Below are positions 1-64,000 of a DNA stretch of 64,000 nucleotides, one piece after another. A program made the position numbers and the translations under genes. The stretch covers positions 604,001 to 668,000 of the forward strand of contig NZ_LT907978.1 of the NCBI RefSeq assembly GCF_900209925.1, given 5' to 3'. A model generated the notes under the pieces. That model saw only the letters and a list, made by a program, of their open reading frames with translations. It did not search any database and was not told the origin of the DNA. The stretch comes from Anaerobutyricum hallii. Lineage in GTDB: Bacteria; Bacillota; Clostridia; Lachnospirales; Lachnospiraceae. The stretch's first letter is position 1. Every line of letters begins with the position of its first letter.

Positions 1-2078
1 CCAAATTAAAAAATGTAATTTTTACAGAAGGTTTGAAAACAATTAATGAAGGAGCCTTTACAGGTTCTATTATTAAAGAAGCTGTAATTCCTAAGTCAGT
101 ATCTGCTATAGGCAGTAGAGCATTTCCGGATAGTACAAAGCTGACTTTACTCAATGACAAATTGACAAATATGGGAGGAAATACATATAAAGTAATTCAT
201 AAGGCTAAAGCCTCTTTTTACTATAATTATGATTATGCCTATGAAGTTCTTGAGTTGGTGAATAAGATTAGAAAAGAAAATAATCTTGAGCCGGTGACTA
301 TGGATGTTGATTTACTTGATAATGCCATGTATAGAGCTTCTGAACTTGCTCTGTATTTTAGTCATCAATCACCTATGGGATTTACAGCAATCGGTACAAC
401 AGAAAATTGTGCATTAGGTCAGAAAACTCCTCAGAAGGTTGTAGATGCTTGGATGTCGGATGAACACAAATATCCTATTCTCTCATCAGATTTTACTGCA
501 ATAGGCATTGGAGCTGTCGAATCAAACGGTCAGCTACACTGGACACAAGAATTTTTATCTAAGGTATCAGAAGAAGCGATGCAATCTTCTTATAAAAATG
601 GGAATCAGATTAATACGATTAAATATACAACAGATATTGTAAACAATTTTTATCCTGAACAAGAATTGGTCAAGATTAAGGAAAAAGGAAATAGTTCTAT
701 CGTAAGTATCCTAAAGCGAGCGGTTCTATTACCTGATTCCGTCCATTATGTATCTTCTGATGAAAAGGTATGTACAGTTTCCAAAGATGGTAAGCTTACT
801 GGTAAGGAAGCGGGAAATGCAACAATTACAATTTATGCTGCAGATAGCGCTGATGAATATGCTCTGCAAACGACAGTCCAGGTGGAAGTACAACATAATT
901 GGCAGTCGAAATATACAATTGATAAAGAACCTACTTGTACAGAGAATGGTAGTCAGAGTATTCATTGTGATGTTTGTAATGCAATTAATCAAGATAGAGT
1001 AGGAGTAATCAAAGCAACTGGACATAAATGGTCTGCTTGGGAAGTGACAAAAGAAGCAAGCGAGACAGAGGAAGGAAGTCGAAGAAGAGTCTGTGAGAAT
1101 GATGCGACTCACATGGAGATAGAAGTAATCCCTGTTTTAGCTCATGTGCATAAGTTGATGAAGGTAGAAGCAAAGAAAGCAACATGTACAGAAGACGGAA
1201 ATAAGGAATACTATGTATGTTCCAGTTGTAAGAAACTTTTTGCCGATGCTGACATTGGAAAAGAAATCAACAAAGAAGATACCGTAATCAAGGCAACAGG
1301 TCACAAAGCAGAAAAGATAGCTGGAAAAGCAGCAACGTATACAGAGAATGGCTTAACAGAAGGAAGTAAGTGTTCTATCTGTGGAACAGTTATCGTTGCT
1401 CAGAAGGTAATTCCTAAAAAGGATATTAAAGGAGATGTTAAAAATCCGACTTCTGTTAATAGGGTAGAAAAGAAAATTACAGGAAATAGGAGTGATGGAG
1501 ATATTAAAGATTCAACATTTAACAGTCTCCAGTTAAGAGCTAAAAAGGCAGGAAAAAATTATATCAATCTGTCTTGGACAAAGGTTAAAGGTGCTTCTGG
1601 TTATATTATCTATGGTAATAGATGTAATTCGAATGGAAAAGTATATCCACTTAGAAAAGTTATAAGTACGGCAAAAATGTGTCAGAAAATTATGAAGCTG
1701 AAGAAAGGCACCTATTATAAGTATGTAGTTATTGCTTATAAAATGACAGGGGCAGGTCAGAAAGTAATTGCATCTTCAAAGACTATTCATGTGGCAACTG
1801 CTGGAGGCAAGGTTGGTAACTATAAGAAAGTGAAACTTAACAAGAAAATAGTCAAGTTAAAATGTGGGAAAGTCTTCAAGATAAAGGCAGAACAGGTACC
1901 TGAAAAGAAGAAGCTAAAGGTAAAAAGACATAGGGATCTTTGTTTCGAGTCATCAAATCCTGCCATTGCTGCAGTGAGTGCTTCTGGTAGAGTGAAAGCA
2001 AAGAAAAAAGGAAGATGTGTAATATATGTATATTCACAAAGTGGAACCTTTAATAAAATGACTGTTAGAGTTAAGTAA
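1..2078 (+). CDS. BspA-like/CAP-domain surface protein, 5' end outside window
   Basis: The frame is open from the first bases of the window, so the start lies upstream and the first in-frame TTG (33) is not a credible start. The visible part begins with the end of a BspA-type leucine-rich repeat (ITEGLK..NEGAF-like units), followed by a CAP/SCP-PR1 domain (nt ~230-570). It then has an Ig-like BIG2 segment ending GNATITIYA, several CxxC-containing repeats with recurring TGH motifs (nt ~900-1400), a fibronectin-III-like stretch with a WTKVKGASGY motif, and a final BIG2-like domain with SSNPAIAAVSASGRV. This modular architecture fits an exported cell-wall or surface protein of gut Clostridia. 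No C-terminal LPxTG or membrane anchor is visible. The substrate is unknown. Confidence 0.85.
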   Translation, partial: KLKNVIFTEGLKTINEGAFTGSIIKEAVIPKSVSAIGSRAFPDSTKLTLLNDKLTNMGGNTYKVIHKAKASFYYNYDYAYEVLELVNKIRKENNLEPVTMDVDLLDNAMYRASELALYFSHQSPMGFTAIGTTENCALGQKTPQKVVDAWMSDEHKYPILSSDFTAIGIGAVESNGQLHWTQEFLSKVSEEAMQSSYKNGNQINTIKYTTDIVNNFYPEQELVKIKEKGNSSIVSILKRAVLLPDSVHYVSSDEKVCTVSKDGKLTGKEAGNATITIYAADSADEYALQTTVQVEVQHNWQSKYTIDKEPTCTENGSQSIHCDVCNAINQDRVGVIKATGHKWSAWEVTKEASETEEGSRRRVCENDATHMEIEVIPVLAHVHKLMKVEAKKATCTEDGNKEYYVCSSCKKLFADADIGKEINKEDTVIKATGHKAEKIAGKAATYTENGLTEGSKCSICGTVIVAQKVIPKKDIKGDVKNPTSVNRVEKKITGNRSDGDIKDSTFNSLQLRAKKAGKNYINLSWTKVKGASGYIIYGNRCNSNGKVYPLRKVISTAKMCQKIMKLKKGTYYKYVVIAYKMTGAGQKVIASSKTIHVATAGGKVGNYKKVKLNKKIVKLKCGKVFKIKAEQVPEKKKLKVKRHRDLCFESSNPAIAAVSASGRVKAKKKGRCVIYVYSQSGTFNKMTVRVK

Positions 2079-2162
2079 CGATAATAACAGAAAGAAACTT
2101 TGTGATGGAGAAAAATAATGTTGAAGTAACAAATGAAGTTTCTGTGAACTGTAGTAAAAATA

Positions 2163-2257
2163 TTGACAGCAAAAGAGGTTTTTTGATATAATAAACCTAT
2201 CAAAAAAGTAGGTTAAAACTGTTATGATAGAAAAAGTCTATTGTAACAGTTTTTTTC
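2163..2257 (+). promoter_or_regulatory. Promoter followed by two hairpins, the second terminator-like
   Basis: TTGACA (2163-2168) and TATAAT (2187-2192) are separated by 18 bp, a near-consensus sigma-A promoter. Directly downstream is a small hairpin, AACCTA...TAGGTT (2194-2214). A second stem follows, AAACTGTTA...TAACAGTTT, ending in a T run (2215-2257). The second hairpin may terminate the surface-protein gene, but the promoter sits upstream of it. A transcript of about 60 nt would therefore end here unless it read through to the metal-binding gene at 2382. This could be an attenuator or a small RNA. The rest of the 2079-2381 gap shows nothing else. Confidence 0.45.
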
Positions 2258-2381
2258 TGCTTAAAAGAGTTTTGATTTTATTTTTGCAGATTTTACTTTC
2301 GAACATGAAGAAAGCAAGCACTTAGGTTAAGAGAATTTAAAAATTATTTTTGTAAATTTTTTTACTAGAAAGGAGAACATC

Positions 2382-3797
2382 ATGGAACGCAGGCAATTAT
2401 ATATTGACGGGATGACTTGTATAAATTGTCAGAAGAAAATAGAGAATTGTTTAAGGAAAAGAGTAGAGATTAAAGAAGCTTCTGTTTCTTATGAAACAGG
2501 AGTAGCAAAAGTTTTATATGATGCGAATAAAATTACATTGCAGGAAATTATTCGTATCATAAATGATTTAGGATATGATGTGAAATCTGAAGCAAACTCT
2601 CGGAAAGATATTGTATTGCGAACAGCGAAAGAACTGGTTGTGATTTTAGCAGTATTTTTGCTTTTACAGCATTTTGGAATACTTAACCGGCTTGCACCGG
2701 ATTCTTTGGCAGATGCGAGTATGGGTTATGGAATGCTTTTTATGATAGGGCTGATTACTTCGGTGCATTGTATCGCGATGTGCGGTGGGATTAACTTATC
2801 GCAGACATTGCAGAAAGAAACATCAAAAGATATTAGCCGAAAAATGTTCCAAAATACCCTGATGTACAATATGGGACGTGTTGTTTCTTATACAATTATC
2901 GGCAGTATACTTGGTGCGGTAGGAGGTCTGGCTGGAATTGGTGATGGTTTGCAATCTTCGTTTTTATTACAGGGAATTTTAAAGTTATTTGCAGGAATCA
3001 TTATGATAATTATGGGAGTAAATATGCTTGGGATTTTCCAAGGGCTTAGAGGCTGTTTGAAAAATCATTCCAGTAAGCTGCAAAAAATCAGTAAGATGCA
3101 TAAAATACAGACTTCATTTCTGCATAAAAAACGGATTCCATTTGTTCATAAAAAAATATCAGGAGGAAGAAAAACACCATTTATCATAGGAATATGTAAC
3201 GGATTTATGCCTTGCGGACCACTTCAATCTATGCAGATTGTGGCACTTGCATCAGGGAATATGTTTACAGGAGCATTTTCTATGTTCTGTTTTAGCCTTG
3301 GTACGGTACCTCTGATGTTAGGATTTGGTTCAGTGGTTTCTGCTTTTGGAAAGCATTTTACAAGAAAGGTGTTAAGAGTCGGAGCGATTCTTGTAGTAGT
3401 AATGGGTTTATCTATGATGATGCAGGGAACTTCTTTGTCGGGACTTGATATAAAAGTTGCAAGTGTTTTTTCAACAAAAGAAAGCAGTCAGATGCAGGCA
3501 GATAATACGAATGTAGCGGTAGAAAAAAATGGAGTGCAGTATGTTTCAAGTACATTAGAATCTGGTCACTATCCAGACATTATAGTGAAAGCTGGTGAAC
3601 CAGTGGAGTGGACAATCAAGGCTTCTGAAAAAAATATTAATGGATGTAATTACAAAATACTTTTACAGGATTTTAATCAGGAGCATACCTTTGAATCTGG
3701 CAAGAATGTAATCAAATTCACACCCGATAAGGAAGGAACCTATACTTATAGCTGCTGGATGGGAATGATTACAGGAAAAATATATGTGAAAAGCTGA
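2382..3797 (+). CDS. HMA - TauE/SafE-like membrane - cupredoxin fusion protein
   Basis: The 471-residue protein opens with a heavy-metal-associated domain carrying GMTCINCQ (residues ~10-17), the CxxC soft-metal site of copper chaperones. A membrane region follows (residues ~80-370) with the MCGGINL and NGFMPCGPLQ motifs seen in UreH/TauE/SafE-like (DsbD-relative) transporters. The C-terminal ~100 residues resemble a cupredoxin (VKAGEPVEWTIKA, YTYSCWMG) that would lie outside the membrane. The composition suggests handling or export of copper or a related metal or its reductant; transport itself is inferred from family. The start follows an AGAAAGGAGAA ribosome-binding site. A fragment of a lipoprotein gene follows 12 bp downstream. 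Confidence 0.8.
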   Translation: MERRQLYIDGMTCINCQKKIENCLRKRVEIKEASVSYETGVAKVLYDANKITLQEIIRIINDLGYDVKSEANSRKDIVLRTAKELVVILAVFLLLQHFGILNRLAPDSLADASMGYGMLFMIGLITSVHCIAMCGGINLSQTLQKETSKDISRKMFQNTLMYNMGRVVSYTIIGSILGAVGGLAGIGDGLQSSFLLQGILKLFAGIIMIIMGVNMLGIFQGLRGCLKNHSSKLQKISKMHKIQTSFLHKKRIPFVHKKISGGRKTPFIIGICNGFMPCGPLQSMQIVALASGNMFTGAFSMFCFSLGTVPLMLGFGSVVSAFGKHFTRKVLRVGAILVVVMGLSMMMQGTSLSGLDIKVASVFSTKESSQMQADNTNVAVEKNGVQYVSSTLESGHYPDIIVKAGEPVEWTIKASEKNINGCNYKILLQDFNQEHTFESGKNVIKFTPDKEGTYTYSCWMGMITGKIYVKS

Positions 3798-3809
3798 AAG
3801 GAATAATTT

Positions 3810-3929
3810 ATGAAAAAATATATTACAATTGTAACAATGATAATGTTGTCAGTGGCAACTCTTGTAGGTTGCGGAAAAGAAAAAGCAAATGGAGACACAG
3901 ATATTTTTGAAAACTGGAAAGCGAATTAG
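3810..3929 (+). pseudogene. Truncated lipoprotein gene remnant
   Basis: A 39-codon frame starts at ATG 3810 and encodes a signal peptide with a lipobox (ATLVGC at residues ~16-21), then about 18 more residues before a TAG at 3927. No globular domain follows, and the remaining ~70 bp up to the opposing AEC gene has no long frame. The simplest reading is the 5' end of a lipoprotein gene whose body was lost by deletion or frameshift. It was probably a partner of the upstream metal-binding membrane protein, because the gap is only 12 bp. A genuine tiny lipoprotein cannot be excluded. Confidence 0.4.
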
Positions 3930-4000
3930 CTTCTGAGTTGTGAGAGATATTAATGTCAATATGAGTGCAGCCATTGTTAGATTCCAATAAAGTAAAAAAA

Positions 4001-4933
4001 TTATATAGCAATCTGAAATAACATTACCATAAGTGGCATGGTAATAATAGCAAGCAGGGTAGTTACAACATTGATTGCACTGGCGTACTGTGAATCATTT
4101 CCATAAACCTGACACATCTGTGTGACGGTAGAGGCAGATGGTGTGATAATTGCAAGAAAGACAATCAGCATAAGCTTATTTCCATTTGAAGAAAATGTGG
4201 AAAGCTGACTGCATTTAATAAGAAAAAGTGCAATTATAGGGACGATAATTAAGCGTAAAAATGAAACGAAATATACTCGTTTATTTGCAAAAATCTGCTT
4301 GAAATCCATGCCGGCAAAAAGCATACCAGTAACAATCATGCTTGCAGGACCGATCATGGAGCCAACAGCACTTAACGTATTATTGATAATTGCTGGCAAA
4401 TGAATTCTGGTTAAGAAAAGTATGATGCCAATTGCAATAGAGATCATATTAATATTTAATACAATTTTTCTCCAGTCATAAGAGGATTCCCGGCTAATAA
4501 TTTTCTTGCAATGTGTCCATATAAATACAAGCTGTACACTCATAAAAACACAGCCATAAAGAATCCATTCTTTTCCTAAAATAAACGTCACGATTGGTAC
4601 AATTAAGTTGCCGGAATTAGAATAATAGATTGAAGCAACTTCCACTTCATTCAAATGAAATATTCTTCCCAAAATAGAAACAACAATCAAAAGAATTACC
4701 TGTGTCATAACAGAACCAGCAAGGGCAATAAGAAGTCCTTTTACTGTCTGAGGTGTGTAATCTACCTGAAAAGCATTAATGATTACACAGGGAATAATAA
4801 GATAAAGTACAATGACAGATAATATTTTACTATCCTCTGCTTTTAGAAGCTTCGCTTTTACAATGATAAAACCCATAAAGATCATAATAAAAAGCTGAAT
4901 AATTTGGTTCATAAGAAGTAAACTGATGTGCAT
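4001..4933 (-). CDS. AEC (auxin efflux carrier) family transporter
   Basis: The 310-residue, strongly hydrophobic protein has about ten predicted membrane segments. It carries AEC-family features: a conserved N-terminal GFIIVKAKLL segment, a central NSGNLIVPIV segment and a C-terminal stretch rich in small residues near SASTVTQMCQVYGND. Members export or import organic acids such as malate, or auxin-like weak acids. The substrate cannot be told here. The start at 4933 follows a GGAGATGATTTT ribosome-binding site. The gene runs opposite to its left neighbour and has no obvious operon partner. The length is normal for the family. Confidence 0.85.
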   Translation of the reverse strand: MHISLLLMNQIIQLFIMIFMGFIIVKAKLLKAEDSKILSVIVLYLIIPCVIINAFQVDYTPQTVKGLLIALAGSVMTQVILLIVVSILGRIFHLNEVEVASIYYSNSGNLIVPIVTFILGKEWILYGCVFMSVQLVFIWTHCKKIISRESSYDWRKIVLNINMISIAIGIILFLTRIHLPAIINNTLSAVGSMIGPASMIVTGMLFAGMDFKQIFANKRVYFVSFLRLIIVPIIALFLIKCSQLSTFSSNGNKLMLIVFLAIITPSASTVTQMCQVYGNDSQYASAINVVTTLLAIITMPLMVMLFQIAI

Positions 4934-5155
4934 AAAATCATCTCCTGGTTAAATTTAAATATTATGTAGTGCACATAGGTATGTATAAAATATATAGAAT
5001 GATTATTGTTGCTGGCTCTAAATGTTTCAATACATTCATCACCTGCCATAAGCCGCATTAATTATACAACAATTTTTATATTTTGTCTGTCTAAAAAATA
5101 TGATTTTTATATCCTCTTACAGCAAGAAGACTCCGACCTCTAAGGTGGGAGATAA

Positions 5156-5320
5156 ATTGCCAATCAGGTAGCTGAGTTAAATATCGAATACAAGTTACAT
5201 ACAATGGTATGTGATATTTCTAAAGATAAAGTAGTAACCGTAATGAACCGCGAAGAAGGTATCGTTATGTATCAGGCAAAGGAGATGCACCCTAAGAAAG
5301 AAGAGAACCTATATTTGTGA
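5156..5320 (+). pseudogene. Gene relic (about 54 codons), 5' truncated
   Basis: An open frame with normal amino-acid texture (AELNIEYKLHTMVCDISKDK, then VVTVMNREEGIVMYQAKEM) runs to a TGA at 5318. It lacks a start codon or ribosome-binding site and begins directly after a short palindromic sequence with GGTGGGAG at 5143-5150. It ends inside the left arm of the long hairpin at 5287. It reads as the C-terminal scrap of a lost gene, bounded by repeats on both sides. The family is not recognised. Confidence 0.3.
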
Positions 5321-5413
5321 CTCTATCACTGTGGGTTGAATATTCGCTTAAAGGCTCATATTCAATCCTCGTTCTAAGGCCACAAATATAGGTTCTCTTC
5401 TTTTTTAGGGTGC
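5287..5413. repeat. Long hairpin with 33-nt arms, third sequence type
   Basis: The left arm 5287-5319 and right arm 5381-5413 are complementary over 33 nt with one mismatch. The loop of about 60 nt holds a smaller inverted repeat (TTGAATAT...ATATTCAA). The architecture (long near-perfect arms, ~60-nt core with an inner stem) matches the other hairpins in this window, but the core sequence differs from both main families. Confidence 0.75.
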
Positions 5414-5595
5414 TGTCTTTGGCTGGTGGAGGAAAGTCAGAAGTTATTTTTAGAGAGATTTTTCAAAAGTCTATGATTTCTATTCAAATGGAAATATCCA
5501 GAAGAAGTGTGTCAATCCTTTAGACTTTAATTTTCCGAGAAGCCATAGACTGCTGGAGAATCCCCTTCCCACCAATTGTGGATTTAGTATAGTCA

Positions 5596-5712
5596 GAAAA
5601 AAGAAATAATCCCCTATCCCAGATGTGGCTTGGGAGCGTGTTTAAGATGCGGATGAGCATCTTAAATACAGCGACGACAGAGCAGATGGGATAGGGGATT
5701 ATTTCTTTTTTC
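5596..5712. repeat. Family-1 palindromic element, copy A
   Basis: The arms (5596-5621 region and its complement ending at 5712) form a perfect stem around AATCCCCTATCCCA. The core reads, on the minus strand, as the family-1 core CCATCTGCTC...CGCATCTGGGAT also found at 36494, 36729 and 62979. An open reading frame across it is only a translation of the repeat. The element ends about 20 bp before the Pho-box array of pstS and could end the transcription entering from the left. Confidence 0.8.
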
Positions 5713-5734
5713 GTCTCCACGAAATCTACAAATT

Positions 5735-5774
5735 TTTACTTTTATTTTACAAAACTATGGTTTTGAACTTTACA
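5735..5774 (+). promoter_or_regulatory. Pho-box array upstream of pstS
   Basis: Three TTTAC(A/T) units begin at 5735, 5746 and 5769, with steps of 11 and 23 bp, so all lie on one helix face. The same three-unit geometry appears before the Na/Pi cotransporter at 10045. PhoP/PhoB response regulators of Firmicutes bind TTTACA-like or TTAACA-like direct repeats with 11-bp spacing, and the cognate regulator pair is encoded at 12018-14024. Assignment as a PhoB binding site is an inference from this pattern. Confidence 0.65.
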
Positions 5775-5862
5775 TGAGTCCCGTATCCTTTAGAGGAAGC
5801 TTGAGGAAAGCAAGCTTAAGAAAGAAAAAAATAAAAGAAAGTAAGAAAGAAGGATTACAATC

Positions 5863-6744
5863 ATGAAGAAATTTATCAGCTTCGCGTTAATCGCAGCGAT
5901 GGCAGTAACTACTCTTGTAGGATGTGGAAACAAAGGTGGTAATGCAGCAGGAGGAAGTTCCGATGCAGCAATTACTGTAATGTCAAGAGAAGATGGTTCA
6001 GGAACAAGAGGAGCTTTTATCGAACTGTTCGGTATTGAAGAAGAAGAGAACGGAGAAAAAGTAGATAAGACAACAGATGAGGCAAGTATTACAAACAGTA
6101 CTTCCGTAATGATGTCTTCTGTAGCAAATGATGCGAACGCAATCGGTTACATTTCTCTTGGATCTTTAAATGATACTGTAAAGGCTGTAAAGATTGATGG
6201 TGCAGAAGCTTCTGTAGATAACGTAAAGAATGGCAGCTACAAAGTAGTAAGACCTTTTAACATTGTATTAGGTAAAAAAGTAAGTGATGCAGCAAATGAT
6301 TTTGTAAGTTATATCATGAGTGCAGAAGGACAGAAGATTGTACAGGATAACGGATACATTCCTGTTGATGAGGCAGCAGCTTCTTATAAAGCAACTGGTG
6401 CAAAAGGAAAAGTTGTTGTAGGTGGTTCTTCTTCCGTATCTCCTGTTATGGAAAAATTAGTAGAGGCTTACAGTAAAGCAAATAAAGACATTCAGGTAGA
6501 CGTTCAGACAACAGATAGTACAACAGGTGTTTCTTCTACAGTAGAAGGTTCTTATGACATCGGTATGGCATCTAGAGATTTAAAAGATGATGAAACATCA
6601 CAGGGTGTAGAAGGAAAGACGATCGCAAAAGATGGTATTGCAGTTGTCGTAAACAATGACAATTCCGTAGATGAATTATCCACAGATCAGGTAAAATCTA
6701 TCTTCACTGGTGAGACAACATCATGGAGTGACGTTAGTAAATAA
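5863..6744 (+). CDS. pstS: Phosphate ABC transporter substrate-binding lipoprotein PstS
   Basis: The 293-residue protein has a lipoprotein signal (TTLVGC at residues ~16-21) and both phosphate-binding signatures of the family, SREDGSGTRGAF (residues ~43-54) and GGSSSVSPVMEK (~187-198). It also has DSTTGVSSTVEGSYDIGMAS. The order is unusual: the SGTR segment, normally in the second half of PstS, comes first, and the GSSSVSP segment comes second, as in a circular permutation. It captures inorganic phosphate outside the membrane for PstCAB. It heads the pstSCAB-phoU operon (15-bp gap to pstC) behind a three-unit Pho-box array. Confidence 0.95.
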   Translation: MKKFISFALIAAMAVTTLVGCGNKGGNAAGGSSDAAITVMSREDGSGTRGAFIELFGIEEEENGEKVDKTTDEASITNSTSVMMSSVANDANAIGYISLGSLNDTVKAVKIDGAEASVDNVKNGSYKVVRPFNIVLGKKVSDAANDFVSYIMSAEGQKIVQDNGYIPVDEAAASYKATGAKGKVVVGGSSSVSPVMEKLVEAYSKANKDIQVDVQTTDSTTGVSSTVEGSYDIGMASRDLKDDETSQGVEGKTIAKDGIAVVVNNDNSVDELSTDQVKSIFTGETTSWSDVSK

Positions 6745-6758
6745 AGGAGAGAACAGAC

Positions 6759-7613
6759 ATGGCAAAATCTAAAGAAAAAATAATGGAAGTCGTTTTTCTG
6801 CTCGCTGCCTGTGTCTCCATTCTCGCTGTAGCATTAATATGTGTATTCCTTTTCGCAAACGGAATACCTGCAATGAAGAAAATCGGCTTTGCCGATTTTC
6901 TTCTTGGTACAACCTGGAAGCCGGGAAATGATATTTATGGAATCTTCCCAATGATTCTTGGAAGTATTTATGTTACAGCAGGAGCGATTATCATCGGTGT
7001 TCCGATTGGATTACTTACCGCAGTTTTTCTGGCATGGTATTGTCCGGAAAAGATTTATAAGGTTGTAAAACCGGCAGTAGAGCTTTTGGCAGGTATTCCA
7101 TCTGTAGTATATGGTTTCTTTGGTATGGTGATGATCGTACCGACGATCCGTTATAACATGGGTGGTACAGGAAGCAGCATTTTAGCCGCATCCATTCTTT
7201 TGGGAATTATGATTCTCCCGACAATCATCGGAGTATCTGAAAGTGCAATTCGTGCAGTACCGGGAAGTTATTATGAAGGTTCTCTGGCACTGGGGGCAAC
7301 ACATGAGAGAAGTATTTTCAGAGCTGTATTACCGGCAGCAAAGTCAGGAATTTTTGCAGGAATCATTCTTGGTGTAGGTCGTGCGATTGGTGAGACGATG
7401 GCAGTTATCATGGTAGCTGGTAACCAGGCAAGAGTTCCAAGCGGCATTTTAAAAGGTGTTCGTACACTGACAGCAAATATCGTAATTGAGATGGGATATG
7501 CAGAAGGTCTTCACAGAGAAGCCTTAATCGCCACAGGCGTTGTATTATTTGTATTTATCCTTGTAATCAACCTCGCATTTTCTATTGTAAAAATGCGTTC
7601 CAACAAAGAGTAA
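6759..7613 (+). CDS. pstC: Phosphate ABC transporter permease PstC
   Basis: This 284-residue membrane protein has six predicted transmembrane segments and the ABC-permease EAA loop region (ESAIRAVPGSYYEGSLALGA, then RSIFRAVLPAAKSGI). It also has the PstC-typical GIPSVVYGFFGM segment. It forms the phosphate channel with PstA. It lies 14 bp after pstS and 21 bp before pstA in one operon, with a clear GGAGAGAA ribosome-binding site. The length and motif order are normal. Confidence 0.95.
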   Translation: MAKSKEKIMEVVFLLAACVSILAVALICVFLFANGIPAMKKIGFADFLLGTTWKPGNDIYGIFPMILGSIYVTAGAIIIGVPIGLLTAVFLAWYCPEKIYKVVKPAVELLAGIPSVVYGFFGMVMIVPTIRYNMGGTGSSILAASILLGIMILPTIIGVSESAIRAVPGSYYEGSLALGATHERSIFRAVLPAAKSGIFAGIILGVGRAIGETMAVIMVAGNQARVPSGILKGVRTLTANIVIEMGYAEGLHREALIATGVVLFVFILVINLAFSIVKMRSNKE

Positions 7614-7634
7614 GACAGGAGATGAGTAAATAAG

Positions 7635-8549
7635 ATGGGAACGATGCAGCAGACAGCGAAAGCAGCCACAATGATAAACGAAGCTCCTATGAATCGTCTG
7701 TCATTAAGTGACAGATTAAAATCTTACAAAAGAACACCAGGTTCTTTGCTCGTTATGTTGCTGGTTGTTTTATCCGCAGTAGCAACGATTGCGGCACTTG
7801 TATTTTTGATTTTATATATTCTTGTAAATGGTATTCCGTATATCAACGCTGATTTATTTTCATGGAATTACACTTCGGAAAACTGTTCCGTAATTCCGGC
7901 AGCGATCAATACGGTAATTATGGCAGCGATTTCTCTTTTACTTGCCGTTCCTTTTGGAATCGGATCCGCAATTTATTTAGTAGAGTATGCTAAAAAAGGA
8001 AATAAATTAGTAAAAGTTATTCGTGTAACCGCAGAAACATTAACAGGTATTCCGTCAATCGTATATGGATTATTCGGTATGTTATTTTTCGTAACGGCAT
8101 TAAAATGGAAATTCTCAATTCTTGCAGGTGCATTTACATTAGCGATCATGATTCTTCCAGTTATTTTAAGAACAACAGAAGAAGCATTATTGTCTGTACC
8201 AGATTCTTATCGTGAAGGAAGTTTTGGACTTGGGGCAGGAAAGCTTCGTACGATTTTTAAAATTGTTCTTCCGGCAGCAGTACCGGGAATCCTTTCCGGT
8301 GTTATCCTTGCAACCGGACGAATCGTAGGAGAAACAGCCGCATTGATTTATACTGCAGGAAGCGTAGCGAAAATTCCAAGCAGTGTATTTTCTTCAGGAA
8401 GAACGTTAGCAGTGCATATGTATTTACTTGCAAATGAAGGTTTACATGTAAATCAGGCATATGCAACAGCGGTAATATTACTGATACTTGTTATTGCGAT
8501 CAATGCTTTATCTTCCTTTATCGCAAAGAAGATTACAAAAGCACAGTAA
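7635..8549 (+). CDS. pstA: Phosphate ABC transporter permease PstA
   Basis: This 304-residue permease has about six membrane segments. It carries GIPSIVYGLFGM, an EAA loop (EEALLSVPDSYREGSFGLGA) and the LPAAVPGILSGVILATGR segment shared with PstC. It has a longer cytoplasmic N-terminus (~40 residues) than PstC, as is usual for PstA. It pairs with PstC as the membrane channel energised by PstB. It is the third gene of the operon. Confidence 0.95.
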   Translation: MGTMQQTAKAATMINEAPMNRLSLSDRLKSYKRTPGSLLVMLLVVLSAVATIAALVFLILYILVNGIPYINADLFSWNYTSENCSVIPAAINTVIMAAISLLLAVPFGIGSAIYLVEYAKKGNKLVKVIRVTAETLTGIPSIVYGLFGMLFFVTALKWKFSILAGAFTLAIMILPVILRTTEEALLSVPDSYREGSFGLGAGKLRTIFKIVLPAAVPGILSGVILATGRIVGETAALIYTAGSVAKIPSSVFSSGRTLAVHMYLLANEGLHVNQAYATAVILLILVIAINALSSFIAKKITKAQ

Positions 8550-8573
8550 TTTATAGAAAGGCAGGACAATATC

Positions 8574-9326
8574 TTGGCAAATAAAATGATGATTGATGAC
8601 CTGAACCTGTATTATGGTCAGTTTCACGCATTAAAGGATATATCTTTAAATATACAGGAAAAAGAGATTACCGCATTTATCGGACCATCCGGTTGTGGTA
8701 AATCTACATTATTAAAATCATTAAACCGTATGAATGATTTAGTGGAAGGATGTAAGATTACCGGTCAGGTAACTTTAGATGAAACAGATATCTACAGAGA
8801 TTTAGATGTGAATCTTCTTAGAAAAAGAGTAGGTATGGTATTCCAGAAACCAAATCCTTTCCCAATGAGTGTATATGATAACGTAGCTTACGGACCAAGA
8901 ACACATGGTATCCGCAGTAAAGCAAAGCTTGACCAGATTGTAGAAGAGGCATTAAGAGGAGCAGCTATCTGGGATGAATTAAAAGACCGCTTGAAAAAGA
9001 GTGCATTAGGTCTATCTGGAGGACAGCAGCAGAGACTTTGTATCGCAAGAGCGCTGGCAGTAAAACCAGAAGTATTGCTTATGGATGAGCCGACCTCCGC
9101 GCTTGACCCGATATCTACGATTAAAATCGAAGAGCTTGCACAGGAATTAAAGAAGGATTACACGATCGTAATGGTAACTCATAATATGCAGCAGGCAACA
9201 CGAATTTCCGACAAAACAGTATTCTTCCTGTTAGGAGAAATTATTGAGACAGGAAAGACAGATGAATTATTCTCTATGCCAAAAGATAAACGTACAGAGG
9301 ATTATATTACAGGGAGGTTTGGTTGA
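8574..9326 (+). CDS. pstB: Phosphate ABC transporter ATPase PstB
   Basis: The 250-residue ATPase has Walker [10 protein letters not shown] (residues ~37-45), a Q-loop in [11 protein letters not shown], the signature LSGGQQQR, Walker [13 protein letters not shown] and the H-loop VTHNM. These are diagnostic for PstB. The TTG start at 8574 follows an AGAAAGGCAGG site with good spacing; ATG 8586 is a weaker alternative. It powers PstCA. The stop is directly followed by phoU (1-bp gap), so the two are co-transcribed. Confidence 0.95.
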
Positions 9327-9327
9327 T

Positions 9328-9972
9328 ATGCGTATCCGCTTTGATGAACAGTTAGAACAACTTAATGAAGAAATGATCAATATGGGAAATATGATCGAAG
9401 CATCTATTGGAAATGCGGTAAAAGCATTGATGAAGCAAGATGAAGAACTTGCAAAAAAAACGATGGCAGGCGATGAGAAAATTGACCGTACAGAAAGAAA
9501 AATCGAAGACTTATGTCTTAGACTTTTATTACAGCAGCAGCCTGTAGCAAGAGATTTAAGAAATATTTCTTCTGCATTAAAAATGGTAACCGATATGGAA
9601 CGAATTGGAGATCATGCAACAGATATTTCTGAACTGGCGATAGTTCTTTCTAAAAAACCATACGTGAAAAAGTTAGATCATATTGAAGAGATGGCAAAAG
9701 AGACGATGGTTATGCTGATTCAGAGTCTGGAAGCCTTTGTAGAAAAGGATCTAGATAAAGCACAAAAAGTCATTGCACATGATGATGTTGTTGATGACCT
9801 TTTTGAAAAAGTAAAAAAAGAACTGATTGCACTGATTAGAGTTCATGCTGATGAAGGGGAACAGGCAGTAGATCTTTTAATGGTTACAAAGTATTTCGAG
9901 CGAATCGGAGATCATGCAACAAATATTGCAGAATGGGTTATCTTTTCTATTACCGGACAGATTGTAGCATAA
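9328..9972 (+). CDS. phoU: Phosphate signalling protein PhoU
   Basis: The 214-residue, all-helical protein contains the two repeated PhoU signatures, MERIGDHATDISELA and FERIGDHATNIAEW, which carry the metal-binding D/E and H residues. The ATG at 9328 follows GGGAGGTTTGG and lies 1 bp after the pstB stop. PhoU restrains the Pst transporter and passes phosphate status to the PhoR kinase, here encoded 2.7 kb downstream. It is the last gene of the pst operon; an imperfect inverted repeat follows at about 9996-10028. Confidence 0.95.
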   Translation: MRIRFDEQLEQLNEEMINMGNMIEASIGNAVKALMKQDEELAKKTMAGDEKIDRTERKIEDLCLRLLLQQQPVARDLRNISSALKMVTDMERIGDHATDISELAIVLSKKPYVKKLDHIEEMAKETMVMLIQSLEAFVEKDLDKAQKVIAHDDVVDDLFEKVKKELIALIRVHADEGEQAVDLLMVTKYFERIGDHATNIAEWVIFSITGQIVA

Positions 9973-10044
9973 TAAAAGCAATAATTTGGTAATACGTCCT
10001 GTTAGAATCTATGTTTCTAATAGGATGTCGAAAAAAGAAATAAT

Positions 10045-10094
10045 TTTACATAAACTTTACATAGTTCTCTCTTTGGATTTTACATACATATGAT
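10045..10094 (+). promoter_or_regulatory. Pho-box array and -10 region upstream of the Na/Pi cotransporter
   Basis: TTTACA begins at 10045, 10056 and 10079 (steps 11 and 23 bp), the same spacing as before pstS. A TATGAT sequence at 10089-10094 could be the -10 element, with no good -35, which fits an activator-dependent promoter. The transcript would cover the cotransporter, phoB and phoR. Confidence 0.65.
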
Positions 10095-10145
10095 AACGTA
10101 AAAACTACGTATTAGAAAAGTAAAATGTAAAACGGAGGAGAGAAT

Positions 10146-11999
10146 ATGAATATTTTTGGTATTTTATCTATGATAGGGGGACTGGCGTTATTCCTTTATG
10201 GTATGGACGCAATGGGTGCAGGACTTTCAAAGTTATCCGGCGGCCGTATGGAACGTCTTCTTGAGAAACTGACTTCAAAAAGAATTATGGCAGTTTTATT
10301 AGGAGCCGGCGTTACTGCAGTAATCCAGTCTTCATCTGCAACGACAGTAATGGTAGTAGGTTTTGTAAATTCAGGAATCATGAAACTGAACCAGGCTGTC
10401 GGTATCATTATGGGAGCAAATATAGGTACGACAATTACATCCTGGCTCTTAAGTCTTACAGGGATTCAGGGAAGTAGCTTTGTATTACAGATGTTGAAGC
10501 CGTCCTCATTTTCTCCTATCTTAGCTGTGATAGGTGTAGGGCTTATCATGTTCACAAAAAACGAGAAAAAGAAGGATATCGGTAGTATTTTTATTGGATT
10601 TGCCATTTTAATGTATGGAATGGAAGCTATGAGCGGAGCAGTAGCACCTCTTGCAGATAATGAAAAGTTTACCGGTATTCTTACTACGTTTTCTAATCCA
10701 CTTCTTGGACTGTTAGCAGGTACGATTCTTACGGCAGTAATTCAGAGTTCCTCTGCGTCTGTCGGTATTTTACAGGCACTTTGTGCCACAGGAGCGGTTA
10801 ATTTCAGTACAGCTCTTCCAATTATTATGGGACAAAACATCGGTACTTGTATAACAGCGATTATTTCCAGTATTGGTACAAGTAAAAATGCAAAAAGAAC
10901 AGCCGCAGTACATCTTTTCTTTAATATTACCGGAACAATAATCTTTATGGTTGTTTTTTATACTTTAAATGTATTTGTTCATTTTCAGTTTTTAAATACT
11001 GCTGCAAGTCCGGCAGGTATTGCAGTTATCCACAGTTTATTTAATATCGGCGCAACCATTCTTTTATTCCCATTTGCAAATCTGCTTGAAAAAATGGCAA
11101 TTTTTGTGATTCCGGATAAAGAATCTGAAATGGAAGAGATGGAAGAAGAAAAAATCAATCCAGATCTTGCCAGATTGGACGAGCGTTTCTTAGATAAACC
11201 GGGATTTGCGATGGAAGAATGTCGTAGTGTTGCGATTAATATGGCAAGAAAATCACAAAAAGCAATGAATCTTGCGATTGATCTGCTTGGAGAATACAGT
11301 GACAAGACGGCAGACAGAGTAGAAAAATTAGAAAATCAGATTGATCAGTATGAAGATGCGCTTGGTACCTATCTTGTAAAATTAAGTGGGCGGGAGCTTT
11401 CGATAAAAGACAGCCGGGTTTTATCCGTACTGCTTCACTGTATCGGTGACTTTGAGCGGATTTCTGATCATGCCGTAAATATCAGAGATGCCGCAGTGGA
11501 AATGCATAAGAAGGACCTGAAATTTTCTGAAAAAGCAAAACAGGAACTTCGTGTATTTTCTAATGCAATCCGAGATATTTTAGACAGAGCAGTGATGGCG
11601 TTTGAGACAGGCGATGTGGAACTGGCAAAAGAAGTAGAACCATTAGAACAGGTTGTAGATGCCTTAAATAAAGAAGAAAAGCAAAGACATATCAACAGGC
11701 TTCGCACCGGAACATGTACGATTGAACTTGGATTTATTTTGTCGGATATTTCCACAAACTTTGAACGTGCCGCTGACCATTGTTCCAATATTGCAGTATG
11801 CCTGTTACAGGTTGACGAGGGTGGGTTTGACACCCATGAATATCTTGATATACTAAAAGAAGAAAACAGCGAAGAATTTCAACATGAATATATGGAGCTT
11901 AGTGAAAGGTATGCTTTACCGGAAAGTAAACATACTGGCAAGAAAGAAAAGATAGCAAAGACAGAAAAGATGGAGGCAAGAAAAGATAGTGGAAAATAA
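10146..11999 (+). CDS. Na/Pi cotransporter family protein with C-terminal PhoU-like domain
   Basis: The 617-residue protein has a membrane half (residues ~1-320) with two copies of the Na/Pi-cotransporter QSSSA motif: VIQSSSATTVMVVGF and VIQSSSASVGILQAL. Its cytoplasmic half (residues ~350-600) resembles PhoU, with DFERISDHAVNIRD and NFERAADHCSNIAV. This is the NptA/YjbB-type arrangement, in which sodium-coupled phosphate movement is tied to a regulatory domain. It follows a Pho-box array and precedes phoB by 18 bp, so it probably belongs to the Pho regulon. The direction of transport (uptake or release) is not set by sequence. Confidence 0.9.
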   Translation: MNIFGILSMIGGLALFLYGMDAMGAGLSKLSGGRMERLLEKLTSKRIMAVLLGAGVTAVIQSSSATTVMVVGFVNSGIMKLNQAVGIIMGANIGTTITSWLLSLTGIQGSSFVLQMLKPSSFSPILAVIGVGLIMFTKNEKKKDIGSIFIGFAILMYGMEAMSGAVAPLADNEKFTGILTTFSNPLLGLLAGTILTAVIQSSSASVGILQALCATGAVNFSTALPIIMGQNIGTCITAIISSIGTSKNAKRTAAVHLFFNITGTIIFMVVFYTLNVFVHFQFLNTAASPAGIAVIHSLFNIGATILLFPFANLLEKMAIFVIPDKESEMEEMEEEKINPDLARLDERFLDKPGFAMEECRSVAINMARKSQKAMNLAIDLLGEYSDKTADRVEKLENQIDQYEDALGTYLVKLSGRELSIKDSRVLSVLLHCIGDFERISDHAVNIRDAAVEMHKKDLKFSEKAKQELRVFSNAIRDILDRAVMAFETGDVELAKEVEPLEQVVDALNKEEKQRHINRLRTGTCTIELGFILSDISTNFERAADHCSNIAVCLLQVDEGGFDTHEYLDILKEENSEEFQHEYMELSERYALPESKHTGKKEKIAKTEKMEARKDSGK

Positions 12000-12017
12000 T
12001 TATGGAGGAAAATAAGA

Positions 12018-12689
12018 ATGGCAAATATTTATATAGTAGAAGATGATACAAACATTCAGGAAATAGAAGCAATCGCATTAAAAAACAGCGGTCATAACGT
12101 GGAACAGTTTGAAGATGCCAAACATTTTTATAAAAAAATAGAAGAAAAACTTCCTGATCTGGCAATTCTTGATATTATGCTGCCAGATGAAAATGGATAT
12201 GAAATTGTAAAAAAGCTTCGTAAAAATCCAGCAACAAAAAAGCTGCCGATTATTATGGTAACTGCAAAGACATCGGAAATTGATATGGTAAAGGGATTAG
12301 ATATCGGAGCAGACGATTACATAAAAAAACCATTTTCCATTATTGAATTTATTACAAGAATAAAGGCCGTTCTTCGCCGTACTGTAGAACAGCCGGATGA
12401 CAAATATATGACGATTGGAGAAATCTTCCTTGATAATGAGCGTCATATGGTTTATGTAGACAATAAAGGAATTGAGCTTACTTATAAAGAATATGAACTT
12501 TTAAAACTGCTCATGCGTAATGCGGGAATCGTTTTGTCAAGAGAAATGATTATGGAACGTGTATGGGATACAGAATTTGAAGGGGAATCCCGAACCGTTG
12601 ATATGCATATCAAGACTCTTCGTAAAAAGCTGGGCGATAGCAGTAAACATATCAAGACAGTGCGTAATGTCGGATATGTAATGGAATAA
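12018..12689 (+). CDS. phoB: Phosphate-responsive OmpR-family response regulator
   Basis: The 223-residue regulator has a receiver domain (residues ~1-115) with the acidic pair EDD, phospho-acceptor D in LAILDIMLPDENGYE and K in GADDYIKKPF. A winged-helix output domain follows, with RTVDMHIKTLRKKLG. Its position between a phosphate transporter and a PhoR-like kinase, in a phosphate gene cluster, supports a PhoB/PhoP role. The likely DNA sites are the TTTACA arrays at 5735 and 10045. It sits 21 bp before phoR. Confidence 0.88.
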   Translation: MANIYIVEDDTNIQEIEAIALKNSGHNVEQFEDAKHFYKKIEEKLPDLAILDIMLPDENGYEIVKKLRKNPATKKLPIIMVTAKTSEIDMVKGLDIGADDYIKKPFSIIEFITRIKAVLRRTVEQPDDKYMTIGEIFLDNERHMVYVDNKGIELTYKEYELLKLLMRNAGIVLSREMIMERVWDTEFEGESRTVDMHIKTLRKKLGDSSKHIKTVRNVGYVME

Positions 12690-12710
12690 AAAAGAAACAG
12701 GGGAAGTATC

Positions 12711-14024
12711 ATGAGAAGAAAGATTAATGTACAACTGGTAAGTATTTCGCTCATTGCGATTGTTGCTACTATGCTGGTCATGCTGTTTGTATTTTATGAT
12801 TTATTTCAGACACAGGTGCAGGATGACTTAAGAGCCAATGCCATTGTATTGAAAAATACAGGAATTTTTCATTCTGGAAATGAAAATGCATTACATATGG
12901 ATTACAGGAAACTTCGAGTTACATGGATCTCTGCAACAGGAACAGTCCTTTATGATAATGATGCAGATGTAGGAACAATGGATAACCATATGAGTCGTCC
13001 TGAAGTGAAACATGCATTTAAAGATGGAGATGGAAATGCCGTCCGGAAATCTGCGACGATGGATACAAATACTTTTTATTATGCCATAAAGTTAAATGAT
13101 GGTTCGATACTTCGAGTAGCCAGAGAAGCAAGCAATATATGGAGCGTATGCGGAAAGATACTTCCCATCGTAGCGGCTACGATTCTTATTATGATGATTT
13201 TATGTATTATTCTGGCACACATTATGACGAAAAACATTATAAAACCAATCGAGCAGATGGCAGTAGATTTAGACGATTTTTCTGTTATTCCAGCTTATAA
13301 GGAATTAGAGCCATTTGCGGCAACGATTCGGGCACAACATACGGATATTTTAAAAAGTGCCAGAATGCGGCAGGACTTTACGGCAAATGTGTCCCATGAA
13401 TTAAAAACGCCACTTACCGCGATATCCGGTTATGCGGAACTTATGGAAAATGGCATGGTTCCTTCAGAAGAAATTGGAACTTTCTGCCAGAAAATCGAAA
13501 AAAGCGCCCGCCGTCTCCTTTCGCTCATCAATGATATTATCCGTCTTTCTGAATTAGATAGTGCGAATACCCAGCTCATTGTAGAAAAGTTTGACCTTTT
13601 TGAAGAAGCAGCACTCTGTGTAGAAAATATGCAGATTTATGCGGAAAAAAATGATGTGACTATTACATATGAAGGTGGTCCGCAGGAAATCACTGCAAAT
13701 CGGGAGATGATAAACGAGCTGATCAATAATCTTTGTGCCAATGCCATTCGCTATAATAAAAAGAACGGAACAGTAAAGGTCAGAGTAGACAGTGAACAAG
13801 GTCATTCATATTTGAGAGTAGAAGATACTGGAATCGGTATTCCAAAAGAACATCAGAAAAGAATTTTTGAACGATTCTACCGCGTAGATAAAAGCCGTTC
13901 AAAACAGACTGGAGGAACCGGTTTAGGGCTTGCCATCGTAAAACATATCGTTGCACTTCATGATGCAAAACTCGATCTTCAAAGCGAAGTTGGAAAAGGG
14001 ACTACAATTACAGTGACATTTTAA
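12711..14024 (+). CDS. phoR: Phosphate sensor histidine kinase PhoR-like
   Basis: The 437-residue kinase has two membrane segments (residues ~8-30 and ~150-172) enclosing an extracytoplasmic domain. A short linker leads to the HisKA domain with phospho-acceptor H in FTANVSHELKTPLTAI. The ATPase domain has N (NNLCANAIRYN), G1 (VEDTGIGIP) and G2 (GGTGLGLAIVKH) boxes. It should phosphorylate the adjacent regulator under phosphate limitation, with PhoU/Pst input. A terminator follows at 14091. Confidence 0.9.
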   Translation: MRRKINVQLVSISLIAIVATMLVMLFVFYDLFQTQVQDDLRANAIVLKNTGIFHSGNENALHMDYRKLRVTWISATGTVLYDNDADVGTMDNHMSRPEVKHAFKDGDGNAVRKSATMDTNTFYYAIKLNDGSILRVAREASNIWSVCGKILPIVAATILIMMILCIILAHIMTKNIIKPIEQMAVDLDDFSVIPAYKELEPFAATIRAQHTDILKSARMRQDFTANVSHELKTPLTAISGYAELMENGMVPSEEIGTFCQKIEKSARRLLSLINDIIRLSELDSANTQLIVEKFDLFEEAALCVENMQIYAEKNDVTITYEGGPQEITANREMINELINNLCANAIRYNKKNGTVKVRVDSEQGHSYLRVEDTGIGIPKEHQKRIFERFYRVDKSRSKQTGGTGLGLAIVKHIVALHDAKLDLQSEVGKGTTITVTF

Positions 14025-14090
14025 ACTGACTATATTAAACCGATAGGAAAAGCGAATAAAAAGCAAAATAAACTCCAAAAAGAAACAAAG

Positions 14091-14139
14091 TGACCATATT
14101 GACTATATCTAAATTGGATATTTCAATATGGTCATTTTT
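14091..14139 (+). terminator. Terminator after phoR
   Basis: TGACCATATTGA (14091-14102) pairs with TTCAATATGGTCA (14122-14134), followed by a run of five T. It ends the cotransporter-phoB-phoR transcript before pdxS. Confidence 0.8.
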
Positions 14140-14207
14140 GCTGTACTATACGGGCAGATGCAAATGAAAAAGGCAATATTTTATCGGGAAAATGAAAGGA
14201 GTTTATC

Positions 14208-15092
14208 ATGAATAATAATGCAGAAAAACAATATGAATTAAATAAAGAACTTGCTCAGATGTTAAAAGGTGGTGTCATCATGGATGTTACTACTCCGGAG
14301 CAGGCAAAGATTGCAGAAGAAGCTGGTGCATGTGCTGTTATGGCGTTAGAGAGAATTCCAGCGGATATTCGTGCAGCCGGTGGAGTTTCAAGAATGAGCG
14401 ATCCAAAGATGATCCGCGGCATTCAGGAAGCAGTTTCTATTCCGGTTATGGCAAAGTGCCGTATTGGACATTTTGCAGAGGCACAGATTCTTGAAGCAAT
14501 CGAGATTGATTATATTGATGAGAGTGAAGTTCTTTCTCCGGCAGATGATGTTTATCATATTGATAAAAAACAGTTTAAAGTGCCATTTGTATGTGGAGCA
14601 AAAGATTTAGGAGAAGCACTCAGAAGAATCAATGAAGGTGCTTCTATGATCCGTACAAAAGGAGAGCCTGGAACTGGTGATGTTGTACAGGCAGTACGTC
14701 ATATGCGTATGATGAATCGTGAGATTGCACGCATTACTTCTATGAGACAGGATGAACTTTTTGAAGTAGCAAAAGAGTTAAGAGTTCCTTATGAATTAGT
14801 GTTAAAAGTACACGATACCGGAAGACTCCCAGTCGTTAATTTCGCAGCCGGTGGAGTTGCAACTCCGGCAGATGCGGCATTGATGATGCAGCTTGGTGCA
14901 GAGGGAGTATTCGTTGGTTCTGGTATTTTTAAATCCGGTAATCCAAAGAAGAGAGCAGATGCGATTGTAAAAGCGGTTACAAATTATAAAGATGCCAAAA
15001 TGCTTGCAGAGCTTTCTGCTGATTTAGGAGAAGCGATGGTCGGCATTAACGAGAGTGAGATTCAGTTATTAATGGCAGAGAGAGGAAAATAA
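14208..15092 (+). CDS. pdxS: Pyridoxal 5'-phosphate synthase subunit PdxS
   Basis: The 294-residue TIM-barrel protein makes PLP from ribose 5-phosphate, glyceraldehyde 3-phosphate and ammonia. It carries the near-invariant PdxS blocks [39 protein letters not shown], the KCRIGHF lysine segment and [17 protein letters not shown]. The length is normal. It is preceded by AAAGGAG and followed 16 bp later by pdxT, which supplies ammonia. Together they give de novo vitamin B6 synthesis independent of deoxyxylulose phosphate. Confidence 0.98.
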
Positions 15093-15107
15093 AGAGAGGA
15101 AAACAAA

Positions 15108-15683
15108 ATGAAGGTTGCGGTACTTGCGGTCCAGGGGGCCTTTATAGAACATGAAAAAGCATTAGAAAGACTTGGTGTGGAGACAGTAGAGCTTAGAAAG
15201 GCAGAAGATTTAGAACAGGATTTTGATGGCCTTGTTCTGCCGGGCGGAGAAAGTACCGTACAGAGCAGACTTTTAAAAGAACTTTCTATGTTTGAACCTT
15301 TAAAGAAAAAAATAGAAGAAGGTCTTCCGGTTTTGGCTACCTGTGCCGGTCTTATTTTACTGGCACAGAATATTTCAAACGATGAGAATCGCTGCTTTGC
15401 TACGTTACCGGTTACTGTAAAGAGAAATGCATACGGAAGGCAGCTTGGAAGCTTCTATTATGAGGGAGAGATTAAAGGAATCGGAACATTTCCTATGGAA
15501 TTTATCCGCGCTCCGTATATTGAATCTGTCGAAAAAAATGTGGAAATCCTTGCACAAGTAGAGGAAAAAATTGTGGGAGTTGCTTACAAAAATCAGTTAG
15601 CATTCTCATTTCATCCGGAATTAACTGGAAATGACAGAATTCATGATAAATTTATAGAACTAATTAAGGTAAGTAATAACTAA
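15108..15683 (+). CDS. pdxT: Pyridoxal 5'-phosphate synthase glutaminase subunit PdxT
   Basis: The 191-residue class-I glutaminase has the PdxT signatures GVLAVQGAF-like N-terminus (AVLAVQGAFIEHE), LPGGESTVQ, the nucleophile Cys in LATCAGLILLA and the H/E pair in FSFHPELTGNDRIH. It hydrolyses glutamine and channels ammonia to PdxS. The two genes form an operon with a 16-bp gap. Confidence 0.97.
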   Translation: MKVAVLAVQGAFIEHEKALERLGVETVELRKAEDLEQDFDGLVLPGGESTVQSRLLKELSMFEPLKKKIEEGLPVLATCAGLILLAQNISNDENRCFATLPVTVKRNAYGRQLGSFYYEGEIKGIGTFPMEFIRAPYIESVEKNVEILAQVEEKIVGVAYKNQLAFSFHPELTGNDRIHDKFIELIKVSNN

Positions 15684-15744
15684 CTTTTACCCTAAGATAC
15701 AGTTGCCAGCTGAAAAAGCCTATGTTACAATAGATGAGAATTAG

Positions 15745-15910
15745 ATACACAGCATATAAGTTCCGAAGGGATGAAAAGAGAATCCGGTGAGAGTCCGGAG
15801 CGAATCCGTCACTGTAAGGGGAGTCTGTACAATAAGCCACTGAGATATTATATTTTGGGAAGGATGTACCGATGGAGAACCAAGTCAGGAGAACTGCTTA
15901 TATGTTTAGT
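15745..15910 (+). ncRNA. Cobalamin riboswitch
   Basis: The conserved blocks occur in order: GAATCCGGTGAGAGTCCGG with AGC, CCGTCACTGTAAGGGGAG, GCCACTG, GGGAAGG, and the B12-box-like AAGTCAGGAGAACTGC. Helix P1 is formed by CATATAAG (15753-15760) and CTTATATG (15897-15904). A Rho-independent terminator lies about 140 bp further on (16051-16081). The genes it would control are the M14-type deacylase and MATE exporter downstream. The open frame across this RNA is not a gene. Confidence 0.92.
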
Positions 15911-16050
15911 CAACTCATCTTACGGAATTTTAAGAGAGCTGTATATCTCGCACATAAATCGACTATATGATTTGCGATGGAATTGGGATTCCAATCTATT
16001 TCAAATTTATTAGGTGATTTATGATTGAAAATTTAGAATACGATAGATGA

Positions 16051-16081
16051 AGAGACTTATAGTGAGTATAGGTCTCTTTTT
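16051..16081 (+). terminator. Terminator of the cobalamin-riboswitch leader
   Basis: AGAGACTTATA (16051-16061) pairs with TATAGGTCTCT (16067-16077), followed by T4. It is placed as the expression platform between the riboswitch and the gene at 16218. A 22-codon frame inside the leader (15902-15970) has no known homologue that I recognise. Confidence 0.75.
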
Positions 16082-16217
16082 CTTATCATAAAAAGCAGCC
16101 ATCCTATAGGAGAAGAGGCAATTTAGGAGTACTTTTTGTTTGAATATACGGAATACTCTTTATGGATGGGAATCATTTTGAGATACAGTATTGTTAAAGG
16201 AGGTTATGTAGAAGTTT

Positions 16218-17303
16218 ATGGGATTTCAGTTAGGCAATCTTTATGTAGAAAAGGGTGAAAAGGTATGTGGATTTTTAAAGCTGCCTTTTACAGAGGATGA
16301 ATTACCCGTAACATTAATCTATGGACAGGAAGAGGGACATACGGTTTTAGTAGACGGAGGAATTCACAATGCAGAATATGTAGGAATTGAGTGTGTCACA
16401 GGACTGGCAGCAAAGCTTCAGCCTAAAGACATTAAAGGAATTCTTATCCTGCTTCATATTGTCAATGTAAATGGATTTAAAGCAAGAACGGTCAGTGTTT
16501 CTGCAGAAGACGGAAAGAATCTCAACCGGGTATTTCCGGGGGATGCGAATGGAACGTATACGGATAAGCTGGCATATTTTATAGAAAAAGAGATTTTTTC
16601 AAAAATAGATTATTATATCGATGTACATAATGGAGATTGGTTTGAGGATTTAACACCATTTATTTATTGTGTCGGTAACGCTCCGGAGGAGACCGTAGCG
16701 GAAGCAGAAAGAATGGCACAGGCAGCAGATATGCCATTTTATGTGAAGTCACAAAGTGGAAAAGGTGGAGCATATAATTATGCCGGAACGTTGGGAATTC
16801 CATCGGTACTGATTGAGCGTGGATGTAATGGTATGTGGTCAGAAGAGGAAGTAGCAGCCTCACAGAAAGATGTAAAGAATATTCTTCGCCGTATCGGTAT
16901 GTTAAAGACAAGACCAACGTTAGCAGAAATGCAGATGCGTGTACCAAAACATATGAATCATGCACATTATGTTGATTCAGAAAAGGCGGGCTGCTGGTTC
17001 CCGAAAAAGAAGGCAGGCCAGATTGTGAAAGCCGGTGAGCTTTTAGGAGAATTAAAAGATTATTTTGGAAATGTCATCGAAGAATTTCGTTTAAAAGAAG
17101 ACGCAATCATTCTGTATCAGACAATTTCTTATTCTGTTCCGGAGAATTCTCCATTAATTGCATATGGACATTATGATATCTGTATTGATGATATGGGAAA
17201 TACACACCAGCATACACATGATGAACTTCATAAACATCGTAAAGAACATTATGACGATCATGCCGGAATTCATTCTCGTGAGATGTGGGAGGATATGATT
17301 TGA
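16218..17303 (+). CDS. M14-type succinylglutamate desuccinylase/aspartoacylase family protein, His-rich tail
   Basis: The 361-residue protein has the zinc-ligand pattern of the AstE/AspA deacylase branch of M14 peptidases: H and E in GGIHNAEYVG (residues ~48-57) and a third His in YYIDVHNGD (~135). A later C-terminal segment carries PSVLIERGCNGMW. The last ~45 residues are very His-rich (THQHTHDELHKHRKEHYDDH), unusual for the family and suited to binding Ni, Co or Zn. It lies downstream of a cobalamin riboswitch and its stop overlaps the MATE gene start (TTGA). This suggests a corrinoid-linked or metal-linked amide substrate made or modified here and exported by the MATE protein; the true substrate is unknown. 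Confidence 0.75.
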   Translation: MGFQLGNLYVEKGEKVCGFLKLPFTEDELPVTLIYGQEEGHTVLVDGGIHNAEYVGIECVTGLAAKLQPKDIKGILILLHIVNVNGFKARTVSVSAEDGKNLNRVFPGDANGTYTDKLAYFIEKEIFSKIDYYIDVHNGDWFEDLTPFIYCVGNAPEETVAEAERMAQAADMPFYVKSQSGKGGAYNYAGTLGIPSVLIERGCNGMWSEEEVAASQKDVKNILRRIGMLKTRPTLAEMQMRVPKHMNHAHYVDSEKAGCWFPKKKAGQIVKAGELLGELKDYFGNVIEEFRLKEDAIILYQTISYSVPENSPLIAYGHYDICIDDMGNTHQHTHDELHKHRKEHYDDHAGIHSREMWEDMI

Positions 17304-18643
17304 AAAATAACAGCCATACTTTAACTAAAGGCAGCGTAGGGAAGGGCATACTTTTATTTGCTCTTCCCCTTTTGGGTTCGAGTCTTATTCAGCAGCTTTA
17401 CAGTACAGTAGATCTTATTTTTGTTGGACAGCTTCTTGGGACGAAAGCATCGGCGGCGATTGGAGCCAGTGGTCTGATCGTAACCTGTATGATCGGATTT
17501 TTTAACGGAATGGCTGTAGGGACGAATGTCTTTGCGGCAAGACATTATGGAGCAAGACGCTTTGAACAATTAAAGAAACTGATACAGACGATCTTTTGGA
17601 CGGGAATAATCGGAGGCTTCTTTTTAACAGTGATCGGTCTGGTCTTATCTCCGGTATTTTTAACCTGGATGGGTACGCCGGAGAGTATTTTTCCACTCGC
17701 AGTACGATACCTCCGTATCTATATGGCCAGTATGATATCTGTAGTCAGTTATAATCTTTTAAGCGGTGTACTAAGAGCACTGGGCGATTCCAGAACACCG
17801 ATGCTATATCAGTTTTTTGGCGGGATCATCAATGTTTTTGCGGATTTTATATTTTTATATGTTTTTCATATGGGAGTAGAAGGAACAGCGTTTGCAACGT
17901 TATTTTCCCAGACATTTGCGGCTATCGGAGTCATGATCCATTTATATCGATTAAGAAAACCGTATGCACTGCGGATTCGTTTTTCAGATTGCAGCCTGAA
18001 AGAATTTACGGATATACTAAAAGTAGGTGTGCCGGCTGGGGTGCAGTCAATTATTATCACCTTGTCCAATATTATCATACAGTCACAGATTAATACATTA
18101 GGTGTTACTTCAGTAGCATCGTTTACAGTCTATTTCAGAGTGGAGTTAATTATCTACCTGCCAATTGTCGCACTTGGACAGGCGGTTGTTTCCTTTATTG
18201 GACAAAACTATGGAGCCGGCAACTGGGAAAGAATCAAAAAGGGTAACAGACTTTGTATTTTTGGAGGATCGCTCATTACATTTGCTGCCTGTATACTGCT
18301 TATCATAGCGATGCCGGTGATTTTAAATGTATTTACAAAAGATGCTGCAGTAGCAGCGCAGACATTAGAAATCGTAAAAGTAACCTTTCCATTTTACTTT
18401 TTTTACACCGTTCTTGAATGCTTCAGCAGTAATTTAAGAGGCTTTGGAAAGGCCTTTCTGCCAATGATCGTAACGGTGATCAGTTTCTGCGGCTTCCGGA
18501 TCGTTGCATTATTTGCGCTTATGGCAAAGAATCCTTCCCCGGATAAAGTAGCATTATCTTATCCAATATCCTGGGGAATTGCAGCGGCAGCGATGGCGAT
18601 ACTCTATGTAAGGAACAATAGAAATAGAAGCAGAAAAATATAG
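17300..18643 (+). CDS. MATE family efflux transporter
   Basis: The protein of about 447 residues has twelve predicted membrane segments and MATE features. These include LLGSSLIQQLYSTVDLIFVG at the N-terminus, GVLRALGDSRTPM, and a second half with VSFIGQNYGAGN and the SSNLRGFGKAF segment. I place the start at TTG 17300, 7 nt after GGGAGG (17287-17292) and overlapping the TGA of the preceding deacylase. The upstream GTG at 17285 has no ribosome-binding site. Transcription would be controlled by the cobalamin riboswitch. The substrate is unknown. Confidence 0.88.
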   Translation: MKNNSHTLTKGSVGKGILLFALPLLGSSLIQQLYSTVDLIFVGQLLGTKASAAIGASGLIVTCMIGFFNGMAVGTNVFAARHYGARRFEQLKKLIQTIFWTGIIGGFFLTVIGLVLSPVFLTWMGTPESIFPLAVRYLRIYMASMISVVSYNLLSGVLRALGDSRTPMLYQFFGGIINVFADFIFLYVFHMGVEGTAFATLFSQTFAAIGVMIHLYRLRKPYALRIRFSDCSLKEFTDILKVGVPAGVQSIIITLSNIIIQSQINTLGVTSVASFTVYFRVELIIYLPIVALGQAVVSFIGQNYGAGNWERIKKGNRLCIFGGSLITFAACILLIIAMPVILNVFTKDAAVAAQTLEIVKVTFPFYFFYTVLECFSSNLRGFGKAFLPMIVTVISFCGFRIVALFALMAKNPSPDKVALSYPISWGIAAAAMAILYVRNNRNRSRKI

Positions 18644-18653
18644 TGCGATCCGA

Positions 18654-19985
18654 TCAGGTACAATACCGAAAGGTTTTGTCGGTAAGTATTCTGGCAAAGA
18701 TCAATCCAAGCGGCAGAGCCAGAATGATTAAAATTGCAGAAGCAAACCAGGTTGCGGAAGTAGCAAGGGACATAATACCAAGGTTGTAGAATCCTCTGTA
18801 AAGATAAAGCCCCGGAACCATAATAACGATCGAAGGAACTGTGACAGAGATTCTTGGATACCCAGCTTTATTTTTTATCAAAGAGGCAAGAAGACCTGCG
18901 GTCAAAGCGCCGATAAATGCGGCGGCGGCAGGAGGAAAGTTTATCAGATCAACAAGTTCAAGACGCAGCGTATTTGCAATAGCACCGATCAATGCGGCGG
19001 TTACTGCCAGCGGAACAGGACTGTTGAACATAATAGAGAAACCAAATACACCGCAAAAACTTGCAAGAAGCCGGAACAGGATCCAATCAGATAATGGTAA
19101 TGAGATTTTTAAAAAGTCAACCGGCTGAAGATGGAGAATCAAAGCCATGATCCAGGCAGACATTGTTGCAACTAAAATAATGATCAGAGCATAACCGAGT
19201 CGTTCAATACCGGAACGCATATCCAGTTTTGCAAGGTCAATACCGCTGGTGATAAAAGGAAATCCCGGAATGATAAATAACATGGCACAGATATATCCGG
19301 CTTCATGCCGCACAGAAAGATGGAGAAAGACTTCCCCAAGCTTTAAAAGTCCAGCATAGGAAAGACAGGCGAAAGATACGGATAAAACAATGCCAAGAAA
19401 TAAAGTATAATGATGTTTGGTTAATTTGCATCTTAAAAAGTTTCCAAGACCGGCACCAATAAAAGCGCAGAACATTTCAATCAGTCCGCCGCCAAGCAAA
19501 AAAGTAAATCCGCCACAGGCGATAGCAGCAGCAATACCAAGAGCAACTGGAGAATAAAGACCATGAATTTCTTCGATACTATCAAGAAAATCGTGCAGTT
19601 GATTTCCAGACATAGTCTTTCCTTCTGTTTCAAAGTTTCGGATAAAATGTTCCAAACGATTTAACTTTGAAGTATTGACTCCGGTATTTGTTAAACAAAG
19701 AGATTGTGTAAAGCCTTCTTCTCCATCAAAACAGGTATACTCAATTGACATTAGCCCAATATCCGCTGTACAGGTGACACCCATCGTCTCAGCAAGCGTA
19801 TTCATAGAACTTCGTACACGCCATGCACCGGTTCCACAGGATAAGAGCATGATACCTACTCTGCCGATAATAGAAGCCTTTTCTGTAAGACTTGCCTGTG
19901 TGACCGGAATATTTTCTCCATTATTGTCAGTATATTCATGCCAGAGAACATCCATGTGATTTTTTCGTATTGTTGACTGACTCAT
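18654..19985 (-). CDS. Threonine/serine exporter (ThrE) family protein
   Basis: The 443-residue protein fuses the two ThrE parts: an N-terminal cytoplasmic/membrane domain (DUF1212-like, with LTEKASIIGRVGIMLLSCGT and GCGAWR-type motifs) and a C-terminal multi-pass DUF3815-like half. About ten membrane segments are visible, including FIIPGFPFITSGIDLAKLDM. Family members export threonine and serine. The gene is convergent with the MATE gene, 10 bp apart. The start at 19985 follows an AAAGGGAAG site on the minus strand. Confidence 0.85.
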   Translation of the reverse strand: MSQSTIRKNHMDVLWHEYTDNNGENIPVTQASLTEKASIIGRVGIMLLSCGTGAWRVRSSMNTLAETMGVTCTADIGLMSIEYTCFDGEEGFTQSLCLTNTGVNTSKLNRLEHFIRNFETEGKTMSGNQLHDFLDSIEEIHGLYSPVALGIAAAIACGGFTFLLGGGLIEMFCAFIGAGLGNFLRCKLTKHHYTLFLGIVLSVSFACLSYAGLLKLGEVFLHLSVRHEAGYICAMLFIIPGFPFITSGIDLAKLDMRSGIERLGYALIIILVATMSAWIMALILHLQPVDFLKISLPLSDWILFRLLASFCGVFGFSIMFNSPVPLAVTAALIGAIANTLRLELVDLINFPPAAAAFIGALTAGLLASLIKNKAGYPRISVTVPSIVIMVPGLYLYRGFYNLGIMSLATSATWFASAILIILALPLGLIFARILTDKTFRYCT

Positions 19986-20021
19986 TTTAACACTTCCCTT
20001 TACAGTTCTTTATAGATTTCG

Positions 20022-20825
20022 TTACAGTTCAAGACTTTTTACCCCGGCTTTTTTAATCATTTTTTCACGACAGGTTAAAACAAGTCCGTCTACCTCACTC
20101 AAATGGTGTAACATTTTCTTTTCAAATTCACGAATAGGAAGAAGAATACCGATTTCATCAAAAGTCTGTTCTTTCTTTAATCCGGTTTCCTGTCCGTAAT
20201 AAACGATTGCATGGGGAGCTTCTTTTTGGATATTATGGAAGGTATTCCATACAACAGCGTAAGCCTGTGCTTCAGTTAAACCTAACTTTTTCGTATCAGG
20301 AAGTGCATAGAGAATCATAATACCACGTCGTTTATTTTCTTTTTTCTCCGTAATATTCATCTCGCTGCCGCCAACATAGGAACGAACGATATCATATCCA
20401 TCGGCAAGATAAAGTTTAGAACGAGGCGCACATTCATGATTCTTATAAATTTCTTTAAATTTACTATACTCTCTACTGGAAACGATTTTCTTTGCTGTAG
20501 GCAAAAGCTCTCCGTCAGGATTTGTTAAAAGAACAGGATTCATTCCGGCTTTTCCATGAAATTTTTTAGGAATCAGGTACGCATCTCTTAAAAGATCAAA
20601 CATACTTTTTCCGCAAAGTTTTAATAAAAGAGCGGTGACATCACCGTTTTGATAGGCATAAAAGAGTACTTTGGAAAAATGTTTCGGATCATCCGATTCT
20701 AATAAATGATTATCATCCATTGCATCATAAAAAACATCCATTAATTTTTTGCAGGAATCCGGAGAAGCAAGAATCTGGGAAAAAATAGCTTCAACTTCTT
20801 CCTCTCTTGGTAAAACAGTTTGCAT
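20022..20825 (-). CDS. Hypothetical protein, 267 aa
   Basis: I do not recognise this family. The protein is soluble, without a signal peptide. It begins with a helical, acidic segment (PREEEVEAIFSQILASP), followed by a mixed alpha/beta C-terminal half containing RRGIMILYALPDTKKLGLTE and ending in a basic helix. The start at 20825 follows CCAGGTG. It lies 36 bp upstream of the ThrE gene on the same strand and may be co-transcribed with it. It looks like a genuine gene by length, composition and ribosome-binding site. Confidence 0.6.
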   Translation of the reverse strand: MQTVLPREEEVEAIFSQILASPDSCKKLMDVFYDAMDDNHLLESDDPKHFSKVLFYAYQNGDVTALLLKLCGKSMFDLLRDAYLIPKKFHGKAGMNPVLLTNPDGELLPTAKKIVSSREYSKFKEIYKNHECAPRSKLYLADGYDIVRSYVGGSEMNITEKKENKRRGIMILYALPDTKKLGLTEAQAYAVVWNTFHNIQKEAPHAIVYYGQETGLKKEQTFDEIGILLPIREFEKKMLHHLSEVDGLVLTCREKMIKKAGVKSLEL

Positions 20826-21044
20826 AATAACACCTGGCTTTCCTTTCGTATGGCTTAAGTATAGAAAGGAAAAGTTCTGACATCAAATGTTTTATTTACA
20901 TATTGAATATGTGTAGGATATATCGGATGTAAGATGACTCCCACATCTACGATATATCTTGAATAGAAATATAAAATTTTTCCATTATTTTTATCTTGAA
21001 TCCATATTCATAATGCGTTATAATAAACGAGTAAATAAATACAG

Positions 21045-21206
21045 AATCTTCGGGGATGGGTGTAATTCCCTACCGGCGGTATTTGTTTCAGATGAAGCAT
21101 CTGTTTATGAGCGAACGAATCTGGTAACATAAGCCCGCGAGCCATTGGCATGATTCGGTGAGAGTCCGAAGCCGACAGTACAGTCTGGATGAGAGAAGAA
21201 TGAGAA
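21045..21206 (+). ncRNA. FMN riboswitch (RFN element)
   Basis: The conserved RFN blocks appear in order: CTTCGGGGATGGGTG, AATTCCCTACCGGCGGT, AGCCCGCGAGCC, and GATTCGGTGAGAGTCCGAAGC, then CCGACAGTACAGTCTGGATG. A terminator follows at 21341. The next gene (21528) is an FGGY sugar kinase, not a riboflavin gene, so the normal target appears lost or the element has been recruited. The remaining sequence between 20826 and 21045 shows a short palindrome with GATGACTCCCAC (20931-20945) and no gene. Confidence 0.93.
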
Positions 21207-21340
21207 GAGAGCGGTTTTTATAGTATTTTTATTGTATTGAATGAAGCATCAGGTAAAGGATAGAATCAGTAAAGGATAGAATTACATGATGTGGACTCTG
21301 ACGCATAATATTATATCAGTTCGTTTAAAAGTGTAGCTTA

Positions 21341-21372
21341 ACCCCGATAATATTTCTATCGGGGTATTTTTT
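21341..21372 (+). terminator. Terminator of the FMN-riboswitch leader
   Basis: ACCCCGATA (21341-21349) pairs with TATCGGGGT (21357-21365), followed by T6. It is 135 bp downstream of the aptamer and is the probable expression platform or simply the end of a truncated leader. Confidence 0.85.
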
Positions 21373-21447
21373 ATGGGTTAAAAAAGCTAAAGTTTCCTTC
21401 CCTGTTCAAACTTTATTATTTGGAGAGAATGTATTGTGTTTTTCGTA

Positions 21448-21502
21448 ATGTATTTTCAGAGCTTTTTGTAAAATCAAGGACAAAAAGATTCCGAGAGTGC
21501 AT
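21448..21502 (+). promoter_or_regulatory. 5'-UTR hairpin, copy 1 of a three-member set
   Basis: ATGTATTTTCAGAGCTTTTTGT pairs imperfectly with ACAAAAAGATTCCGAGAGTGCAT around a short loop (AAAATCAAGG). It ends 26 nt before the kinase start. Similar hairpins with ATGTA(C/T)...CGGA and TTC(C)GAGAGT(A/G)CAT blocks lie 22 and 23 nt before the genes at 26427 and 32754. Confidence 0.5.
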
Positions 21503-21527
21503 AGTAAAAGAATGGAGGAATTGAAAA

Positions 21528-23069
21528 ATGAGTCAGTATTATCTTGGATTTGATGCAGGAACGCAGAGTGTAAAAGTAGCGGTATATGATGAGAATATGA
21601 ATTGTATCGTATCCTCTTCCGCACCAACAACATTAACTTATCCGGAGCCGGGATGGGTAAGTATGGACGTGGATGAGTATCTGGCACTCACGATTAAAGG
21701 AATGAAGGAATGTGCTTCTTTGATGAAGGAAAAAGGACTGGATGTGACAAAGATTAAGTCGATTATGGGAGATGGTATTATCTGTGGTATCTGCGGTGTA
21801 GATAAAGACGGTAATGCGATCACACCATATATTAATTATCTTGATTCACGTACAAAGGATGATGTAGATCTCGTAAATAGCTGGGATTTAGACATTTTTG
21901 GAAAAGAAACAGGTAATCCGGAAGCAAACTGTATGTTCCCTGCCATGTTTGCCCGCTGGTTTTTAAAGAATATAGAAGGATTTAAAGAAAACGGCGCGAA
22001 GTTTATTCATGATGCCCCTTATGTACTGGCACATCTTGCAGGTCTTTCTGCAAAAGATATGTTTATTGACTGGGGAACAATGTCTGGATGGGGACTTGGA
22101 TATAAAGTAGAAGAGAAATGCTGGTCGAAAGAACAGCTTGATCTTCTTGGTATTCCGGAAGAAATGATGCCACGAATCGTAAAGCCATGGGATATCATCG
22201 GACATTTAACAGAAGAAATTGCACAGGAAACAGGACTTCCGGCAGGAATTCCTATTTGTGGAGGTGCAGGAGATACTATGCAGTCCATGATCGGAAGTGG
22301 AAATATGAAGCCGGGACAGGCCGTTGATGTTGCGGGAACCTGTTCGATGTTCTGTGTATCCACAAAGGGAATTATACCGGAATTAAGCAAGAAAGGAGCC
22401 GGTCTTGTATTTAACAGCGGTTCTCTTCCAGATACGTATTTTTACTGGGGCTATATCCGTACCGGCGGTCTTGCATTACGCTGGTTCAAGGATAATATCT
22501 GTAAAAAGGCAGAAGACGATAATTATTATCGAGTATTAGAAGAAGATGCCAGAAAAGTTCCGGCAGGTTCAGATGGTGTACTTTTCCTTCCATATCTGAC
22601 AGGTGGAATCAATGATATTCCGGATGCGGTAGGATGCTTCTTAAACATGACAATGGATACAGATCAGGCGACCTTATGGCATGCTGTTTTAGAAGCGATT
22701 GGTTATGATTACATGGAAATCACAGATCTGTATCGTTCTGCGGGAATTGACTTAAGCCGCATCACGATCACAGAAGGCGGAAGTCGTGATAATATGTGGA
22801 ACCAGATGAAAGCAGATATGTTAGACAGTCGTACAGTCACATTAGAGAATGCGGCCGGTGCCGTTATGACAAACTGTATGTTTGGTGCCTATGCAGTAGG
22901 AGATGTAGACAATATCACCGAAGCTTTATCAGGGAATATTCACCTGAAAAATGTATTTGAACCTTCCAGGGAAAATGTAGAATTTTACCGTAAACAATAT
23001 GAGAAAAAAACACACCTCGTGAAAAATACCATGAAGGAAGCTTTCGAAATCCTCAAGGAGCTGAGATAG
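21528..23069 (+). CDS. FGGY-family carbohydrate kinase (xylulokinase-like)
   Basis: The 513-residue protein has the FGGY N-terminal phosphate-1 motif LGFDAGTQSVKVAVYDE and a Trp-rich substrate region. Its C-terminal ATPase half has GAGDTMQSMIGSGNMKPGQA, AGTCSMF and EGGSRDNMWNQMKADML. Enzymes of this fold phosphorylate pentoses, pentitols or related sugars with ATP. The exact sugar cannot be called. The gene stands alone behind an orphan FMN riboswitch and a conserved-looking leader hairpin, with an AATGGAGG ribosome-binding site. The length is normal. Confidence 0.88.
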   Translation: MSQYYLGFDAGTQSVKVAVYDENMNCIVSSSAPTTLTYPEPGWVSMDVDEYLALTIKGMKECASLMKEKGLDVTKIKSIMGDGIICGICGVDKDGNAITPYINYLDSRTKDDVDLVNSWDLDIFGKETGNPEANCMFPAMFARWFLKNIEGFKENGAKFIHDAPYVLAHLAGLSAKDMFIDWGTMSGWGLGYKVEEKCWSKEQLDLLGIPEEMMPRIVKPWDIIGHLTEEIAQETGLPAGIPICGGAGDTMQSMIGSGNMKPGQAVDVAGTCSMFCVSTKGIIPELSKKGAGLVFNSGSLPDTYFYWGYIRTGGLALRWFKDNICKKAEDDNYYRVLEEDARKVPAGSDGVLFLPYLTGGINDIPDAVGCFLNMTMDTDQATLWHAVLEAIGYDYMEITDLYRSAGIDLSRITITEGGSRDNMWNQMKADMLDSRTVTLENAAGAVMTNCMFGAYAVGDVDNITEALSGNIHLKNVFEPSRENVEFYRKQYEKKTHLVKNTMKEAFEILKELR

Positions 23070-23156
23070 TCTGCTTGGAAACAGACGACCGTTGAAGGAG
23101 GTAGCTATAGCAGAAACTCCCTGACCTAAACCCACACCATCAATTTATAGAAGCCA

Positions 23157-23273
23157 GAAAATGCAAACTCCTGTAATAGGAAAATGTGATGTCGGAGCAA
23201 GTAAAAATGCGGTGACGCATTTTCTACGCCGCGATTATCTTCACATTTTCCTATTACAGGAGTTTGCATTTTC
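23157..23273. repeat. Family-2 palindromic element, copy a
   Basis: The left arm 23157-23189 and right arm 23241-23273 are perfectly complementary over 33 nt. The core has the family-2 sequence GGAGCAAGTAAAAATGC...GCATTTTCTACGC, with its own small stem. It sits between the kinase gene and tRNA-Ser and is followed by CGTCTCC. Confidence 0.85.
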
Positions 23274-23306
23274 GTCTCCCATATGATATAATTGTCACTG
23301 TGCTTT

Positions 23307-23396
23307 GGAGATGTACCCAAGTGGCTGAAGGGTCCGCACTCGAAATGCGGTAGGTCGGCTATAACCGGCGCGAGGGTTCAAATCCCTCCATCTCCG
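23307..23396 (+). tRNA. tRNA-Ser (anticodon CGA)
   Basis: The acceptor stem GGAGATG (23307-23313) pairs with CATCTCC (23389-23395), with discriminator G. The anticodon stem-loop has CGA at 23341-23343, a long variable arm (GGTCGGCTATAACCGGC) typical of class-II tRNAs, and a T-arm GAGGGTTCAAATCCCTC. It reads UCG serine codons. CCA is not encoded. Confidence 0.96.
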
Positions 23397-23527
23397 TTTA
23401 GATGACTGACCAGAGGTCAGGTGATAAGGAATATAAGAGCGGCAGGGCTTTGAAGATAGAAGTCATGTCGCTTTTCTTATGTGGTGTAACAGCCAGTGCA
23501 TTGGATTTTTGAAATGAGGTGAAAAAG

Positions 23528-26242
23528 GTGGAGAATATTGTAATGGGAATACTGGCGCATGTAGATGCCGGAAAGACAACATTATCGGAAAGTATGTTGT
23601 ATTTATCAGGAACGGTACGTAAGCTTGGACGAGTGGATCACAAAGATGCTTTTCTTGATACGTATGCATTAGAGAGAGACAGAGGAATTACGATTTTTTC
23701 AAAACAGGCTGTTTTTTCACTAGGAAATAAAAAAGTGAACCTTTTAGATACACCGGGACATGTTGATTTTTCTGCGGAAATGGAACGAACACTGCAAGTT
23801 CTTGATTATGCGGTACTTGTTATCAGCGGGGCAGATGGTATACAGGGACATACAGAAACTTTATGGAAACTGTTAAAGCTTTATGATATCCCTACATTTA
23901 TTTTTATTAATAAGATGGATCAGCAGGGAACAGATAAAGCGGCACTGCTTTCAGAATTAAAGGAACGTCTTGATGAAGGATGCATTGCTTTTGATCAGGA
24001 AGAGAGTACAGAAACCCTGGAAGAACTGGCAATGACCGATGAAAAGGTACTGGACTATTTTATGGAGCATGAAAGTGTCCGGAAGGAAGATATTTGTCGC
24101 TTGATAAAGGAAAGAAGAGTATTTCCATGTTATTTTGGTTCAGCATTAAAGTTAGAAGGAGTACAGGAACTTCTTTATGGGTTTGAACGGTATATGGAGC
24201 CATATACGGGAACAGAAGAATTCGGAGCGAAAGTATTTAAGATTTCGAGAGATGATAAGGGAGAACGTCTCACATTCTTAAAAGTAACTGGTGGAAAGCT
24301 TGTTGTGAAGATGCCGGTGAATCTGGTGGATAAAGAAGAAAAGGTGAATCAGATCCGTATTTATTCCGGAGCAAAGTATGAGACAGTAAGCGAGGTAGAA
24401 TCCGGTGGTGTCTGTGCGGTTACGGGACTGGTTTCTTCTTATATCGGACAGGGATTTGGTGTGGAAAAAGGTACAGCTGCCCCATTTTTAGAACCGGTTT
24501 TAACATATCAGATGATTTTGCCGGATGGAGCGGATACGACAAAGGTTCTCCGGGAGTTGAAACAATTAGAGGAGGAAGAACCACTTCTTAATATTGTATG
24601 GAATCCTGCATTAGAAGAAATTCATGTACAGTTAATGGGAGAAGTGCAGACAGAAATCTTAAAGACAATGATTGCGGAGCGTTTTCATTTAGATGTTGAG
24701 TTTGGTACGGGAAAGATTGTATATAAGGAAACGATAAAGAATCCTGTTGTGGGAGTCGGACATTACGAACCACTTCGTCATTATGCAGAAGTTCATCTTA
24801 AAATGGAGCCTCTTGAGGCCGGCGGCGGACTTGTTTTTGATGCAGATTGCAGTGAGGATGTTCTTGATAGAAACTGGCAGCGCCTGATTCTGACACATTT
24901 GCAGGAAAGAGAACATCCGGGAGTGCTTACCGGTTCGCCGATTACGGACATGAAGATAACGATTGTAGCAGGAAGGGCACATTTGAAACATACCGAGGGC
25001 GGTGACTTCCGTCAGGCAACTTACCGGGCTGTCAGACAGGGCTTAAAGTCTGCGGAAAGTATATTGCTAGAACCATGGTACTCTTTTGTTTTAGAAGTTC
25101 CGTCTGATCAAGTAGGCAGGGCGATGTCAGATATCGGGCAGATGAATGGAAGTTTTGAAGGTCCGGAGGCGGAGGATAAGCAGGGAATGGTGCGGCTTAC
25201 CGGAACAGCACCAGCTTCGGAAATGCGTGATTATCAGCGGGAAGTCTGGACTTATACGAAGGGACGTGGACGAATCACATTCACTTTAAAAGGATATGAA
25301 CCTTGTCATAATGCAGAAGAAGTAATAGAACAGATCGGCTATGACAGTGAGAGAGATATTGATAATCCAACCGGTTCTGTTTTCTGCGCACATGGTGCCG
25401 GATTTCTTGTAAAATGGGACGAAGTACCGGAATATATGCATATAAAAGAAGATTTTTTATCAGAAGGATCTGATGAGATATCAGAAGAAGAGCAGACGAT
25501 AACAGGAAACACCCATTTTGGAAATAGTAGTTATTCCTCAGGATATGGAGATGATCCAGAACTCCTTGCAATCATGGAGAGAGAGTTTGGCTCCAAACAA
25601 AAAGAAAGAGATCGTTACAGCGGTTATCGTAAACAGACCGTGTCGGCACCAATGCCCCGGAAAACTGTTATAAAAGATACCGAACCGAAAAAAGAATATT
25701 TACTTGTAGATGGATATAATGTTATTTTTGCCTGGGAAGAATTAAATGAACTTGCCAAAGCAAGCATTGATGCTGCAAGAAATAAGCTGATGGATATTTT
25801 AAGTAACTATCAGGGATTTACAGGCTGTACATTGATTCTTGTTTTTGATGCATATAAAGTAAAAGGAAGTCAGGGAGAAGTGCAGAAATACCATAATATT
25901 TACGTTGTGTATACAAAAGAAGCAGAAACGGCGGATCAGTATATTGAAAAGACGACACATGAAATTGGCAGAAAGTATAAGGTCACAGTAGCGACTTCGG
26001 ATGCTTTAGAGCAGGTTATTGTTATGGGGCAGGGCGCATACCGTATTTCTGCAAGAGATTTTTATGAAGAGGTAGAACGGACAGAAAAGCAGATTCGGGA
26101 GATAAATGGGCAGCAGCATGGTGAGAAAAGAAATTATCTTTTGGATTATGCAAAAGAAGAGGATGCAAAACATATGGAAGAAGTAAGGCTTGGGAAAAAG
26201 TTAGAGAAACTTGACAAAACCACTGTCAGCGACCCTGAGTAA
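23528..26242 (+). CDS. TetM/EF-G-like ribosomal GTPase fused to a YacP/Rae1-like NYN nuclease
   Basis: The protein has about 904 residues. The first ~660 follow the ribosomal-protection/EF-G layout: G1 AHVDAGKTTL (residues ~10-19), G3 DTPGHVDF, G4 NKMD, then EF-G-like domains II-V. After a low-complexity linker, residues ~720-890 form a NYN/PIN-like domain (YLLVDGYNVIFAWEEL, DAARNKLMDILSNYQGF, VATSDALEQ) close to YacP, known in Bacillus subtilis as the A-site mRNA endonuclease Rae1. GTG 23528 lies 7 nt after GAGGTG and is preferred over GTG 23519, which has no ribosome-binding site. It is probably not a classical tetracycline-resistance gene; a ribosome-directed mRNA cleavage factor is a reasonable inference. 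Confidence 0.85.
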   Translation: MENIVMGILAHVDAGKTTLSESMLYLSGTVRKLGRVDHKDAFLDTYALERDRGITIFSKQAVFSLGNKKVNLLDTPGHVDFSAEMERTLQVLDYAVLVISGADGIQGHTETLWKLLKLYDIPTFIFINKMDQQGTDKAALLSELKERLDEGCIAFDQEESTETLEELAMTDEKVLDYFMEHESVRKEDICRLIKERRVFPCYFGSALKLEGVQELLYGFERYMEPYTGTEEFGAKVFKISRDDKGERLTFLKVTGGKLVVKMPVNLVDKEEKVNQIRIYSGAKYETVSEVESGGVCAVTGLVSSYIGQGFGVEKGTAAPFLEPVLTYQMILPDGADTTKVLRELKQLEEEEPLLNIVWNPALEEIHVQLMGEVQTEILKTMIAERFHLDVEFGTGKIVYKETIKNPVVGVGHYEPLRHYAEVHLKMEPLEAGGGLVFDADCSEDVLDRNWQRLILTHLQEREHPGVLTGSPITDMKITIVAGRAHLKHTEGGDFRQATYRAVRQGLKSAESILLEPWYSFVLEVPSDQVGRAMSDIGQMNGSFEGPEAEDKQGMVRLTGTAPASEMRDYQREVWTYTKGRGRITFTLKGYEPCHNAEEVIEQIGYDSERDIDNPTGSVFCAHGAGFLVKWDEVPEYMHIKEDFLSEGSDEISEEEQTITGNTHFGNSSYSSGYGDDPELLAIMEREFGSKQKERDRYSGYRKQTVSAPMPRKTVIKDTEPKKEYLLVDGYNVIFAWEELNELAKASIDAARNKLMDILSNYQGFTGCTLILVFDAYKVKGSQGEVQKYHNIYVVYTKEAETADQYIEKTTHEIGRKYKVTVATSDALEQVIVMGQGAYRISARDFYEEVERTEKQIREINGQQHGEKRNYLLDYAKEEDAKHMEEVRLGKKLEKLDKTTVSDPE

Positions 26243-26300
26243 ATCCTAGTAAAGCAGTGTAGTATGCACAAAAAAACAAAGGGAAAAAGGGGCTGTTTTA

Positions 26301-26405
26301 TTGACTTTTGAAAGTCTCTATGTTATATATGGAATTTAGACGTTACGATGAATGTACGCTCGGAATCTTTTCATAAAATCAAGCACAAAAGACTCGAGAG
26401 TACAT
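26301..26405 (+). promoter_or_regulatory. sufC promoter and 5'-UTR hairpin, copy 2
   Basis: TTGACT (26301-26306) and TATATA (26324-26329) are 17 bp apart. The resulting leader of about 90 nt contains ATGTACGCTCGGAATCTTTT, complementary to CAAAAGACTCGAGAGTACAT (26352-26405). The hairpin ends 22 nt before the sufC start. The same arrangement occurs before the FGGY kinase and the small membrane protein at 32754. Confidence 0.55.
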
Positions 26406-26426
26406 AGGAGATGATAGGAGGAAACT

Positions 26427-27137
26427 ATGCTTGAATTACAAAATATCAGCTATATGGTTGATGATGATAAAGAGATTTTAAGAGATATTAATCTTGCATT
26501 TGATGAGAAGTTTGTTGCGATTACAGGACCAAACGGAAGTGGAAAGTCCACTCTTGCAAAGATTATCGCCGGCATCTTAAAACCAACATCCGGTAAGATT
26601 TTATTAGATGGTGAGGACATTACAGACCTGAATATTACAGAAAGGGCAAAGAAAGGGATTAGCTATGCTTTCCAGCAGCCTGTAAAGTTTAAAGGATTAA
26701 AAGTAAAAGATTTAATGAGCATTGCCTCTGGAAAGACATTAGATATTGCCGGAATCTGTGATATTCTTTCTCAGGTAGGATTATGTGCAAGAGATTATAT
26801 TAACAGAGAACTGAATGGCAGTCTTTCAGGCGGTGAGCTTAAACGTATAGAGATTGCTATGATCAAGGCGAGAGCAACAAAGCTTTCCGTATTCGATGAA
26901 CCAGAAGCAGGAATTGATCTGTGGAGCTTTAACAGCCTTATTCATGTATTTGAAGATCTTCATGAGAAGACAGACGGTACGATCCTGATCATTTCCCATC
27001 AGGAAAGAATTCTTGAAATTGCAGACAGAATCATTGTAATTAATGACGGACTTGTAGAAAAGAGTGGAAAAGGAGAAGAGGTTATTCCGGAACTCCTTTA
27101 CAAATCAAGTATGTGTCAGAAATTAAACAGAGATTAG
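26427..27137 (+). CDS. sufC: Fe-S cluster assembly ATPase SufC
   Basis: The 236-residue ABC ATPase has Walker A GPNGSGKST, the SufC-type signature LSGGELKR, Walker B LSVFDEPEAGIDLWS and an H-loop ISHQ. The EAGID after Walker B is typical of SufC rather than of importers. It lies 12 bp before a SufB/SufD-like scaffold gene. No sufS, sufU or sufD accompanies them here, which fits the minimal SUF-like (SMS) two-gene arrangement of Clostridia and archaea. The ATG follows GATAGGAGG. Confidence 0.93.
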   Translation: MLELQNISYMVDDDKEILRDINLAFDEKFVAITGPNGSGKSTLAKIIAGILKPTSGKILLDGEDITDLNITERAKKGISYAFQQPVKFKGLKVKDLMSIASGKTLDIAGICDILSQVGLCARDYINRELNGSLSGGELKRIEIAMIKARATKLSVFDEPEAGIDLWSFNSLIHVFEDLHEKTDGTILIISHQERILEIADRIIVINDGLVEKSGKGEEVIPELLYKSSMCQKLNRD

Positions 27138-27149
27138 GGGGACAGAATC

Positions 27150-28067
27150 ATGGATTTAATACAGAAAGAATTATTAGAAGAGATTGCAGATCTTCATGGA
27201 GTACCGGCTGGAGCATATAATATTCGTGCAAATGGAGCTGCTGCTGCAAGAAATACGACAGCGAACATTGATATTGTTTCTAAAGAAGATAAACCGGGAA
27301 TCGACATTATCATCAAGCCGGGAACAAAGAAGGAAAGCGTGCATATTCCGGTTGTAATCAGTCAGACAGGGCTTACCGACCTTGTTTATAATGATTTCCA
27401 TATTGGTGATGATTGTGATGTGACGATCGTAGCAGGCTGCGGAATTCATAACAGTGGTGACGGACTTTCACAGCATGATGGTATTCATGAATTTTTTGTT
27501 GGAAAGAATTCTAAGATTCGTTATGTGGAGAAGCATTATGGTAATGGTGACGGCAAAGGCGGTAAGGTGATGAATCCAAAGACGATCATTCATCTTGACG
27601 AGAATGCATATTTTTATATGGATACCGTACAGATTAAGGGAATTGACAGCACAATGCGTGAGACAGAAGCCGATTTAAAAGACGGAGCAAAGCTTGAGAT
27701 TTCCGAGAAGCTTATGACACATGGAGAGCAGAAAGCAGAAACACAGTTTGCAGTGGACTTAGACGGTGAGGGAAGCAGTGCGAACGTTGTATCCCGTTCC
27801 GTTGCACGTAATGATTCTTATCAGATGTTCCGCGCGAAGATCTCAGGTAATAATGCCTGTGCCGGACATAGCGAATGTGATGCGATCATCATGGATAACG
27901 CAAAGGTTCGTGCGATTCCTGAATTAGAGGCGAATAATCTGGATGCAGAACTGATCCATGAGGCAGCAATCGGTAAGATTGCAGGAGAACAGCTTATTAA
28001 ACTTATGACATTAGGACTGACAGAAGAAGAAGCAGAAGAAATGATCATTTCCGGATTCTTAAAATAG
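27150..28067 (+). CDS. sufB: SufB/SufD-like Fe-S scaffold protein
   Basis: The 305-residue protein has the SufBD beta-helix core, with HIGDDCDVTIVAGCGIHNSG, the motif KNSKIRYVEKHYG, NVVSRSVARNDS, and the C-terminal block HEAAIGKIAGEQLIKLMTLG ending with EEAEEMIISGF. It is much shorter than standard SufB (~460 aa) because the N-terminal region is reduced, as in the SMS systems. It should form a complex with SufC and assemble Fe-S clusters, needed here for the many Fe-S proteins. Paired with sufC. Confidence 0.9.
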   Translation: MDLIQKELLEEIADLHGVPAGAYNIRANGAAAARNTTANIDIVSKEDKPGIDIIIKPGTKKESVHIPVVISQTGLTDLVYNDFHIGDDCDVTIVAGCGIHNSGDGLSQHDGIHEFFVGKNSKIRYVEKHYGNGDGKGGKVMNPKTIIHLDENAYFYMDTVQIKGIDSTMRETEADLKDGAKLEISEKLMTHGEQKAETQFAVDLDGEGSSANVVSRSVARNDSYQMFRAKISGNNACAGHSECDAIIMDNAKVRAIPELEANNLDAELIHEAAIGKIAGEQLIKLMTLGLTEEEAEEMIISGFLK

Positions 28068-28211
28068 TGATATACTAAACCGTATAATATACAGTCGTTT
28101 GTGAATGAAGTGTAACATTGCGGAAACTTGAGTACAACTGGCGGAATTTAACCCCAAAAGCAAGTATCGAAAGATTCTGAGACTATATAAGAATACTAAG
28201 GGGGACTTTTT

Positions 28212-28484
28212 ATGAGACAATGTATGGATATGGATAATTTACATAAAAGATTAAAAAGAGTAGAGGGGCAGATCAAGGCAATTGACCGTATGATCGAGCA
28301 GGATGTTCCATGCGAGGATATTATTATACAGATTAATGCAGCGAAAACTGCCCTGCATAAGATTGGGCAGGTAGTATTAGAAGGGCATTTAAATCATTGT
28401 GTAAAAGACGGAATTGCACATGGCGATGCAGAGAAAACGATCGCAGATTTTGCAAAGGCTGTAGAATATTTTTCAAGATTATAA
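28212..28484 (+). CDS. csoR: CsoR-family copper-sensing repressor
   Basis: The 90-residue, all-helical DUF156 protein (LKRVEGQIKAIDRMIEQD) has Cys34, His59 and Cys63. This matches the spacing of the C-H-C copper(I) site of CsoR (C36-H61-C65 in Mycobacterium tuberculosis). CsoR leaves its operator when it binds Cu(I). No copper exporter lies beside it; the nearest candidate target is the HMA-cupredoxin gene at 2382, far away. A terminator follows. Confidence 0.85.
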   Translation: MRQCMDMDNLHKRLKRVEGQIKAIDRMIEQDVPCEDIIIQINAAKTALHKIGQVVLEGHLNHCVKDGIAHGDAEKTIADFAKAVEYFSRL

Positions 28485-28508
28485 AACGGATGAATCAATG
28501 AAATAAAG

Positions 28509-28546
28509 AGGACATAGAATTTTTTTAGAATTTTATGTCCTTTTTT
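28509..28546 (+). terminator. Terminator after csoR
   Basis: AGGACATA (28509-28516) pairs with TATGTCCT (28534-28541), followed by T5. Confidence 0.85.
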
Positions 28547-28707
28547 GTTATAAAAAGTGCAAAACAAAATAGCTACAGGATGGATATTTTTATTGCTACA
28601 AAAATAAAATCAACTTATAATATAAGAATATATTTTCGGAATTTTATAAGCGGATAAGATCAGGCTGGGAAATATCCGAATCAGATGAGAAAATGTGAGG
28701 TGTTAAT

Positions 28708-28914
28708 ATGAGCAGAACAGACGAAGAAATCAAAAGATATGAAACGAAGATGAAGTCTTGTACGACAATGACAGATTTACTGGTAGCGATGTCTTCCTGG
28801 CAGAGCTATGCACAAAGTCATAATTTAAGCACAGAAGAAAAGCGAATGGTAGATGAAGCGTATCTGAAGGCGGAAGAAAGACTGATTACTGCGGTAAAGC
28901 CAAGTTTATGGTAA
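28708..28914 (+). CDS. Small hypothetical protein, 68 aa
   Basis: The start follows GTGAGGTG with good spacing. The predicted protein is charged and helical (TDEEIKRYETKMKSCTTMTD), with no membrane segment. I do not recognise a named family, but it looks coding by ribosome-binding site, codon texture and a clean stop. A palindromic element begins about 60 bp downstream. Confidence 0.55.
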   Translation: MSRTDEEIKRYETKMKSCTTMTDLLVAMSSWQSYAQSHNLSTEEKRMVDEAYLKAEERLITAVKPSLW

Positions 28915-28973
28915 GTTTTTGATTATAGATCTGCAGGAATATAAGTTTGCAGTGATAGCTGCATTGATAAAAG

Positions 28974-29160
28974 ATTCAAGTCGAGCAGCCGCGAGACTTG
29001 GCGCGTGATTCTGGTCAGCGTAAGCTGACATATTCTTTACAGAATCACTGCGCATCCTCGCGGAGCGTTTATCTCAGTCGGAGATTGGACTCCCACTGAG
29101 ACAAATTTGCTGTCACTCACCACCTGAAAGAGGTGGGAGTCTTCTCGACTGAGATAAACA
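28974..29160. repeat. Palindromic (IS200/IS605-end-like) element, long form
   Basis: The element starts ATTCAAGTCGAGCAG and ends with CACCACCTGAAAGAGGTGGG, then AGTCTTCTCGACTGAGATAA. Terminal AAGTCGAG/CTCGACTG is an inverted repeat, and several internal hairpins are visible (CACCACCT/AGGTGGGAG; CGCGAG...CTCGCG). A deletion-short version with the same ends lies at 61624-61693. The hairpins resemble IS200/IS605 ends, but no transposase is present, so it is probably a non-autonomous relic. Confidence 0.6.
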
Positions 29161-29183
29161 GATTGCTAGTGGAGGGAGACAAA

Positions 29184-29732
29184 ATGAACGGAACGAAAGG
29201 AAAAATGGCAGAGGCATTTAAGGAGCTTGTGTGTAAGAAGTCATTTCAGAAGATTACGATAAGCGATATCGCAAAAGAGAGCGCCATGACCAGAGAAAAC
29301 TTTTATTATCATTTCCGGGATAAATATGACATCATGCACTGGATTTTTGAACAGGAGATCGTAGAAAAACTTCCGTCAGAAGAGGAATCGTTTGAAATAT
29401 GGTTTCATACATTATTTATAAACACATGTGAGGATTACAAATATTACAGAAAGTTGATAAAGAATCTGAGTGTAGAGGAAGTACGCAGTGACTTATACAA
29501 ACTATTTGAACACAGAGTACGTCTTATGATCGAAGAGTGTCTGGACGATTCCGTCTGGAATCTACGTAAGGAGAAGGAAGATTTTACAGTAACATTTTTT
29601 ACGGAGGCTTTTCTTGGATTTTATATCAATTACATCAGGGAGCATGAGGAAATCAATCTTCAGTTACTCCAAATGGAAATAAAGTTTCTCTTTGATAAAT
29701 TTCTTTCAACCGTAAGAATTACGAAAGAGTAA
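29184..29732 (+). CDS. TetR/AcrR family regulator (DhaS-like)
   Basis: The 182-residue protein has an N-terminal helix-turn-helix (FQKITISDIAKESAMTRENF, then YYHFRDKYDIMHWIFEQE). The latter is typical of the branch that includes DhaS-type regulators of dihydroxyacetone kinase genes. I use ATG 29184 after GGAGGGAG; the longer frame from 29133 starts inside a repeat. The next gene downstream on the same strand is an aquaglyceroporin, so control of glycerol uptake is plausible but inferred. Confidence 0.82.
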   Translation: MNGTKGKMAEAFKELVCKKSFQKITISDIAKESAMTRENFYYHFRDKYDIMHWIFEQEIVEKLPSEEESFEIWFHTLFINTCEDYKYYRKLIKNLSVEEVRSDLYKLFEHRVRLMIEECLDDSVWNLRKEKEDFTVTFFTEAFLGFYINYIREHEEINLQLLQMEIKFLFDKFLSTVRITKE

Positions 29733-29982
29733 GTAACCGAGCAAGAAACATAATAATTAGATAAAATATCTAAAAGAAAGATAGGAATAATTACTGAAAT
29801 AGTGCAAAATAGCCCATGAAAATGGAATTGTAAGGTAAAAAAACGAAAAAATATCGTAAGAAATATGACAGATTCTCACATAATTCTTACAATGTAAAAA
29901 GACAAATACCCCTATAAGTGTTATATTTAAATCAGCACTAGTGTACTTAATTGGAAACATTAATTGAATAGGAGGAATTAAT

Positions 29983-30708
29983 ATGACTAACGTAATTATT
30001 GGTGAATTTGTCGGAACCATTTTACTTGTATTATTAGGTGATGGTGTTTGTGCCAACGTTACACTGAACAATTCTGGATTTAAAGCAGCAGGCGCTCTGT
30101 TTATAGCACTTGGCTGGGGTCTTGCAGTTTGTCTCCCAGCAGCAGCATTCAGCGGCATCTGTCCAGCATCTTATAACCCTGCACTGACAATCGCTTTGTT
30201 CGCAGACGGAACATTAGCAGCAGCAGATGGCTACACAATCGCAGTTATTATCGAAATGATTATCGCTGAGATGGCTGGTGGTTTCATCGGTGCAGTATTA
30301 GTATGGGTAGCATTTAAACCTCAGTTTGATGCATCTTCAGATTTAGGTGATAGCCTTAGAGGTATATTCTGTACAGCTCCTGGCGTAAGAAATATCCCTT
30401 ACAACATTCTTCAGGAAGCAATTGCAACATTCTGGTTAGTATTCGCTATTAAAGCAGCTTGTGGCGCATTTGATCTTGGAACATTTGGTGTATTCTTAGT
30501 AATCGTTTCTTGTGGTACATCTTTTGGTGGTCTTACAGGATACGCTCTGAACGCAGCCAGAGATACAGCTCCTCGTTTAGCATTCTCTATCTTACCTATT
30601 AAGGGTAAAGGTGATGCTGACTGGGCTTACGGTTTAACAGCTCCATTAATCGGACCTGTAATCGGTGCATTAGTAGCTGTAGCTCTTTACGCTGCATTAC
30701 CATTATAG
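29983..30708 (+). CDS. MIP family channel (GlpF-like aquaglyceroporin) with altered second NPA
   Basis: The 241-residue membrane protein has six transmembrane segments and the two half-helix loops of the MIP family. The first motif is YNPA (in PASYNPALTIA), replacing the usual HLNPA context. The second is NAARD (ALNAARDTAPR) instead of NPARD. The Asp/Arg of the selectivity region (D and R of ARDTAPR) is kept, which fits a glycerol-type channel. It would conduct glycerol or other small neutral solutes. The gene has a strong AGGAGG site and is transcribed alone between a TetR gene and a terminator. Confidence 0.9.
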   Translation: MTNVIIGEFVGTILLVLLGDGVCANVTLNNSGFKAAGALFIALGWGLAVCLPAAAFSGICPASYNPALTIALFADGTLAAADGYTIAVIIEMIIAEMAGGFIGAVLVWVAFKPQFDASSDLGDSLRGIFCTAPGVRNIPYNILQEAIATFWLVFAIKAACGAFDLGTFGVFLVIVSCGTSFGGLTGYALNAARDTAPRLAFSILPIKGKGDADWAYGLTAPLIGPVIGALVAVALYAALPL

Positions 30709-30784
30709 AATATAATAATAGTAATTTAGTTTACTACATAATGAATAATAAAAACAGGGCTGTCGGAAAATAGATAGTTCCAAA

Positions 30785-30832
30785 CAGGGGCAGATTTGAT
30801 TCATGTGAGTCAGATCTGCCCCTGGAATTTTT
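30785..30832 (+). terminator. Terminator after the MIP channel gene
   Basis: CAGGGGCAGAT (30785-30795) pairs with ATCTGCCCCTG (30814-30824), followed by a T-rich stretch. The stem is strong and can serve both strands. Confidence 0.8.
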
Positions 30833-30835
30833 CCA

Positions 30836-30870
30836 TAAAAAGAAAAAAGATGGCTAACGACAACCATCTT
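30836..30870 (-). terminator. Terminator for cbiZ
   Basis: AAGATGG and CCATCTT (30847-30853 and 30864-30870) form the stem. On the minus strand the stem is followed by a T-rich run (complement of 30836-30846). Confidence 0.65.
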
Positions 30871-30903
30871 CTCTTTGGTGGAACAGTATCTTATGGTAGT
30901 GTC

Positions 30904-31995
30904 TTATTTTTGCTTTGGACGAACAGATTCATGATAGATTCGTTCTGCTATTGCAAGAATGTAATTTTGTACGATATTTTCACTTCCATAATCAGGATTC
31001 GGATGTAAATCAGCAAGCTTTAATAAGTTGCCGGCGGCAATCCGACATTCAGCAAAGGAGAGAAGCCCCCAGCTTAGCTGATCGAGTAAATGTGCATAAA
31101 GTGAAGAATATGTTACAAGACGGTCTTCTGTTCTGATATGGTCAAGTATTTCGGTAAATTCCGCTCGGATCAGATTACGATAGGTCTCTTTGTAACAGTC
31201 CCATAATGCATCTTCAGACACTCCGAAACGTTCCATACGTCGAATAATATCATGCTGTGAGTGTGTAGTGATTCCCTGCTGGAGCCTGAGTGCTTCTTTG
31301 ATAGAGGTAATTACAGTACGTCCAATTAATTCTCCAAGCTTACTGTGCTTTCCGGCATTCGTAAGATGAGTGTTTGATTCGGCATTCGCTATAATGATGA
31401 CACCGTCTGTACCGGTTCCGGTAGCAATTCCGCAGGAATATCGGCTGGAAATTAAAAGCTCCTGCATAGCAGCAGCCTTCGCTTCTGCACAGGAGACGAG
31501 AGCAGAAGCCATCGCTTCTTTTTTCAGATCGGCATTAATGTAAAGAAGAATATTGATGGTGCCGGTTGGAGTAGTATCGTCAAAGGAACTTTCTGACTTT
31601 TCATGCCAGGAAGCCGGATCTCCGATACGACCTCCGTTACTTCGTACACCTGCAGTAGTAATAGCTGTGACGGAAAAGTCTTCATAGGAGAGTGTAGAAA
31701 TAGCAGCGTTCTCCATGCTTGCAGCAGTCAGAAGACCGGAACAGGCAGAAGAATCAAGTCCTAAGTCTTCCTCTGCCAAAATATCCATGTGCTCCCGATA
31801 AGTATCTGCCCGAAGTTTAATCCCCATACCGGAACCGGGATTGGCATCATTATTAAAAACAGCAGATAAATCTGTTGTAAATCCTCCATTATTTGGACCG
31901 GTACTCAGGACATTTCGTTGTCCTTTAAAAAGAATAACAATAGACTTCTTGTATTTATGTATGGTATCTCCATTTGGAAATTCATAAAGTTTCAA
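30904..31995 (-). CDS. cbiZ: Adenosylcobinamide amidohydrolase CbiZ
   Basis: The first ~235 residues match the CbiZ domain: LSTGPNNGGF at the N-terminus, AITTAGVRSNGGRIGDPA, GTINILLYINADL, AEAKAAAMQELL and ATGTGTDGVIII. CbiZ cleaves adenosylcobinamide-type corrinoids to adenosylcobyric acid so that B12 can be rebuilt with the cell's own lower ligand. The C-terminal ~120 residues form a helical extension I do not recognise. The TTG start at 31995 follows AAAGGAGG. Together with the cobalamin riboswitch at 15745 it indicates corrinoid salvage. The gene is alone and ends in its own terminator. Confidence 0.88.
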   Translation of the reverse strand: MKLYEFPNGDTIHKYKKSIVILFKGQRNVLSTGPNNGGFTTDLSAVFNNDANPGSGMGIKLRADTYREHMDILAEEDLGLDSSACSGLLTAASMENAAISTLSYEDFSVTAITTAGVRSNGGRIGDPASWHEKSESSFDDTTPTGTINILLYINADLKKEAMASALVSCAEAKAAAMQELLISSRYSCGIATGTGTDGVIIIANAESNTHLTNAGKHSKLGELIGRTVITSIKEALRLQQGITTHSQHDIIRRMERFGVSEDALWDCYKETYRNLIRAEFTEILDHIRTEDRLVTYSSLYAHLLDQLSWGLLSFAECRIAAGNLLKLADLHPNPDYGSENIVQNYILAIAERIYHESVRPKQK

Positions 31996-32089
31996 AATAA
32001 TGCCTCCTTTTTAGCTTTCTGGTGCCTCGAAGCTTCTATCTAATGTAATAATACATTCCATAAGGAATGCGGCTGGTAATTGCATGACC

Positions 32090-32221
32090 TTAGAGAACAA
32101 ATACAACCGTGGGACACACGGGGATGGCTCGCATATGCTTAGCACAGTAGTGCTATCGAACGAGAACCAAACTTGCCGAGGTTGGGAAGCCCCACACCTC
32201 TACGGGTGGGGAGGATGTCAC
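32090..32221. mobile_element. IS200/IS605-type end relic (omega-RNA-like)
   Basis: The segment contains several small stems and ends with AGCCCCACACCTCTACGGGT followed by GGGGAGGATGTCAC. This hairpin-plus-GATGTCAC tail resembles the 3' end of IS605/TnpB elements, where the omega-RNA scaffold lies. No tnpA or tnpB is present. The stop codon of the zinc-ribbon gene on the minus strand falls within its last bases, so the element may have clipped that gene. Confidence 0.45.
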
Positions 32222-32571
32222 CCTAAGTATTTGGCTAAAAATACAACAACGATTAAAATAACCGTTAGAAAAAACATAGTGTTCATTGGAACATTGAGAC
32301 GTGGGAGTCCACCCTGGTCCGGACGTATTTCAAAATTGTTTCGGTTTTCCCATGCTTCTTCTAAACGCTCTTCCTTTGTCTGGTTCTTCCAGCGTTCCAT
32401 ATTTTCTTTGCTTGTTTCTTCAAAGAGAGCAGAATCGCTTTTTAATCCAAGCGCAGCCCGGTCTCTCGAAGATAATGTTTCATCTTTTCGAATATCGTAC
32501 CCACATACGGGGCATATTTTTTCATCAAATGGATAAACTTTACCACATTTACGGCATTTAATCGTTGTCAT
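32218..32571 (-). CDS. Zinc-ribbon protein with C-terminal membrane anchor
   Basis: The 117-residue protein starts with a zinc ribbon (CRKCGKVYPFDEKICPVCG, two CxxC pairs, residues ~6-24). It continues with a charged helical middle and ends in one membrane segment (residues ~97-115). It is a tail-anchored small protein of unknown role, common in Lachnospiraceae. Its TGA (32218-32220) lies in the last bases of an IS605-like relic, so the natural C-terminus may have been slightly longer. Confidence 0.65.
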   Translation of the reverse strand: MTTIKCRKCGKVYPFDEKICPVCGYDIRKDETLSSRDRAALGLKSDSALFEETSKENMERWKNQTKEERLEEAWENRNNFEIRPDQGGLPRLNVPMNTMFFLTVILIVVVFLAKYLG

Positions 32572-32624
32572 ATAGAACCACCTCTTTTTTTAAATTATTA
32601 GAATTATAACACGCTTATTATAAC

Positions 32625-32731
32625 TTGACAAGAATACGGAAAATGGCTTATCATATAAAGATAAAGTAACTGTTTGAGAGAATGAGACAGTTAATGTACT
32701 CTCGGAACATTTTTGTACTTCGAGAATACAT
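32625..32731 (+). promoter_or_regulatory. Promoter and 5'-UTR hairpin, copy 3
   Basis: TTGACA (32625-32630) and TATCAT (32649-32654) are 18 bp apart. ATGTACTCTCGGAA pairs with TTCGAGAATACAT (32694-32731) in the leader, ending 23 nt before the start at 32754. The blocks and position match the hairpins at 21448 and 26352. Confidence 0.55.
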
Positions 32732-32753
32732 ATTAGAATCAGGAGGAAGAATA

Positions 32754-32945
32754 ATGACAGTTGAGATGTGGATGGGGCTTGGAATTGTTGTTGCAATCAT
32801 CGGCTTTGTTATGTGGCGTGTAGGCTTGAGTATGCAGGCAAAGAGAAATCGAAACGCAGGTATGGTTACTATGATAGCGTGGTTACTTCTCATGGTTGGA
32901 GTAATGACCGCCTTTTCATTCTTTAGAGTAAAGTATTTAAGCTGA
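32754..32945 (+). CDS. Small two-pass membrane protein, 63 aa
   Basis: ATG 32754 follows CAGGAGGAAG. The protein has two hydrophobic segments (residues ~6-24 and ~38-56) separated by a basic loop (MQAKRNRNAG). The function is unknown. It is preceded by a promoter and a hairpin leader that recurs in this window, and is followed 39 bp later by an Rrf2 regulator. Confidence 0.65.
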   Translation: MTVEMWMGLGIVVAIIGFVMWRVGLSMQAKRNRNAGMVTMIAWLLLMVGVMTAFSFFRVKYLS

Positions 32946-32984
32946 TAAGTGGATAATATAGTAAAAGAGAAATAGGAGAGCATT

Positions 32985-33425
32985 ATGAGGATTTCAACAA
33001 AAGGTAGATATGCTCTTCGTTTAATGCTTGATATTGCTATGAATGATGCAGAAGGGAAGCCAGTGAGAGTGAAAGATATTGCCAAACGGCAGGAAGTGTC
33101 CGGGAAGTATCTGGAGCAGATTGTTTCGGTACTGACCAAGGCAGGATATTTGAGAAGTATTCGTGGCCCTCAGGGTGGATATCTCCTCACAAAGCATCCG
33201 GATGAGTATACGGTAGGTATGATTCTGCGAATTACAGAAGGCAGTATGGAGCCGGTTCCTTGTCTGGAAGAAGGAAGTGAAGTTTGCGAAAGAATGGAAG
33301 AATGCATAACGATTCCTCTCTGGAGAAAGCTGAACGAGGCAATCAGCGGGGTGCTTGACCATACGACATTAGCTGATTTGATTGAATGGCATTATGCGAA
33401 GAATGGAAATGATTATGTGATTTAA
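32985..33425 (+). CDS. Rrf2-family transcriptional regulator (IscR-like)
   Basis: The 146-residue regulator has the Rrf2 N-terminus MRISTKGRYALRLMLDIA, a winged helix with VSGKYLEQIVSVLTKAGYL and RGPQGGYLL. A three-Cys loop (PCLEEGSEVCERMEEC, residues ~88-103) probably binds an Fe-S cluster. Such proteins sense iron-sulfur status or redox/NO. Targets could include the suf genes 6 kb away; this is inference. The gene ends in a terminator at 33428. Confidence 0.88.
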   Translation: MRISTKGRYALRLMLDIAMNDAEGKPVRVKDIAKRQEVSGKYLEQIVSVLTKAGYLRSIRGPQGGYLLTKHPDEYTVGMILRITEGSMEPVPCLEEGSEVCERMEECITIPLWRKLNEAISGVLDHTTLADLIEWHYAKNGNDYVI

Positions 33426-33427
33426 AA

Positions 33428-33472
33428 AAAGCTTCTGGAATTATAGAAGAGTATGATTTCAGAAGCTTTTTT
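33428..33472 (+). terminator. Terminator after the Rrf2 gene
   Basis: AAAGCTTCTG pairs with CAGAAGCTTT, followed by further T residues. Confidence 0.8.
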
Positions 33473-33588
33473 CTATAAAGAAGAACAGAATGAGTTTTTA
33501 CAAAACAGGAAAGTAAGCAGGAATCTGACGAAGAATATCGAGGTGTTCTTGAAATTGACATTTTTGTATTTTGGAAGGGAAGGATAAA

Positions 33589-34521
33589 ATGATAGGACAG
33601 TATACAACACAACAGTGGCTTTTATATTTTTATGTGTATTGTTTTCTTGGGTGGATTTTTGAATCCTGCTATGTATCATTTAGAAAAAAACAGTGGGTAA
33701 ACAGAGGATTTCTCCATGGACCGTTTTTACCTATTTACGGAAGTGGAGCAGTGATGATGCTCTTTGTGTCAGAACCATTTAAAGATAATCTGATACTCAC
33801 CTATTTTGCAGGTGTGGTGGGTGCAACGCTGCTGGAGCTGGTAACCGGAGCAGCAATGGAAGCATTGCTTAAAGTAAGATACTGGGATTATTCCAACCAA
33901 AAGTTTAATTACAAAGGATATATCTGTCTGTCCTCTTCGGTTGCCTGGGGATTTTTGACGATATTGATGAACGAAGTATTCCATCCGGCAATCTTACACG
34001 TGCTTGCCGTCGTGCCAAAGATGACAGATGAAATCTTTGTGTGGGTAGTAAGTGCAGGTCTTGCGGTCGATCTGTGTATTTCTGTACGTGATGCAATTGA
34101 TCTTAGAAATATTCTTGTTGGAATGGAAAATGTACGAAAAGAAGTGGTTATATTAAGAAAGAGAGCAGATGTTGTTATCGCTGTTCTTGATCAGGAGTGG
34201 AGAGAATATGTTAAGAACCATCCGGCAGTAGAGCGTATGGATGAAATAGGAAAAGAAATAGAACTGCGTCTGGCTAAGATGAGAGAAATGGCAGAGCTTC
34301 CAAGGCTTCCAGAACATCAGAAACTCGAAATGCTTGATATGAAAGAAAGAATCGGAAAGTTAAAAGAACGTAATTTCCGCCTGAAAAGAAAGGGAACCGG
34401 CAATGTCCGAATGCTTATTAAAGGAAACCCTACTATGGTCTCTCCAAAGTATACGGATGCCTTTAATCAGTTAAAAGGATACTTAGCGGATTTTGAAGAA
34501 AAAAGAAAAGGGAAAAAATAA
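33589..34521 (+). CDS. Putative ABC transporter permease, CmpB (PF06541-like) family
   Basis: The 310-residue protein begins with five to six membrane segments containing FYVYCFLGWIFESCYVSFRK, NRGFLHGPFLPIYGSGAV and LLELVTGAAMEALL, motifs of the CmpB type-IV permease-like family. A charged, coiled-coil-like C-terminal third (residues ~190-305, rich in E, K and R) lies in the cytoplasm. No ATPase partner is adjacent, so a transport role is unproven. ATG 33589 follows GGAAGGGAAGGA. Confidence 0.7.
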   Translation: MIGQYTTQQWLLYFYVYCFLGWIFESCYVSFRKKQWVNRGFLHGPFLPIYGSGAVMMLFVSEPFKDNLILTYFAGVVGATLLELVTGAAMEALLKVRYWDYSNQKFNYKGYICLSSSVAWGFLTILMNEVFHPAILHVLAVVPKMTDEIFVWVVSAGLAVDLCISVRDAIDLRNILVGMENVRKEVVILRKRADVVIAVLDQEWREYVKNHPAVERMDEIGKEIELRLAKMREMAELPRLPEHQKLEMLDMKERIGKLKERNFRLKRKGTGNVRMLIKGNPTMVSPKYTDAFNQLKGYLADFEEKRKGKK

Positions 34522-34713
34522 CAATTTTTTTAAGATATTGTGAAGAGTGGGAAAATACATTGACTTATTAAGAAAGTTGCGTTACATTTTTAAGATAATA
34601 AATTGTGCAGGCATCTGTATTATTTATACAGTTTATACATCATGACGCGCATCTCGCAGCAAAAATGTCAGGACATTCCTGAATATATAGCAATCGGGCA
34701 AAAAGGTGATATT

Positions 34714-35397
34714 ATGACAGAAAAATTAAAGAATTATAAGCATGGTTTACTCCTGCTATACTTTCCGTTTTATTTAGCGGCATTTTCCTATTTAGAAAAA
34801 AGAGTGCCGGATCAATTACATATTATTGACTGTGCGATTGATCGGTATATTCCCTTTATAGAAGTATTTATCATACCGTATCTTTTATGGTTTGCGTATA
34901 TTGCAATAGCAGGTATTTACTTTTTCTTCCAGGAAAAGGAATCCTTTTGTAAGTTAATGTATTTTGGCATGATTGGAATGACGATATTTATTATTGTTTC
35001 TTATGTATATCCGAATGGCTTAGAACTTCGGCCAGACACATTTACAAGAGACAATATCTTTATACAGCTTACCAGAAAGATCTACTCGATGGATACGCCG
35101 ACAAATGTACTTCCGAGCATTCATGTGTTTAACTCGATGGCAGTGTATTTTGCCGTAAAAAACAGTCCGTATCTGAAAGAAAAGAAAGTGATAAGAGGAG
35201 CGGCTTTTTTTATGACTACTTCTATTATCCTGTCCACCATGTTTTTAAAACAGCATTCCGTTGTGGATGTACTTACTGCATTGATTTTATCTTATGTAAG
35301 TTATGATATTATTTATAATGAAAGAACAGAAAAGATAAAAGAAGGATTAGAAGAACTAAAATTTCGCAGAAAACGCAAAGAATTCTCCAAATTTTGA
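34714..35397 (+). CDS. PAP2-superfamily membrane phosphatase
   Basis: The 227-residue protein has about six membrane segments and the PAP2 phosphatase motifs, somewhat degenerate: LELRPDTF, PSIHVFNS (PSGH-like) and KQHSVVDV (H and D of the third motif). Members remove phosphate from lipid phosphates such as undecaprenyl-PP or phosphatidic acid. I use ATG 34714 after AAAAGGTG; the longer frame from 34603 runs through a palindromic repeat (AAATGTCAGGACATTCC). Confidence 0.8.
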   Translation: MTEKLKNYKHGLLLLYFPFYLAAFSYLEKRVPDQLHIIDCAIDRYIPFIEVFIIPYLLWFAYIAIAGIYFFFQEKESFCKLMYFGMIGMTIFIIVSYVYPNGLELRPDTFTRDNIFIQLTRKIYSMDTPTNVLPSIHVFNSMAVYFAVKNSPYLKEKKVIRGAAFFMTTSIILSTMFLKQHSVVDVLTALILSYVSYDIIYNERTEKIKEGLEELKFRRKRKEFSKF

Positions 35398-35465
35398 CCT
35401 TTTCCTGCATTGGTTGATGTGATAGAATAGATATAACAAAATGTTGCAGATGAGGAAGTGTAGAC

Positions 35466-35996
35466 ATGCGAAAGATAATATTTATTGGAAGAAGTGAGGC
35501 GGGGAAAACAACACTCACACAGGCGATGAAAGGCAAGAAGATTGTTTATCATAAAACACAGTATATTAATCACTATGATGTGATTATAGACACACCGGGT
35601 GAATATGCCGAAACAAAGGAACTTGCCGGTTCCCTCGCTGTATATAGTGCAGAAGCAGACGTAGTAGGTCTTTTGATCAGCGCAACAGAACCGTTTTCCC
35701 TATATCCGCCAAACGTAACAGCGCAATCTAATAGAGAAGTAGTTGGAATCGTAACGAAGTGTGACCATTGGGCAGCGAACCCAGAGCAGGCCGCTGACTG
35801 GCTAAGACTTGCCGGTTGTAAGAAAATCTTTATGACAAGCTCATTTACAGGCGAAGGTATCGCAGATATAATTTCCTATCTGAAAGAGGAACATGATAAG
35901 CTTCCATGGGAAGAAGTCAAGGCACAGTACGACCATCTTGGCTATGGAAAAGGAGAAAGCGATCAACAGCTTAATCTTAACGGCGTAATCGTATAA
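35466..35996 (+). CDS. eutP: EutP/PduV-family small GTPase
   Basis: The 176-residue protein has a P-loop GRSEAGKTTL, a switch-II DTPGEY and the G4 motif TKCD, as in EutP/PduV proteins linked to bacterial microcompartments. It stands alone, without shell or ethanolamine/propanediol genes in the window. It is 15-20 residues longer than typical EutP at the C-terminus. Whether it serves a remote compartment locus is unknown. The start follows a weak GAGGAAG site. Confidence 0.8.
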   Translation: MRKIIFIGRSEAGKTTLTQAMKGKKIVYHKTQYINHYDVIIDTPGEYAETKELAGSLAVYSAEADVVGLLISATEPFSLYPPNVTAQSNREVVGIVTKCDHWAANPEQAADWLRLAGCKKIFMTSSFTGEGIADIISYLKEEHDKLPWEEVKAQYDHLGYGKGESDQQLNLNGVIV

Positions 35997-36030
35997 TTCA
36001 TGTATGATTTATAAACAAACGAAAACAGAC

Positions 36031-36150
36031 GAAAAGCAGAAATTTACTATAAAAGAAAATGTGAAGATAATCGCGGCGCAGAAAATGCCTGACTGGCATT
36101 TTTACTTGCTCCGACATCACATTTTCTTTTATAGTAAATTTCTGCTTTTC
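36031..36150. repeat. Family-2 palindromic element, copy b (inverted core)
   Basis: The arms 36031-36064 and 36117-36150 are perfectly complementary over 34 nt. The core is the family-2 core in the opposite orientation (minus strand GGAGCAAGTAAAAATGCC). The arm sequence is unrelated to that of copy a except for the innermost AAAATGTGA. It is preceded by AACAGACGAAAA-like sequence, as in the composite elements. Confidence 0.85.
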
Positions 36151-36324
36151 TGTTTTTCTGTTTTTGGGCGAATTAAAAAACTCATATTCATGTGCTTTAT
36201 AACGCATAGATTGCTTTTTTTATGAATTTTAATTAAAGCTTCTGGTTTTCTTATTTTGATTATAATTCTTATTTTAATTATAGTTTGTAAAAAAATTCCA
36301 GGAAAAGTTTCTGGAAAATAAAAA

Positions 36325-36399
<75 letters not shown>

Positions 36400-36493
36400 T
36401 GTCAAAAACTGACCTAATCATTTTACTATACTTTTAGAAAAAAAGCAATAAAAAAATATTAATTTACTATTTGATTTCTTAGGGGAAACAGAC

Positions 36494-36610
36494 GAAAAAA
36501 GAAATAATACCATATCCCATCTGCTCTGTAGTCGCTGTGTTTAAAATGCTCATCTGCATCATAAACACGCTCCGAAGCCGCATCTGGGATATGGTATTAT
36601 TTCTTTTTTC
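36494..36610. repeat. Family-1 palindromic element, copy B
   Basis: The arms around AATAATACCATATCCCA pair perfectly with TGGGATATGGTATTATT. The core has CTGCTCTGTAGTCGCTGTGT and GAAGCCGCATCTGGG. Confidence 0.85.
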
Positions 36611-36728
36611 TGTGTGTTGGCTCCAGAAGGAATGAATGTAATAGTCTTTGGGGAGAGAAGGGGGAGAGGTCAGAAGACTTCTGTTTGCTCGGAAGATGTA
36701 TCGTCAGATTCATTAGGAGAAAACAGAC

Positions 36729-36846
36729 GAAAAAAAGAAACAATGTCATATCCCATCTACTCTGTAGTCGCTGTGTTTAAGATGCTCATCCGCATCTAAA
36801 ACACGCTCCGAAGCCGCATCTGGGATATGACATTGTTTCTTTTTTC
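36729..36846. repeat. Family-1 palindromic element, copy C
   Basis: The arms around AACAATGTCATATCCCA pair perfectly with TGGGATATGACATTGTT. The core is nearly identical to that of copy B, while the arms differ at several paired positions. Confidence 0.85.
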
Positions 36847-37282
36847 TGTGTTTTGGTTCCAGGAGGAATGAACGTAATAGTCTTTGGGGAGAGAAGGGGA
36901 GAAATCAGAAGACTCCTGCTTGCTCGAAAGGTACACCATCCAGAAGAGAAAAATGATATATTGCCACAATATAGTAGTGAATTTATCGTATACAATGATA
37001 GCTGACGATATTATCTTATCAGCATTGACAGCATCGCGGAGACAGTATCAGAATAAGTCATAACTTTCTGACCCCTTCCCCATCTCTTTTCCAAAGACTA
37101 TTACATTTATTCCATGGGGTACAATACACAGAAAATAAAAATAATAGACTATAGAAAATGTAATGCGAGAGCAAGTAAAAATGCCGGCAGGCATACTTTC
37201 TGGGTAGCAGTAGACTTCTGACCTCTCCCCCTTAATTTCTCCTAAAAACTATTGCATTCATTCCTTCTGGAGCCAAAACACA

Positions 37283-37400
37283 GAAAAATAAAAAGAATAG
37301 ACCATAACAAATGTAATGTGAGAGCAAGTAAAAATGCCGAACAGGCATTTTTTACGCAGTGATATCTTTACATTTGTTATGGTCTATTCTTTTTATTTTC
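37283..37400. repeat. Family-2 palindromic element, copy c
   Basis: The arms include AGACCATAACAAATGTAA and the matching TTACATTTGTTATGGTCT; the core is GAGCAAGTAAAAATGCC-GAACA-GGCATTTTTTACGC. It differs from copy d (63384) by three paired substitutions in the arms. Confidence 0.85.
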
Positions 37401-37479
37401 GTCTGTTTTCTCTCAATGAATTAAATAGTAAAATAGTGTATTATAGAGTATAGTATATTTTAAGAAAGAAGGACAAGTC

Positions 37480-38448
37480 ATGAAATACATAATCATCGGA
37501 GCAGGTGGAACAGGAGGAATACTTGGATTCTACATGACAAAGGCAGGAAAAGATGTAACACTTATCGCAAGAAATGCACATTTAGAAGCTATGCAAAAGC
37601 AGGGACTTTCTGTTGAAAAAATGTGGATAAACGAAACGGAAAGCATACCTGTCGGTGCAGAAAGTATGGAATCTTATGAGGCAAAAGGAGAAAAAGCAGA
37701 TGTAATTCTCGTTTGTGTTAAAAAATATTCTCTCGATTCCTGCATTCCATTTATTCAAAACATTTCCCATAAAAATACGATAGTTGTTCCAGTATTAAAT
37801 GTTTATGGAACAGGTGCGTATCTTCAGGAGAAACTTCCAAAGGTTCTTGTGACGGATGGATGCATCTACGTTTCTGCTAATATTAAACAGGCAGGAGTAT
37901 TATTGCAGCATGGAGAAATATTAAGAGTATTTTTCGGTGTAAGGGAAAAGGAAGATTTGAAGAAATTAAATGGACAGTTGGATGGTGAATATAAAGCAGA
38001 AAGATTATTGAAAAAGATTGCACAAGATTTTAAAGACAGTGGAATTGATGGTATTTTATCAGATAACATAAAACGGGATGCCTTGACTAAGTTTTCCTAT
38101 GTGTCTCCAATCGGAACCGCAGGACTTTATTTACACGCTATTGCAGGAGATTTCCAACGAGAAGGAGAAGCCAGGGAACTTTTTAAGACATTAATTCGAG
38201 AAATTGTTACACTAGCTAACGCAATGGGAATCACTTTTGAAGAAGACCTTGTAGAACGTAACTTAAAAATCCTTTCTAATTTGCCAGAAGAGGCAACAAC
38301 ATCTATGCAAAGAGATGTTATAGAAGGAAAACAGTCGGAAATTGATGGGCTGGTATATGAGGTTGTACGGATGGCCAAAAAGTATGGGGTAGAAGTGTCA
38401 GCGTATGAGAGAGCGGCAGAAAAGTTTCGGGAGATGGAGGTGAAATAG
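37480..38448 (+). CDS. panE: 2-dehydropantoate 2-reductase (PanE/ApbA) family
   Basis: The 322-residue protein has the N-terminal Rossmann motif IIGAGGTGGILGFYMTKAG. It also has the ketopantoate-reductase layout: NVYGTG in place of NG at the central motif, and a helical C-terminal domain with conserved K (KFSYVSPIGTAG) and E/S residues. Such enzymes reduce ketopantoate to pantoate with NADPH, but the family also contains other 2-oxoacid reductases. No other pantothenate gene is adjacent. It lies between a composite repeat and a horizontally acquired-looking block. Confidence 0.8.
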   Translation: MKYIIIGAGGTGGILGFYMTKAGKDVTLIARNAHLEAMQKQGLSVEKMWINETESIPVGAESMESYEAKGEKADVILVCVKKYSLDSCIPFIQNISHKNTIVVPVLNVYGTGAYLQEKLPKVLVTDGCIYVSANIKQAGVLLQHGEILRVFFGVREKEDLKKLNGQLDGEYKAERLLKKIAQDFKDSGIDGILSDNIKRDALTKFSYVSPIGTAGLYLHAIAGDFQREGEARELFKTLIREIVTLANAMGITFEEDLVERNLKILSNLPEEATTSMQRDVIEGKQSEIDGLVYEVVRMAKKYGVEVSAYERAAEKFREMEVK

Positions 38449-38470
38449 TATAGAAAATGACATAGCTTAG

Positions 38471-38517
38471 TTGACAGATTGGAATATATACAGTATTATT
38501 AATTAACGCAATGCGTT
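38471..38517 (+). promoter_or_regulatory. Promoter with palindromic operator (site 1)
   Basis: TTGACA (38471-38476) and TATTAT (38494-38499) are 17 bp apart. The palindrome TTAATTAACGCAATGCGTT occupies 38499-38517, across the expected transcription start. An almost identical copy sits at 38757-38775, just after the HTH gene. This layout suggests autoregulation by the HTH protein. Confidence 0.6.
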
Positions 38518-38540
38518 TTGTGATTGAATGGAGAGAGGTT

Positions 38541-38738
38541 GTGGGTAGAGGAAGAGAAATAAAAGAACTGCGAGAAAAAATGGGAATGAACCGCAGAGAA
38601 TTCAGTGATTACTATGGAATACCATATCGTACGGTTCAGGACTGGGAAGCAGAAAAACGCCAATTGCCAGACTATCTGTTACGTTTGATTAAATATCGAG
38701 CAAAGATGGAGGGAATGGTGAAAAAAGATAAGTCGTAA
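38541..38738 (+). CDS. Small helix-turn-helix (XRE-like) regulator
   Basis: The ~65-residue protein is almost entirely an HTH domain (KELREKMGMNRREFSDYYGI, then PYRTVQDWEAEKRQLPDYLL). I prefer GTG 38541 after GGAGAGAGG, because the ATG at 38511 lies inside the operator, about 5 nt from the predicted transcription start and without a ribosome-binding site. A terminator-like hairpin (ATAAGTCGTAAGACTTAT plus T run, 38728-38752) overlaps its 3' end. Identical palindromes flank the gene, so it probably represses itself and the following ORF. Confidence 0.7.
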   Translation: MGRGREIKELREKMGMNRREFSDYYGIPYRTVQDWEAEKRQLPDYLLRLIKYRAKMEGMVKKDKS

Positions 38739-38756
38739 GACTTATTTTTTTACCAC

Positions 38757-38775
38757 TTAATTAACGCAATGCGTT
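38757..38775 (+). promoter_or_regulatory. Palindromic operator (site 2)
   Basis: TTAATTAACGCAATGCGTT is identical to site 1 and is followed directly by ATAAT. The operator lies 54 bp upstream of the ORF at 38829, among its likely promoter elements (TATAAT at 38775-38780 and 38797-38802). Confidence 0.6.
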
Positions 38776-38828
38776 ATAATTGTTTGAGCTTAATGTTATA
38801 ATTTGAAGACGAATGGTGGTATAGTATT

Positions 38829-39350
38829 ATGAATCGAAAAGTAAGTGTAATTGAAGATTTGGATGGGAAAAAGATAGTTTTTATCCATGATATTAAATTT
38901 AAAGGGAAACGAGCGGTGAATTGGAATGAGGTTAAGGAGTATCTGAAAAATTATGTAGGAGAGTTCTATAATATTGTAGCCAATAATGAAATGATATATA
39001 TAGGGAATGATTTGCCTAGTGAATATACTGGATCAAAATATACATATAAATTAAAAGGTACGGTTGCAAAAGCTAAGGCAAATGCAGCACAGGGGATTCC
39101 AGAATTATTGGAAACAGCACAAGGTGGGAGCTATAGAGAAAATCATAAAGAAAAGCATAATCGTAATGCTAAATATGGTTGGTATAGATATGATTCAAGA
39201 TTTGCTCTTCCTGTATATAATGAACAGGAGGAGATTGAAAGATATAATGTTTTTCATGCTTCGATGATTATTAGACATTCAGAAGACAGAAAAAAATATT
39301 TATATGATATTATAGACATAAAAAAAGAAATGAGCAACTCGCTTGAATAA
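38829..39350 (+). CDS. Polyvalent-protein-associated domain ORF, paralogue 1
   Basis: The 173-residue protein is clearly homologous to the ORF at 40035. Both share KISVI-type starts, DLDGKKIV, AKAKANAAQGIPELL, HN..AKYGWYRYDSRFALPVYN, and IRH....YLYDIIDIKK. I associate the C-terminal block with domains found in phage head and polyvalent proteins of Firmicutes (LPD3-like, some nuclease-related). This is from memory and not certain. It follows an operator-controlled promoter. A free-standing copy could be a toxin, a decayed phage gene or a host-takeover protein. Confidence 0.5.
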   Translation: MNRKVSVIEDLDGKKIVFIHDIKFKGKRAVNWNEVKEYLKNYVGEFYNIVANNEMIYIGNDLPSEYTGSKYTYKLKGTVAKAKANAAQGIPELLETAQGGSYRENHKEKHNRNAKYGWYRYDSRFALPVYNEQEEIERYNVFHASMIIRHSEDRKKYLYDIIDIKKEMSNSLE

Positions 39351-39482
39351 TAAAATCGTACACGACACAAAACCCATTTCTTGTTTATATAATACATCAT
39401 AAAAACAATATATGCAAGAAAAATAAAAAGTCAGTATTCTGCTTGAGTAATAGTTGCGTAAGAATTAGGATGAGGAAGTATA

Positions 39483-39824
39483 ATGAATAATATTGGTGCA
39501 TTTAAGAAAAAGTGGATAGAGAATCCATCGGATGAAAAAGGTGTTTTACTCTATCTTCCAGTCAGTGAGGTATTTATTTCTGCAAAGTTTGGAACTGGAG
39601 AAAATCTTTTAAAGGAAGATATTACAAGAGGCTTTGATGATTATATTTATGTGAGAAAGTTGATATTTGATGAAGATGAGATGGTAGAATTAGATACTGC
39701 ACAGTTAGATTTTAGTAGTGAGAGGGAAGACTATTATTTAAATCTAAACCATTTTTGTGAGGAGTCTATTGAAATGATTGGGAATTCTTCAGAGGAAGAA
39801 TATTGGATTTTGCATATGATTTGA
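39483..39824 (+). CDS. Small acidic protein, possible immunity protein
   Basis: The 113-residue protein is acidic, lacks membrane segments and has no motif I can name; it contains PSDEKGVLLYLPVSEVFIS and WILHMI at the end. The size, acidity and placement between two paralogous putative effector ORFs resemble immunity proteins of polymorphic-toxin loci, but that is inference from context only. The ATG follows GATGAGGAAG. Confidence 0.4.
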   Translation: MNNIGAFKKKWIENPSDEKGVLLYLPVSEVFISAKFGTGENLLKEDITRGFDDYIYVRKLIFDEDEMVELDTAQLDFSSEREDYYLNLNHFCEESIEMIGNSSEEEYWILHMI

Positions 39825-40034
39825 TAAAGCAGATGAGATATAATTGTACTTGATGAAAGCTAATGAAATAGTGTATAAAAAAGAAACGAGAAAAAATTAT
39901 ATTTAGTTCAAGATAAGATGATTTCTAGTCCAAGAATTAGTTCAAGGAAGGATTATCAGGTATCATAGTATTCTTTATATATTTTTTTATCATAAGCATA
40001 ACACAATGCATCAGGTTGGAAAGGAGGCTATTTA

Positions 40035-40604
40035 GTGGATAAGAAAATAAGCGTAATATCAGATTTGGATGGAAAGAAAATTGTTGTAATCAGTGATATT
40101 CGTTTTAAAGGAAAGAGGAATATCAATTGGGAAGAAGTTGAGCAGTATTTAAAAGAATACATAGGAGATTGCTATGAAGTAGTCGAAACCTCGGATCAAG
40201 TCTATATTGGTTCAGATTTTCCAGGAGAATTAAAAGGATCTGGAGATACCAAAAGATTATATGGAGCGAATGCGAAAGCAAAGGCTAATGCTACCCAAGG
40301 AATTCCTATGCTTCTTCAATGTGCTACGAATAGACGATGGCAGGAAAACTTTAAAGGAAAGCATAATGTTGATGCAAAATTTGGCTGGTATAGGTTTACG
40401 ACAAGGTTTGCACTCCCAGTATATAACAATGATACTGGAGATCTTGAACGATTTAATATATTCAGGATAGAAATGTTGATACGACATGCTGCAGACGGAA
40501 ATTTATATCTGTATGACATGGTGAACATAAAAAAGAAACGAGCACCCCGCTTGAGCAATAGCTGTACGGTAACAAACCCATTTCTTGATTATATGATACA
40601 TTGA
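40035..40604 (+). CDS. Polyvalent-protein-associated domain ORF, paralogue 2
   Basis: The 189-residue paralogue of the protein at 38829 conserves the HN.DAKFGWYRFTTRFALPVY and MLIRHAADGNLYLYDM blocks and adds about 20 residues at the C-terminus. The GTG start follows AAAGGAGG. The pair arose by duplication, with the acidic ORF between them duplicated or captured once. The region from 40605 to 41758 downstream holds only broken genes. Confidence 0.5.
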   Translation: MDKKISVISDLDGKKIVVISDIRFKGKRNINWEEVEQYLKEYIGDCYEVVETSDQVYIGSDFPGELKGSGDTKRLYGANAKAKANATQGIPMLLQCATNRRWQENFKGKHNVDAKFGWYRFTTRFALPVYNNDTGDLERFNIFRIEMLIRHAADGNLYLYDMVNIKKKRAPRLSNSCTVTNPFLDYMIH

Positions 40605-40741
40605 ACAGTATTAAATGTCAACGAAAAAAGCATAAGAAATCTCAATGAAAAGCCAGTCTAGCTATTCATCGGAAAGACCATAGAAAAGACAGGTTCAGAT
40701 ACACTGATTAGCCTCAGTGCGTCCGGACCTGTTTTTTGTTG

Positions 40742-41127
40742 CTATCGTTTCTTTTGGTTACCTTTGCCACGTTTGCTCCCGGGGGATTTCAGCATATCGG
40801 ATTTACGAAGAATGCCCATCAAAGTGACAAATTCATCTTTGGTGAGTTTACTATATTTGATTCCTAATTGTTTCAGGAACATGGCAACTTGGGCTTCTTT
40901 AGCAGATCATTTAAAATGATTGGCCTGCTCCAAAGCATTTTTAACAACATCGGCTCCGGTAGTATCAGCAGTTGTACTGTCATGCCTATGTGCATCACGA
41001 ATGGACGATAAGATTTTCACCATGTCTTTGTTAATGGCCGTACCAAAGAAGTCCTCTTCAGAAAATTGCGCAGCTTTGATTGTTTGCATATAGATATCAT
41101 CCGGATCAGTGCCTTTTTCAGCACAGA
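40742..41127 (-). pseudogene. Degraded ORF with in-frame TGA
   Basis: A minus-strand frame reads EKGTDPDDIYMQTIKAAQ...EQANHFK, then TGA (40907-40909), then SAKEAQVAMFLKQLGIKYSK and onward to a lysine-rich end at 40742. Both parts look like one protein interrupted by a single nonsense codon. There is no good start; its 5' end abuts an unrelated plus-strand relic. The family is not recognised. Confidence 0.5.
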
Positions 41128-41143
41128 ATGGAGGAATAATATA

Positions 41144-41398
41144 ATGGCAAAGGTTAACGAAGTATGAAAAGGAAACAATTATTTCGAGGGATTGCAAGAT
41201 GGATTGCTGTCCTTTGCTGAACAGCATCCAGAGAATTGCCGGTTCGAGAGCCAGAATAATGAAGGTGTAATGATTTTTGAAATAGATAAAGGAAGACTAT
41301 CAAGCCGCATAACAGCACCATATACAGAAGAGAGGCGGAAGGTATCTAGTGAGTGTGCAAAAAGTCATGGATTAAATCTAATAAATGGAGAATTTTAA
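41144..41398 (+). pseudogene. Degraded ORF with early in-frame TGA
   Basis: ATG 41144 after GGAGGAATAATATA opens a frame that meets TGA at 41165-41167. It then continues in the same frame as KGNNYFEGLQDGLLSFAEQH through to a TAA at 41396-41398. The downstream part has normal protein texture. It is a nonsense-mutated small gene, unless translation restarts at TTG 41192. The function is unknown. Confidence 0.45.
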
Positions 41399-41488
41399 AC
41401 ATTCAATATTATTGAATGTGATACTATAAATATGATATAACATATGTAAGTATGTATACAGACTATTATAGAATGCGAGTATAAAAAT

Positions 41489-41682
41489 ATGACATTTGGA
41501 TATTTCCTAAAAGAATTGACAAAAAATACAGATTGTTCTCAGTCTGACTTTTATCAAGAATTAGGCATCAAGAAAGCTTATTTTACGACATAATTAGTGG
41601 GAAAACGAATCTACCATCTCATGAATTACAAATAAAGGAAATGGAATCTTTCTATGGATACATTGACAAGTTATTTGTTTAA
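41489..41682 (+). pseudogene. Frameshifted small HTH regulator relic
   Basis: From ATG 41489 the frame reads MTFGYFLKELTKNTDCSQSD...GIKKAYF, then goes out of frame. A shift of one base restores YDIISGKTNLPSHELQIKEM to a stop at 41682. Joined, it resembles a short phage-type helix-turn-helix regulator. The single indel lies at about 41580-41590. Confidence 0.5.
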
Positions 41683-41758
41683 AGTGGGAGATAAAGATCA
41701 CTTGTGGAAAAAATAGATTTTTAAACAAGAAAATCATACATGATTGAGAGGTGATTGT

Positions 41759-44700
41759 ATGGCTGTTCATAAGAAAGCGGATGGTATCTATGAAGAAATA
41801 ATATCTCAAAAATTACAAAAAAAATTAGTTGATATAGAACCAGAATACAAATTCACAGAGAAATTAGATTCTAATGAAGCACCAGCTATCCTTGCAGATT
41901 ATGCTGCAAAGCTTATAAAGCATAGACTTCAAATGATTCAGGAGAACGAAGGAAAAATTTCTGATCAAATAAGATTAGTTAATAAATTGATAGATGTTAT
42001 AGCGGATAATACTATGGATTATCAAAATGAGAAAGTTGCAGATCCGGGTGAACAACTCAAAGCATTGTTGCAGAATAATCCAATAACAAAAGTTACAAAG
42101 ATGAAGGCGAGTGACTTAATAAGGCCAGTAACGTCTATTGCGGATAGTTCTTTGTTCACAGGTGCAGGACGTGAACCGAATATGAGTAGTGAAATCAATA
42201 AAGAAATTGCATCATGTGATCGGATTGATATGATGGTTTCTTTTATTAGATGGAGTGGGGTGGTTTTGATTCTAGATGAACTAAAAAAGTTTGTTGAAAG
42301 TGGAAAAAAATTAAGAGTTATTACTACTTCATATATGGGGGCGACAGAATTACGAGCAATTGAAGAGTTATCTAAATTGCCCAATACGGAAATAAAGGTT
42401 TCGTTTGATGGAGATAGAACTCGATTACATGCCAAGGTCTATATTTTTCATCGTGAATCTGGATATTCAACTGCATATGTAGGATCTTCAAACTTAACTG
42501 CACCAGCTATGACCAGTGGATGTGAATGGAATGTTAAGGTTACAAAAAGCGATCTTCCGGAAATATTTAGTAAAATTGAAGCTAGTTATTCTGGTTATTG
42601 GAATTCAAAAGAATTTGAAGATTACTCTGAAGACAAAAGAGAGGCTTTAAAGGAAGCATTAAGCAGATCTGGAAAACGAGATAGGGCTGTTGGTGTAAAG
42701 CGTAGTTTTTATTTTGATATATACCCGTATCCATACCAACAGGCCATTCTCGATAAACTTGATGCTGAAAGAAATATACGTAATTCTTATAGAAATTTGA
42801 TTTGTGCTGCAACTGGAACTGGAAAGACACTAATTTCAGCTTTTGATTATAGAAAACAGTGTGGAATTAAAAAGAAAAAATTAAAGCTGTTGTTTGTTGC
42901 ACATAGACGAGAAATCTTAGAGCAGAGTTTAGAATGTTATAGAGAAGTGTTGAAAGATTCTGAATTTGGCGACGTGTTTTACTCTGGCCAGGAACCAGAT
43001 CAAGTAGATTATCTTTTTGCATCGGTTGATATACTTAATAGTCGCAAATTTACAGAATTGAATAGCGATTACTATGACTATATTGTTTTAGATGAATGTC
43101 ATCATTTGGCAGCTAAATCTTATAGAATGTTATTTGACCATTTCACACCAGAATTTTTTCTAGGATTAACTGCAACGCCTGAGAGAATGGATGGAGAAAG
43201 TATTCTTCCGTATTTCAATAATAAGCTTGCAGCTGAGATTAGACTTCCCGAAGCAATAAACCGGAAATTGTTATGTCCTTTTCAGTATTTTGGCGTAGCT
43301 GATTCTATAGATCTAAGCAATTTGAAGTGGACTCGTGGTGGCTATGATAAAAGTGAACTTGAAAATGTTTATGCATTAAGTAGAGGTATAGCAGATAAGC
43401 GTGCAAAACTGATAATCCAGTCTATACACAAATATGTTGCGGATATTGATGCTGTTAAAGGGCTGGTGTTCTGTGTTTCAATAGAACACGCAAAATACAT
43501 GACAGAGAAACTTAATGAGGTGGATATTGCGACGACGTATTTGACAGGATCATCTACAGATAAAGAAAGAATGTTAGCGAAACAAAAACTTCAAGATGGG
43601 GAGTTGAAGTTTATTTGTGTTGTGGATTTATATAACGAAGGTGTTGATATTAAGCAGATCAATACAGTGCTGTTTTTACGTCCAACAGAAAGTTTGACTG
43701 TATTTCTTCAACAGTTAGGTCGTGGTTTACGACTTTCAGAGGGAAAAGATTGTTTAACTGTATTGGATTTTATAGGGCAGGCAAATAAACGATATAGCTT
43801 TGAAAATAAATATGCTTCTCTTCTTCAAAAGAATAATCAGGGAATGAAAAAAGAAGTCGAAGCAGAATTTCCGCATCTTCCAAGAGGATGCTATATCAAG
43901 TTAGAAAAGAAAGCAAAAGAAAGAATTCTTTCTAATATCAGAAGTTTCTTAAATGGAAAAGCAGGTGTAATTTCTAAGTTAACAACATTTGAGGAAGATA
44001 CAGGAACCAAAGTATCACTTAGGAGATTCCTAGATTATTATTCGATGACACCTAAGATGATTTATACACATAAAATTACTGTTACTGGAACAGTCAAAAA
44101 TATGTCTAGTAACATCGATCAAGAAATGTGGAAAAAGCTGTTCAGATTATCTTCGGTGGATTCAGCTAGCTGTCTTCAATATTTAATTAACAATATTGAA
44201 ACAATTGGGAAATTACGTGGCGCAGATATAACACAAAAGGAATGGTCATTTTTGAAATTGGCATATGCAACATTTATTGATAATTGTGTACCTAAAAACG
44301 ATGAAGATATATTAATTACGCTCAAAACTTATTTAAATAATAATATTGAATATATACCAGAGATCATAGATGTTCTTCAGTATAGTTTCGAACATGTAGA
44401 TTTTCTTGAAAAAGATTCGGGATTACCATATGAGAATGCCTTATATGTATATTCTACGTATACAAGAGCACAAGCGTTGGCTTTATTAGATTATTGGAAA
44501 ACATCTTCAGAAGGCGTGACAAGAGTAAAGGACAAGAGAGCGACATGTCTTTTTGTTACACTTAATAAAGGAAACAGTTATTATTCGCCTTCAACGGCAT
44601 ATCATGATTATTCAATTAACGAAGAACTATTTCATTGGCAATCACAAAATGCAACTGCGTCCAATACATCAGTTGGACAGAGATATATTCATCACGAAGA

Positions 44701-44893
44701 GCAAAAAGAAGATATCTTGCTTTTTGTACGAGAACAGAAAGATGATAGTTATGGATCTGTACCATTCATGTTCTTAGGTAAAGCAAAATATGTTAGTCAT
44801 CAAGGAGATAAACCAATGAGTATTGTTTGGAAATTGGAAAATAAAATACCAGCTAAATTTATAGATGTGACAGATAAACTGGGCATCGGATAA
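41759..44893 (+). CDS. PLD-nuclease / SF2 helicase / DUF3427 protein
   Basis: The protein has about 1044 residues. An N-terminal region leads to a phospholipase-D-like nuclease domain with HAKVYIF and YVGSSNLT (residues ~223-245). An SF2 helicase follows: Walker A AATGTGKT (~351-358), DECHH (~444), GLTATPERMDG, and motif VI QQLGRGLR. A C-terminal DUF3427-like domain (~920-1040) carries FVTLNKGNSYYSP and VPFMFLGKAKY. Such proteins are common in defence islands and mobile regions, where helicase and PLD nuclease act on foreign DNA. ATG 41759 follows GAGAGGTG. The neighbours (reverse transcriptase, NUDIX, metallopeptidase) fit a defence cassette. Confidence 0.85.
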   Translation: MAVHKKADGIYEEIISQKLQKKLVDIEPEYKFTEKLDSNEAPAILADYAAKLIKHRLQMIQENEGKISDQIRLVNKLIDVIADNTMDYQNEKVADPGEQLKALLQNNPITKVTKMKASDLIRPVTSIADSSLFTGAGREPNMSSEINKEIASCDRIDMMVSFIRWSGVVLILDELKKFVESGKKLRVITTSYMGATELRAIEELSKLPNTEIKVSFDGDRTRLHAKVYIFHRESGYSTAYVGSSNLTAPAMTSGCEWNVKVTKSDLPEIFSKIEASYSGYWNSKEFEDYSEDKREALKEALSRSGKRDRAVGVKRSFYFDIYPYPYQQAILDKLDAERNIRNSYRNLICAATGTGKTLISAFDYRKQCGIKKKKLKLLFVAHRREILEQSLECYREVLKDSEFGDVFYSGQEPDQVDYLFASVDILNSRKFTELNSDYYDYIVLDECHHLAAKSYRMLFDHFTPEFFLGLTATPERMDGESILPYFNNKLAAEIRLPEAINRKLLCPFQYFGVADSIDLSNLKWTRGGYDKSELENVYALSRGIADKRAKLIIQSIHKYVADIDAVKGLVFCVSIEHAKYMTEKLNEVDIATTYLTGSSTDKERMLAKQKLQDGELKFICVVDLYNEGVDIKQINTVLFLRPTESLTVFLQQLGRGLRLSEGKDCLTVLDFIGQANKRYSFENKYASLLQKNNQGMKKEVEAEFPHLPRGCYIKLEKKAKERILSNIRSFLNGKAGVISKLTTFEEDTGTKVSLRRFLDYYSMTPKMIYTHKITVTGTVKNMSSNIDQEMWKKLFRLSSVDSASCLQYLINNIETIGKLRGADITQKEWSFLKLAYATFIDNCVPKNDEDILITLKTYLNNNIEYIPEIIDVLQYSFEHVDFLEKDSGLPYENALYVYSTYTRAQALALLDYWKTSSEGVTRVKDKRATCLFVTLNKGNSYYSPSTAYHDYSINEELFHWQSQNATASNTSVGQRYIHHEEQKEDILLFVREQKDDSYGSVPFMFLGKAKYVSHQGDKPMSIVWKLENKIPAKFIDVTDKLGIG

Positions 44894-45007
44894 GAAAAAC
44901 ATATTCAAAAGTTGTTCAGAAACTAGGAAGCGTTGTCTAGAATATAAAAATGGAAGGTATCATGTAGATTTGAAAATGGTTGAAAAATATGATATCATAC
45001 TATTGCC

Positions 45008-45139
45008 TTACAAGTAGTTGTAAGGGATGGAGATTGTAGTCAACAGTTCTGCAACCAACTCGTACGAGAAGGTTGGAACTTGTCTGTTAGTACGAATGAC
45101 CAATTCAGTCAGGACTAATAATAAGATGATTAAGAACAT
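45008..45139 (-). CDS. Candidate small membrane peptide, 43 aa, antisense to the RT leader
   Basis: On the minus strand ATG 45139 lies 8 nt after AGGAGG (45148-45153, reading CCTCCT on the plus strand). The frame encodes an N-terminal hydrophobic helix (MFLIILLLVLTELVI) and a polar tail, ending at TAA 45008. It is embedded in the non-coding segment between the helicase and the reverse transcriptase. It could be a type-I-toxin-like peptide or a chance frame in a structured RNA locus; the good ribosome-binding site favours translation. Confidence 0.35.
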   Translation of the reverse strand: MFLIILLLVLTELVIRTNRQVPTFSYELVAELLTTISIPYNYL

Positions 45140-45291
45140 AATGTTGTCCTCCTGCTTGATTGTAACACAATTGAGTATTGCATTTACAGGATAGCTGGCA
45201 ATCAAATATAGACATGTGTCTATCATAACGATTACTAAGATTACGTGTATACCCACCGACTAAGGAACGCTATCCTCCGTGTCGATGGGTA
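45039..45291 (+). ncRNA. Structured non-coding segment upstream of the reverse transcriptase
   Basis: The 419-bp gap 44894-45312 holds no plus-strand gene but has strong secondary structure. One nested stem is AACAG...CAACCAAC-TCGTACGA-...GGTTGG...CTGTT at about 45042-45093. A second stem lies directly before the RT start, TACCCACCGAC (45250-45260) with GTCGATGGGTA (45281-45291), one mismatch. Several defence reverse transcriptases (DRT2, retrons) use an adjacent ncRNA as template or primer, and this segment occupies the expected position. The extents are approximate. Confidence 0.4.
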
Positions 45292-45312
45292 TTGCAAATT
45301 ATGGGGTGGTTT

Positions 45313-46605
45313 ATGGATGTTAAATCTTGGATTTCTGATTCAAAAGTTATTGAAAAAAGCAAAAAAGGATATGCTCATTTTGATTTAAGAACCGATATTT
45401 CAAAAGTTTCAGAATATATTACTAGACCGGAGAAAATTGAACATCATGGTTTTTATCCTTTTATTCATTATGTTATGAAAATGGATAAATATAATAAAAA
45501 AGATGGGAAGGATACAAAAAAAAGAGAAATATGTTATGCAGCACATTTAGATAGATGTATTTATCAATATTATAGTGCTCTTTTAAATGAAAAATATAAT
45601 TTATTTTTAGAAAAAGAAGAACTAAACATGGTTCCAGTTGCATATCGTACAAATTTGCAAAAGAGTAATATACATATTGCAAAAGAAGTTATTGATTTTA
45701 TACGAGAACAGGGTGAAGCGTATGTGCTGATTGGAGATTTTACGGGTTTTTTTGACAATTTAGATCATAACTATTTAAAAAAGAATTGGTGCACTGTGAT
45801 GGGGGTTGATTCTCTTCCAGCAGATCATTATGCGGTATTTAAAAATATAACTAAATATAGTACTTGGGAATTAGAAGATTTGCTAAGAATAACTGGATTG
45901 GATCTAAAAGAGTTTAATAAAAGAAAAGTAGCACTAGATAAAGAAGAATATAGAAAATACCGTAAACACATTCAAAAAAATAAAAAATCATATCAGATTC
46001 CACAGGGTTCGCCAATTAGTGCAGTATTAGCCAATATTTATATGATAGAGGCAGATAAAGAGGTTAATAATTATGTGACTTTATTAAAGGGATTATATAG
46101 AAGATATAGCGATGATTTTATTGTTGTAATTCCTAAAAGAAATAATGACATTTCAGTGTTACAGGGAATTATAGATATAATAAAAGGAATTCCTAATTTA
46201 CAGTTAGAACCAAAAAAAACACAAGTGTTTTCTGTTGAAGATAATATTGTAAAAAATATAGGAAATAGCTTGTTAGATAATGCTAATACTAGTAAATCAA
46301 CAATTAATTTTCTTGGTTTTGTTTTCGATGGAAAGAAAGTGTCAGTCAGAGCAAAGACGATAAGTAAATATTATTATAGAATGTACAGAAAAGCAAAGCC
46401 TATTGCAAATAATCCTAATAATGAGGGTGCAGATAATTTATATAGAATATATTCTCAACATGGTGCTTCGGCAAAACCAGGTAATTTTTTTACATACATA
46501 AATCATGCAGAAGAAATTTTTGGGCAGAATGAATTGATTGGTCGTGACTTGAAAAATCATATTCCTAAGATTAGAAAAGCTTTAAAAAAATTCAAAGAAA
46601 GATAA
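45313..46605 (+). CDS. Stand-alone reverse transcriptase (DRT/UG-type candidate)
   Basis: The protein has about 430 residues. The RT palm motifs are present: motif A VLIGDFTGFFDNLDH (residues ~139-153), motif B IPQGSPISAVLANIYM and catalytic YSDD in YRRYSDDFIVV (~264). There is no maturase (X) domain, HNH nuclease or retron msr/msd hallmark that I can see, so a group-II intron is unlikely. The size and N-terminal KGYAHFD block fit the unassigned-group or defence-associated RTs. ATG 45313 and ATG 45301 are both possible starts; neither has a strong ribosome-binding site. It follows a structured non-coding segment and precedes a NUDIX gene by 43 bp. Confidence 0.8.
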   Translation: MDVKSWISDSKVIEKSKKGYAHFDLRTDISKVSEYITRPEKIEHHGFYPFIHYVMKMDKYNKKDGKDTKKREICYAAHLDRCIYQYYSALLNEKYNLFLEKEELNMVPVAYRTNLQKSNIHIAKEVIDFIREQGEAYVLIGDFTGFFDNLDHNYLKKNWCTVMGVDSLPADHYAVFKNITKYSTWELEDLLRITGLDLKEFNKRKVALDKEEYRKYRKHIQKNKKSYQIPQGSPISAVLANIYMIEADKEVNNYVTLLKGLYRRYSDDFIVVIPKRNNDISVLQGIIDIIKGIPNLQLEPKKTQVFSVEDNIVKNIGNSLLDNANTSKSTINFLGFVFDGKKVSVRAKTISKYYYRMYRKAKPIANNPNNEGADNLYRIYSQHGASAKPGNFFTYINHAEEIFGQNELIGRDLKNHIPKIRKALKKFKER

Positions 46606-46843
46606 GAAATGATATTCGATTTTGAAAATAGAAATACTTATTGCGAAGATGAAAATAATTAAAGTAGTTGCAGCAATTATCTGCAATGATATGAAAGAAA
46701 AAAATAAGATATTTGCAACAGCGAGAGTATAGTGGCTCAGTTGTCAAGACAAAAATCTAAGATTTTTATAATGAACTGATATGGTGGACAAGTTACAAGG
46801 AACATGGAGAGAACAGTGGAGCACTCCCCAGATCCAATATATG

Positions 46844-47734
46844 CTAAGCTACATATGGCATCAACATTGCCGGATAGTAGCATTCAGCCGGTGTTTGGTA
46901 ATCAAGTGCAGAATGGCGTCGCTCAAAGTTGTAGGTGTGGATATACTGTCTGATAGCAGCCCTTGCTTCCCTGATGTTGTTGTACTGTGTCAGATAGGCT
47001 TCCTCATACTTGAAGCTGCGGAACCAGCGCTCAATCATGATGTTGTCTGCCCAGCGGCTTTTTCCATCCATACTCTGGCGGATACCGTTTTCCTTTACAA
47101 AGTCAATGTATTGCTGACTTGTAAACTGACAACCCTGATCTGAATTCAAGATCTGAGGTTTTGCCACTTTGAAAGCTTTTTTCAGGGCACTGATAACCAT
47201 TCTGGTATCAAGTGTGTCATCCACTTCCCAGCCGACAATACAACGGCTATACCAGTCGATCACGGCTGTCAGATACAGAAATCCGCGCTTGATCGGAATA
47301 TATGTAATGTCAATAGACCATGCCTGATTTGGTTTGTCTATGACCGCATTACGAAGAAGATATGGACATACTTTCGCCTGCTGCATTCGCTTGGAAAGAT
47401 TCATCTTTGGATAAATCGGGTAAATATCCATCTCATTCATGTAGCGTCTTGCCTTGCGGCGTCCAACCTGGTAACCACGGGTTTTTAACTGTGCAGACAT
47501 TTGTCTTGCGCCCCAAGTGGGATTATCTGTATGGAGATGATCAATGATCTCTTTGCAGGCCAGTTCCTCATCTGAAATAGGGGCACCCTTGTAATAAATG
47601 CTTGTACGGTTGATGTCAAGCAACCTGGCGCCAACAGAAGCCGGAATTTCCTTAGTCGTCAAAAGGTTTTGGACTAAACTTACTCTCGTAGTCAGGTCCA
47701 CAAATTTCTTCAGATTTTTTTTTGAGCCAGTCAA
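46844..47734 (-). CDS. IS3-family transposase OrfB (DDE integrase)
   Basis: The 296-residue protein has the HTH_21-like start (GARLLDINRTSIYY) and an rve integrase core: WSIDITYIP with first catalytic D, TAVIDWYSRCIVGWE, ILNSDQGCQFTS with the second D, and ERWFRSFKYEEAYL with the final E. It is expressed from orfA by -1 frameshifting at the A9 run 47715-47723. It appears intact. Confidence 0.93.
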   Translation of the reverse strand: MTGSKKNLKKFVDLTTRVSLVQNLLTTKEIPASVGARLLDINRTSIYYKGAPISDEELACKEIIDHLHTDNPTWGARQMSAQLKTRGYQVGRRKARRYMNEMDIYPIYPKMNLSKRMQQAKVCPYLLRNAVIDKPNQAWSIDITYIPIKRGFLYLTAVIDWYSRCIVGWEVDDTLDTRMVISALKKAFKVAKPQILNSDQGCQFTSQQYIDFVKENGIRQSMDGKSRWADNIMIERWFRSFKYEEAYLTQYNNIREARAAIRQYIHTYNFERRHSALDYQTPAECYYPAMLMPYVA

Positions 47735-47999
47735 CCTGCATGGTTAACTGACCAACCTTTTTGGCATACTCCGCTTTCTCCTTACGCTCTTCGGCAAGCT
47801 TTTCTTTGAGGTTTTCCTCACGCTTGTCGTCGAACACAACCGAAGCATTGTTCAAGAACTCTTTTTTCCAGTTGCGGAGCAGATTTGGTTGGATGTTATT
47901 TTCAGTTGCAAGGGTATTGAGATCTTTCTCACCCTTAAGCAGCTCAATTACAAGGTCTGATTTGAATTTGGCATTAAAATTTCTTCTTTGTCTGGACAT
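47652..47999 (-). CDS. IS3-family transposase OrfA (HTH)
   Basis: The 115-residue protein has an N-terminal helix-turn-helix (RRNFNAKFKSDLVIELLKGE, LATENNIQPNLLRNWKKEFL) and a C-terminal leucine-zipper-like helix. It overlaps orfB and provides DNA-end recognition. It starts at 47999 after an AAAGGATC site near the right end of the element. Confidence 0.92.
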   Translation of the reverse strand: MSRQRRNFNAKFKSDLVIELLKGEKDLNTLATENNIQPNLLRNWKKEFLNNASVVFDDKREENLKEKLAEERKEKAEYAKKVGQLTMQVDWLKKKSEEICGPDYESKFSPKPFDD

Positions 48000-48447
48000 G
48001 ATAATGGATCCTTTCTTTCATACTGGTTTAAGTATATCAGATTCATTAAAAACTGTCCGAAAAAGTGTCTTAATTTATGAGACCATTATAGAGGCTATGG
48101 CGAACTGAAAGGTGGCTGGGAATTTCCAGGAGGAAAAGTGGAGCCGGGAGAAACACCGCAACAGGCACTTATAAGAGAAATCATAGAAGAGCTGGATACG
48201 GAAATCAAGGTCGGAGAACTGATTGATACGGTGGAATATGATTATCCAACTTTCCATCTTTCTATGGATTGTTTTTGGGCTGAAGTTAAAGCGGGGCATC
48301 TGGAGCTGAAAGAAGCAGAAGCGGCAAAGTGGCTTACGAAAGATCAATTGGATAGCGTTACCTGGCTTCCGGCAGATATTCTGTTGATAGACCAAATTAG
48401 AAAGTGTATGAAATAAGTGTATGAAATAATAGGACAAAGGACTTAGT

Positions 48448-49005
48448 ATGAAAGTTACAGTAATCAGATCAAACAGGAAAACAGTGGCTATTCAGGTGAA
48501 TTCTGATCTAAGTGTCACTGTAAGGGCTCCGCGTAGTGCTTCAGAGAAAGACATTGAAGAGATTCTTAAAAAGAAGGAAGCCTGGATAAGTAAACATATT
48601 GAAAAAATTAAGAAAACCAAGGAAAGGTTGGAAGCGGAACCTACAGAAAAGTTGACGCGTGAGAAAGTTATAGCGCTTGCGGAGGAGGCGCTTGAGGTTA
48701 TTCCGACCAGAGTAGAATATTTTGCAAGAGTAATCGGAGTTACCTATGGAAAGATAACTATTAGAAATCAGAAGACAAGATGGGGAAGCTGCAGTAGTAA
48801 AGGAAATTTGAATTTTAACTGTCTTTTAATGCTGGCTCCTCCGGAAGTGTTAGATTATGTTGTGGTTCATGAATTGTGTCACAGAAAACAAATGAATCAT
48901 TCTAAGGCGTTTTGGTCAGAGGTAGAGAAGGTGCTTCCTGATTATAAAGAAGCAAGGAAGTGGCTAAAAGAAGAAGGAAGCCAGATGATTACATTATTTC
49001 TATAA
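48448..49005 (+). CDS. YgjP-type (DUF45) metallopeptidase-like protein
   Basis: The 185-residue protein has the zincin motif HELCHRKQMNHSKAFW (HExxH plus a third His, residues ~138-153) and the preceding TRWGSCSSKGNLNFN block. This is the signature of the YgjP/M48-like DUF45 family (some called UTP pyrophosphatase). The biological substrate is unclear. It lies 31 bp after the interrupted NUDIX gene and may have been co-transcribed with it; similar genes often lie near helicase-type defence genes. The ribosome-binding site is weak (AGGACAAAGGA). Confidence 0.82.
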   Translation: MKVTVIRSNRKTVAIQVNSDLSVTVRAPRSASEKDIEEILKKKEAWISKHIEKIKKTKERLEAEPTEKLTREKVIALAEEALEVIPTRVEYFARVIGVTYGKITIRNQKTRWGSCSSKGNLNFNCLLMLAPPEVLDYVVVHELCHRKQMNHSKAFWSEVEKVLPDYKEARKWLKEEGSQMITLFL

Positions 49006-49075
49006 TTACCGTCTTGTCGCATGCTTTCTCTTATTGTATAATAATATCATTGACAAAATTTTTGGAGGTTCTAAG

Positions 49076-49612
49076 ATGAAGATACGAATCGCTACGCCGG
49101 AGGATGCTTCTGCTATTCAGAGTATTTATCGGTATTATGTAGAACATACAGCGATAACTTTTGAATTGGAAGTTCCATCGGTGGAGGAGTTTCAGGGAAG
49201 AATTAAGAAGACCTTGGAGCGGTATCCTTATTTGGTGGCTGAAGAGGATCGTGCGATTCTTGGATATGCGTATGCAGGAATTTTTTATGACAGAAGGGCA
49301 TATGACTGGTCAGCGGAGATGTCGGTTTATGTGCAGAAGGGGATTCATGGGAAAGGTGTTGGTACGGCTCTTTATGAGAAGATGGAAGAGTTGTTGAAAA
49401 AGCAGCATATCGTGAATTTGTTTGCATGCATTACCCATCCGAATGCAGAGAGTGAAGTGTTCCATGCAGCACGTGGATATGAGAGGAAAGCGCATTTTGA
49501 GAAATGTGGATATAAGATGGGGCAGTGGTGGGATATTGTGTGGATGCAGAAGATAATTGCGCCGCATGATGAAGCGCCGGAACCTTTTCAAAGATTTACA
49601 GGAGGATTTTAA
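49076..49612 (+). CDS. GNAT acetyltransferase (phosphinothricin-acetyltransferase-like)
   Basis: The 178-residue protein starts MKIRIATPEDASAIQSIY. It has the acetyl-CoA loop QKGIHGKGVGTALYEKME and the PAT-type ending FEKCGYKMGQWWDIVWMQK. Members acetylate small amines such as phosphinothricin or methionine derivatives. ATG 49076 follows TTTGGAGG. It is 2 bp upstream of the phosphofructokinase gene and likely co-transcribed. Confidence 0.88.
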   Translation: MKIRIATPEDASAIQSIYRYYVEHTAITFELEVPSVEEFQGRIKKTLERYPYLVAEEDRAILGYAYAGIFYDRRAYDWSAEMSVYVQKGIHGKGVGTALYEKMEELLKKQHIVNLFACITHPNAESEVFHAARGYERKAHFEKCGYKMGQWWDIVWMQKIIAPHDEAPEPFQRFTGGF

Positions 49613-49614
49613 AG

Positions 49615-50841
49615 ATGAAGAAGAATTTGTTAGTGGCACAGTCAGGAGGACCAACAGCAGCGATTAATGCAACGTTAGCAGGTGTGATCGGACAGGCAAT
49701 GAAGGAAGAGCAGATTGATCAGGTTTATGGTGCCTGTTATGGAATTCAGGGTGTGTTGGAACAGAAGTTTGTGAATCTTACAGAGAAGGTTGACACAGAG
49801 GAAAAGCTGGAGAAGTTAAAGAGAACTCCGGCGGCAGCGCTTGGTTCTTGTCGTTTTAAGCTTAATGATATCAAGGAAGATGACAGTCAGTATCAGGAGA
49901 TCGTTGATATTCTTCATAAGATGAATATTGGATATTTTGTTTATATCGGTGGGAATGATTCTATGGATACGGTAGCGAAGCTTTCTGCATACTGTAAGGA
50001 GAAGGGTATAGAGGATATTAAGGTTATTGGTGGACCAAAGACGATTGATAATGACCTTTGCGGAATAGATCATTGTCCGGGATTTGGTTCAGCAGCTAAG
50101 TATATTTCTACAGTTTTCTGCGAGCTTGAACAGGAGATTACCGTATATGAACCGAAGAATGTAATTATTGTTGAGATGATGGGACGTCATGCCGGATGGC
50201 TTACTGCGGCTGCTGCATTAGCGGAAGGTAAGAATGGTAATGTACCATATCTTGTTTATTTAGAAGAAACTCCATTTTCATTAGATCGTTTTATTGATGA
50301 TGTGAAGGAAAAGTTAGAATCAACGAATGCAGTGCTTGTTGCGGTTAGTGAAGGTGTACATGATAAAGAGGGTCGTTTCTTATGTGAACAGGAAGGATCT
50401 AGAGAGTTAGATGTATTTGGACATACGAAGTTATCTGGTACTGGAAAGATTTTAGAGGAAGCGGTTCGTGCAAAGATTGGCTGTAAGGTTCGTTCGATAG
50501 AATTGAATCTGTTACAGCGCTGTGCAGGGCATATTTTAAGTAAGACGGATATTGAGGAGTCCGGTAATCTTGGTGCGAATGCAGTTAAGCTTGCAGTAGC
50601 AGGAGAGAGTGGATTAATGTCTTCTCTTACAAGAGTGTCTGATGCTCCATATACGATAGAGTACAGTGGTGTTGATATTCGTGAGGTTGCGAATAAAGAG
50701 AAGAAGATTCCTGTAGAGTGGATTAATGAGGCTGGCAATGGTGTGAAAGAAGAGTTGACTACTTATTTAACCCCATTGGTTCAGGGAGAAGTTTCCAGCA
50801 TCTATGAGGATGGTATGCCAAGTTATATTGTTTTAAAATAA
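49615..50841 (+). CDS. 6-phosphofructokinase, probably PPi-dependent
   Basis: The 408-residue enzyme has [16 protein letters not shown] at the N-terminus, [10 protein letters not shown] at the phosphoryl-donor site, PKTIDNDL at the catalytic site, and [11 protein letters not shown]-dependent enzymes have GGDGS; a non-Gly residue in the second position (here ND, compare GGDDS) is the mark of the PPi-dependent branch. It phosphorylates fructose 6-phosphate in glycolysis, reversibly if PPi is the donor. It precedes the nitrogenase-like locus by 136 bp with no recognisable terminator of the usual kind between. Confidence 0.9.
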
Positions 50842-50858
50842 TAAATGTAAATTCGACT

Positions 50859-50944
50859 CTGACAGTAAGGTTTTCCGCGCTGGAATAGTTAGGATCATAG
50901 TAAGAATAGCAGGAGAAAACTCTTCTATTCTATCTTTCTGTCAG
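50859..50944 (+). promoter_or_regulatory. Structured leader before the nitrogenase-like operon
   Basis: CTGACAG (50859-50865) pairs with CTGTCAG (50938-50944) and encloses an inner stem AGAATAG/CTATTCT (50903-50909 and 50925-50931). GTTTTCC and GGAGAAAAC give an alternative pairing. The segment ends about 33 nt before the first nitrogenase-like gene. It does not match any riboswitch class I know. It may be an operon-specific regulatory RNA or a remnant terminator. Confidence 0.4.
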
Positions 50945-50977
50945 TTGATCGGTAAGGGTAGAGTAGAGGAGTTTTTT

Positions 50978-51757
50978 ATGTTAAAGATAGCGGTTTATGG
51001 GAAGGGTGGCATCGGAAAGTCCACAGTGACCAGTAATTTAGCGGCGGCGTTTGCCAGTATGGGAAAGAAGGTTATCCAGATTGGATGTGACCCTAAGGCG
51101 GATTCTACGATTAATCTTCTTGGGGGAACAACGCCGATTCCAGTGATGAATTATATGCGTGAGTATGATGAGGACCCAGAACGGATCGAGGATATTTCAA
51201 AGATTGGTTATGGCGGGGTTTTATGTATTGAGACAGGGGGACCGACACCGGGTCTTGGCTGTGCAGGAAGAGGTATTATAGCGACGTTTAGCTTGCTGGA
51301 GGATTTGGAGTTATTTGAAACATATGAGCCGGATGTGGTGTTATATGATGTGCTTGGTGATGTAGTATGTGGTGGATTTGCAGCACCGATTCGTGAGGGG
51401 TATGCGAGTAAAGTACTGATCGTGACTTCCGGGGAGAAGATGGCTCTTTATGCAGCGAATAATATTAATAATGCAGTGAAGAATTTTGAGGACAGAAGTT
51501 ATGCGAAGGTGTATGGTATTGTGTTAAATCACAGGAATGTCGAGAAGGAGACAGAGAAGGTTGCTGAATTTGCGGATTTAGTCGGTCTTCCGATTGTGGG
51601 AAAGATTCCGAGAAGTGATGAGATTACCCGATGTGAAGATAAGGGAATGACTGTTATTGAGGGAGAGCCAGAATCTTCGGCGGCACAGGCATTTTTGAAG
51701 CTTGCAAAGGAACTTCTTGAAAATGCACAGGATACTGCGGAGGAAGAAGTATGGTAG
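50978..51757 (+). CDS. Nitrogenase-reductase-like Fe protein (NifH family), copy 1
   Basis: The 259-residue protein has the P-loop GKGGIGKST (residues 8-16), the Fe-protein block GCDPKADST, and the two cluster-ligand cysteines: Cys95 in [10 protein letters not shown] and Cys131 in [10 protein letters not shown] homodimer would hold one [4Fe-4S] cluster and pass electrons with ATP hydrolysis to its D/K partner. It is shorter than true NifH (~290). ATG 50978 follows TAGAGGAG. It overlaps the D-like gene by 7 nt and opens an 11-gene same-strand array that also contains hypFCDE. Confidence 0.92.
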
Positions 51758-53148
51758 AGAATGAAAAAACTACAATAGATAATACTGCAATAGAAAATAT
51801 AAGGAATGTCGTGAATGTAAAGAGCGCAATAAAAGAAACAGAAAGAGCGGAAAAAGCCTATTTCATTACAACAAAAGAACTTGCACAAGCAGGGAGAGAC
51901 AATATTCCTGATGAGCTGATTTCTTCAAAGCACCTGATCTATAGTTCGCCGGCGACTCTTGCGTATAATTCACCGGGAGCGCAGGGGTTTGGTGTGAAGA
52001 GAGCGGGGCTGGCGATTCCGGGTTCGGTTATGCTTCTTTTAGCTCCGGGATGCTGTGGAAGGAATACGACTATTTTAAGTGAACTTGGCGGGTACAGTGA
52101 ACGATTTTTTTATCTGATGATGGATGAGACAGATATCGTAACAGGGAGACATTTAAAGAAGGTGCCGCAGGCAGTAGAAGAGATTTATGATTGTCTGGAG
52201 ACGAAACCATCGGTTGTTATGATCTGTCTTACCTGTGTGGATGCTTTGTTGGGAACGGATATGGAACGTATTTGTAAGAAGGCGCAGAAGAGTGTAGGTA
52301 TTCCGGTTTTACCATGCTATATGTATGCACTTACAAGAGAGGGAAGAAAGCCTCCGATGGTACATGTCAGACAGTCGATTTATTCTTTGTTAGAACCAAG
52401 AAAGAAGAAGGGTACGTCTGTGAATCTATTAGGGCATTTTGCTCCGTTAGAGGATGACTGTGAGCTTTATGATCTCTTAAAGCAGCTTGGAGTTAAGACG
52501 ATTCGAGAGATTTCACGCTGTGAGAATTATGAAGAATATCTTGATATGGCGGAAGCGAATTTTAATCTTGTGTTAGATGCAGAGGCACGTTTTGCGGCGG
52601 CAGATATGCAGAAGCGTTTAGGAATTCCGTATATTGAGCTGACAAGGTTATATCAGCTTGACAAAATAAAGAATCAATATGCCTTGTTTGCGGCGGCACT
52701 TGGAAGTAAGTTTGATGATGAGATATATTTTAAAGAGGCATTTGAGGCGAAGGAAGCTTTTAAGAAAAAGTATCCGCATGTAGTGTTTGCGATTGGAGAA
52801 GGCTGCAATGCCAATGCATTTGAACTTGCATTTGCTCTGATTTGCTATGGATTTGAGGTCGCGGAAGTATTTGGTAATCTTTCAAAAGAGGATTTTGTTT
52901 ATATTGAGAAGATGGCGAAGGTAAGTCCAAAGACAAAGATTTATTCGAATTTAGAGCCAACGATGATTTATTATGAACCAGGTGAGAATCCGGTAGATAT
53001 CGTAATTGGAAAGGATGCTTCCTATTATCATCCGGAAGCGGCGAAGCTTGAGTGGAGTGATGATATACAGCCATTTGGTTACCGGGGAGTAAAGCATTTC
53101 TTCGAAGAATGTGAACGTGTACTGGAATTGGAAAGGGGGCAGATTTAA
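51751..53148 (+). CDS. Nitrogenase component 1-like D subunit, copy 1
   Basis: This 465-residue NifD/E-like protein keeps two P-cluster-type sites: Cys101-Cys102 in LAPGCCGRN (aligned with NifD Cys88) and Cys159/Cys162 in [13 protein letters not shown] (NifD Cys154). The Cys62 position is replaced in SPGAQG. The segment equivalent to the FeMo-co ligand Cys275 reads [13 protein letters not shown], so that ligand is absent. The C-terminal [10 protein letters not shown] block is typical of nitrogenase-like scaffolds. It therefore probably does not carry FeMo-co. It overlaps H1 and abuts K1 with no gap. The substrate is unknown. Confidence 0.85.
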
Positions 53149-54261
53149 ATGAAGGGACTTAGAAAGTATCTCTCACCGTTTGCTCCGGATCAGTCCGGTG
53201 CAGCAGCGGTACTTTGTGAATTTCATGGATTGATTATTATTTTAGATGCTGGTGGCTGTGCCGGAAATATCTGTGGATTTGATGAGCCGAGATGGTTTGA
53301 CAGCCGCAGTGCGATTTTTAGTGCGGGACTTCGTGATATGGATGCGATTCTTGGAAGAGATGATCGTCTGGTGGAGAAGATTGGAAAGGCTTGTGAGAAG
53401 CTTTCCGCAGATTTTATTGCAGTGATCGGGACTCCGGTTCCGGCAGTTATTGGAACAGACTATAAAGCACTTTCTCGAATGATTGAAAAGAAAACAGGAA
53501 TTCCGGCATTGACAATTGATACAGATGGAACGAAGCTTTATGATATCGGAGAGAAAAAGACATGGAAAGAGCTGTTTAAAAAGTTTGCTGTAAAACAGGA
53601 AGTAGAGCCGGGGCGTGTAGGTATTATCGGAGCGACACCGCTTTCATTTGGTGGCATTTATGAAGAGGACTTTTTAAAAGAGTATTTTAGCGGAAAAGGT
53701 TTTTCTAAAGTGATTTGTTACGGTATGGGTGATGGTTTAGAAGCAGTGAAAGAGGCAGCAGCGGCAGAGAAGAATATCGTTATATCACCGTCTGGAATTG
53801 CGGCAGCGAAGTATTTAAAGCAGAAGTTTGGAACGCCGTATGAAGTGTTTTGCCCACCAGAGATTATTCCGGAATGGAAAGAACGAAAAGAGCAAATAGA
53901 ACAAAATACAGCAACACCAAACAGGAAAGAACGCTCAGACAAGAAAGTTTTGATCGTACATCAGCAGGTATTGGCGAACACATTAAGAGAGGAATTACTT
54001 ACACTTGCTATGGAACAGAAAGTAGAAACAGATTCTGCAAAGATTACGGTTGCTTCCTGGTTTATGTTAGACAATGCACTAAAGAAGGAAGGGGATATTC
54101 TTTTTAAGGAAGAAGATGACTGGATTTCTTATATCAAAGAAAATGAATATGACATCATTATTGCTGATCCACTACTGAAAAAAGCAGTGCCATTTTATAA
54201 GGGAGAATGGTATGACCTGTCGCACTTTGCAATCTCAGGAAAGAAGAGGAAGACTGTATGA
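53149..54261 (+). CDS. Nitrogenase component 1-like K subunit, copy 1
   Basis: The 370-residue NifK/N-like protein is short for the family (~450-520). Cys23, Cys37 and Cys42 (LLILDAGGCAGNICG region) could ligate a bridging cluster. The third position equals VIGTPVPAVIGTD, where NifK has Cys153, so that Cys is missing. The motif DEPRW(F/Y) is shared with K2. It begins directly after the D1 stop, and its TGA overlaps the hypF ATG (ATGA). It should pair with D1. Confidence 0.85.
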   Translation: MKGLRKYLSPFAPDQSGAAAVLCEFHGLIIILDAGGCAGNICGFDEPRWFDSRSAIFSAGLRDMDAILGRDDRLVEKIGKACEKLSADFIAVIGTPVPAVIGTDYKALSRMIEKKTGIPALTIDTDGTKLYDIGEKKTWKELFKKFAVKQEVEPGRVGIIGATPLSFGGIYEEDFLKEYFSGKGFSKVICYGMGDGLEAVKEAAAAEKNIVISPSGIAAAKYLKQKFGTPYEVFCPPEIIPEWKERKEQIEQNTATPNRKERSDKKVLIVHQQVLANTLREELLTLAMEQKVETDSAKITVASWFMLDNALKKEGDILFKEEDDWISYIKENEYDIIIADPLLKKAVPFYKGEWYDLSHFAISGKKRKTV

Positions 54262-56693
54262 GAGTCTGTATCAGAGTATTCGGGATTGTTCAGGGCGTTG
54301 GATTTCGGCCGACTGTAAAGCGCCATGCAGATGTCTGTAGGATTGAAGGCAGTGTGAGTAACAAAGGACCTTATGTGGAAATCTTTGCACAGGGCAGTGA
54401 AGAATGTGTGAATCACTTTATTAAGAGGATTCAGGAGCAGCCGCCGAAACGAGCAGTTATCTTAAAGATGGATGTGGAAAGTCTGGAATCTGCAATAGAA
54501 TCTGACACAAAATTTGAAGTGAAATCGGAAGCAAATGCTGAATCAGATAGTAAAGAACGATTCCGTATCATAGAGAGTGAAAAAGAAGAGGGAGAGATTT
54601 TTGTTTCCCCGGATATTGCGATTTGTCCGGAATGTAAGAAGGAGCTTTATGATAAGAAGGATAGAAGGTATCTCCATCCATTTATTAACTGTACCTGCTG
54701 TGGACCGCGTCTTACTATTTTAGATTCCATGCCGTATGACAGAGTACGAACGAGCATGGGAGAGTTTCCAATGTGTGAAAAGTGTGAATGGGAATACACG
54801 CATGCAAAGACAAGAAGATTTGATGCCCAGCCGGTTTGCTGTAATGAATGTGGACCGGAGGTATATTTGCTTGGCAGGCCGGAACGGGGAGCGGATGCGA
54901 TTCGTTACACGAGAAAAGTAATTAGCGAAGGCGGCATTGTAGCGGTAAAAGGCATCGGAGGATTTCATCTTTGCTGCGATGCGTTAAAAGAAGAAACGGT
55001 TGCAGCACTTCGTGCCAGGAAAAAGAGACCGATGAAGCCATTTGCGGTGATGATGAAAGATTTGTCAGTAGTAAAGAGGGAATGTGAAGCAGCACCGTAT
55101 GTAGAAGAGATTCTTGATGGACACCAAAAGCCGATTATTTTGCTTCCGAAAAAGGCAGGAGGACATCTCTGTGAGAGTGTTGCACCGGATAATCCAAAGA
55201 TTGGTGTGATGCTTCCGTATGCACCGATACAGCTTCTGCTATTTGATTATCAGGATGATGTAGAAGTTTCAGATTGTCTCGTAATGACAAGTGCGAATAC
55301 ATCAGGTGCGCCGATTTGCCGGGATGATGAAGATGCACTGCGTGAACTTACCGGGCTTTGTGATGTGATCCTTTCCCATGACCGGAAAATACGGATTCGG
55401 GCAGATGATACCGTCATGGATTTTTATCAGGGAGAGCCGTATATGATTCGGCGTTCCAGAGGCTATGCTCCGCTTCCATTTATGATGGGCAATGAATTTA
55501 AAGGGCAGGTGCTTGCCGTTGGCGGTGAACTGAAGAATGCCTTTTGTATCGGAAAGAATCAGTTATTTTATCCATCTCCGTATATTGGAGATATGGGAGA
55601 TGTGCGAACGGTAAAGGCGTTAAAAGAATCTGTGAAGCGAATGGAAGAATTGTTAGAGGTAAAGCCACAGATTGTTGCCTGCGATATGCATCCGTCTTAT
55701 AATACAAGGACAGCCGCAGAAGAGATGGGGCTGCCGGTATTTCTGGTGCAGCATCATTATGCGCATATCCTTTCTTGTATGGCGGAGAATGAGTGGACAA
55801 CGAAAAAGCAGGTTATCGGGGTTTCTTTTGACGGGACCGGGTACGGAACGGATGGAACAATCTGGGGAGGAGAAATCCTTCTGGCAGATTATGATTCTTT
55901 TAAACGCTGGGGCTGTATTGAGCCATTTGCTCAGACCGGTGGAGATGCTTCTGCTAAAGAAGGATGGAGAATTGCAGTTTCTCTTCTTGGAAAGATTTAC
56001 GGAAAGGAAATCGCTCTTTCGATTATTGAAACATTAGGACTTTGTGAGTCAAAGCTGGCAAAGCTTCAGTTTACTATGGAAGAGCGCGGAATTAATACCG
56101 TAAAGTCCACGAGTGGCGGGCGGCTGTTTGATGCGGTCAGCGCGATTCTGGGGATTAGAAAGTCATCGACATTTGAAGGCGAGGCTTCGACTTCCTTACA
56201 GTTTGCAGCAGAAAAATGGCTGGATAGTCAGGAAGAAAAAATAGCAGGACAAGAGGACTTTGTAGAGTCTGGAGTAATTACAGAATATAGAGAAGAACAA
56301 AAAGAAATACTTGTAGAAGAGAAAAATCTGGGTCATCAGAATACAAAAGATGAGTTATATTATTTACCGACCCTGGCTCTCGTCAAAGAAGTAGTAGAGA
56401 GAAAACTGTTAGGAGAAAACAGCAATCAGCTTGCCTTACATTTTCACAAAGGTTTAGCCGGTATGATTGTTTCTGCCTGCGAAAAAGCAAGGGAAGAAAC
56501 CGGGATTGATACCGTTGCTCTAAGTGGCGGTGTTTACCAGAATAGATTACTGCTTGATTATAGCGTAACCATGTTAGAAAAAAGAGGATTTCATGTGCTG
56601 CGCCACCATTTACTTCCGCCAAATGACGGAGGAATCAGTCTTGGACAGGCGGTGGCAGCAATGAGAAGTATGTGTGTACAAAAAGGGGAATAA
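54258..56693 (+). CDS. hypF: Carbamoyltransferase HypF
   Basis: The 811-residue protein is complete: acylphosphatase domain (VFGIVQGVGFRP, residues ~5-16), two zinc fingers (CPEC...CTCC and CEKC...CNEC, ~118-215), a YrdC-like domain (GGIVAVKGIGGFHLCCDA) and a Kae1-like C-terminal domain (HHYAHILSCMAEN, VSFDGTGYGTDGTIWGGE, SGGVYQNR). HypF makes thiocarboxamide from carbamoyl phosphate on HypE, the precursor of the cyanide ligands of the Fe(CN)2CO unit in [NiFe] hydrogenases. Here it is embedded between two nitrogenase-like sets, with ATGA overlap to K1. Confidence 0.97.
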   Translation: MRVCIRVFGIVQGVGFRPTVKRHADVCRIEGSVSNKGPYVEIFAQGSEECVNHFIKRIQEQPPKRAVILKMDVESLESAIESDTKFEVKSEANAESDSKERFRIIESEKEEGEIFVSPDIAICPECKKELYDKKDRRYLHPFINCTCCGPRLTILDSMPYDRVRTSMGEFPMCEKCEWEYTHAKTRRFDAQPVCCNECGPEVYLLGRPERGADAIRYTRKVISEGGIVAVKGIGGFHLCCDALKEETVAALRARKKRPMKPFAVMMKDLSVVKRECEAAPYVEEILDGHQKPIILLPKKAGGHLCESVAPDNPKIGVMLPYAPIQLLLFDYQDDVEVSDCLVMTSANTSGAPICRDDEDALRELTGLCDVILSHDRKIRIRADDTVMDFYQGEPYMIRRSRGYAPLPFMMGNEFKGQVLAVGGELKNAFCIGKNQLFYPSPYIGDMGDVRTVKALKESVKRMEELLEVKPQIVACDMHPSYNTRTAAEEMGLPVFLVQHHYAHILSCMAENEWTTKKQVIGVSFDGTGYGTDGTIWGGEILLADYDSFKRWGCIEPFAQTGGDASAKEGWRIAVSLLGKIYGKEIALSIIETLGLCESKLAKLQFTMEERGINTVKSTSGGRLFDAVSAILGIRKSSTFEGEASTSLQFAAEKWLDSQEEKIAGQEDFVESGVITEYREEQKEILVEEKNLGHQNTKDELYYLPTLALVKEVVERKLLGENSNQLALHFHKGLAGMIVSACEKAREETGIDTVALSGGVYQNRLLLDYSVTMLEKRGFHVLRHHLLPPNDGGISLGQAVAAMRSMCVQKGE

Positions 56694-56696
56694 ATT

Positions 56697-56906
56697 ATGT
56701 GCGTAGGATTACCAGCAAAAGTTATGACAATGAAAGACGGAATGGCAGTTGTAGATGCATCCGGAGCAAAGAGAGAAGTTTCAGCGGAGCTTATTGAGAA
56801 TCTTGAGCCGGGCGATTATGTAATGGTCCATGCCGGTATTGCGATTGCAAAGATTACAGAAGAAGATGAGGATGAAGCAGAAGATCTTCTGGGGGGATTA
56901 CTATGA
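56697..56906 (+). CDS. hypC: Hydrogenase assembly chaperone HypC
   Basis: This 69-residue protein has the essential Cys2 (MCVGLPAKV) that carries the Fe(CN)2CO moiety with HypD, and a C-terminal acidic tail. It starts 3 nt after the hypF stop and its stop overlaps the hypD start. The N-terminus differs slightly from the classical MCLAIPGKV. HypC normally docks with the hydrogenase large subunit; no such subunit is in the window. Confidence 0.95.
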   Translation: MCVGLPAKVMTMKDGMAVVDASGAKREVSAELIENLEPGDYVMVHAGIAIAKITEEDEDEAEDLLGGLL

Positions 56907-57958
56907 AAGAACAGTTAAAAAAAGCAAAAGCTATCATTGAGGGATACGATGGACCTCCGGTCCGCGTTATGGAAGTGTGTGGAACCCACACGCATGAGAT
57001 CTTTCATCTTGGTGTGCGGAAGATTCTGCCGCAGCAAGTAGAACTGATTTCCGGTCCGGGCTGTCCGGTCTGCGTCACACCAGCAGACTTCATTGATGAG
57101 GCGGTGTGGCTTGCTTTAGAAAAAAATGTGACAATCTGTACATTTGGGGATCTGGTTCGTGTGCCGGGAAGTACAAAGAGTCTTGCAGATGCCAGAAGCC
57201 TTGGCGGAAAGATTCAGATGGTTTATTCTCCAATGGATGCGTTTGAATATGCCAAAGAGCATAAAGAGGAGCAGGTTGTATTTCTTTCTGTTGGATTTGA
57301 GACAACCACTCCGGCAAGCTGTCTTTCAGTAAAGATGGCAAAAGAAGCAGGTCTTACGAATTATGCGCTTCTTACTGCGAATAAAACAATGCCAGGAGCC
57401 TATGAAATGTTAAAAAACAGTGCGGATGTTTTCCTGTATCCGGGACACGTCAATGCGATTACCGGAAATGCATTAAACAAAAAGCTTTGTGAGGAAGAAG
57501 GAATCAGCGGTATAGTAACCGGCTTTACTGCCAGCGAGATTTTAACTGCATTTGCTGTATTATTAAAGAAGTTCCCGGAAGGCAAACCGTTTTTTGTTAA
57601 TGCCTATCCAAGGGTTGTTACGGAAGAGGGAAGTATTCCGGCACAGAAACTGATCAAAGAATGGATGGAACCATGTGATTCTCAGTGGAGAGGACTTGGT
57701 ATGATTAAAAATTCCGGACTTCGTTTAAGAAAAGAAGCGCAGGACTTTGATGCAAGAGTGAAGTTTTCGATTCCGAAGATGGAAGGAAGAACAAGTCCGG
57801 CCTGTCGCTGTGGAGATGTTTTACAGGGCAAATGTCTTCCAACAGATTGTAAAGTGTTTGGAAAAGGATGTACACCACTTCATCCGATCGGGGCATGTAT
57901 GGTGTCGAACGAAGGGGCCTGTTCAGCATATTACCAGTATAACAGCCGAGGAGAATAA
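56903..57958 (+). CDS. hypD: Hydrogenase maturation protein HypD
   Basis: The 351-residue protein has EVCGTHTHEIF, GPGCPVCVTP, CTFGDL and the C-terminal Fe-S cysteines (CRCGDVLQGKCLPTDC, then GKGCTPLHPIGAC). It forms the HypCD scaffold on which Fe, two CN and one CO assemble. It overlaps hypC by 4 nt. A palindromic repeat separates it from hypE. Confidence 0.97.
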   Translation: MKEQLKKAKAIIEGYDGPPVRVMEVCGTHTHEIFHLGVRKILPQQVELISGPGCPVCVTPADFIDEAVWLALEKNVTICTFGDLVRVPGSTKSLADARSLGGKIQMVYSPMDAFEYAKEHKEEQVVFLSVGFETTTPASCLSVKMAKEAGLTNYALLTANKTMPGAYEMLKNSADVFLYPGHVNAITGNALNKKLCEEEGISGIVTGFTASEILTAFAVLLKKFPEGKPFFVNAYPRVVTEEGSIPAQKLIKEWMEPCDSQWRGLGMIKNSGLRLRKEAQDFDARVKFSIPKMEGRTSPACRCGDVLQGKCLPTDCKVFGKGCTPLHPIGACMVSNEGACSAYYQYNSRGE

Positions 57959-57960
57959 AT

Positions 57961-58028
57961 ATATCAGATGTGAGATGACTCCCACCTTTGTAGGTGGCGA
58001 GCAGCAAGAATGCCGGGGCATTCTTGAA
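57961..58028. repeat. Short palindromic element between hypD and hypE
   Basis: ACTCCCACCT...AGGTGGCGAG and AAGAATGCC/GGCATTCTT form two stems in an 87-bp gap. The first stem resembles the IS605-like elements at 28974 and 61624, and the second resembles the core stem of family-2 palindromes. A related stem precedes the PAP2 gene near 34660. Confidence 0.6.
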
Positions 58029-58045
58029 AAGAAAGAGGAAAAACA

Positions 58046-59062
58046 ATGGATAACTTAAAAGGAAAAACAGTTTCTCTTGCCCATGGTGCAGGAGGAAAAC
58101 AGACAAGCGAATTAATTGACCAGGTATTTAAAGCACATTTTGCCAATCCGGAACTGACAAGTGATGATGCGGCAGTATTAAAAATGAAAGAAGGAAAGAT
58201 TGCATTTACAACGGATGGATTCATCGTATCTCCGTCAGAATTTCCGGGAGGAAATATCGGAAAATTAAGCATTTGCGGTACGGTGAATGATTTGTCCTGT
58301 ATGGGAGCAAAACCACTGTATCTTTCCTGTGCCTTTGTTATTGAAGAGGGATTTCCAATGGAAAAACTCGAAGCAATTGCAGCCGCAATGGAAAAAACAG
58401 CAAAGGAAGCCGGTGTAAAGATTGTTGCAGGTGATACAAAGGTTGCCGGTAAGGGACAGGTTGATGGCGTATTTATTACAACAACAGGTATCGGTGAGAT
58501 TCAGGAAGGTGTAGAGACCTCTGGATTTATGGCAAAACCAGGTGATGCGGTTATTGTCAGTGGAGATATCGGAAGACATGGTTGTACTATTCTTCTTGCA
58601 AGAGAGGATTTTGGAATTGATGCCGATGTGACAAGTGACTGTGCACCACTTTGGGGAACAGTGCAGGATATTTTATCAGTGACGAAGGATGTACACGTAA
58701 TCCGCGATGCAACACGAGGTGGTGTAGGAACAGTTTTATACGAGATCGCAGAGCAGAGCCATACAGGAATACGGCTGAATGCAGAGGAAATTCCAGTACA
58801 AGAAAGCGTAAAAGGTGTGTGCGGAATGCTTGGATTAGAGCCACTTTATCTTGCCTGTGAAGGTCGTCTTGTCATTTTTGCGCCAAAAGAAAATGCAGAA
58901 GCGATCGTTGCAAAGTTACGTGAAGGAAAATATTCAACAGAGGCAGCGATTATCGGTGAAGTTACCGAAGAAATGCCGGGAAGAGTTGTAGTGACAACAG
59001 AAATCGGAGCAGAAACATTACTGCCACCGCCGGGGGGAGAACTTTTACCAAGAATCTGTTAA
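58046..59062 (+). CDS. hypE: Hydrogenase maturation protein HypE
   Basis: The 338-residue protein has AHGAGGKQTSELID at the ATP site, the AIR-synthase-like core (VIVSGDIGRHG, DATRGGVGTVLYEI) and the conserved C-terminal PRIC, whose Cys receives the carbamoyl group and dehydrates it to thiocyanate. With HypF, HypC and HypD it completes the cyanide-ligand pathway. HypA and HypB (nickel insertion) are not found in the window. The ATG follows GAAAGAGGAA. Confidence 0.96.
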   Translation: MDNLKGKTVSLAHGAGGKQTSELIDQVFKAHFANPELTSDDAAVLKMKEGKIAFTTDGFIVSPSEFPGGNIGKLSICGTVNDLSCMGAKPLYLSCAFVIEEGFPMEKLEAIAAAMEKTAKEAGVKIVAGDTKVAGKGQVDGVFITTTGIGEIQEGVETSGFMAKPGDAVIVSGDIGRHGCTILLAREDFGIDADVTSDCAPLWGTVQDILSVTKDVHVIRDATRGGVGTVLYEIAEQSHTGIRLNAEEIPVQESVKGVCGMLGLEPLYLACEGRLVIFAPKENAEAIVAKLREGKYSTEAAIIGEVTEEMPGRVVVTTEIGAETLLPPPGGELLPRIC

Positions 59063-59080
59063 GTTAGAGAAAGGAAAAAC

Positions 59081-59329
59081 ATGGAGAATACAAGAATCGC
59101 TGTTCTCTCCATTATCGTAGAGGACAGTGAAAGTACGGCAAAGTTAAATGAAATGATTCACGATTATGCAGAGTATGTTGTAGGCAGGATGGGTATTCCT
59201 TATCGGGAGAAAAATATCAGTATTATCAGTTTGGTAATCGATGCTCCGCAGACAAAGATCAGTGAGCTGTCTGGAAAAATAGGGCGCCTTTCCGGTGTGA
59301 CAGCAAAAGCTGCTTACGCAAAAGTGTAA
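59081..59329 (+). CDS. TM1266-family iron-only hydrogenase system regulator
   Basis: This 82-residue, ACT/NikR-C-like small protein has [10 protein letters not shown] and [20 protein letters not shown], close to the TM1266 family usually found beside [FeFe]-hydrogenase maturase HydF. It lies 18 bp after hypE and 29 bp before H2 in the same array. A ligand-sensing role is assumed from the fold. Confidence 0.8.
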
Positions 59330-59358
59330 TCAGTGTACGGATAAAAGGAAAAGAAGAT

Positions 59359-60114
59359 ATGATTAAGATAGCGGTATATGGAAAGGGTGGAATCGGAAAG
59401 TCTACAACAGTTTCTAATATAGCAGCAGTATTTGCCAGCGAGGGACTTCGAGTGATGCAGATTGGCTGTGATCCAAAGGCAGATTCAACGGTGTTACTGC
59501 GTCATGGTGAGAAAGTAGAGACGGTTCTTGACCTTGTACGAACGAAAAAAGATAATTTTACATTAGAAGATATCGTTAAAGAAGGCTTTGCCGGTGTCTG
59601 TTGTGTAGAAGCCGGCGGACCATCTCCCGGACTGGGCTGTGCCGGAAGAGGAATTATTGCGGCGTTAGAAACATTAGAAAAAAAGGGAGCTTACGAGAAA
59701 TACTGTCCGGATGTTGTAATTTACGATGTTCTTGGCGATGTTGTCTGTGGCGGATTTTCCATGCCGATGCGTCGTGGATATGCCGATAAAGTATTTGTCA
59801 TTACTTCTGGTGAGAATATGGCAATTCATGCAGCGGCGAATATCGCCATGGCAGTAGAAAACTTTAAGGATAGAGGATACGCACAGCTGGGAGGCCTTAT
59901 TTTAAATCGCAGAAATGTAAAAAATGAAGAGGAAAAAGTTGCGGAACTTGCAGAAGATATTCACAGTAAGGTAATTGGAACATTATCAAGAAGTGAACTT
60001 GTTACAGATGCAGAAGAACAGCAGAAGACAGTAATGGAAGCATATCCGAATTCGCCGATGGCAGAAGAATACCGGGTACTTGCAAAACAGATCAGGAAGC
60101 TGTGTGGAATCTGA
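59359..60114 (+). CDS. Nitrogenase-reductase-like Fe protein (NifH family), copy 2
   Basis: The 251-residue protein has the P-loop GKGGIGKST (8-16), GCDPKADST, Cys94 in [10 protein letters not shown] and Cys130 in GDVVCGGFS. It is close to H1 over its whole length, so the two arose by duplication of an H-D-K unit. It presumably feeds D2/K2 with electrons. A start with AAAAGGAAAAGAAG upstream is clear. It is shorter than nitrogen-fixing NifH. Confidence 0.92.
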
Positions 60115-60206
60115 TGAGAAGATAAGAGTAAGCTAAAATAAATTTTTTGGGATTTTTTGAAAAAGTGATACAAGCTGTAGAACATTTTACAGAGGAGGTG
60201 CGGATT

Positions 60207-61580
60207 TTGCTTGAAATGTTACATGGAAAAGCAAAGGATGAAGCATGGAATAATCAGGTAAAAGAAAAATTATCTCCAGCATTGCAGGAAGAAGTTTCTT
60301 TTAAAGATGCAGCCTGGCCATCGCCCTTTGTTCCGGGATTAGAATATAACAGTCCGGCACATGGACCATGGAATATCGTACATATGGGAATGCTTTTACC
60401 AGGTGCCCATCAGATTTATGTATGTGGTGCAAACTGTAACAGAGGTGTAATCCTTACTGCGGCAGAAATGAATGCTGGAGATAGATTTTCCTTTGTAGAA
60501 ATAAAAGAAGAAGATTTATTTAACGGACAAATGGAAGAACTTGTTATCGAAGGAGTAAGTGATATTCTTCATAAATTACCGGAAAAACCATCGGTAGTTC
60601 TTTTATTCACTGTTTGTGTTCATCATTTTATGGGATGTGATCTCACGTATATTTATGATACATTAAGAGGACGATTCCCCGAGCAGTGTTTTGTAGATTG
60701 TTACATGGATCCGATTATGCAAAAAGAAGGGCTGACCCCGGATCAGAAGTTAAGAGCCGGTTTATATAAGCCGCTTCCAATGCGTGAAAAGAATTTAAAA
60801 CAGATAAATATTATTGGCAATGATTTTCCGACAAGAGAGGAAACAGAATTAAAACAGATTGTAAAAGAGGCAGGTTATACAGTAAAAGACATTACAGAAT
60901 GTAAAACCTATGATGAATATTTATCCATGGCAGAAAGTTATTTAAATATTGCCTGTTATCCACCGGCAAAGTATGGAGCAGAGCAGTTATCCAAACGACT
61001 TGGAATGAAGTTTCTCTATCTTCCGTTTTCCTTTGATTACAATGAGATAGATACCCAGCTAAAAAGTCTGGTAAAAGAAATGCAGGGATGTGAGATGCCA
61101 GATACCAGTTTACTTCAGAAAAGATGTGAGCGTATGTTAAAAGAAACGAAAAAACTTGTCGGTAATATGCCGATTACAATAGATGCTACAGCAGTTCCCC
61201 GGTTTTTAGGGCTGACGAAGCTGCTGATCACACATGGGTTTTCTGTCGTAAAAGTATTTGCGGATGGATTTTTGGCAGAGGAAAAAGCAGATTACTTGTG
61301 GTTAAAGAAAAATGCTCCTGATCTTAAAATAGGTGCAACAATACATCCGAACATGAGAGTGTATCCAAGAAATTCACAGGAAAAAGTACTTGCAATCGGA
61401 CAAAAAGCCGCTTATTTTTCCGGGACAGAGCATTTCGTAAATATGGTAGAAGGCGGAGGTTTGCATGGTTATGATGGAATCTGCGAGCTTTGTTTAAAAA
61501 TACAGGAGGCCTATCAGACAAAAAAAGATACAAGAGATCTGATTGTCCGTAAAGGATTAGGATGTGAAAGCTGTGTCTAA
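60207..61580 (+). CDS. Nitrogenase component 1-like D subunit, copy 2
   Basis: The protein has about 457 residues from TTG 60207, chosen because GAGGAGGTG (60192-60200) stands 6-7 nt upstream; ATG 60216 is an alternative, and TTG 60147 has no ribosome-binding site. Cys73 and Cys77 (YVCGANCNRG) and Cys137/Cys144 (TVCVHHFMGC) are placed like P-cluster-type ligands; the first NifD Cys is replaced in NSPAHG. No clear FeMo-co Cys275 equivalent is visible. It diverges strongly from D1, so D1/K1 and D2/K2 may have separate jobs, one perhaps a scaffold and one the enzyme. Confidence 0.82.
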   Translation: MLEMLHGKAKDEAWNNQVKEKLSPALQEEVSFKDAAWPSPFVPGLEYNSPAHGPWNIVHMGMLLPGAHQIYVCGANCNRGVILTAAEMNAGDRFSFVEIKEEDLFNGQMEELVIEGVSDILHKLPEKPSVVLLFTVCVHHFMGCDLTYIYDTLRGRFPEQCFVDCYMDPIMQKEGLTPDQKLRAGLYKPLPMREKNLKQINIIGNDFPTREETELKQIVKEAGYTVKDITECKTYDEYLSMAESYLNIACYPPAKYGAEQLSKRLGMKFLYLPFSFDYNEIDTQLKSLVKEMQGCEMPDTSLLQKRCERMLKETKKLVGNMPITIDATAVPRFLGLTKLLITHGFSVVKVFADGFLAEEKADYLWLKKNAPDLKIGATIHPNMRVYPRNSQEKVLAIGQKAAYFSGTEHFVNMVEGGGLHGYDGICELCLKIQEAYQTKKDTRDLIVRKGLGCESCV

Positions 61581-61623
61581 ACTGTCCTATTGTATATTAA
61601 CTAACACCTATATAACAAAAGAC

Positions 61624-61693
61624 ATTTCAAGTCGAGCAGTTCCTGTTACTCACCACCTGAAAGAGATGGGAGTCTTCTCGACTGAGATAAACA
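61624..61693. repeat. Palindromic (IS200/IS605-end-like) element, short form
   Basis: It has the same ends as the element at 28974 (ATTTCAAGTCGAGCAG and CTTCTCGACTGAGATAAACA) but only about 70 bp, with a single inner stem CACCACCT/AGATGGGAG. It is inserted in the 141-bp gap between D2 and K2. Confidence 0.65.
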
Positions 61694-61721
61694 AAACATT
61701 TTTGCCGGAAAGGATGTAGTT

Positions 61722-62966
61722 ATGAAACAAGTATCAGTAACATTATCAACTTATACGGCAGACGTCTCCGGAGTATGTTCTGCCCTCTATGAGCTTGGGG
61801 GCATGGTAGTGATCCATGATCCGTCCGGCTGTAATTCTACTTATAATACTCACGATGAGCCACGATGGTATGAGATGGACAGCCTTGTATTTATCTCCGG
61901 TCTTTCACAGATGGATGCCATTATGGGGAATGATGATAAATTTATTCACGATATCGTGCGGGCGGCAAAAGAACTTCAGCCTCGCTTTATTGCCTTAGTG
62001 CGAACACCGATTCCTCTGATGACAGGAACAGATTTTGAGGGGATATCACGTGTCATAGAAAAACAAACAGGAATTCCTGTATTCTACTTTCCGACAAGTG
62101 GAATGCATACCTATGTAAAGGGAGCAGGAATGGCAATGGAAACAATCGCAAGAGAACTTGTGCCAGCAGGTAGGAAATCTGTAAAAGAAAGAAAAAACAA
62201 GCAGGAGAATCCATTGAAAATCAATATTCTAGGAGCAACTCCGCTTGATTTTTCCATAAACTCTACCTTAGATTCTATAAAAGAATTTCTAAGCCGACAT
62301 TTTGAGATTATCAGTACTTTTGCTATGGGAAGCTCTATAGAAGACATACAAAGAGCAGGAGAAGCAGACATAAATCTTGTCATCTCATCTGTTGGAGTTT
62401 TGGCGGCAAAAGCATTAGAAGAACGTTTTCATACCCCATATGTTATTGGTACACCAATCATTGGGTTTGAAAATGTATTAGCTGAAAAATTAATAGAATC
62501 CGCCTGGACAAAAAAGTCACAGACAGCCTATTTTAGTGTTTTACAAAAAGCACACAAAAAAGATACAGCTAATTTTACAACAATACAAAATACAGAAGCT
62601 GTTTCTAATTTAAATAAAATAAAAAGACTAACAGAAACAATAGAAAAAAATAAAGTCAGCGGTAACGTTTATATTATCGGTGAATCTGTTATATCCCAGT
62701 CATTAAAAGCGGCACTGGCATTACGATACGGAATAGAAGCCACTGTAATCTGTCCGCTTGAGACAGAACCGGAATATACAGAGAAAGATGTCTTACTCCT
62801 TTCTTCCGAGGAAGACATCAAAGAAGCAATAATGGATGCCGACACCGTAATTGCCGACCCAATCTATAAAACAATCTGTTCCGAAAAAGTAAATTTTGTG
62901 GCAATGCCACACGAAGCATACTCAGGAAGAATCTACAGAAAAGAAGTTTGTGATTTTATTCATTGA
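61722..62966 (+). CDS. Nitrogenase component 1-like K subunit, copy 2
   Basis: The 414-residue protein has Cys19 (VSGVCSALYEL) and Cys37 (DPSGCNSTYN), matching NifK Cys70 and Cys95, and the shared THDEPRWY motif. The third position reads VRTPIPLMTGTD, without Cys. It starts after AAAGGATG, 141 bp from D2, with a palindromic element between. The stop codon (TGA at 62964-62966) lies in the terminal repeat of composite element 2, so the C-terminus may have been altered by that insertion. It is the last gene of the array. Confidence 0.83.
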   Translation: MKQVSVTLSTYTADVSGVCSALYELGGMVVIHDPSGCNSTYNTHDEPRWYEMDSLVFISGLSQMDAIMGNDDKFIHDIVRAAKELQPRFIALVRTPIPLMTGTDFEGISRVIEKQTGIPVFYFPTSGMHTYVKGAGMAMETIARELVPAGRKSVKERKNKQENPLKINILGATPLDFSINSTLDSIKEFLSRHFEIISTFAMGSSIEDIQRAGEADINLVISSVGVLAAKALEERFHTPYVIGTPIIGFENVLAEKLIESAWTKKSQTAYFSVLQKAHKKDTANFTTIQNTEAVSNLNKIKRLTETIEKNKVSGNVYIIGESVISQSLKAALALRYGIEATVICPLETEPEYTEKDVLLLSSEEDIKEAIMDADTVIADPIYKTICSEKVNFVAMPHEAYSGRIYRKEVCDFIH

Positions 62967-62978
62967 GAGAAACAGACG

Positions 62979-63094
62979 AAAAAAGAAATATTGCCATATC
63001 CCATCTGCTCTGTAGTCGCTGTGTTTAAGATGCTTGTCCGCATCTTAGACACGCTCCGAAGCCGCATCTGGGATATGGCAATATTTCTTTTTTC
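62979..63094. repeat. Family-1 palindromic element, copy D
   Basis: The arms around AATATTGCCATATCCCA pair perfectly with TGGGATATGGCAATATT. The core is nearly the same as in copies B and C (CTGCTCTGTAGTCGCTGTGT). It follows the end of the K2 gene by 13 bp. Confidence 0.85.
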
Positions 63095-63383
63095 TGTTTT
63101 TTGGCAGGATAAGGGGGAGAAGTCAGAAGTCTTCTACTTGCTCGGAAGATGTATCGTCCAGACGATTATGTTCTTTCTTTAACGAGTAGAAAAGAAAAAG
63201 GGCTTATCATCAGTGAAACTTGAAAAAAGTCAGCATAGTGGAGAGAGCATCGCAACTGTAATGTGAGAGCGGGTAAATAAAATTCCATGACAGAGATATC
63301 TTCCGAGCAAGTAGTAGTCTTCTGACTTCTTCCCCTTATCTCCCCAAAGACTATTGAATTCATTCACGTGGAGCCAACAAACA

Positions 63384-63500
63384 GAAAATAAAAAGAATAG
63401 ACCATTGCAACTGTAATGTGAGAGCAAGTAAAAATGCCGAACAGGCATTTTCTACGCAGTGATATCTTTACAGTTGCAATGGTCTATTCTTTTTATTTTC
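63384..63500. repeat. Family-2 palindromic element, copy d
   Basis: The arms include AGACCATTGCAACTGTAA and TTACAGTTGCAATGGTCT; the core is the same as in copy c apart from one base. Three arm positions differ from copy c, each with the matching change on the other arm. Confidence 0.85.
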
Positions 63501-63611
63501 GTCTGTTCCCTAATGAATTAAATAGTAAATCATCACTTGGAAAAAGCTTTAAAATATTATATACTAGGGAGAGATGAATTTCGAAATATTTAGAGCATGA
63601 GGAGGATGAAA

Positions 63612-64000
63612 ATGAAGAAGAATATTATCGCGATCAGCCGAGAGTTTGGTAGTGGAGGAAGAACGATCGGAAAGCTTGTTGCAGAGAAACTTGGTATTGA
63701 ATTTTATGATAAGGATATTATTAAAAAAGTAGCAGAAGAGTCAGGTCTTACAAGAAAGTATGTCGAGCATTACGGAGAGTTTGCTCCATCTTCTGATCAG
63801 CGTTTTGCGTATTCTTTTGTAGGTCTTGATGAAGATTCCAGTTCCCCGCTTGTTCAGCTATGGAAGACAAGAGAAAAGGTAATTACAGATTTCGCAACGG
63901 CAAAGCCATGTGTTATTGTTGGTAGCTGTGCAGACTATATTTTAAGAGACAGGGAAGATTGTCTGAAAGTATTTTTATATGCGGATTCAGATACGAAGGA
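63612..64000 (+). CDS. Cytidylate kinase-like family protein, 3' end outside window
   Basis: The first ~129 codons are present. ATG 63612 follows GGAGG (63601-63605). The N-terminus has ISREFGSGGRTIGKLVAEKL, the P-loop region of the AAA_26 cytidylate-kinase-like family, then FYDKDIIKKVAEESG. The function in this family is poorly defined; many members lie outside nucleotide-salvage operons. The gene continues past the window end. Confidence 0.8.
   Translation, partial: MKKNIIAISREFGSGGRTIGKLVAEKLGIEFYDKDIIKKVAEESGLTRKYVEHYGEFAPSSDQRFAYSFVGLDEDSSSPLVQLWKTREKVITDFATAKPCVIVGSCADYILRDREDCLKVFLYADSDTK

Follow-up and report, generated by a model that had tools for sequence, protein, structure and literature searches.

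In the HydE/HydF/HydG maturation system, the radical-SAM protein HydG normally makes an Fe-CO-CN unit, cleaving tyrosine for CO and CN. In the Hyp branch that serves [NiFe] hydrogenases, HypF and HypE convert carbamoyl phosphate to a HypE thiocyanate, and the expected product of HypCDEF is Fe(CN)2CO. Described nitrogenase-like systems include the NifEN/NifH scaffold, DPOR/COR, CfbCD and Mar (group IV-A), the last of which we take to be the Cys275-bearing R. rubrum group. Cys275-bearing groups, R. rubrum for example, are tied to sulphur-metabolism genes in the available part of Dos Santos 2012 (PMC3464626), where the association of nitrogenase-like genes with hyp genes occupies one sentence.

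In the available sections of a 2022 paper (PMC9431212), the CO and CN of [FeFe] hydrogenases are attributed to HydG. According to these sections, all of eight Clostridium acetogens have group B, A3 and A4 [FeFe] hydrogenases (Table 1 of that paper) together with HydE and HydF, and HydG is missing in five, including C. ljungdahlii, C. ragsdalei and C. carboxidivorans; acetogens in which neither HydG nor HypA/B was detected are a published puzzle. These three named species carry the operon described here. A literature search outside preprints and most subscription journals turned up no publication that connects the absence of HydG with nitrogenase-like or Hyp genes.

An operon of nitrogenase-like and hyp genes

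The window, which is the whole stretch of 64,000 nucleotides of the Anaerobutyricum hallii genome that was analysed, contains eleven genes on the + strand at 50978..62966, in the order H1-D1-K1-hypF-hypC-hypD-hypE-TM1266-H2-D2-K2 (Table 1). Both the gene order on one strand and the ATGA overlaps of K1/hypF and hypC/hypD are as the preliminary description had read them. HypF, HypD, HypE and TM1266 were scored against NCBIfam equivalog cut-offs. The three Hyp proteins passed their equivalog models, HypC passed its domain model and the motifs of all four are intact, which makes up a HypCDEF maturation set.

Table 1. Genes of the operon, with positions in the window
Gene	Position	Strand	Length (aa)	Product	Matches and features
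H1	50978..51757	+	259	NifH-like ATP-dependent reductase	PF00142 301 bits; NifH TIGR01287 314 bits, under the 394 cut-off; closest PDB sequence C. pasteurianum Fe protein 1cp2; 7-base overlap with D1
D1	51751..53148	+	465	Nitrogenase-like alpha/NifE-like subunit	PF00148 107 bits
K1	53149..54261	+	370	Nitrogenase-like beta/NifN-like subunit	PF00148 85 bits; C37 and C42 invariant
hypF	54258..56693	+	811	HypF carbamoyltransferase	TIGR00143 726 bits (cut-off 466); full domain set; PDB 3vth match; ATGA overlap with K1
hypC	56697..56906	+	69	HypC	PF01455 83 bits, above Pfam cut-off; N-terminus MCVGLP
hypD	56903..57958	+	351	HypD	TIGR00075 386 bits (cut-off 193); aligned to PDB 2z1d; ATGA overlap with hypC
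hypE	58046..59062	+	338	HypE	TIGR02124 428 bits (cut-off 252); alignment with PDB 2z1t reaches last residue; C-terminal PRIC
TM1266	59081..59329	+	82	TM1266-family; annotated as putative [FeFe]-hydrogenase system regulator	TIGR03959 115 bits (cut-off 61)
H2	59359..60114	+	251	Second NifH-like reductase	NifH model 331 bits (cut-off 394)
D2	60147..61580	+		Divergent nitrogenase-like subunit	PF00148 56 bits; C93, C97 and C157 invariant
K2	61722..62966	+	414	Nitrogenase-like beta/NifN-like subunit	PF00148 103 bits; C37 invariant

Relatives with D1 were found at 315 places among 84,980 species genomes, and the best 80 of the 315 were examined. H1 to hypE is complete, ordered and on one strand in 64 of these 80; the other 16 are broken off by sequence ends and none is out of order, so the gene order is not due to chance. 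The conservation check set by the preliminary description therefore came out in favour of the operon. Apart from the host, it occurs in acetogenic Clostridium, Blautia, Roseburia, Coprococcus and Coriobacteriia, with the same gene order across two phyla. D1 and K1 are fused in 11 of the 80 named loci. Downstream of hypE, linkage of D2 is absent in five complete loci (L093, L097, L098, L126 and L135), K2 was undetected behind D2 in four (L110, L122, L130 and L152), and no H2 was seen after hypE in the loci of Coriobacteriia, whose single H may serve both DK pairs. These loci support a single conserved unit made up of HypCDEF and the nitrogenase-like HDK proteins.

In the part of Dos Santos 2012 that is available, a red clade (Coprococcus catus, Dorea) resembles this operon in having two closely linked NifHEN-like sets, adjoined in C. 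catus by hydrogenase maturation genes, and the same Cys pattern of two in the E-like and one in the N-like subunit; unlike the present analysis, that part of the text makes no tie to HydE/HydF or to the absence of HydG (PMC3464626).

The nitrogenase-like proteins

The operon proteins share superfamily and fold with Mar, DPOR/COR and CfbCD, whereas their neighbour genes differ. H1 and H2 lie below every curated cut-off, and D1, K1, D2 and K2 match PF00148 and reach no equivalog cut-off; those for NifH, NifD and NifK are unmet, the best D1 score being 81 bits (to NifE) against 505. A tetrapyrrole reductase of the DPOR or CfbCD kind was considered and set aside, as the DPOR, COR, CfbC and CfbD cut-offs were all missed.

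Among solved structures, both D1 and K1 are nearest in sequence to NifE, and like NifEN they combine the common fold with an ATP-driven reductase partner. In D1, C101, C102, C159, C162 and C175 are conserved in alignments of 14 and 71 rows (the latter numbered on the relative L120). In contrast, profile alignments to NifE place Asp, Asn or His (D1) and Ala (K1) in the column of the NifE Cys of MVCSKAML, a cluster ligand. The true start of D2 is probably near 60207, judging by the conserved start in relatives.

A further difference from the NifEN/NifH scaffold concerns NifB. Of 44 operon genomes, 5 (each a Clostridium) have a NifB that passes the cut-off and the other 39 have none. The lack of NifB that had been claimed for the window extends to the whole host genome, where only weak partial matches occur and none is over the cut-off. 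This distribution, together with the cluster Cys missing in D1 and K1, disfavours both nitrogen fixation and a FeMoco-like cofactor of the Mar type.

Hyp proteins without a [NiFe] hydrogenase

As the host genome is one contig, absence of a gene can be stated for the whole genome. Matches to PF00374 ([NiFe] large subunit), PF00346 and PF01155 (HypA) are all 0, so that the lack of [NiFe] hydrogenase and HypA, noted earlier, holds genome-wide; a [NiFe] hydrogenase elsewhere in the host, needing these hyp genes, is ruled out by the first two counts. A [NiFe] large subunit is present in 8 of 44 operon genomes and missing from 36. HypA is over the cut-off in just 17 of 44, 12 of which have no large subunit, and it was rejected as an obligatory partner.

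HypF and HypD are the sole copies in the host (HypF being the sole one over the cut-off). HypD is found in 44 of 44 operon genomes, in 39 as exactly one copy, and the operon HypD forms its own, operon-specific branch in the HypD tree. Among 96 relatives without PF00374, HypD tracks the operon (Fisher p = 4e-16, a value which, like the second one given below, is overstated because the genomes, being related, do not count as independent samples). Relatives with PF00374 have HypD in 20 of 20 cases, and operon genomes of this type have a second hypC, D and E beside the hydrogenase, 35-44% identical. C. ljungdahlii, C. ragsdalei and C. drakei are different in having a [NiFe] large subunit with the operon HypD and HypF as sole copies. 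Beside the operon HypF, no other HypF passes the cut-off in 47 of 48 operon genomes, so any [NiFe] hydrogenase that is matured in them relies on the operon copy.

Linkage to HydE and HydF and complementary distribution to HydG

Of 113 loci with D1- or D2-like genes, some of which overlap one another or have short flanks, 28 have hydE and/or hydF at most 7 kb from the operon, and hydG was found in 0. In several relatives the gap from K2 or hypE to hydE or hydF is 14-87 bases, or hydE or hydF overlaps K2, and HydF adjoins the operon or HydE. HydA was seen only in C. carboxidivorans (TIGR02512, 538 bits). HydE and HydF are common to this system and the HydE/HydF/HydG system, as is the TM1266 protein.

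HydG, called as TIGR03955 over the cut-off, is present in 2 of 48 operon genomes as compared to 6 of 12 operon-less family members, and does not reach it in the other 46, the host included. The six HydG-bearing comparators are every comparator with a HydE-like match, and such a match exists in 47 of the 48 operon genomes (identified as HydE by a model or by BLAST in 22 of these). Among HydE-positive genomes, HydG is therefore found in 2 of 47 with the operon against 6 of 6 without it (Fisher p = 1.2e-6, likewise overstated), the comparators being just six, all of one family and chosen for completeness. In the host the best HydG-like match is ThiH (515 bits to ThiH), adjoining what appear to be other thi genes; HydE is present (584 bits), and it alone would indicate that the host requires an H-cluster.

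Operon and HydG-type genomes intermix in the HydE and HydF trees, with 4 label changes in each, of which well-supported branches force at least 2 (HydE) and at least 3 (HydF); this intermixing speaks for a replacement of HydG. Clustering by label is not strong (75 of 500 shuffles were as low for HydE, 34 of 500 for HydF), which suggests that HydE may lack adaptation to a new substrate and counts against the replacement.

A relative of TM1266 adjoins hydE-hydG-hydF (L217) or hydG (L218) in HydG-bearing genomes. Its presence both there and in the operon counts for a replacement of HydG.

A possible second route to the H-cluster

We consider it likely that the operon replaces HydG, a reading with which the published puzzles of 2012 and 2022 are consistent. 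The full explanation, that HypCDEF and the two nitrogenase-like complexes supply an Fe-CO-CN unit to HydE/HydF for the H-cluster, also appears likely. It starts from gene linkage, a distribution complementary to that of HydG, and the lack of [NiFe] large subunit and NifB in most operon genomes tested. HypF and HypE would provide the thiocyanate from carbamoyl phosphate by known Hyp chemistry, and HypCD would assemble an Fe(CN)2(CO)-type unit. From here onwards the steps and every chemical detail are what we infer. The unit, or its iron, CN and CO, would be handed to the NifEN-like D1K1 and not to a [NiFe]-hydrogenase precursor; direct receipt of the HypCD product by D1K1 is slightly favoured. 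The ATP-dependent reductase H1, with D2K2 and H2, would then shift the ligand set towards Fe(CO)2(CN), the unit otherwise expected from HydG, for instance through addition of a CO made from CO2 and loss of one CN, although formation of CO from CO2 is a doubtful detail. Finally, HydE and HydF would assemble and insert the [2Fe] cluster, the same CO/CN unit as in the HydG system. It seems reasonably probable that this is a second, non-homologous H-cluster route, in which HypCDEF and the nitrogenase-like complexes jointly replace HydG and the nitrogenase-like pair acts, as NifEN does, as a scaffold, exchanging ligands or forming CO on an Fe-CN-CO unit.

Several observations count against a replacement of HydG. 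The ligand ratio of Fe(CN)2CO is wrong for the H-cluster, and we know of no enzyme for the change to the H-cluster ratio. Two operon genomes have HydG (C. drakei G121 and C. thailandense G124), and one (G140) has no HydE-like match. Furthermore, the available sections of the 2022 paper assign a HydG with an atypical motif to C. autoethanogenum and propose atypical HydG candidates in the other acetogens; among these species, they cite a purified [FeFe] hydrogenase for C. autoethanogenum alone (PMC9431212).

The preliminary description had proposed that Fe(CN)2CO or another HypCDEF product is delivered to a D/K protein, giving a new cofactor and an unknown reductive reaction. The hand-over to D/K remains the natural reading, but an unknown small-molecule reduction as its end point was not upheld. 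In an extension of that idea, D1K1 or D2K2 could be the end user, with HypCDEF, HydE and HydF building inside it a CO/CN cofactor for some new reduction: hypF follows K1 or the fused D1-K1 in 64 of 64 complete loci, the two DK pairs are reminiscent of NifDK plus NifEN, a [NiFe] large subunit is missing from most operon genomes, and conservation is higher in D1 (72% mean column identity over 14 rows) than in D2 (55% over 17 rows, two of them divergent). We regard this as unlikely, as it leaves unexplained why HydG is so rare in operon genomes that keep a HydE-like match, and gives no account of the cofactor source in acetogens for which the available tables list several [FeFe] hydrogenases and no detected HydG (PMC9431212 Tables 1, 3).

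It is very improbable that the nitrogenase-like proteins assist Hyp maturation of [NiFe] hydrogenases, which is one way to take the sentence of Dos Santos 2012. The association with hyp genes is real, and the three species with a large subunit and only the operon HypD and HypF would fit; however, the 36 of 44 genomes without a large subunit already contradict it for most genomes, HypA is infrequent, second hypC, D and E genes stand at the hydrogenase, and the C. autoethanogenum [NiFe] genes are hardly transcribed (PMC9431212 Table 2, as available). Equally improbable is a regulatory grouping for hydrogen metabolism, in which cyanide and CO from HypCDEF diffuse to HydF and the HDK pairs are unrelated. 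HydF and HydE alone can take up trace CO and CN in vitro, giving about 1% activity according to the same sections (PMC9431212), but the overlaps along D1-K1-hypF, the D1-K1 fusions retained before hypF and a gene order shared by two phyla argue against it.

Implications

If the operon does replace HydG, very many species (315 D1 loci) would build the H-cluster by different chemistry, among them major genera of the gut and the gas-fermentation strains of the C. ljungdahlii group, and the puzzle of acetogens without found HydG and HypA/B would be answered. Hydrogenase assembly would become a task of nitrogenase-like proteins, and HypCDEF would serve a target beyond [NiFe] enzymes. Synthetic biology would gain a tyrosine-independent maturation set. 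The cofactor chemistries of nitrogenases and of both [NiFe] and [FeFe] hydrogenases would then meet in one pathway, and what a large orphan clade of nitrogenase-like proteins does becomes directly testable.

Operon genes and their conservation

All eleven genes of the operon (H1-D1-K1-hypF-hypC-hypD-hypE-TM1266-H2-D2-K2) are present on the + strand, in the order that the preliminary description had given. HypF, HypD and HypE score above the cut-offs of their NCBIfam equivalog models and HypC above that of its Pfam domain, the cysteine-rich stretches of HypD align with a solved HypD, HypE ends in PRIC as does a solved relative, and HypF has all of its domains; the Hyp set therefore looks functional and canonical at the level of sequence. 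The TM1266 protein scores above the cut-off of TIGR03959, a family whose name makes it a putative regulator of the iron-only hydrogenase system. Of the other six proteins, H1 and H2 resemble NifH while D1, K1, D2 and K2 belong to PF00148, none of the six reaching the curated cut-offs for nitrogenase, DPOR, COR or CfbCD.

When a D1 profile was run against 84,980 species genomes, 315 related loci came up, and gene order was read from the best 80 of these. The arrangement noted in the host is kept among its relatives: the H1-D1-K1-hypF-C-D-E unit is complete and ordered in 64 of the 80 best loci, ordered and interrupted by sequence ends in the remaining 16, and out of order in none. D1 and K1 lie 2.9 kb apart in locus L156, and D1 is split over two frames in L155. 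The taxa include Anaerobutyricum, Blautia, Roseburia faecis, Eubacterium ramulus, Coprococcus comes, Anaerostipes, Clostridium ljungdahlii, C. ragsdalei, C. carboxidivorans, C. drakei and many Coriobacteriia, which belong to another phylum.

The H2-D2-K2 set stands either after the unit, as in the host, or 5' of H1 (Anaerostipes type). Coriobacteriia carry D2-K2 after the unit without H2, so a single H reductase may serve both DK pairs. D2 is present in 57 and K2 in 53 of the 64 complete loci. The sequences of L094 and L156 end too early to show D2, linked D2 is absent from L093, L097, L098, L126 and L135, and in L110, L122, L130 and L152 no K2 was detected behind D2. The tie of D2-K2 to the unit is looser than that of D1-K1. 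A single fused D1-K1 protein is encoded at 11 of the 80 loci, and these natural fusions are handy for structure work, with both subunits on one chain.

Two genomes whose operon stops at TM1266 (G016 and G012) carry a divergent H2-D2-K2 set (D2 and K2 35-40% identical) on a separate contig (L077, L076). H-D-K sets with no hyp genes in the available stretch are seen, these two included, in L057, L058, L059, L076, L077 and L078, their D/K proteins being about 25-41% identical to D1, D2, K1 or K2; the genomes G096, G091 and G104 have several nitrogenase-like copies each.

Features of the operon, of related loci and of the window
Feature	Locus	Position
Operon, + strand	window	50978-62966
Reverse-transcriptase-like ORF (YSDD motif) adjoining an apparent IS3-type transposase pair (names by translation reading)	window	45292-46605 and 46844-47999
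Operon stopping at TM1266, without H2-D2-K2	L054 (G016)	8326-16501
Operon stopping at TM1266, without H2-D2-K2	L055 (G012)	3127-11352
K2 frame continuing into ThiF/TcdA-like E1 protein directly before hydE (translation reading)	L043	15606-17624
K2 frame continuing into ThiF/TcdA-like E1 protein directly before hydE (translation reading)	L046	15815-17800
D1-K1 fusions, about 800-940 aa, 5' of hypF	L089, L090, L116, L117, L120, L121, L130, L135, L145, L152, L153	

Hyp genes and [NiFe] hydrogenases

The host genome is one contig of 3.52 Mb, 99.9% complete, with the window at bases 604001-668000. PF00374, PF00346 and HypA have no match anywhere in it, which extends to the whole genome what the preliminary description had observed for the window, namely that a [NiFe]-hydrogenase large subunit and HypA are missing. 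Its one HypD in a whole-genome profile search is the operon copy, 97% identical to HypD of Anaerobutyricum hallii DSM 3353.

Among 44 genomes carrying the operon (the host and 43 from the 80 named loci, selected for named isolates or long contigs), PF00374 is found in 8 and HypD in all, as a single copy in 39. HypF, sought in these and in G005, G021, G013 and G022, passes the cut-off in 47 of the 48 operon genomes, each time as one copy lying on the contig of the operon; G022 has no HypF above cut-off, and its D1 and hypE-K2 lie on two separate contigs. Across 116 genomes (host and relatives), PF00374 occurs in 20 and HypD above cut-off in 37, including all 20 with PF00374. Sixteen of the 17 HypD genomes without PF00374 have all or part of the operon; in the other, G077, the HypD match is a fragment where a contig ends. 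In genomes without PF00374 the association of HypD with the operon is strong (Fisher p = 4e-16), the one operon genome without HypD being G002, where a contig end cuts the operon. HypA above cut-off without a [NiFe] large subunit was seen in G125, G134, G141, G142, G144-G146, G148-G151 and G156.

Operon genomes with a [NiFe] hydrogenase (e.g. G008, G020, G005 and G021) have a second hypC, hypD and hypE beside it, 35-44% identical to the operon copies, and no second HypF. In the HypD tree 69 operon copies are split from 18 hydrogenase-linked copies by a branch with SH-aLRT of 99, a split less sure than this value implies because several hydrogenase-linked copies are very long branches.

HydE and HydF beside the operon

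Clustering of flanking genes brought out two recurrent neighbours of the operon, and NCBIfam models identify these as HydF (545 bits) and HydE (559 bits), both above cut-off. Among 113 loci with D1- or D2-like genes, a set that includes overlapping places, divergent sets and unequal flanks, HydE and/or HydF lies within 6.7 kb of the operon in 28, and HydG stands beside it in none. In the Anaerobutyricum group hydE is 14-87 bases 3' of K2 in L043, L045, L083 (a double of L045), L046 and L068, and about 740-860 bases 3' of it in L044, L047, L060 and L071. The gene hydF is 16 bases 3' of K2 in L056 and overlaps K2 in L141 and L143, hydE is 54 bases 3' of hypE in L135, and hydE/hydF are upstream of the operon on the opposite strand in Coriobacteriia. 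Host hydE is located elsewhere in the genome (L204, 584 bits), not beside the operon. A ThiF/TcdA-like gene similar in appearance to that of L043 and L046, named by translation reading, also adjoins hydE in L214 and L215.

Distribution of HydG

HydG (TIGR03955) was sought in 60 genomes: the 48 with the operon and, as comparators, 12 members of the family that lack it, the latter hand-picked for completeness and few in number. It exceeds the cut-off in 2 of the 48 (C. drakei and C. thailandense) as against 6 of the 12. Weaker HydE-like matches, scoring about 50-86 bits against the HydG model, are seen in all operon genomes except G140, and among the comparators in exactly the six with HydG. Among HydE-bearing genomes HydG is over cut-off in 2 of 47 with the operon versus 6 of 6 without it (Fisher p = 1.2e-6; 1.1e-6 with all 48 operon genomes and 4e-4 over all 60 genomes, shared descent being ignored in each). 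A model or BLAST confirmed these matches as HydE in 22 operon genomes out of the 47 and in 5 of the six comparators. The stronger sub-cut-off HydG matches are ThiH where checked: in the host and C. carboxidivorans their ThiH scores are 515 and 535 bits, respectively, and they adjoin genes reading as other thi genes. C. ljungdahlii, C. ragsdalei and Coriobacteriia gave only the HydE-like match.

In two HydG genomes the order is hydE-hydG-hydF (L216 and L217), with TM1266 in front in one, and in operon genomes hydE and hydF may adjoin without hydG (L207 and L212). Both kinds of genome are intermixed in the HydE and HydF trees. Each tree has 4 label changes, of which well-supported branches force no fewer than 2 (HydE) and 3 (HydF), some rows being labelled operon without a HydG result of their own.

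Proposed role of the operon

In [NiFe] maturation HypCDEF is established as the maker of Fe(CN)2CO. It would fall to the nitrogenase-like complexes to lead from this product to a HydG-type Fe(CO)2(CN) unit, a ligand change that HydG replacement needs and that is a chemically unproven proposal. According to passages of PMC9431212, HydG gives rise to an Fe(CO)2(CN) unit or to CO and CN in free form. Among solved structures NifE is nearest in sequence to D1 and K1, and a natural D1-K1 fusion is predicted to have the nitrogenase/DPOR fold. Residues C162 of D1 and C37 of K1 both have a cysteine opposite them in NifE, whereas the cysteine of the NifE motif MVCSKAML is Asp, Asn or His in D1 and Ala in K1. 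A FeMoco-like cluster is unlikely, since this column is altered and NifB is not above cut-off in 39 of the 44 operon genomes. A better fit would be a scaffold that carries a [4Fe-4S] cluster and has an open cavity, a reading kept provisional because the metal-site loops of the model have low confidence.

The [NiFe] hydrogenase of C. ljungdahlii, C. ragsdalei and C. drakei (L159, L160 and L161, respectively) could also use the operon Hyp proteins. All three have a large subunit, yet their HypD and HypF are solely those of the operon, so the hydrogenase either shares them or stays unmatured. However, HypA above cut-off is missing in C. ljungdahlii and C. ragsdalei, and Table 2 of PMC9431212 has the [NiFe] genes of C. 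autoethanogenum hardly transcribed. Replacement of HydG by the operon has points against it, namely HydG in two operon genomes and the lack of a HydE-like match in one; passages of PMC9431212 also assign an atypical HydG to C. autoethanogenum and suggest atypical HydG candidates elsewhere.

Passages of Dos Santos and colleagues (2012; PMC3464626) describe a linked pair of NifHEN-like sets for Coprococcus catus and Dorea. They place hydrogenase maturation proteins next to the NifHEN-like ones of C. catus and other Firmicutes, and guess at a part in active-site metallocluster assembly. Those of Di Leonardo and colleagues (2022; PMC9431212) credit eight Clostridium acetogens with [FeFe] hydrogenases as well as HydE and HydF. 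There HydG was not found in five of the eight, and HypCDEF occurs in all eight with HypA/B missing in five; HydG absence and the Hyp pattern are left unexplained there. We found no paper that joins the 2012 linkage with the 2022 absence of HydG, most subscription journals and bioRxiv lying outside the search.

On the simplest reading, the operon would take over the task of HydG in maturation of the [FeFe]-hydrogenase H-cluster. Since HydE and HydF of operon and HydG genomes are mixed in the trees, the modules look exchangeable, with HydG and the operon as interchangeable partners of the same HydE and HydF.
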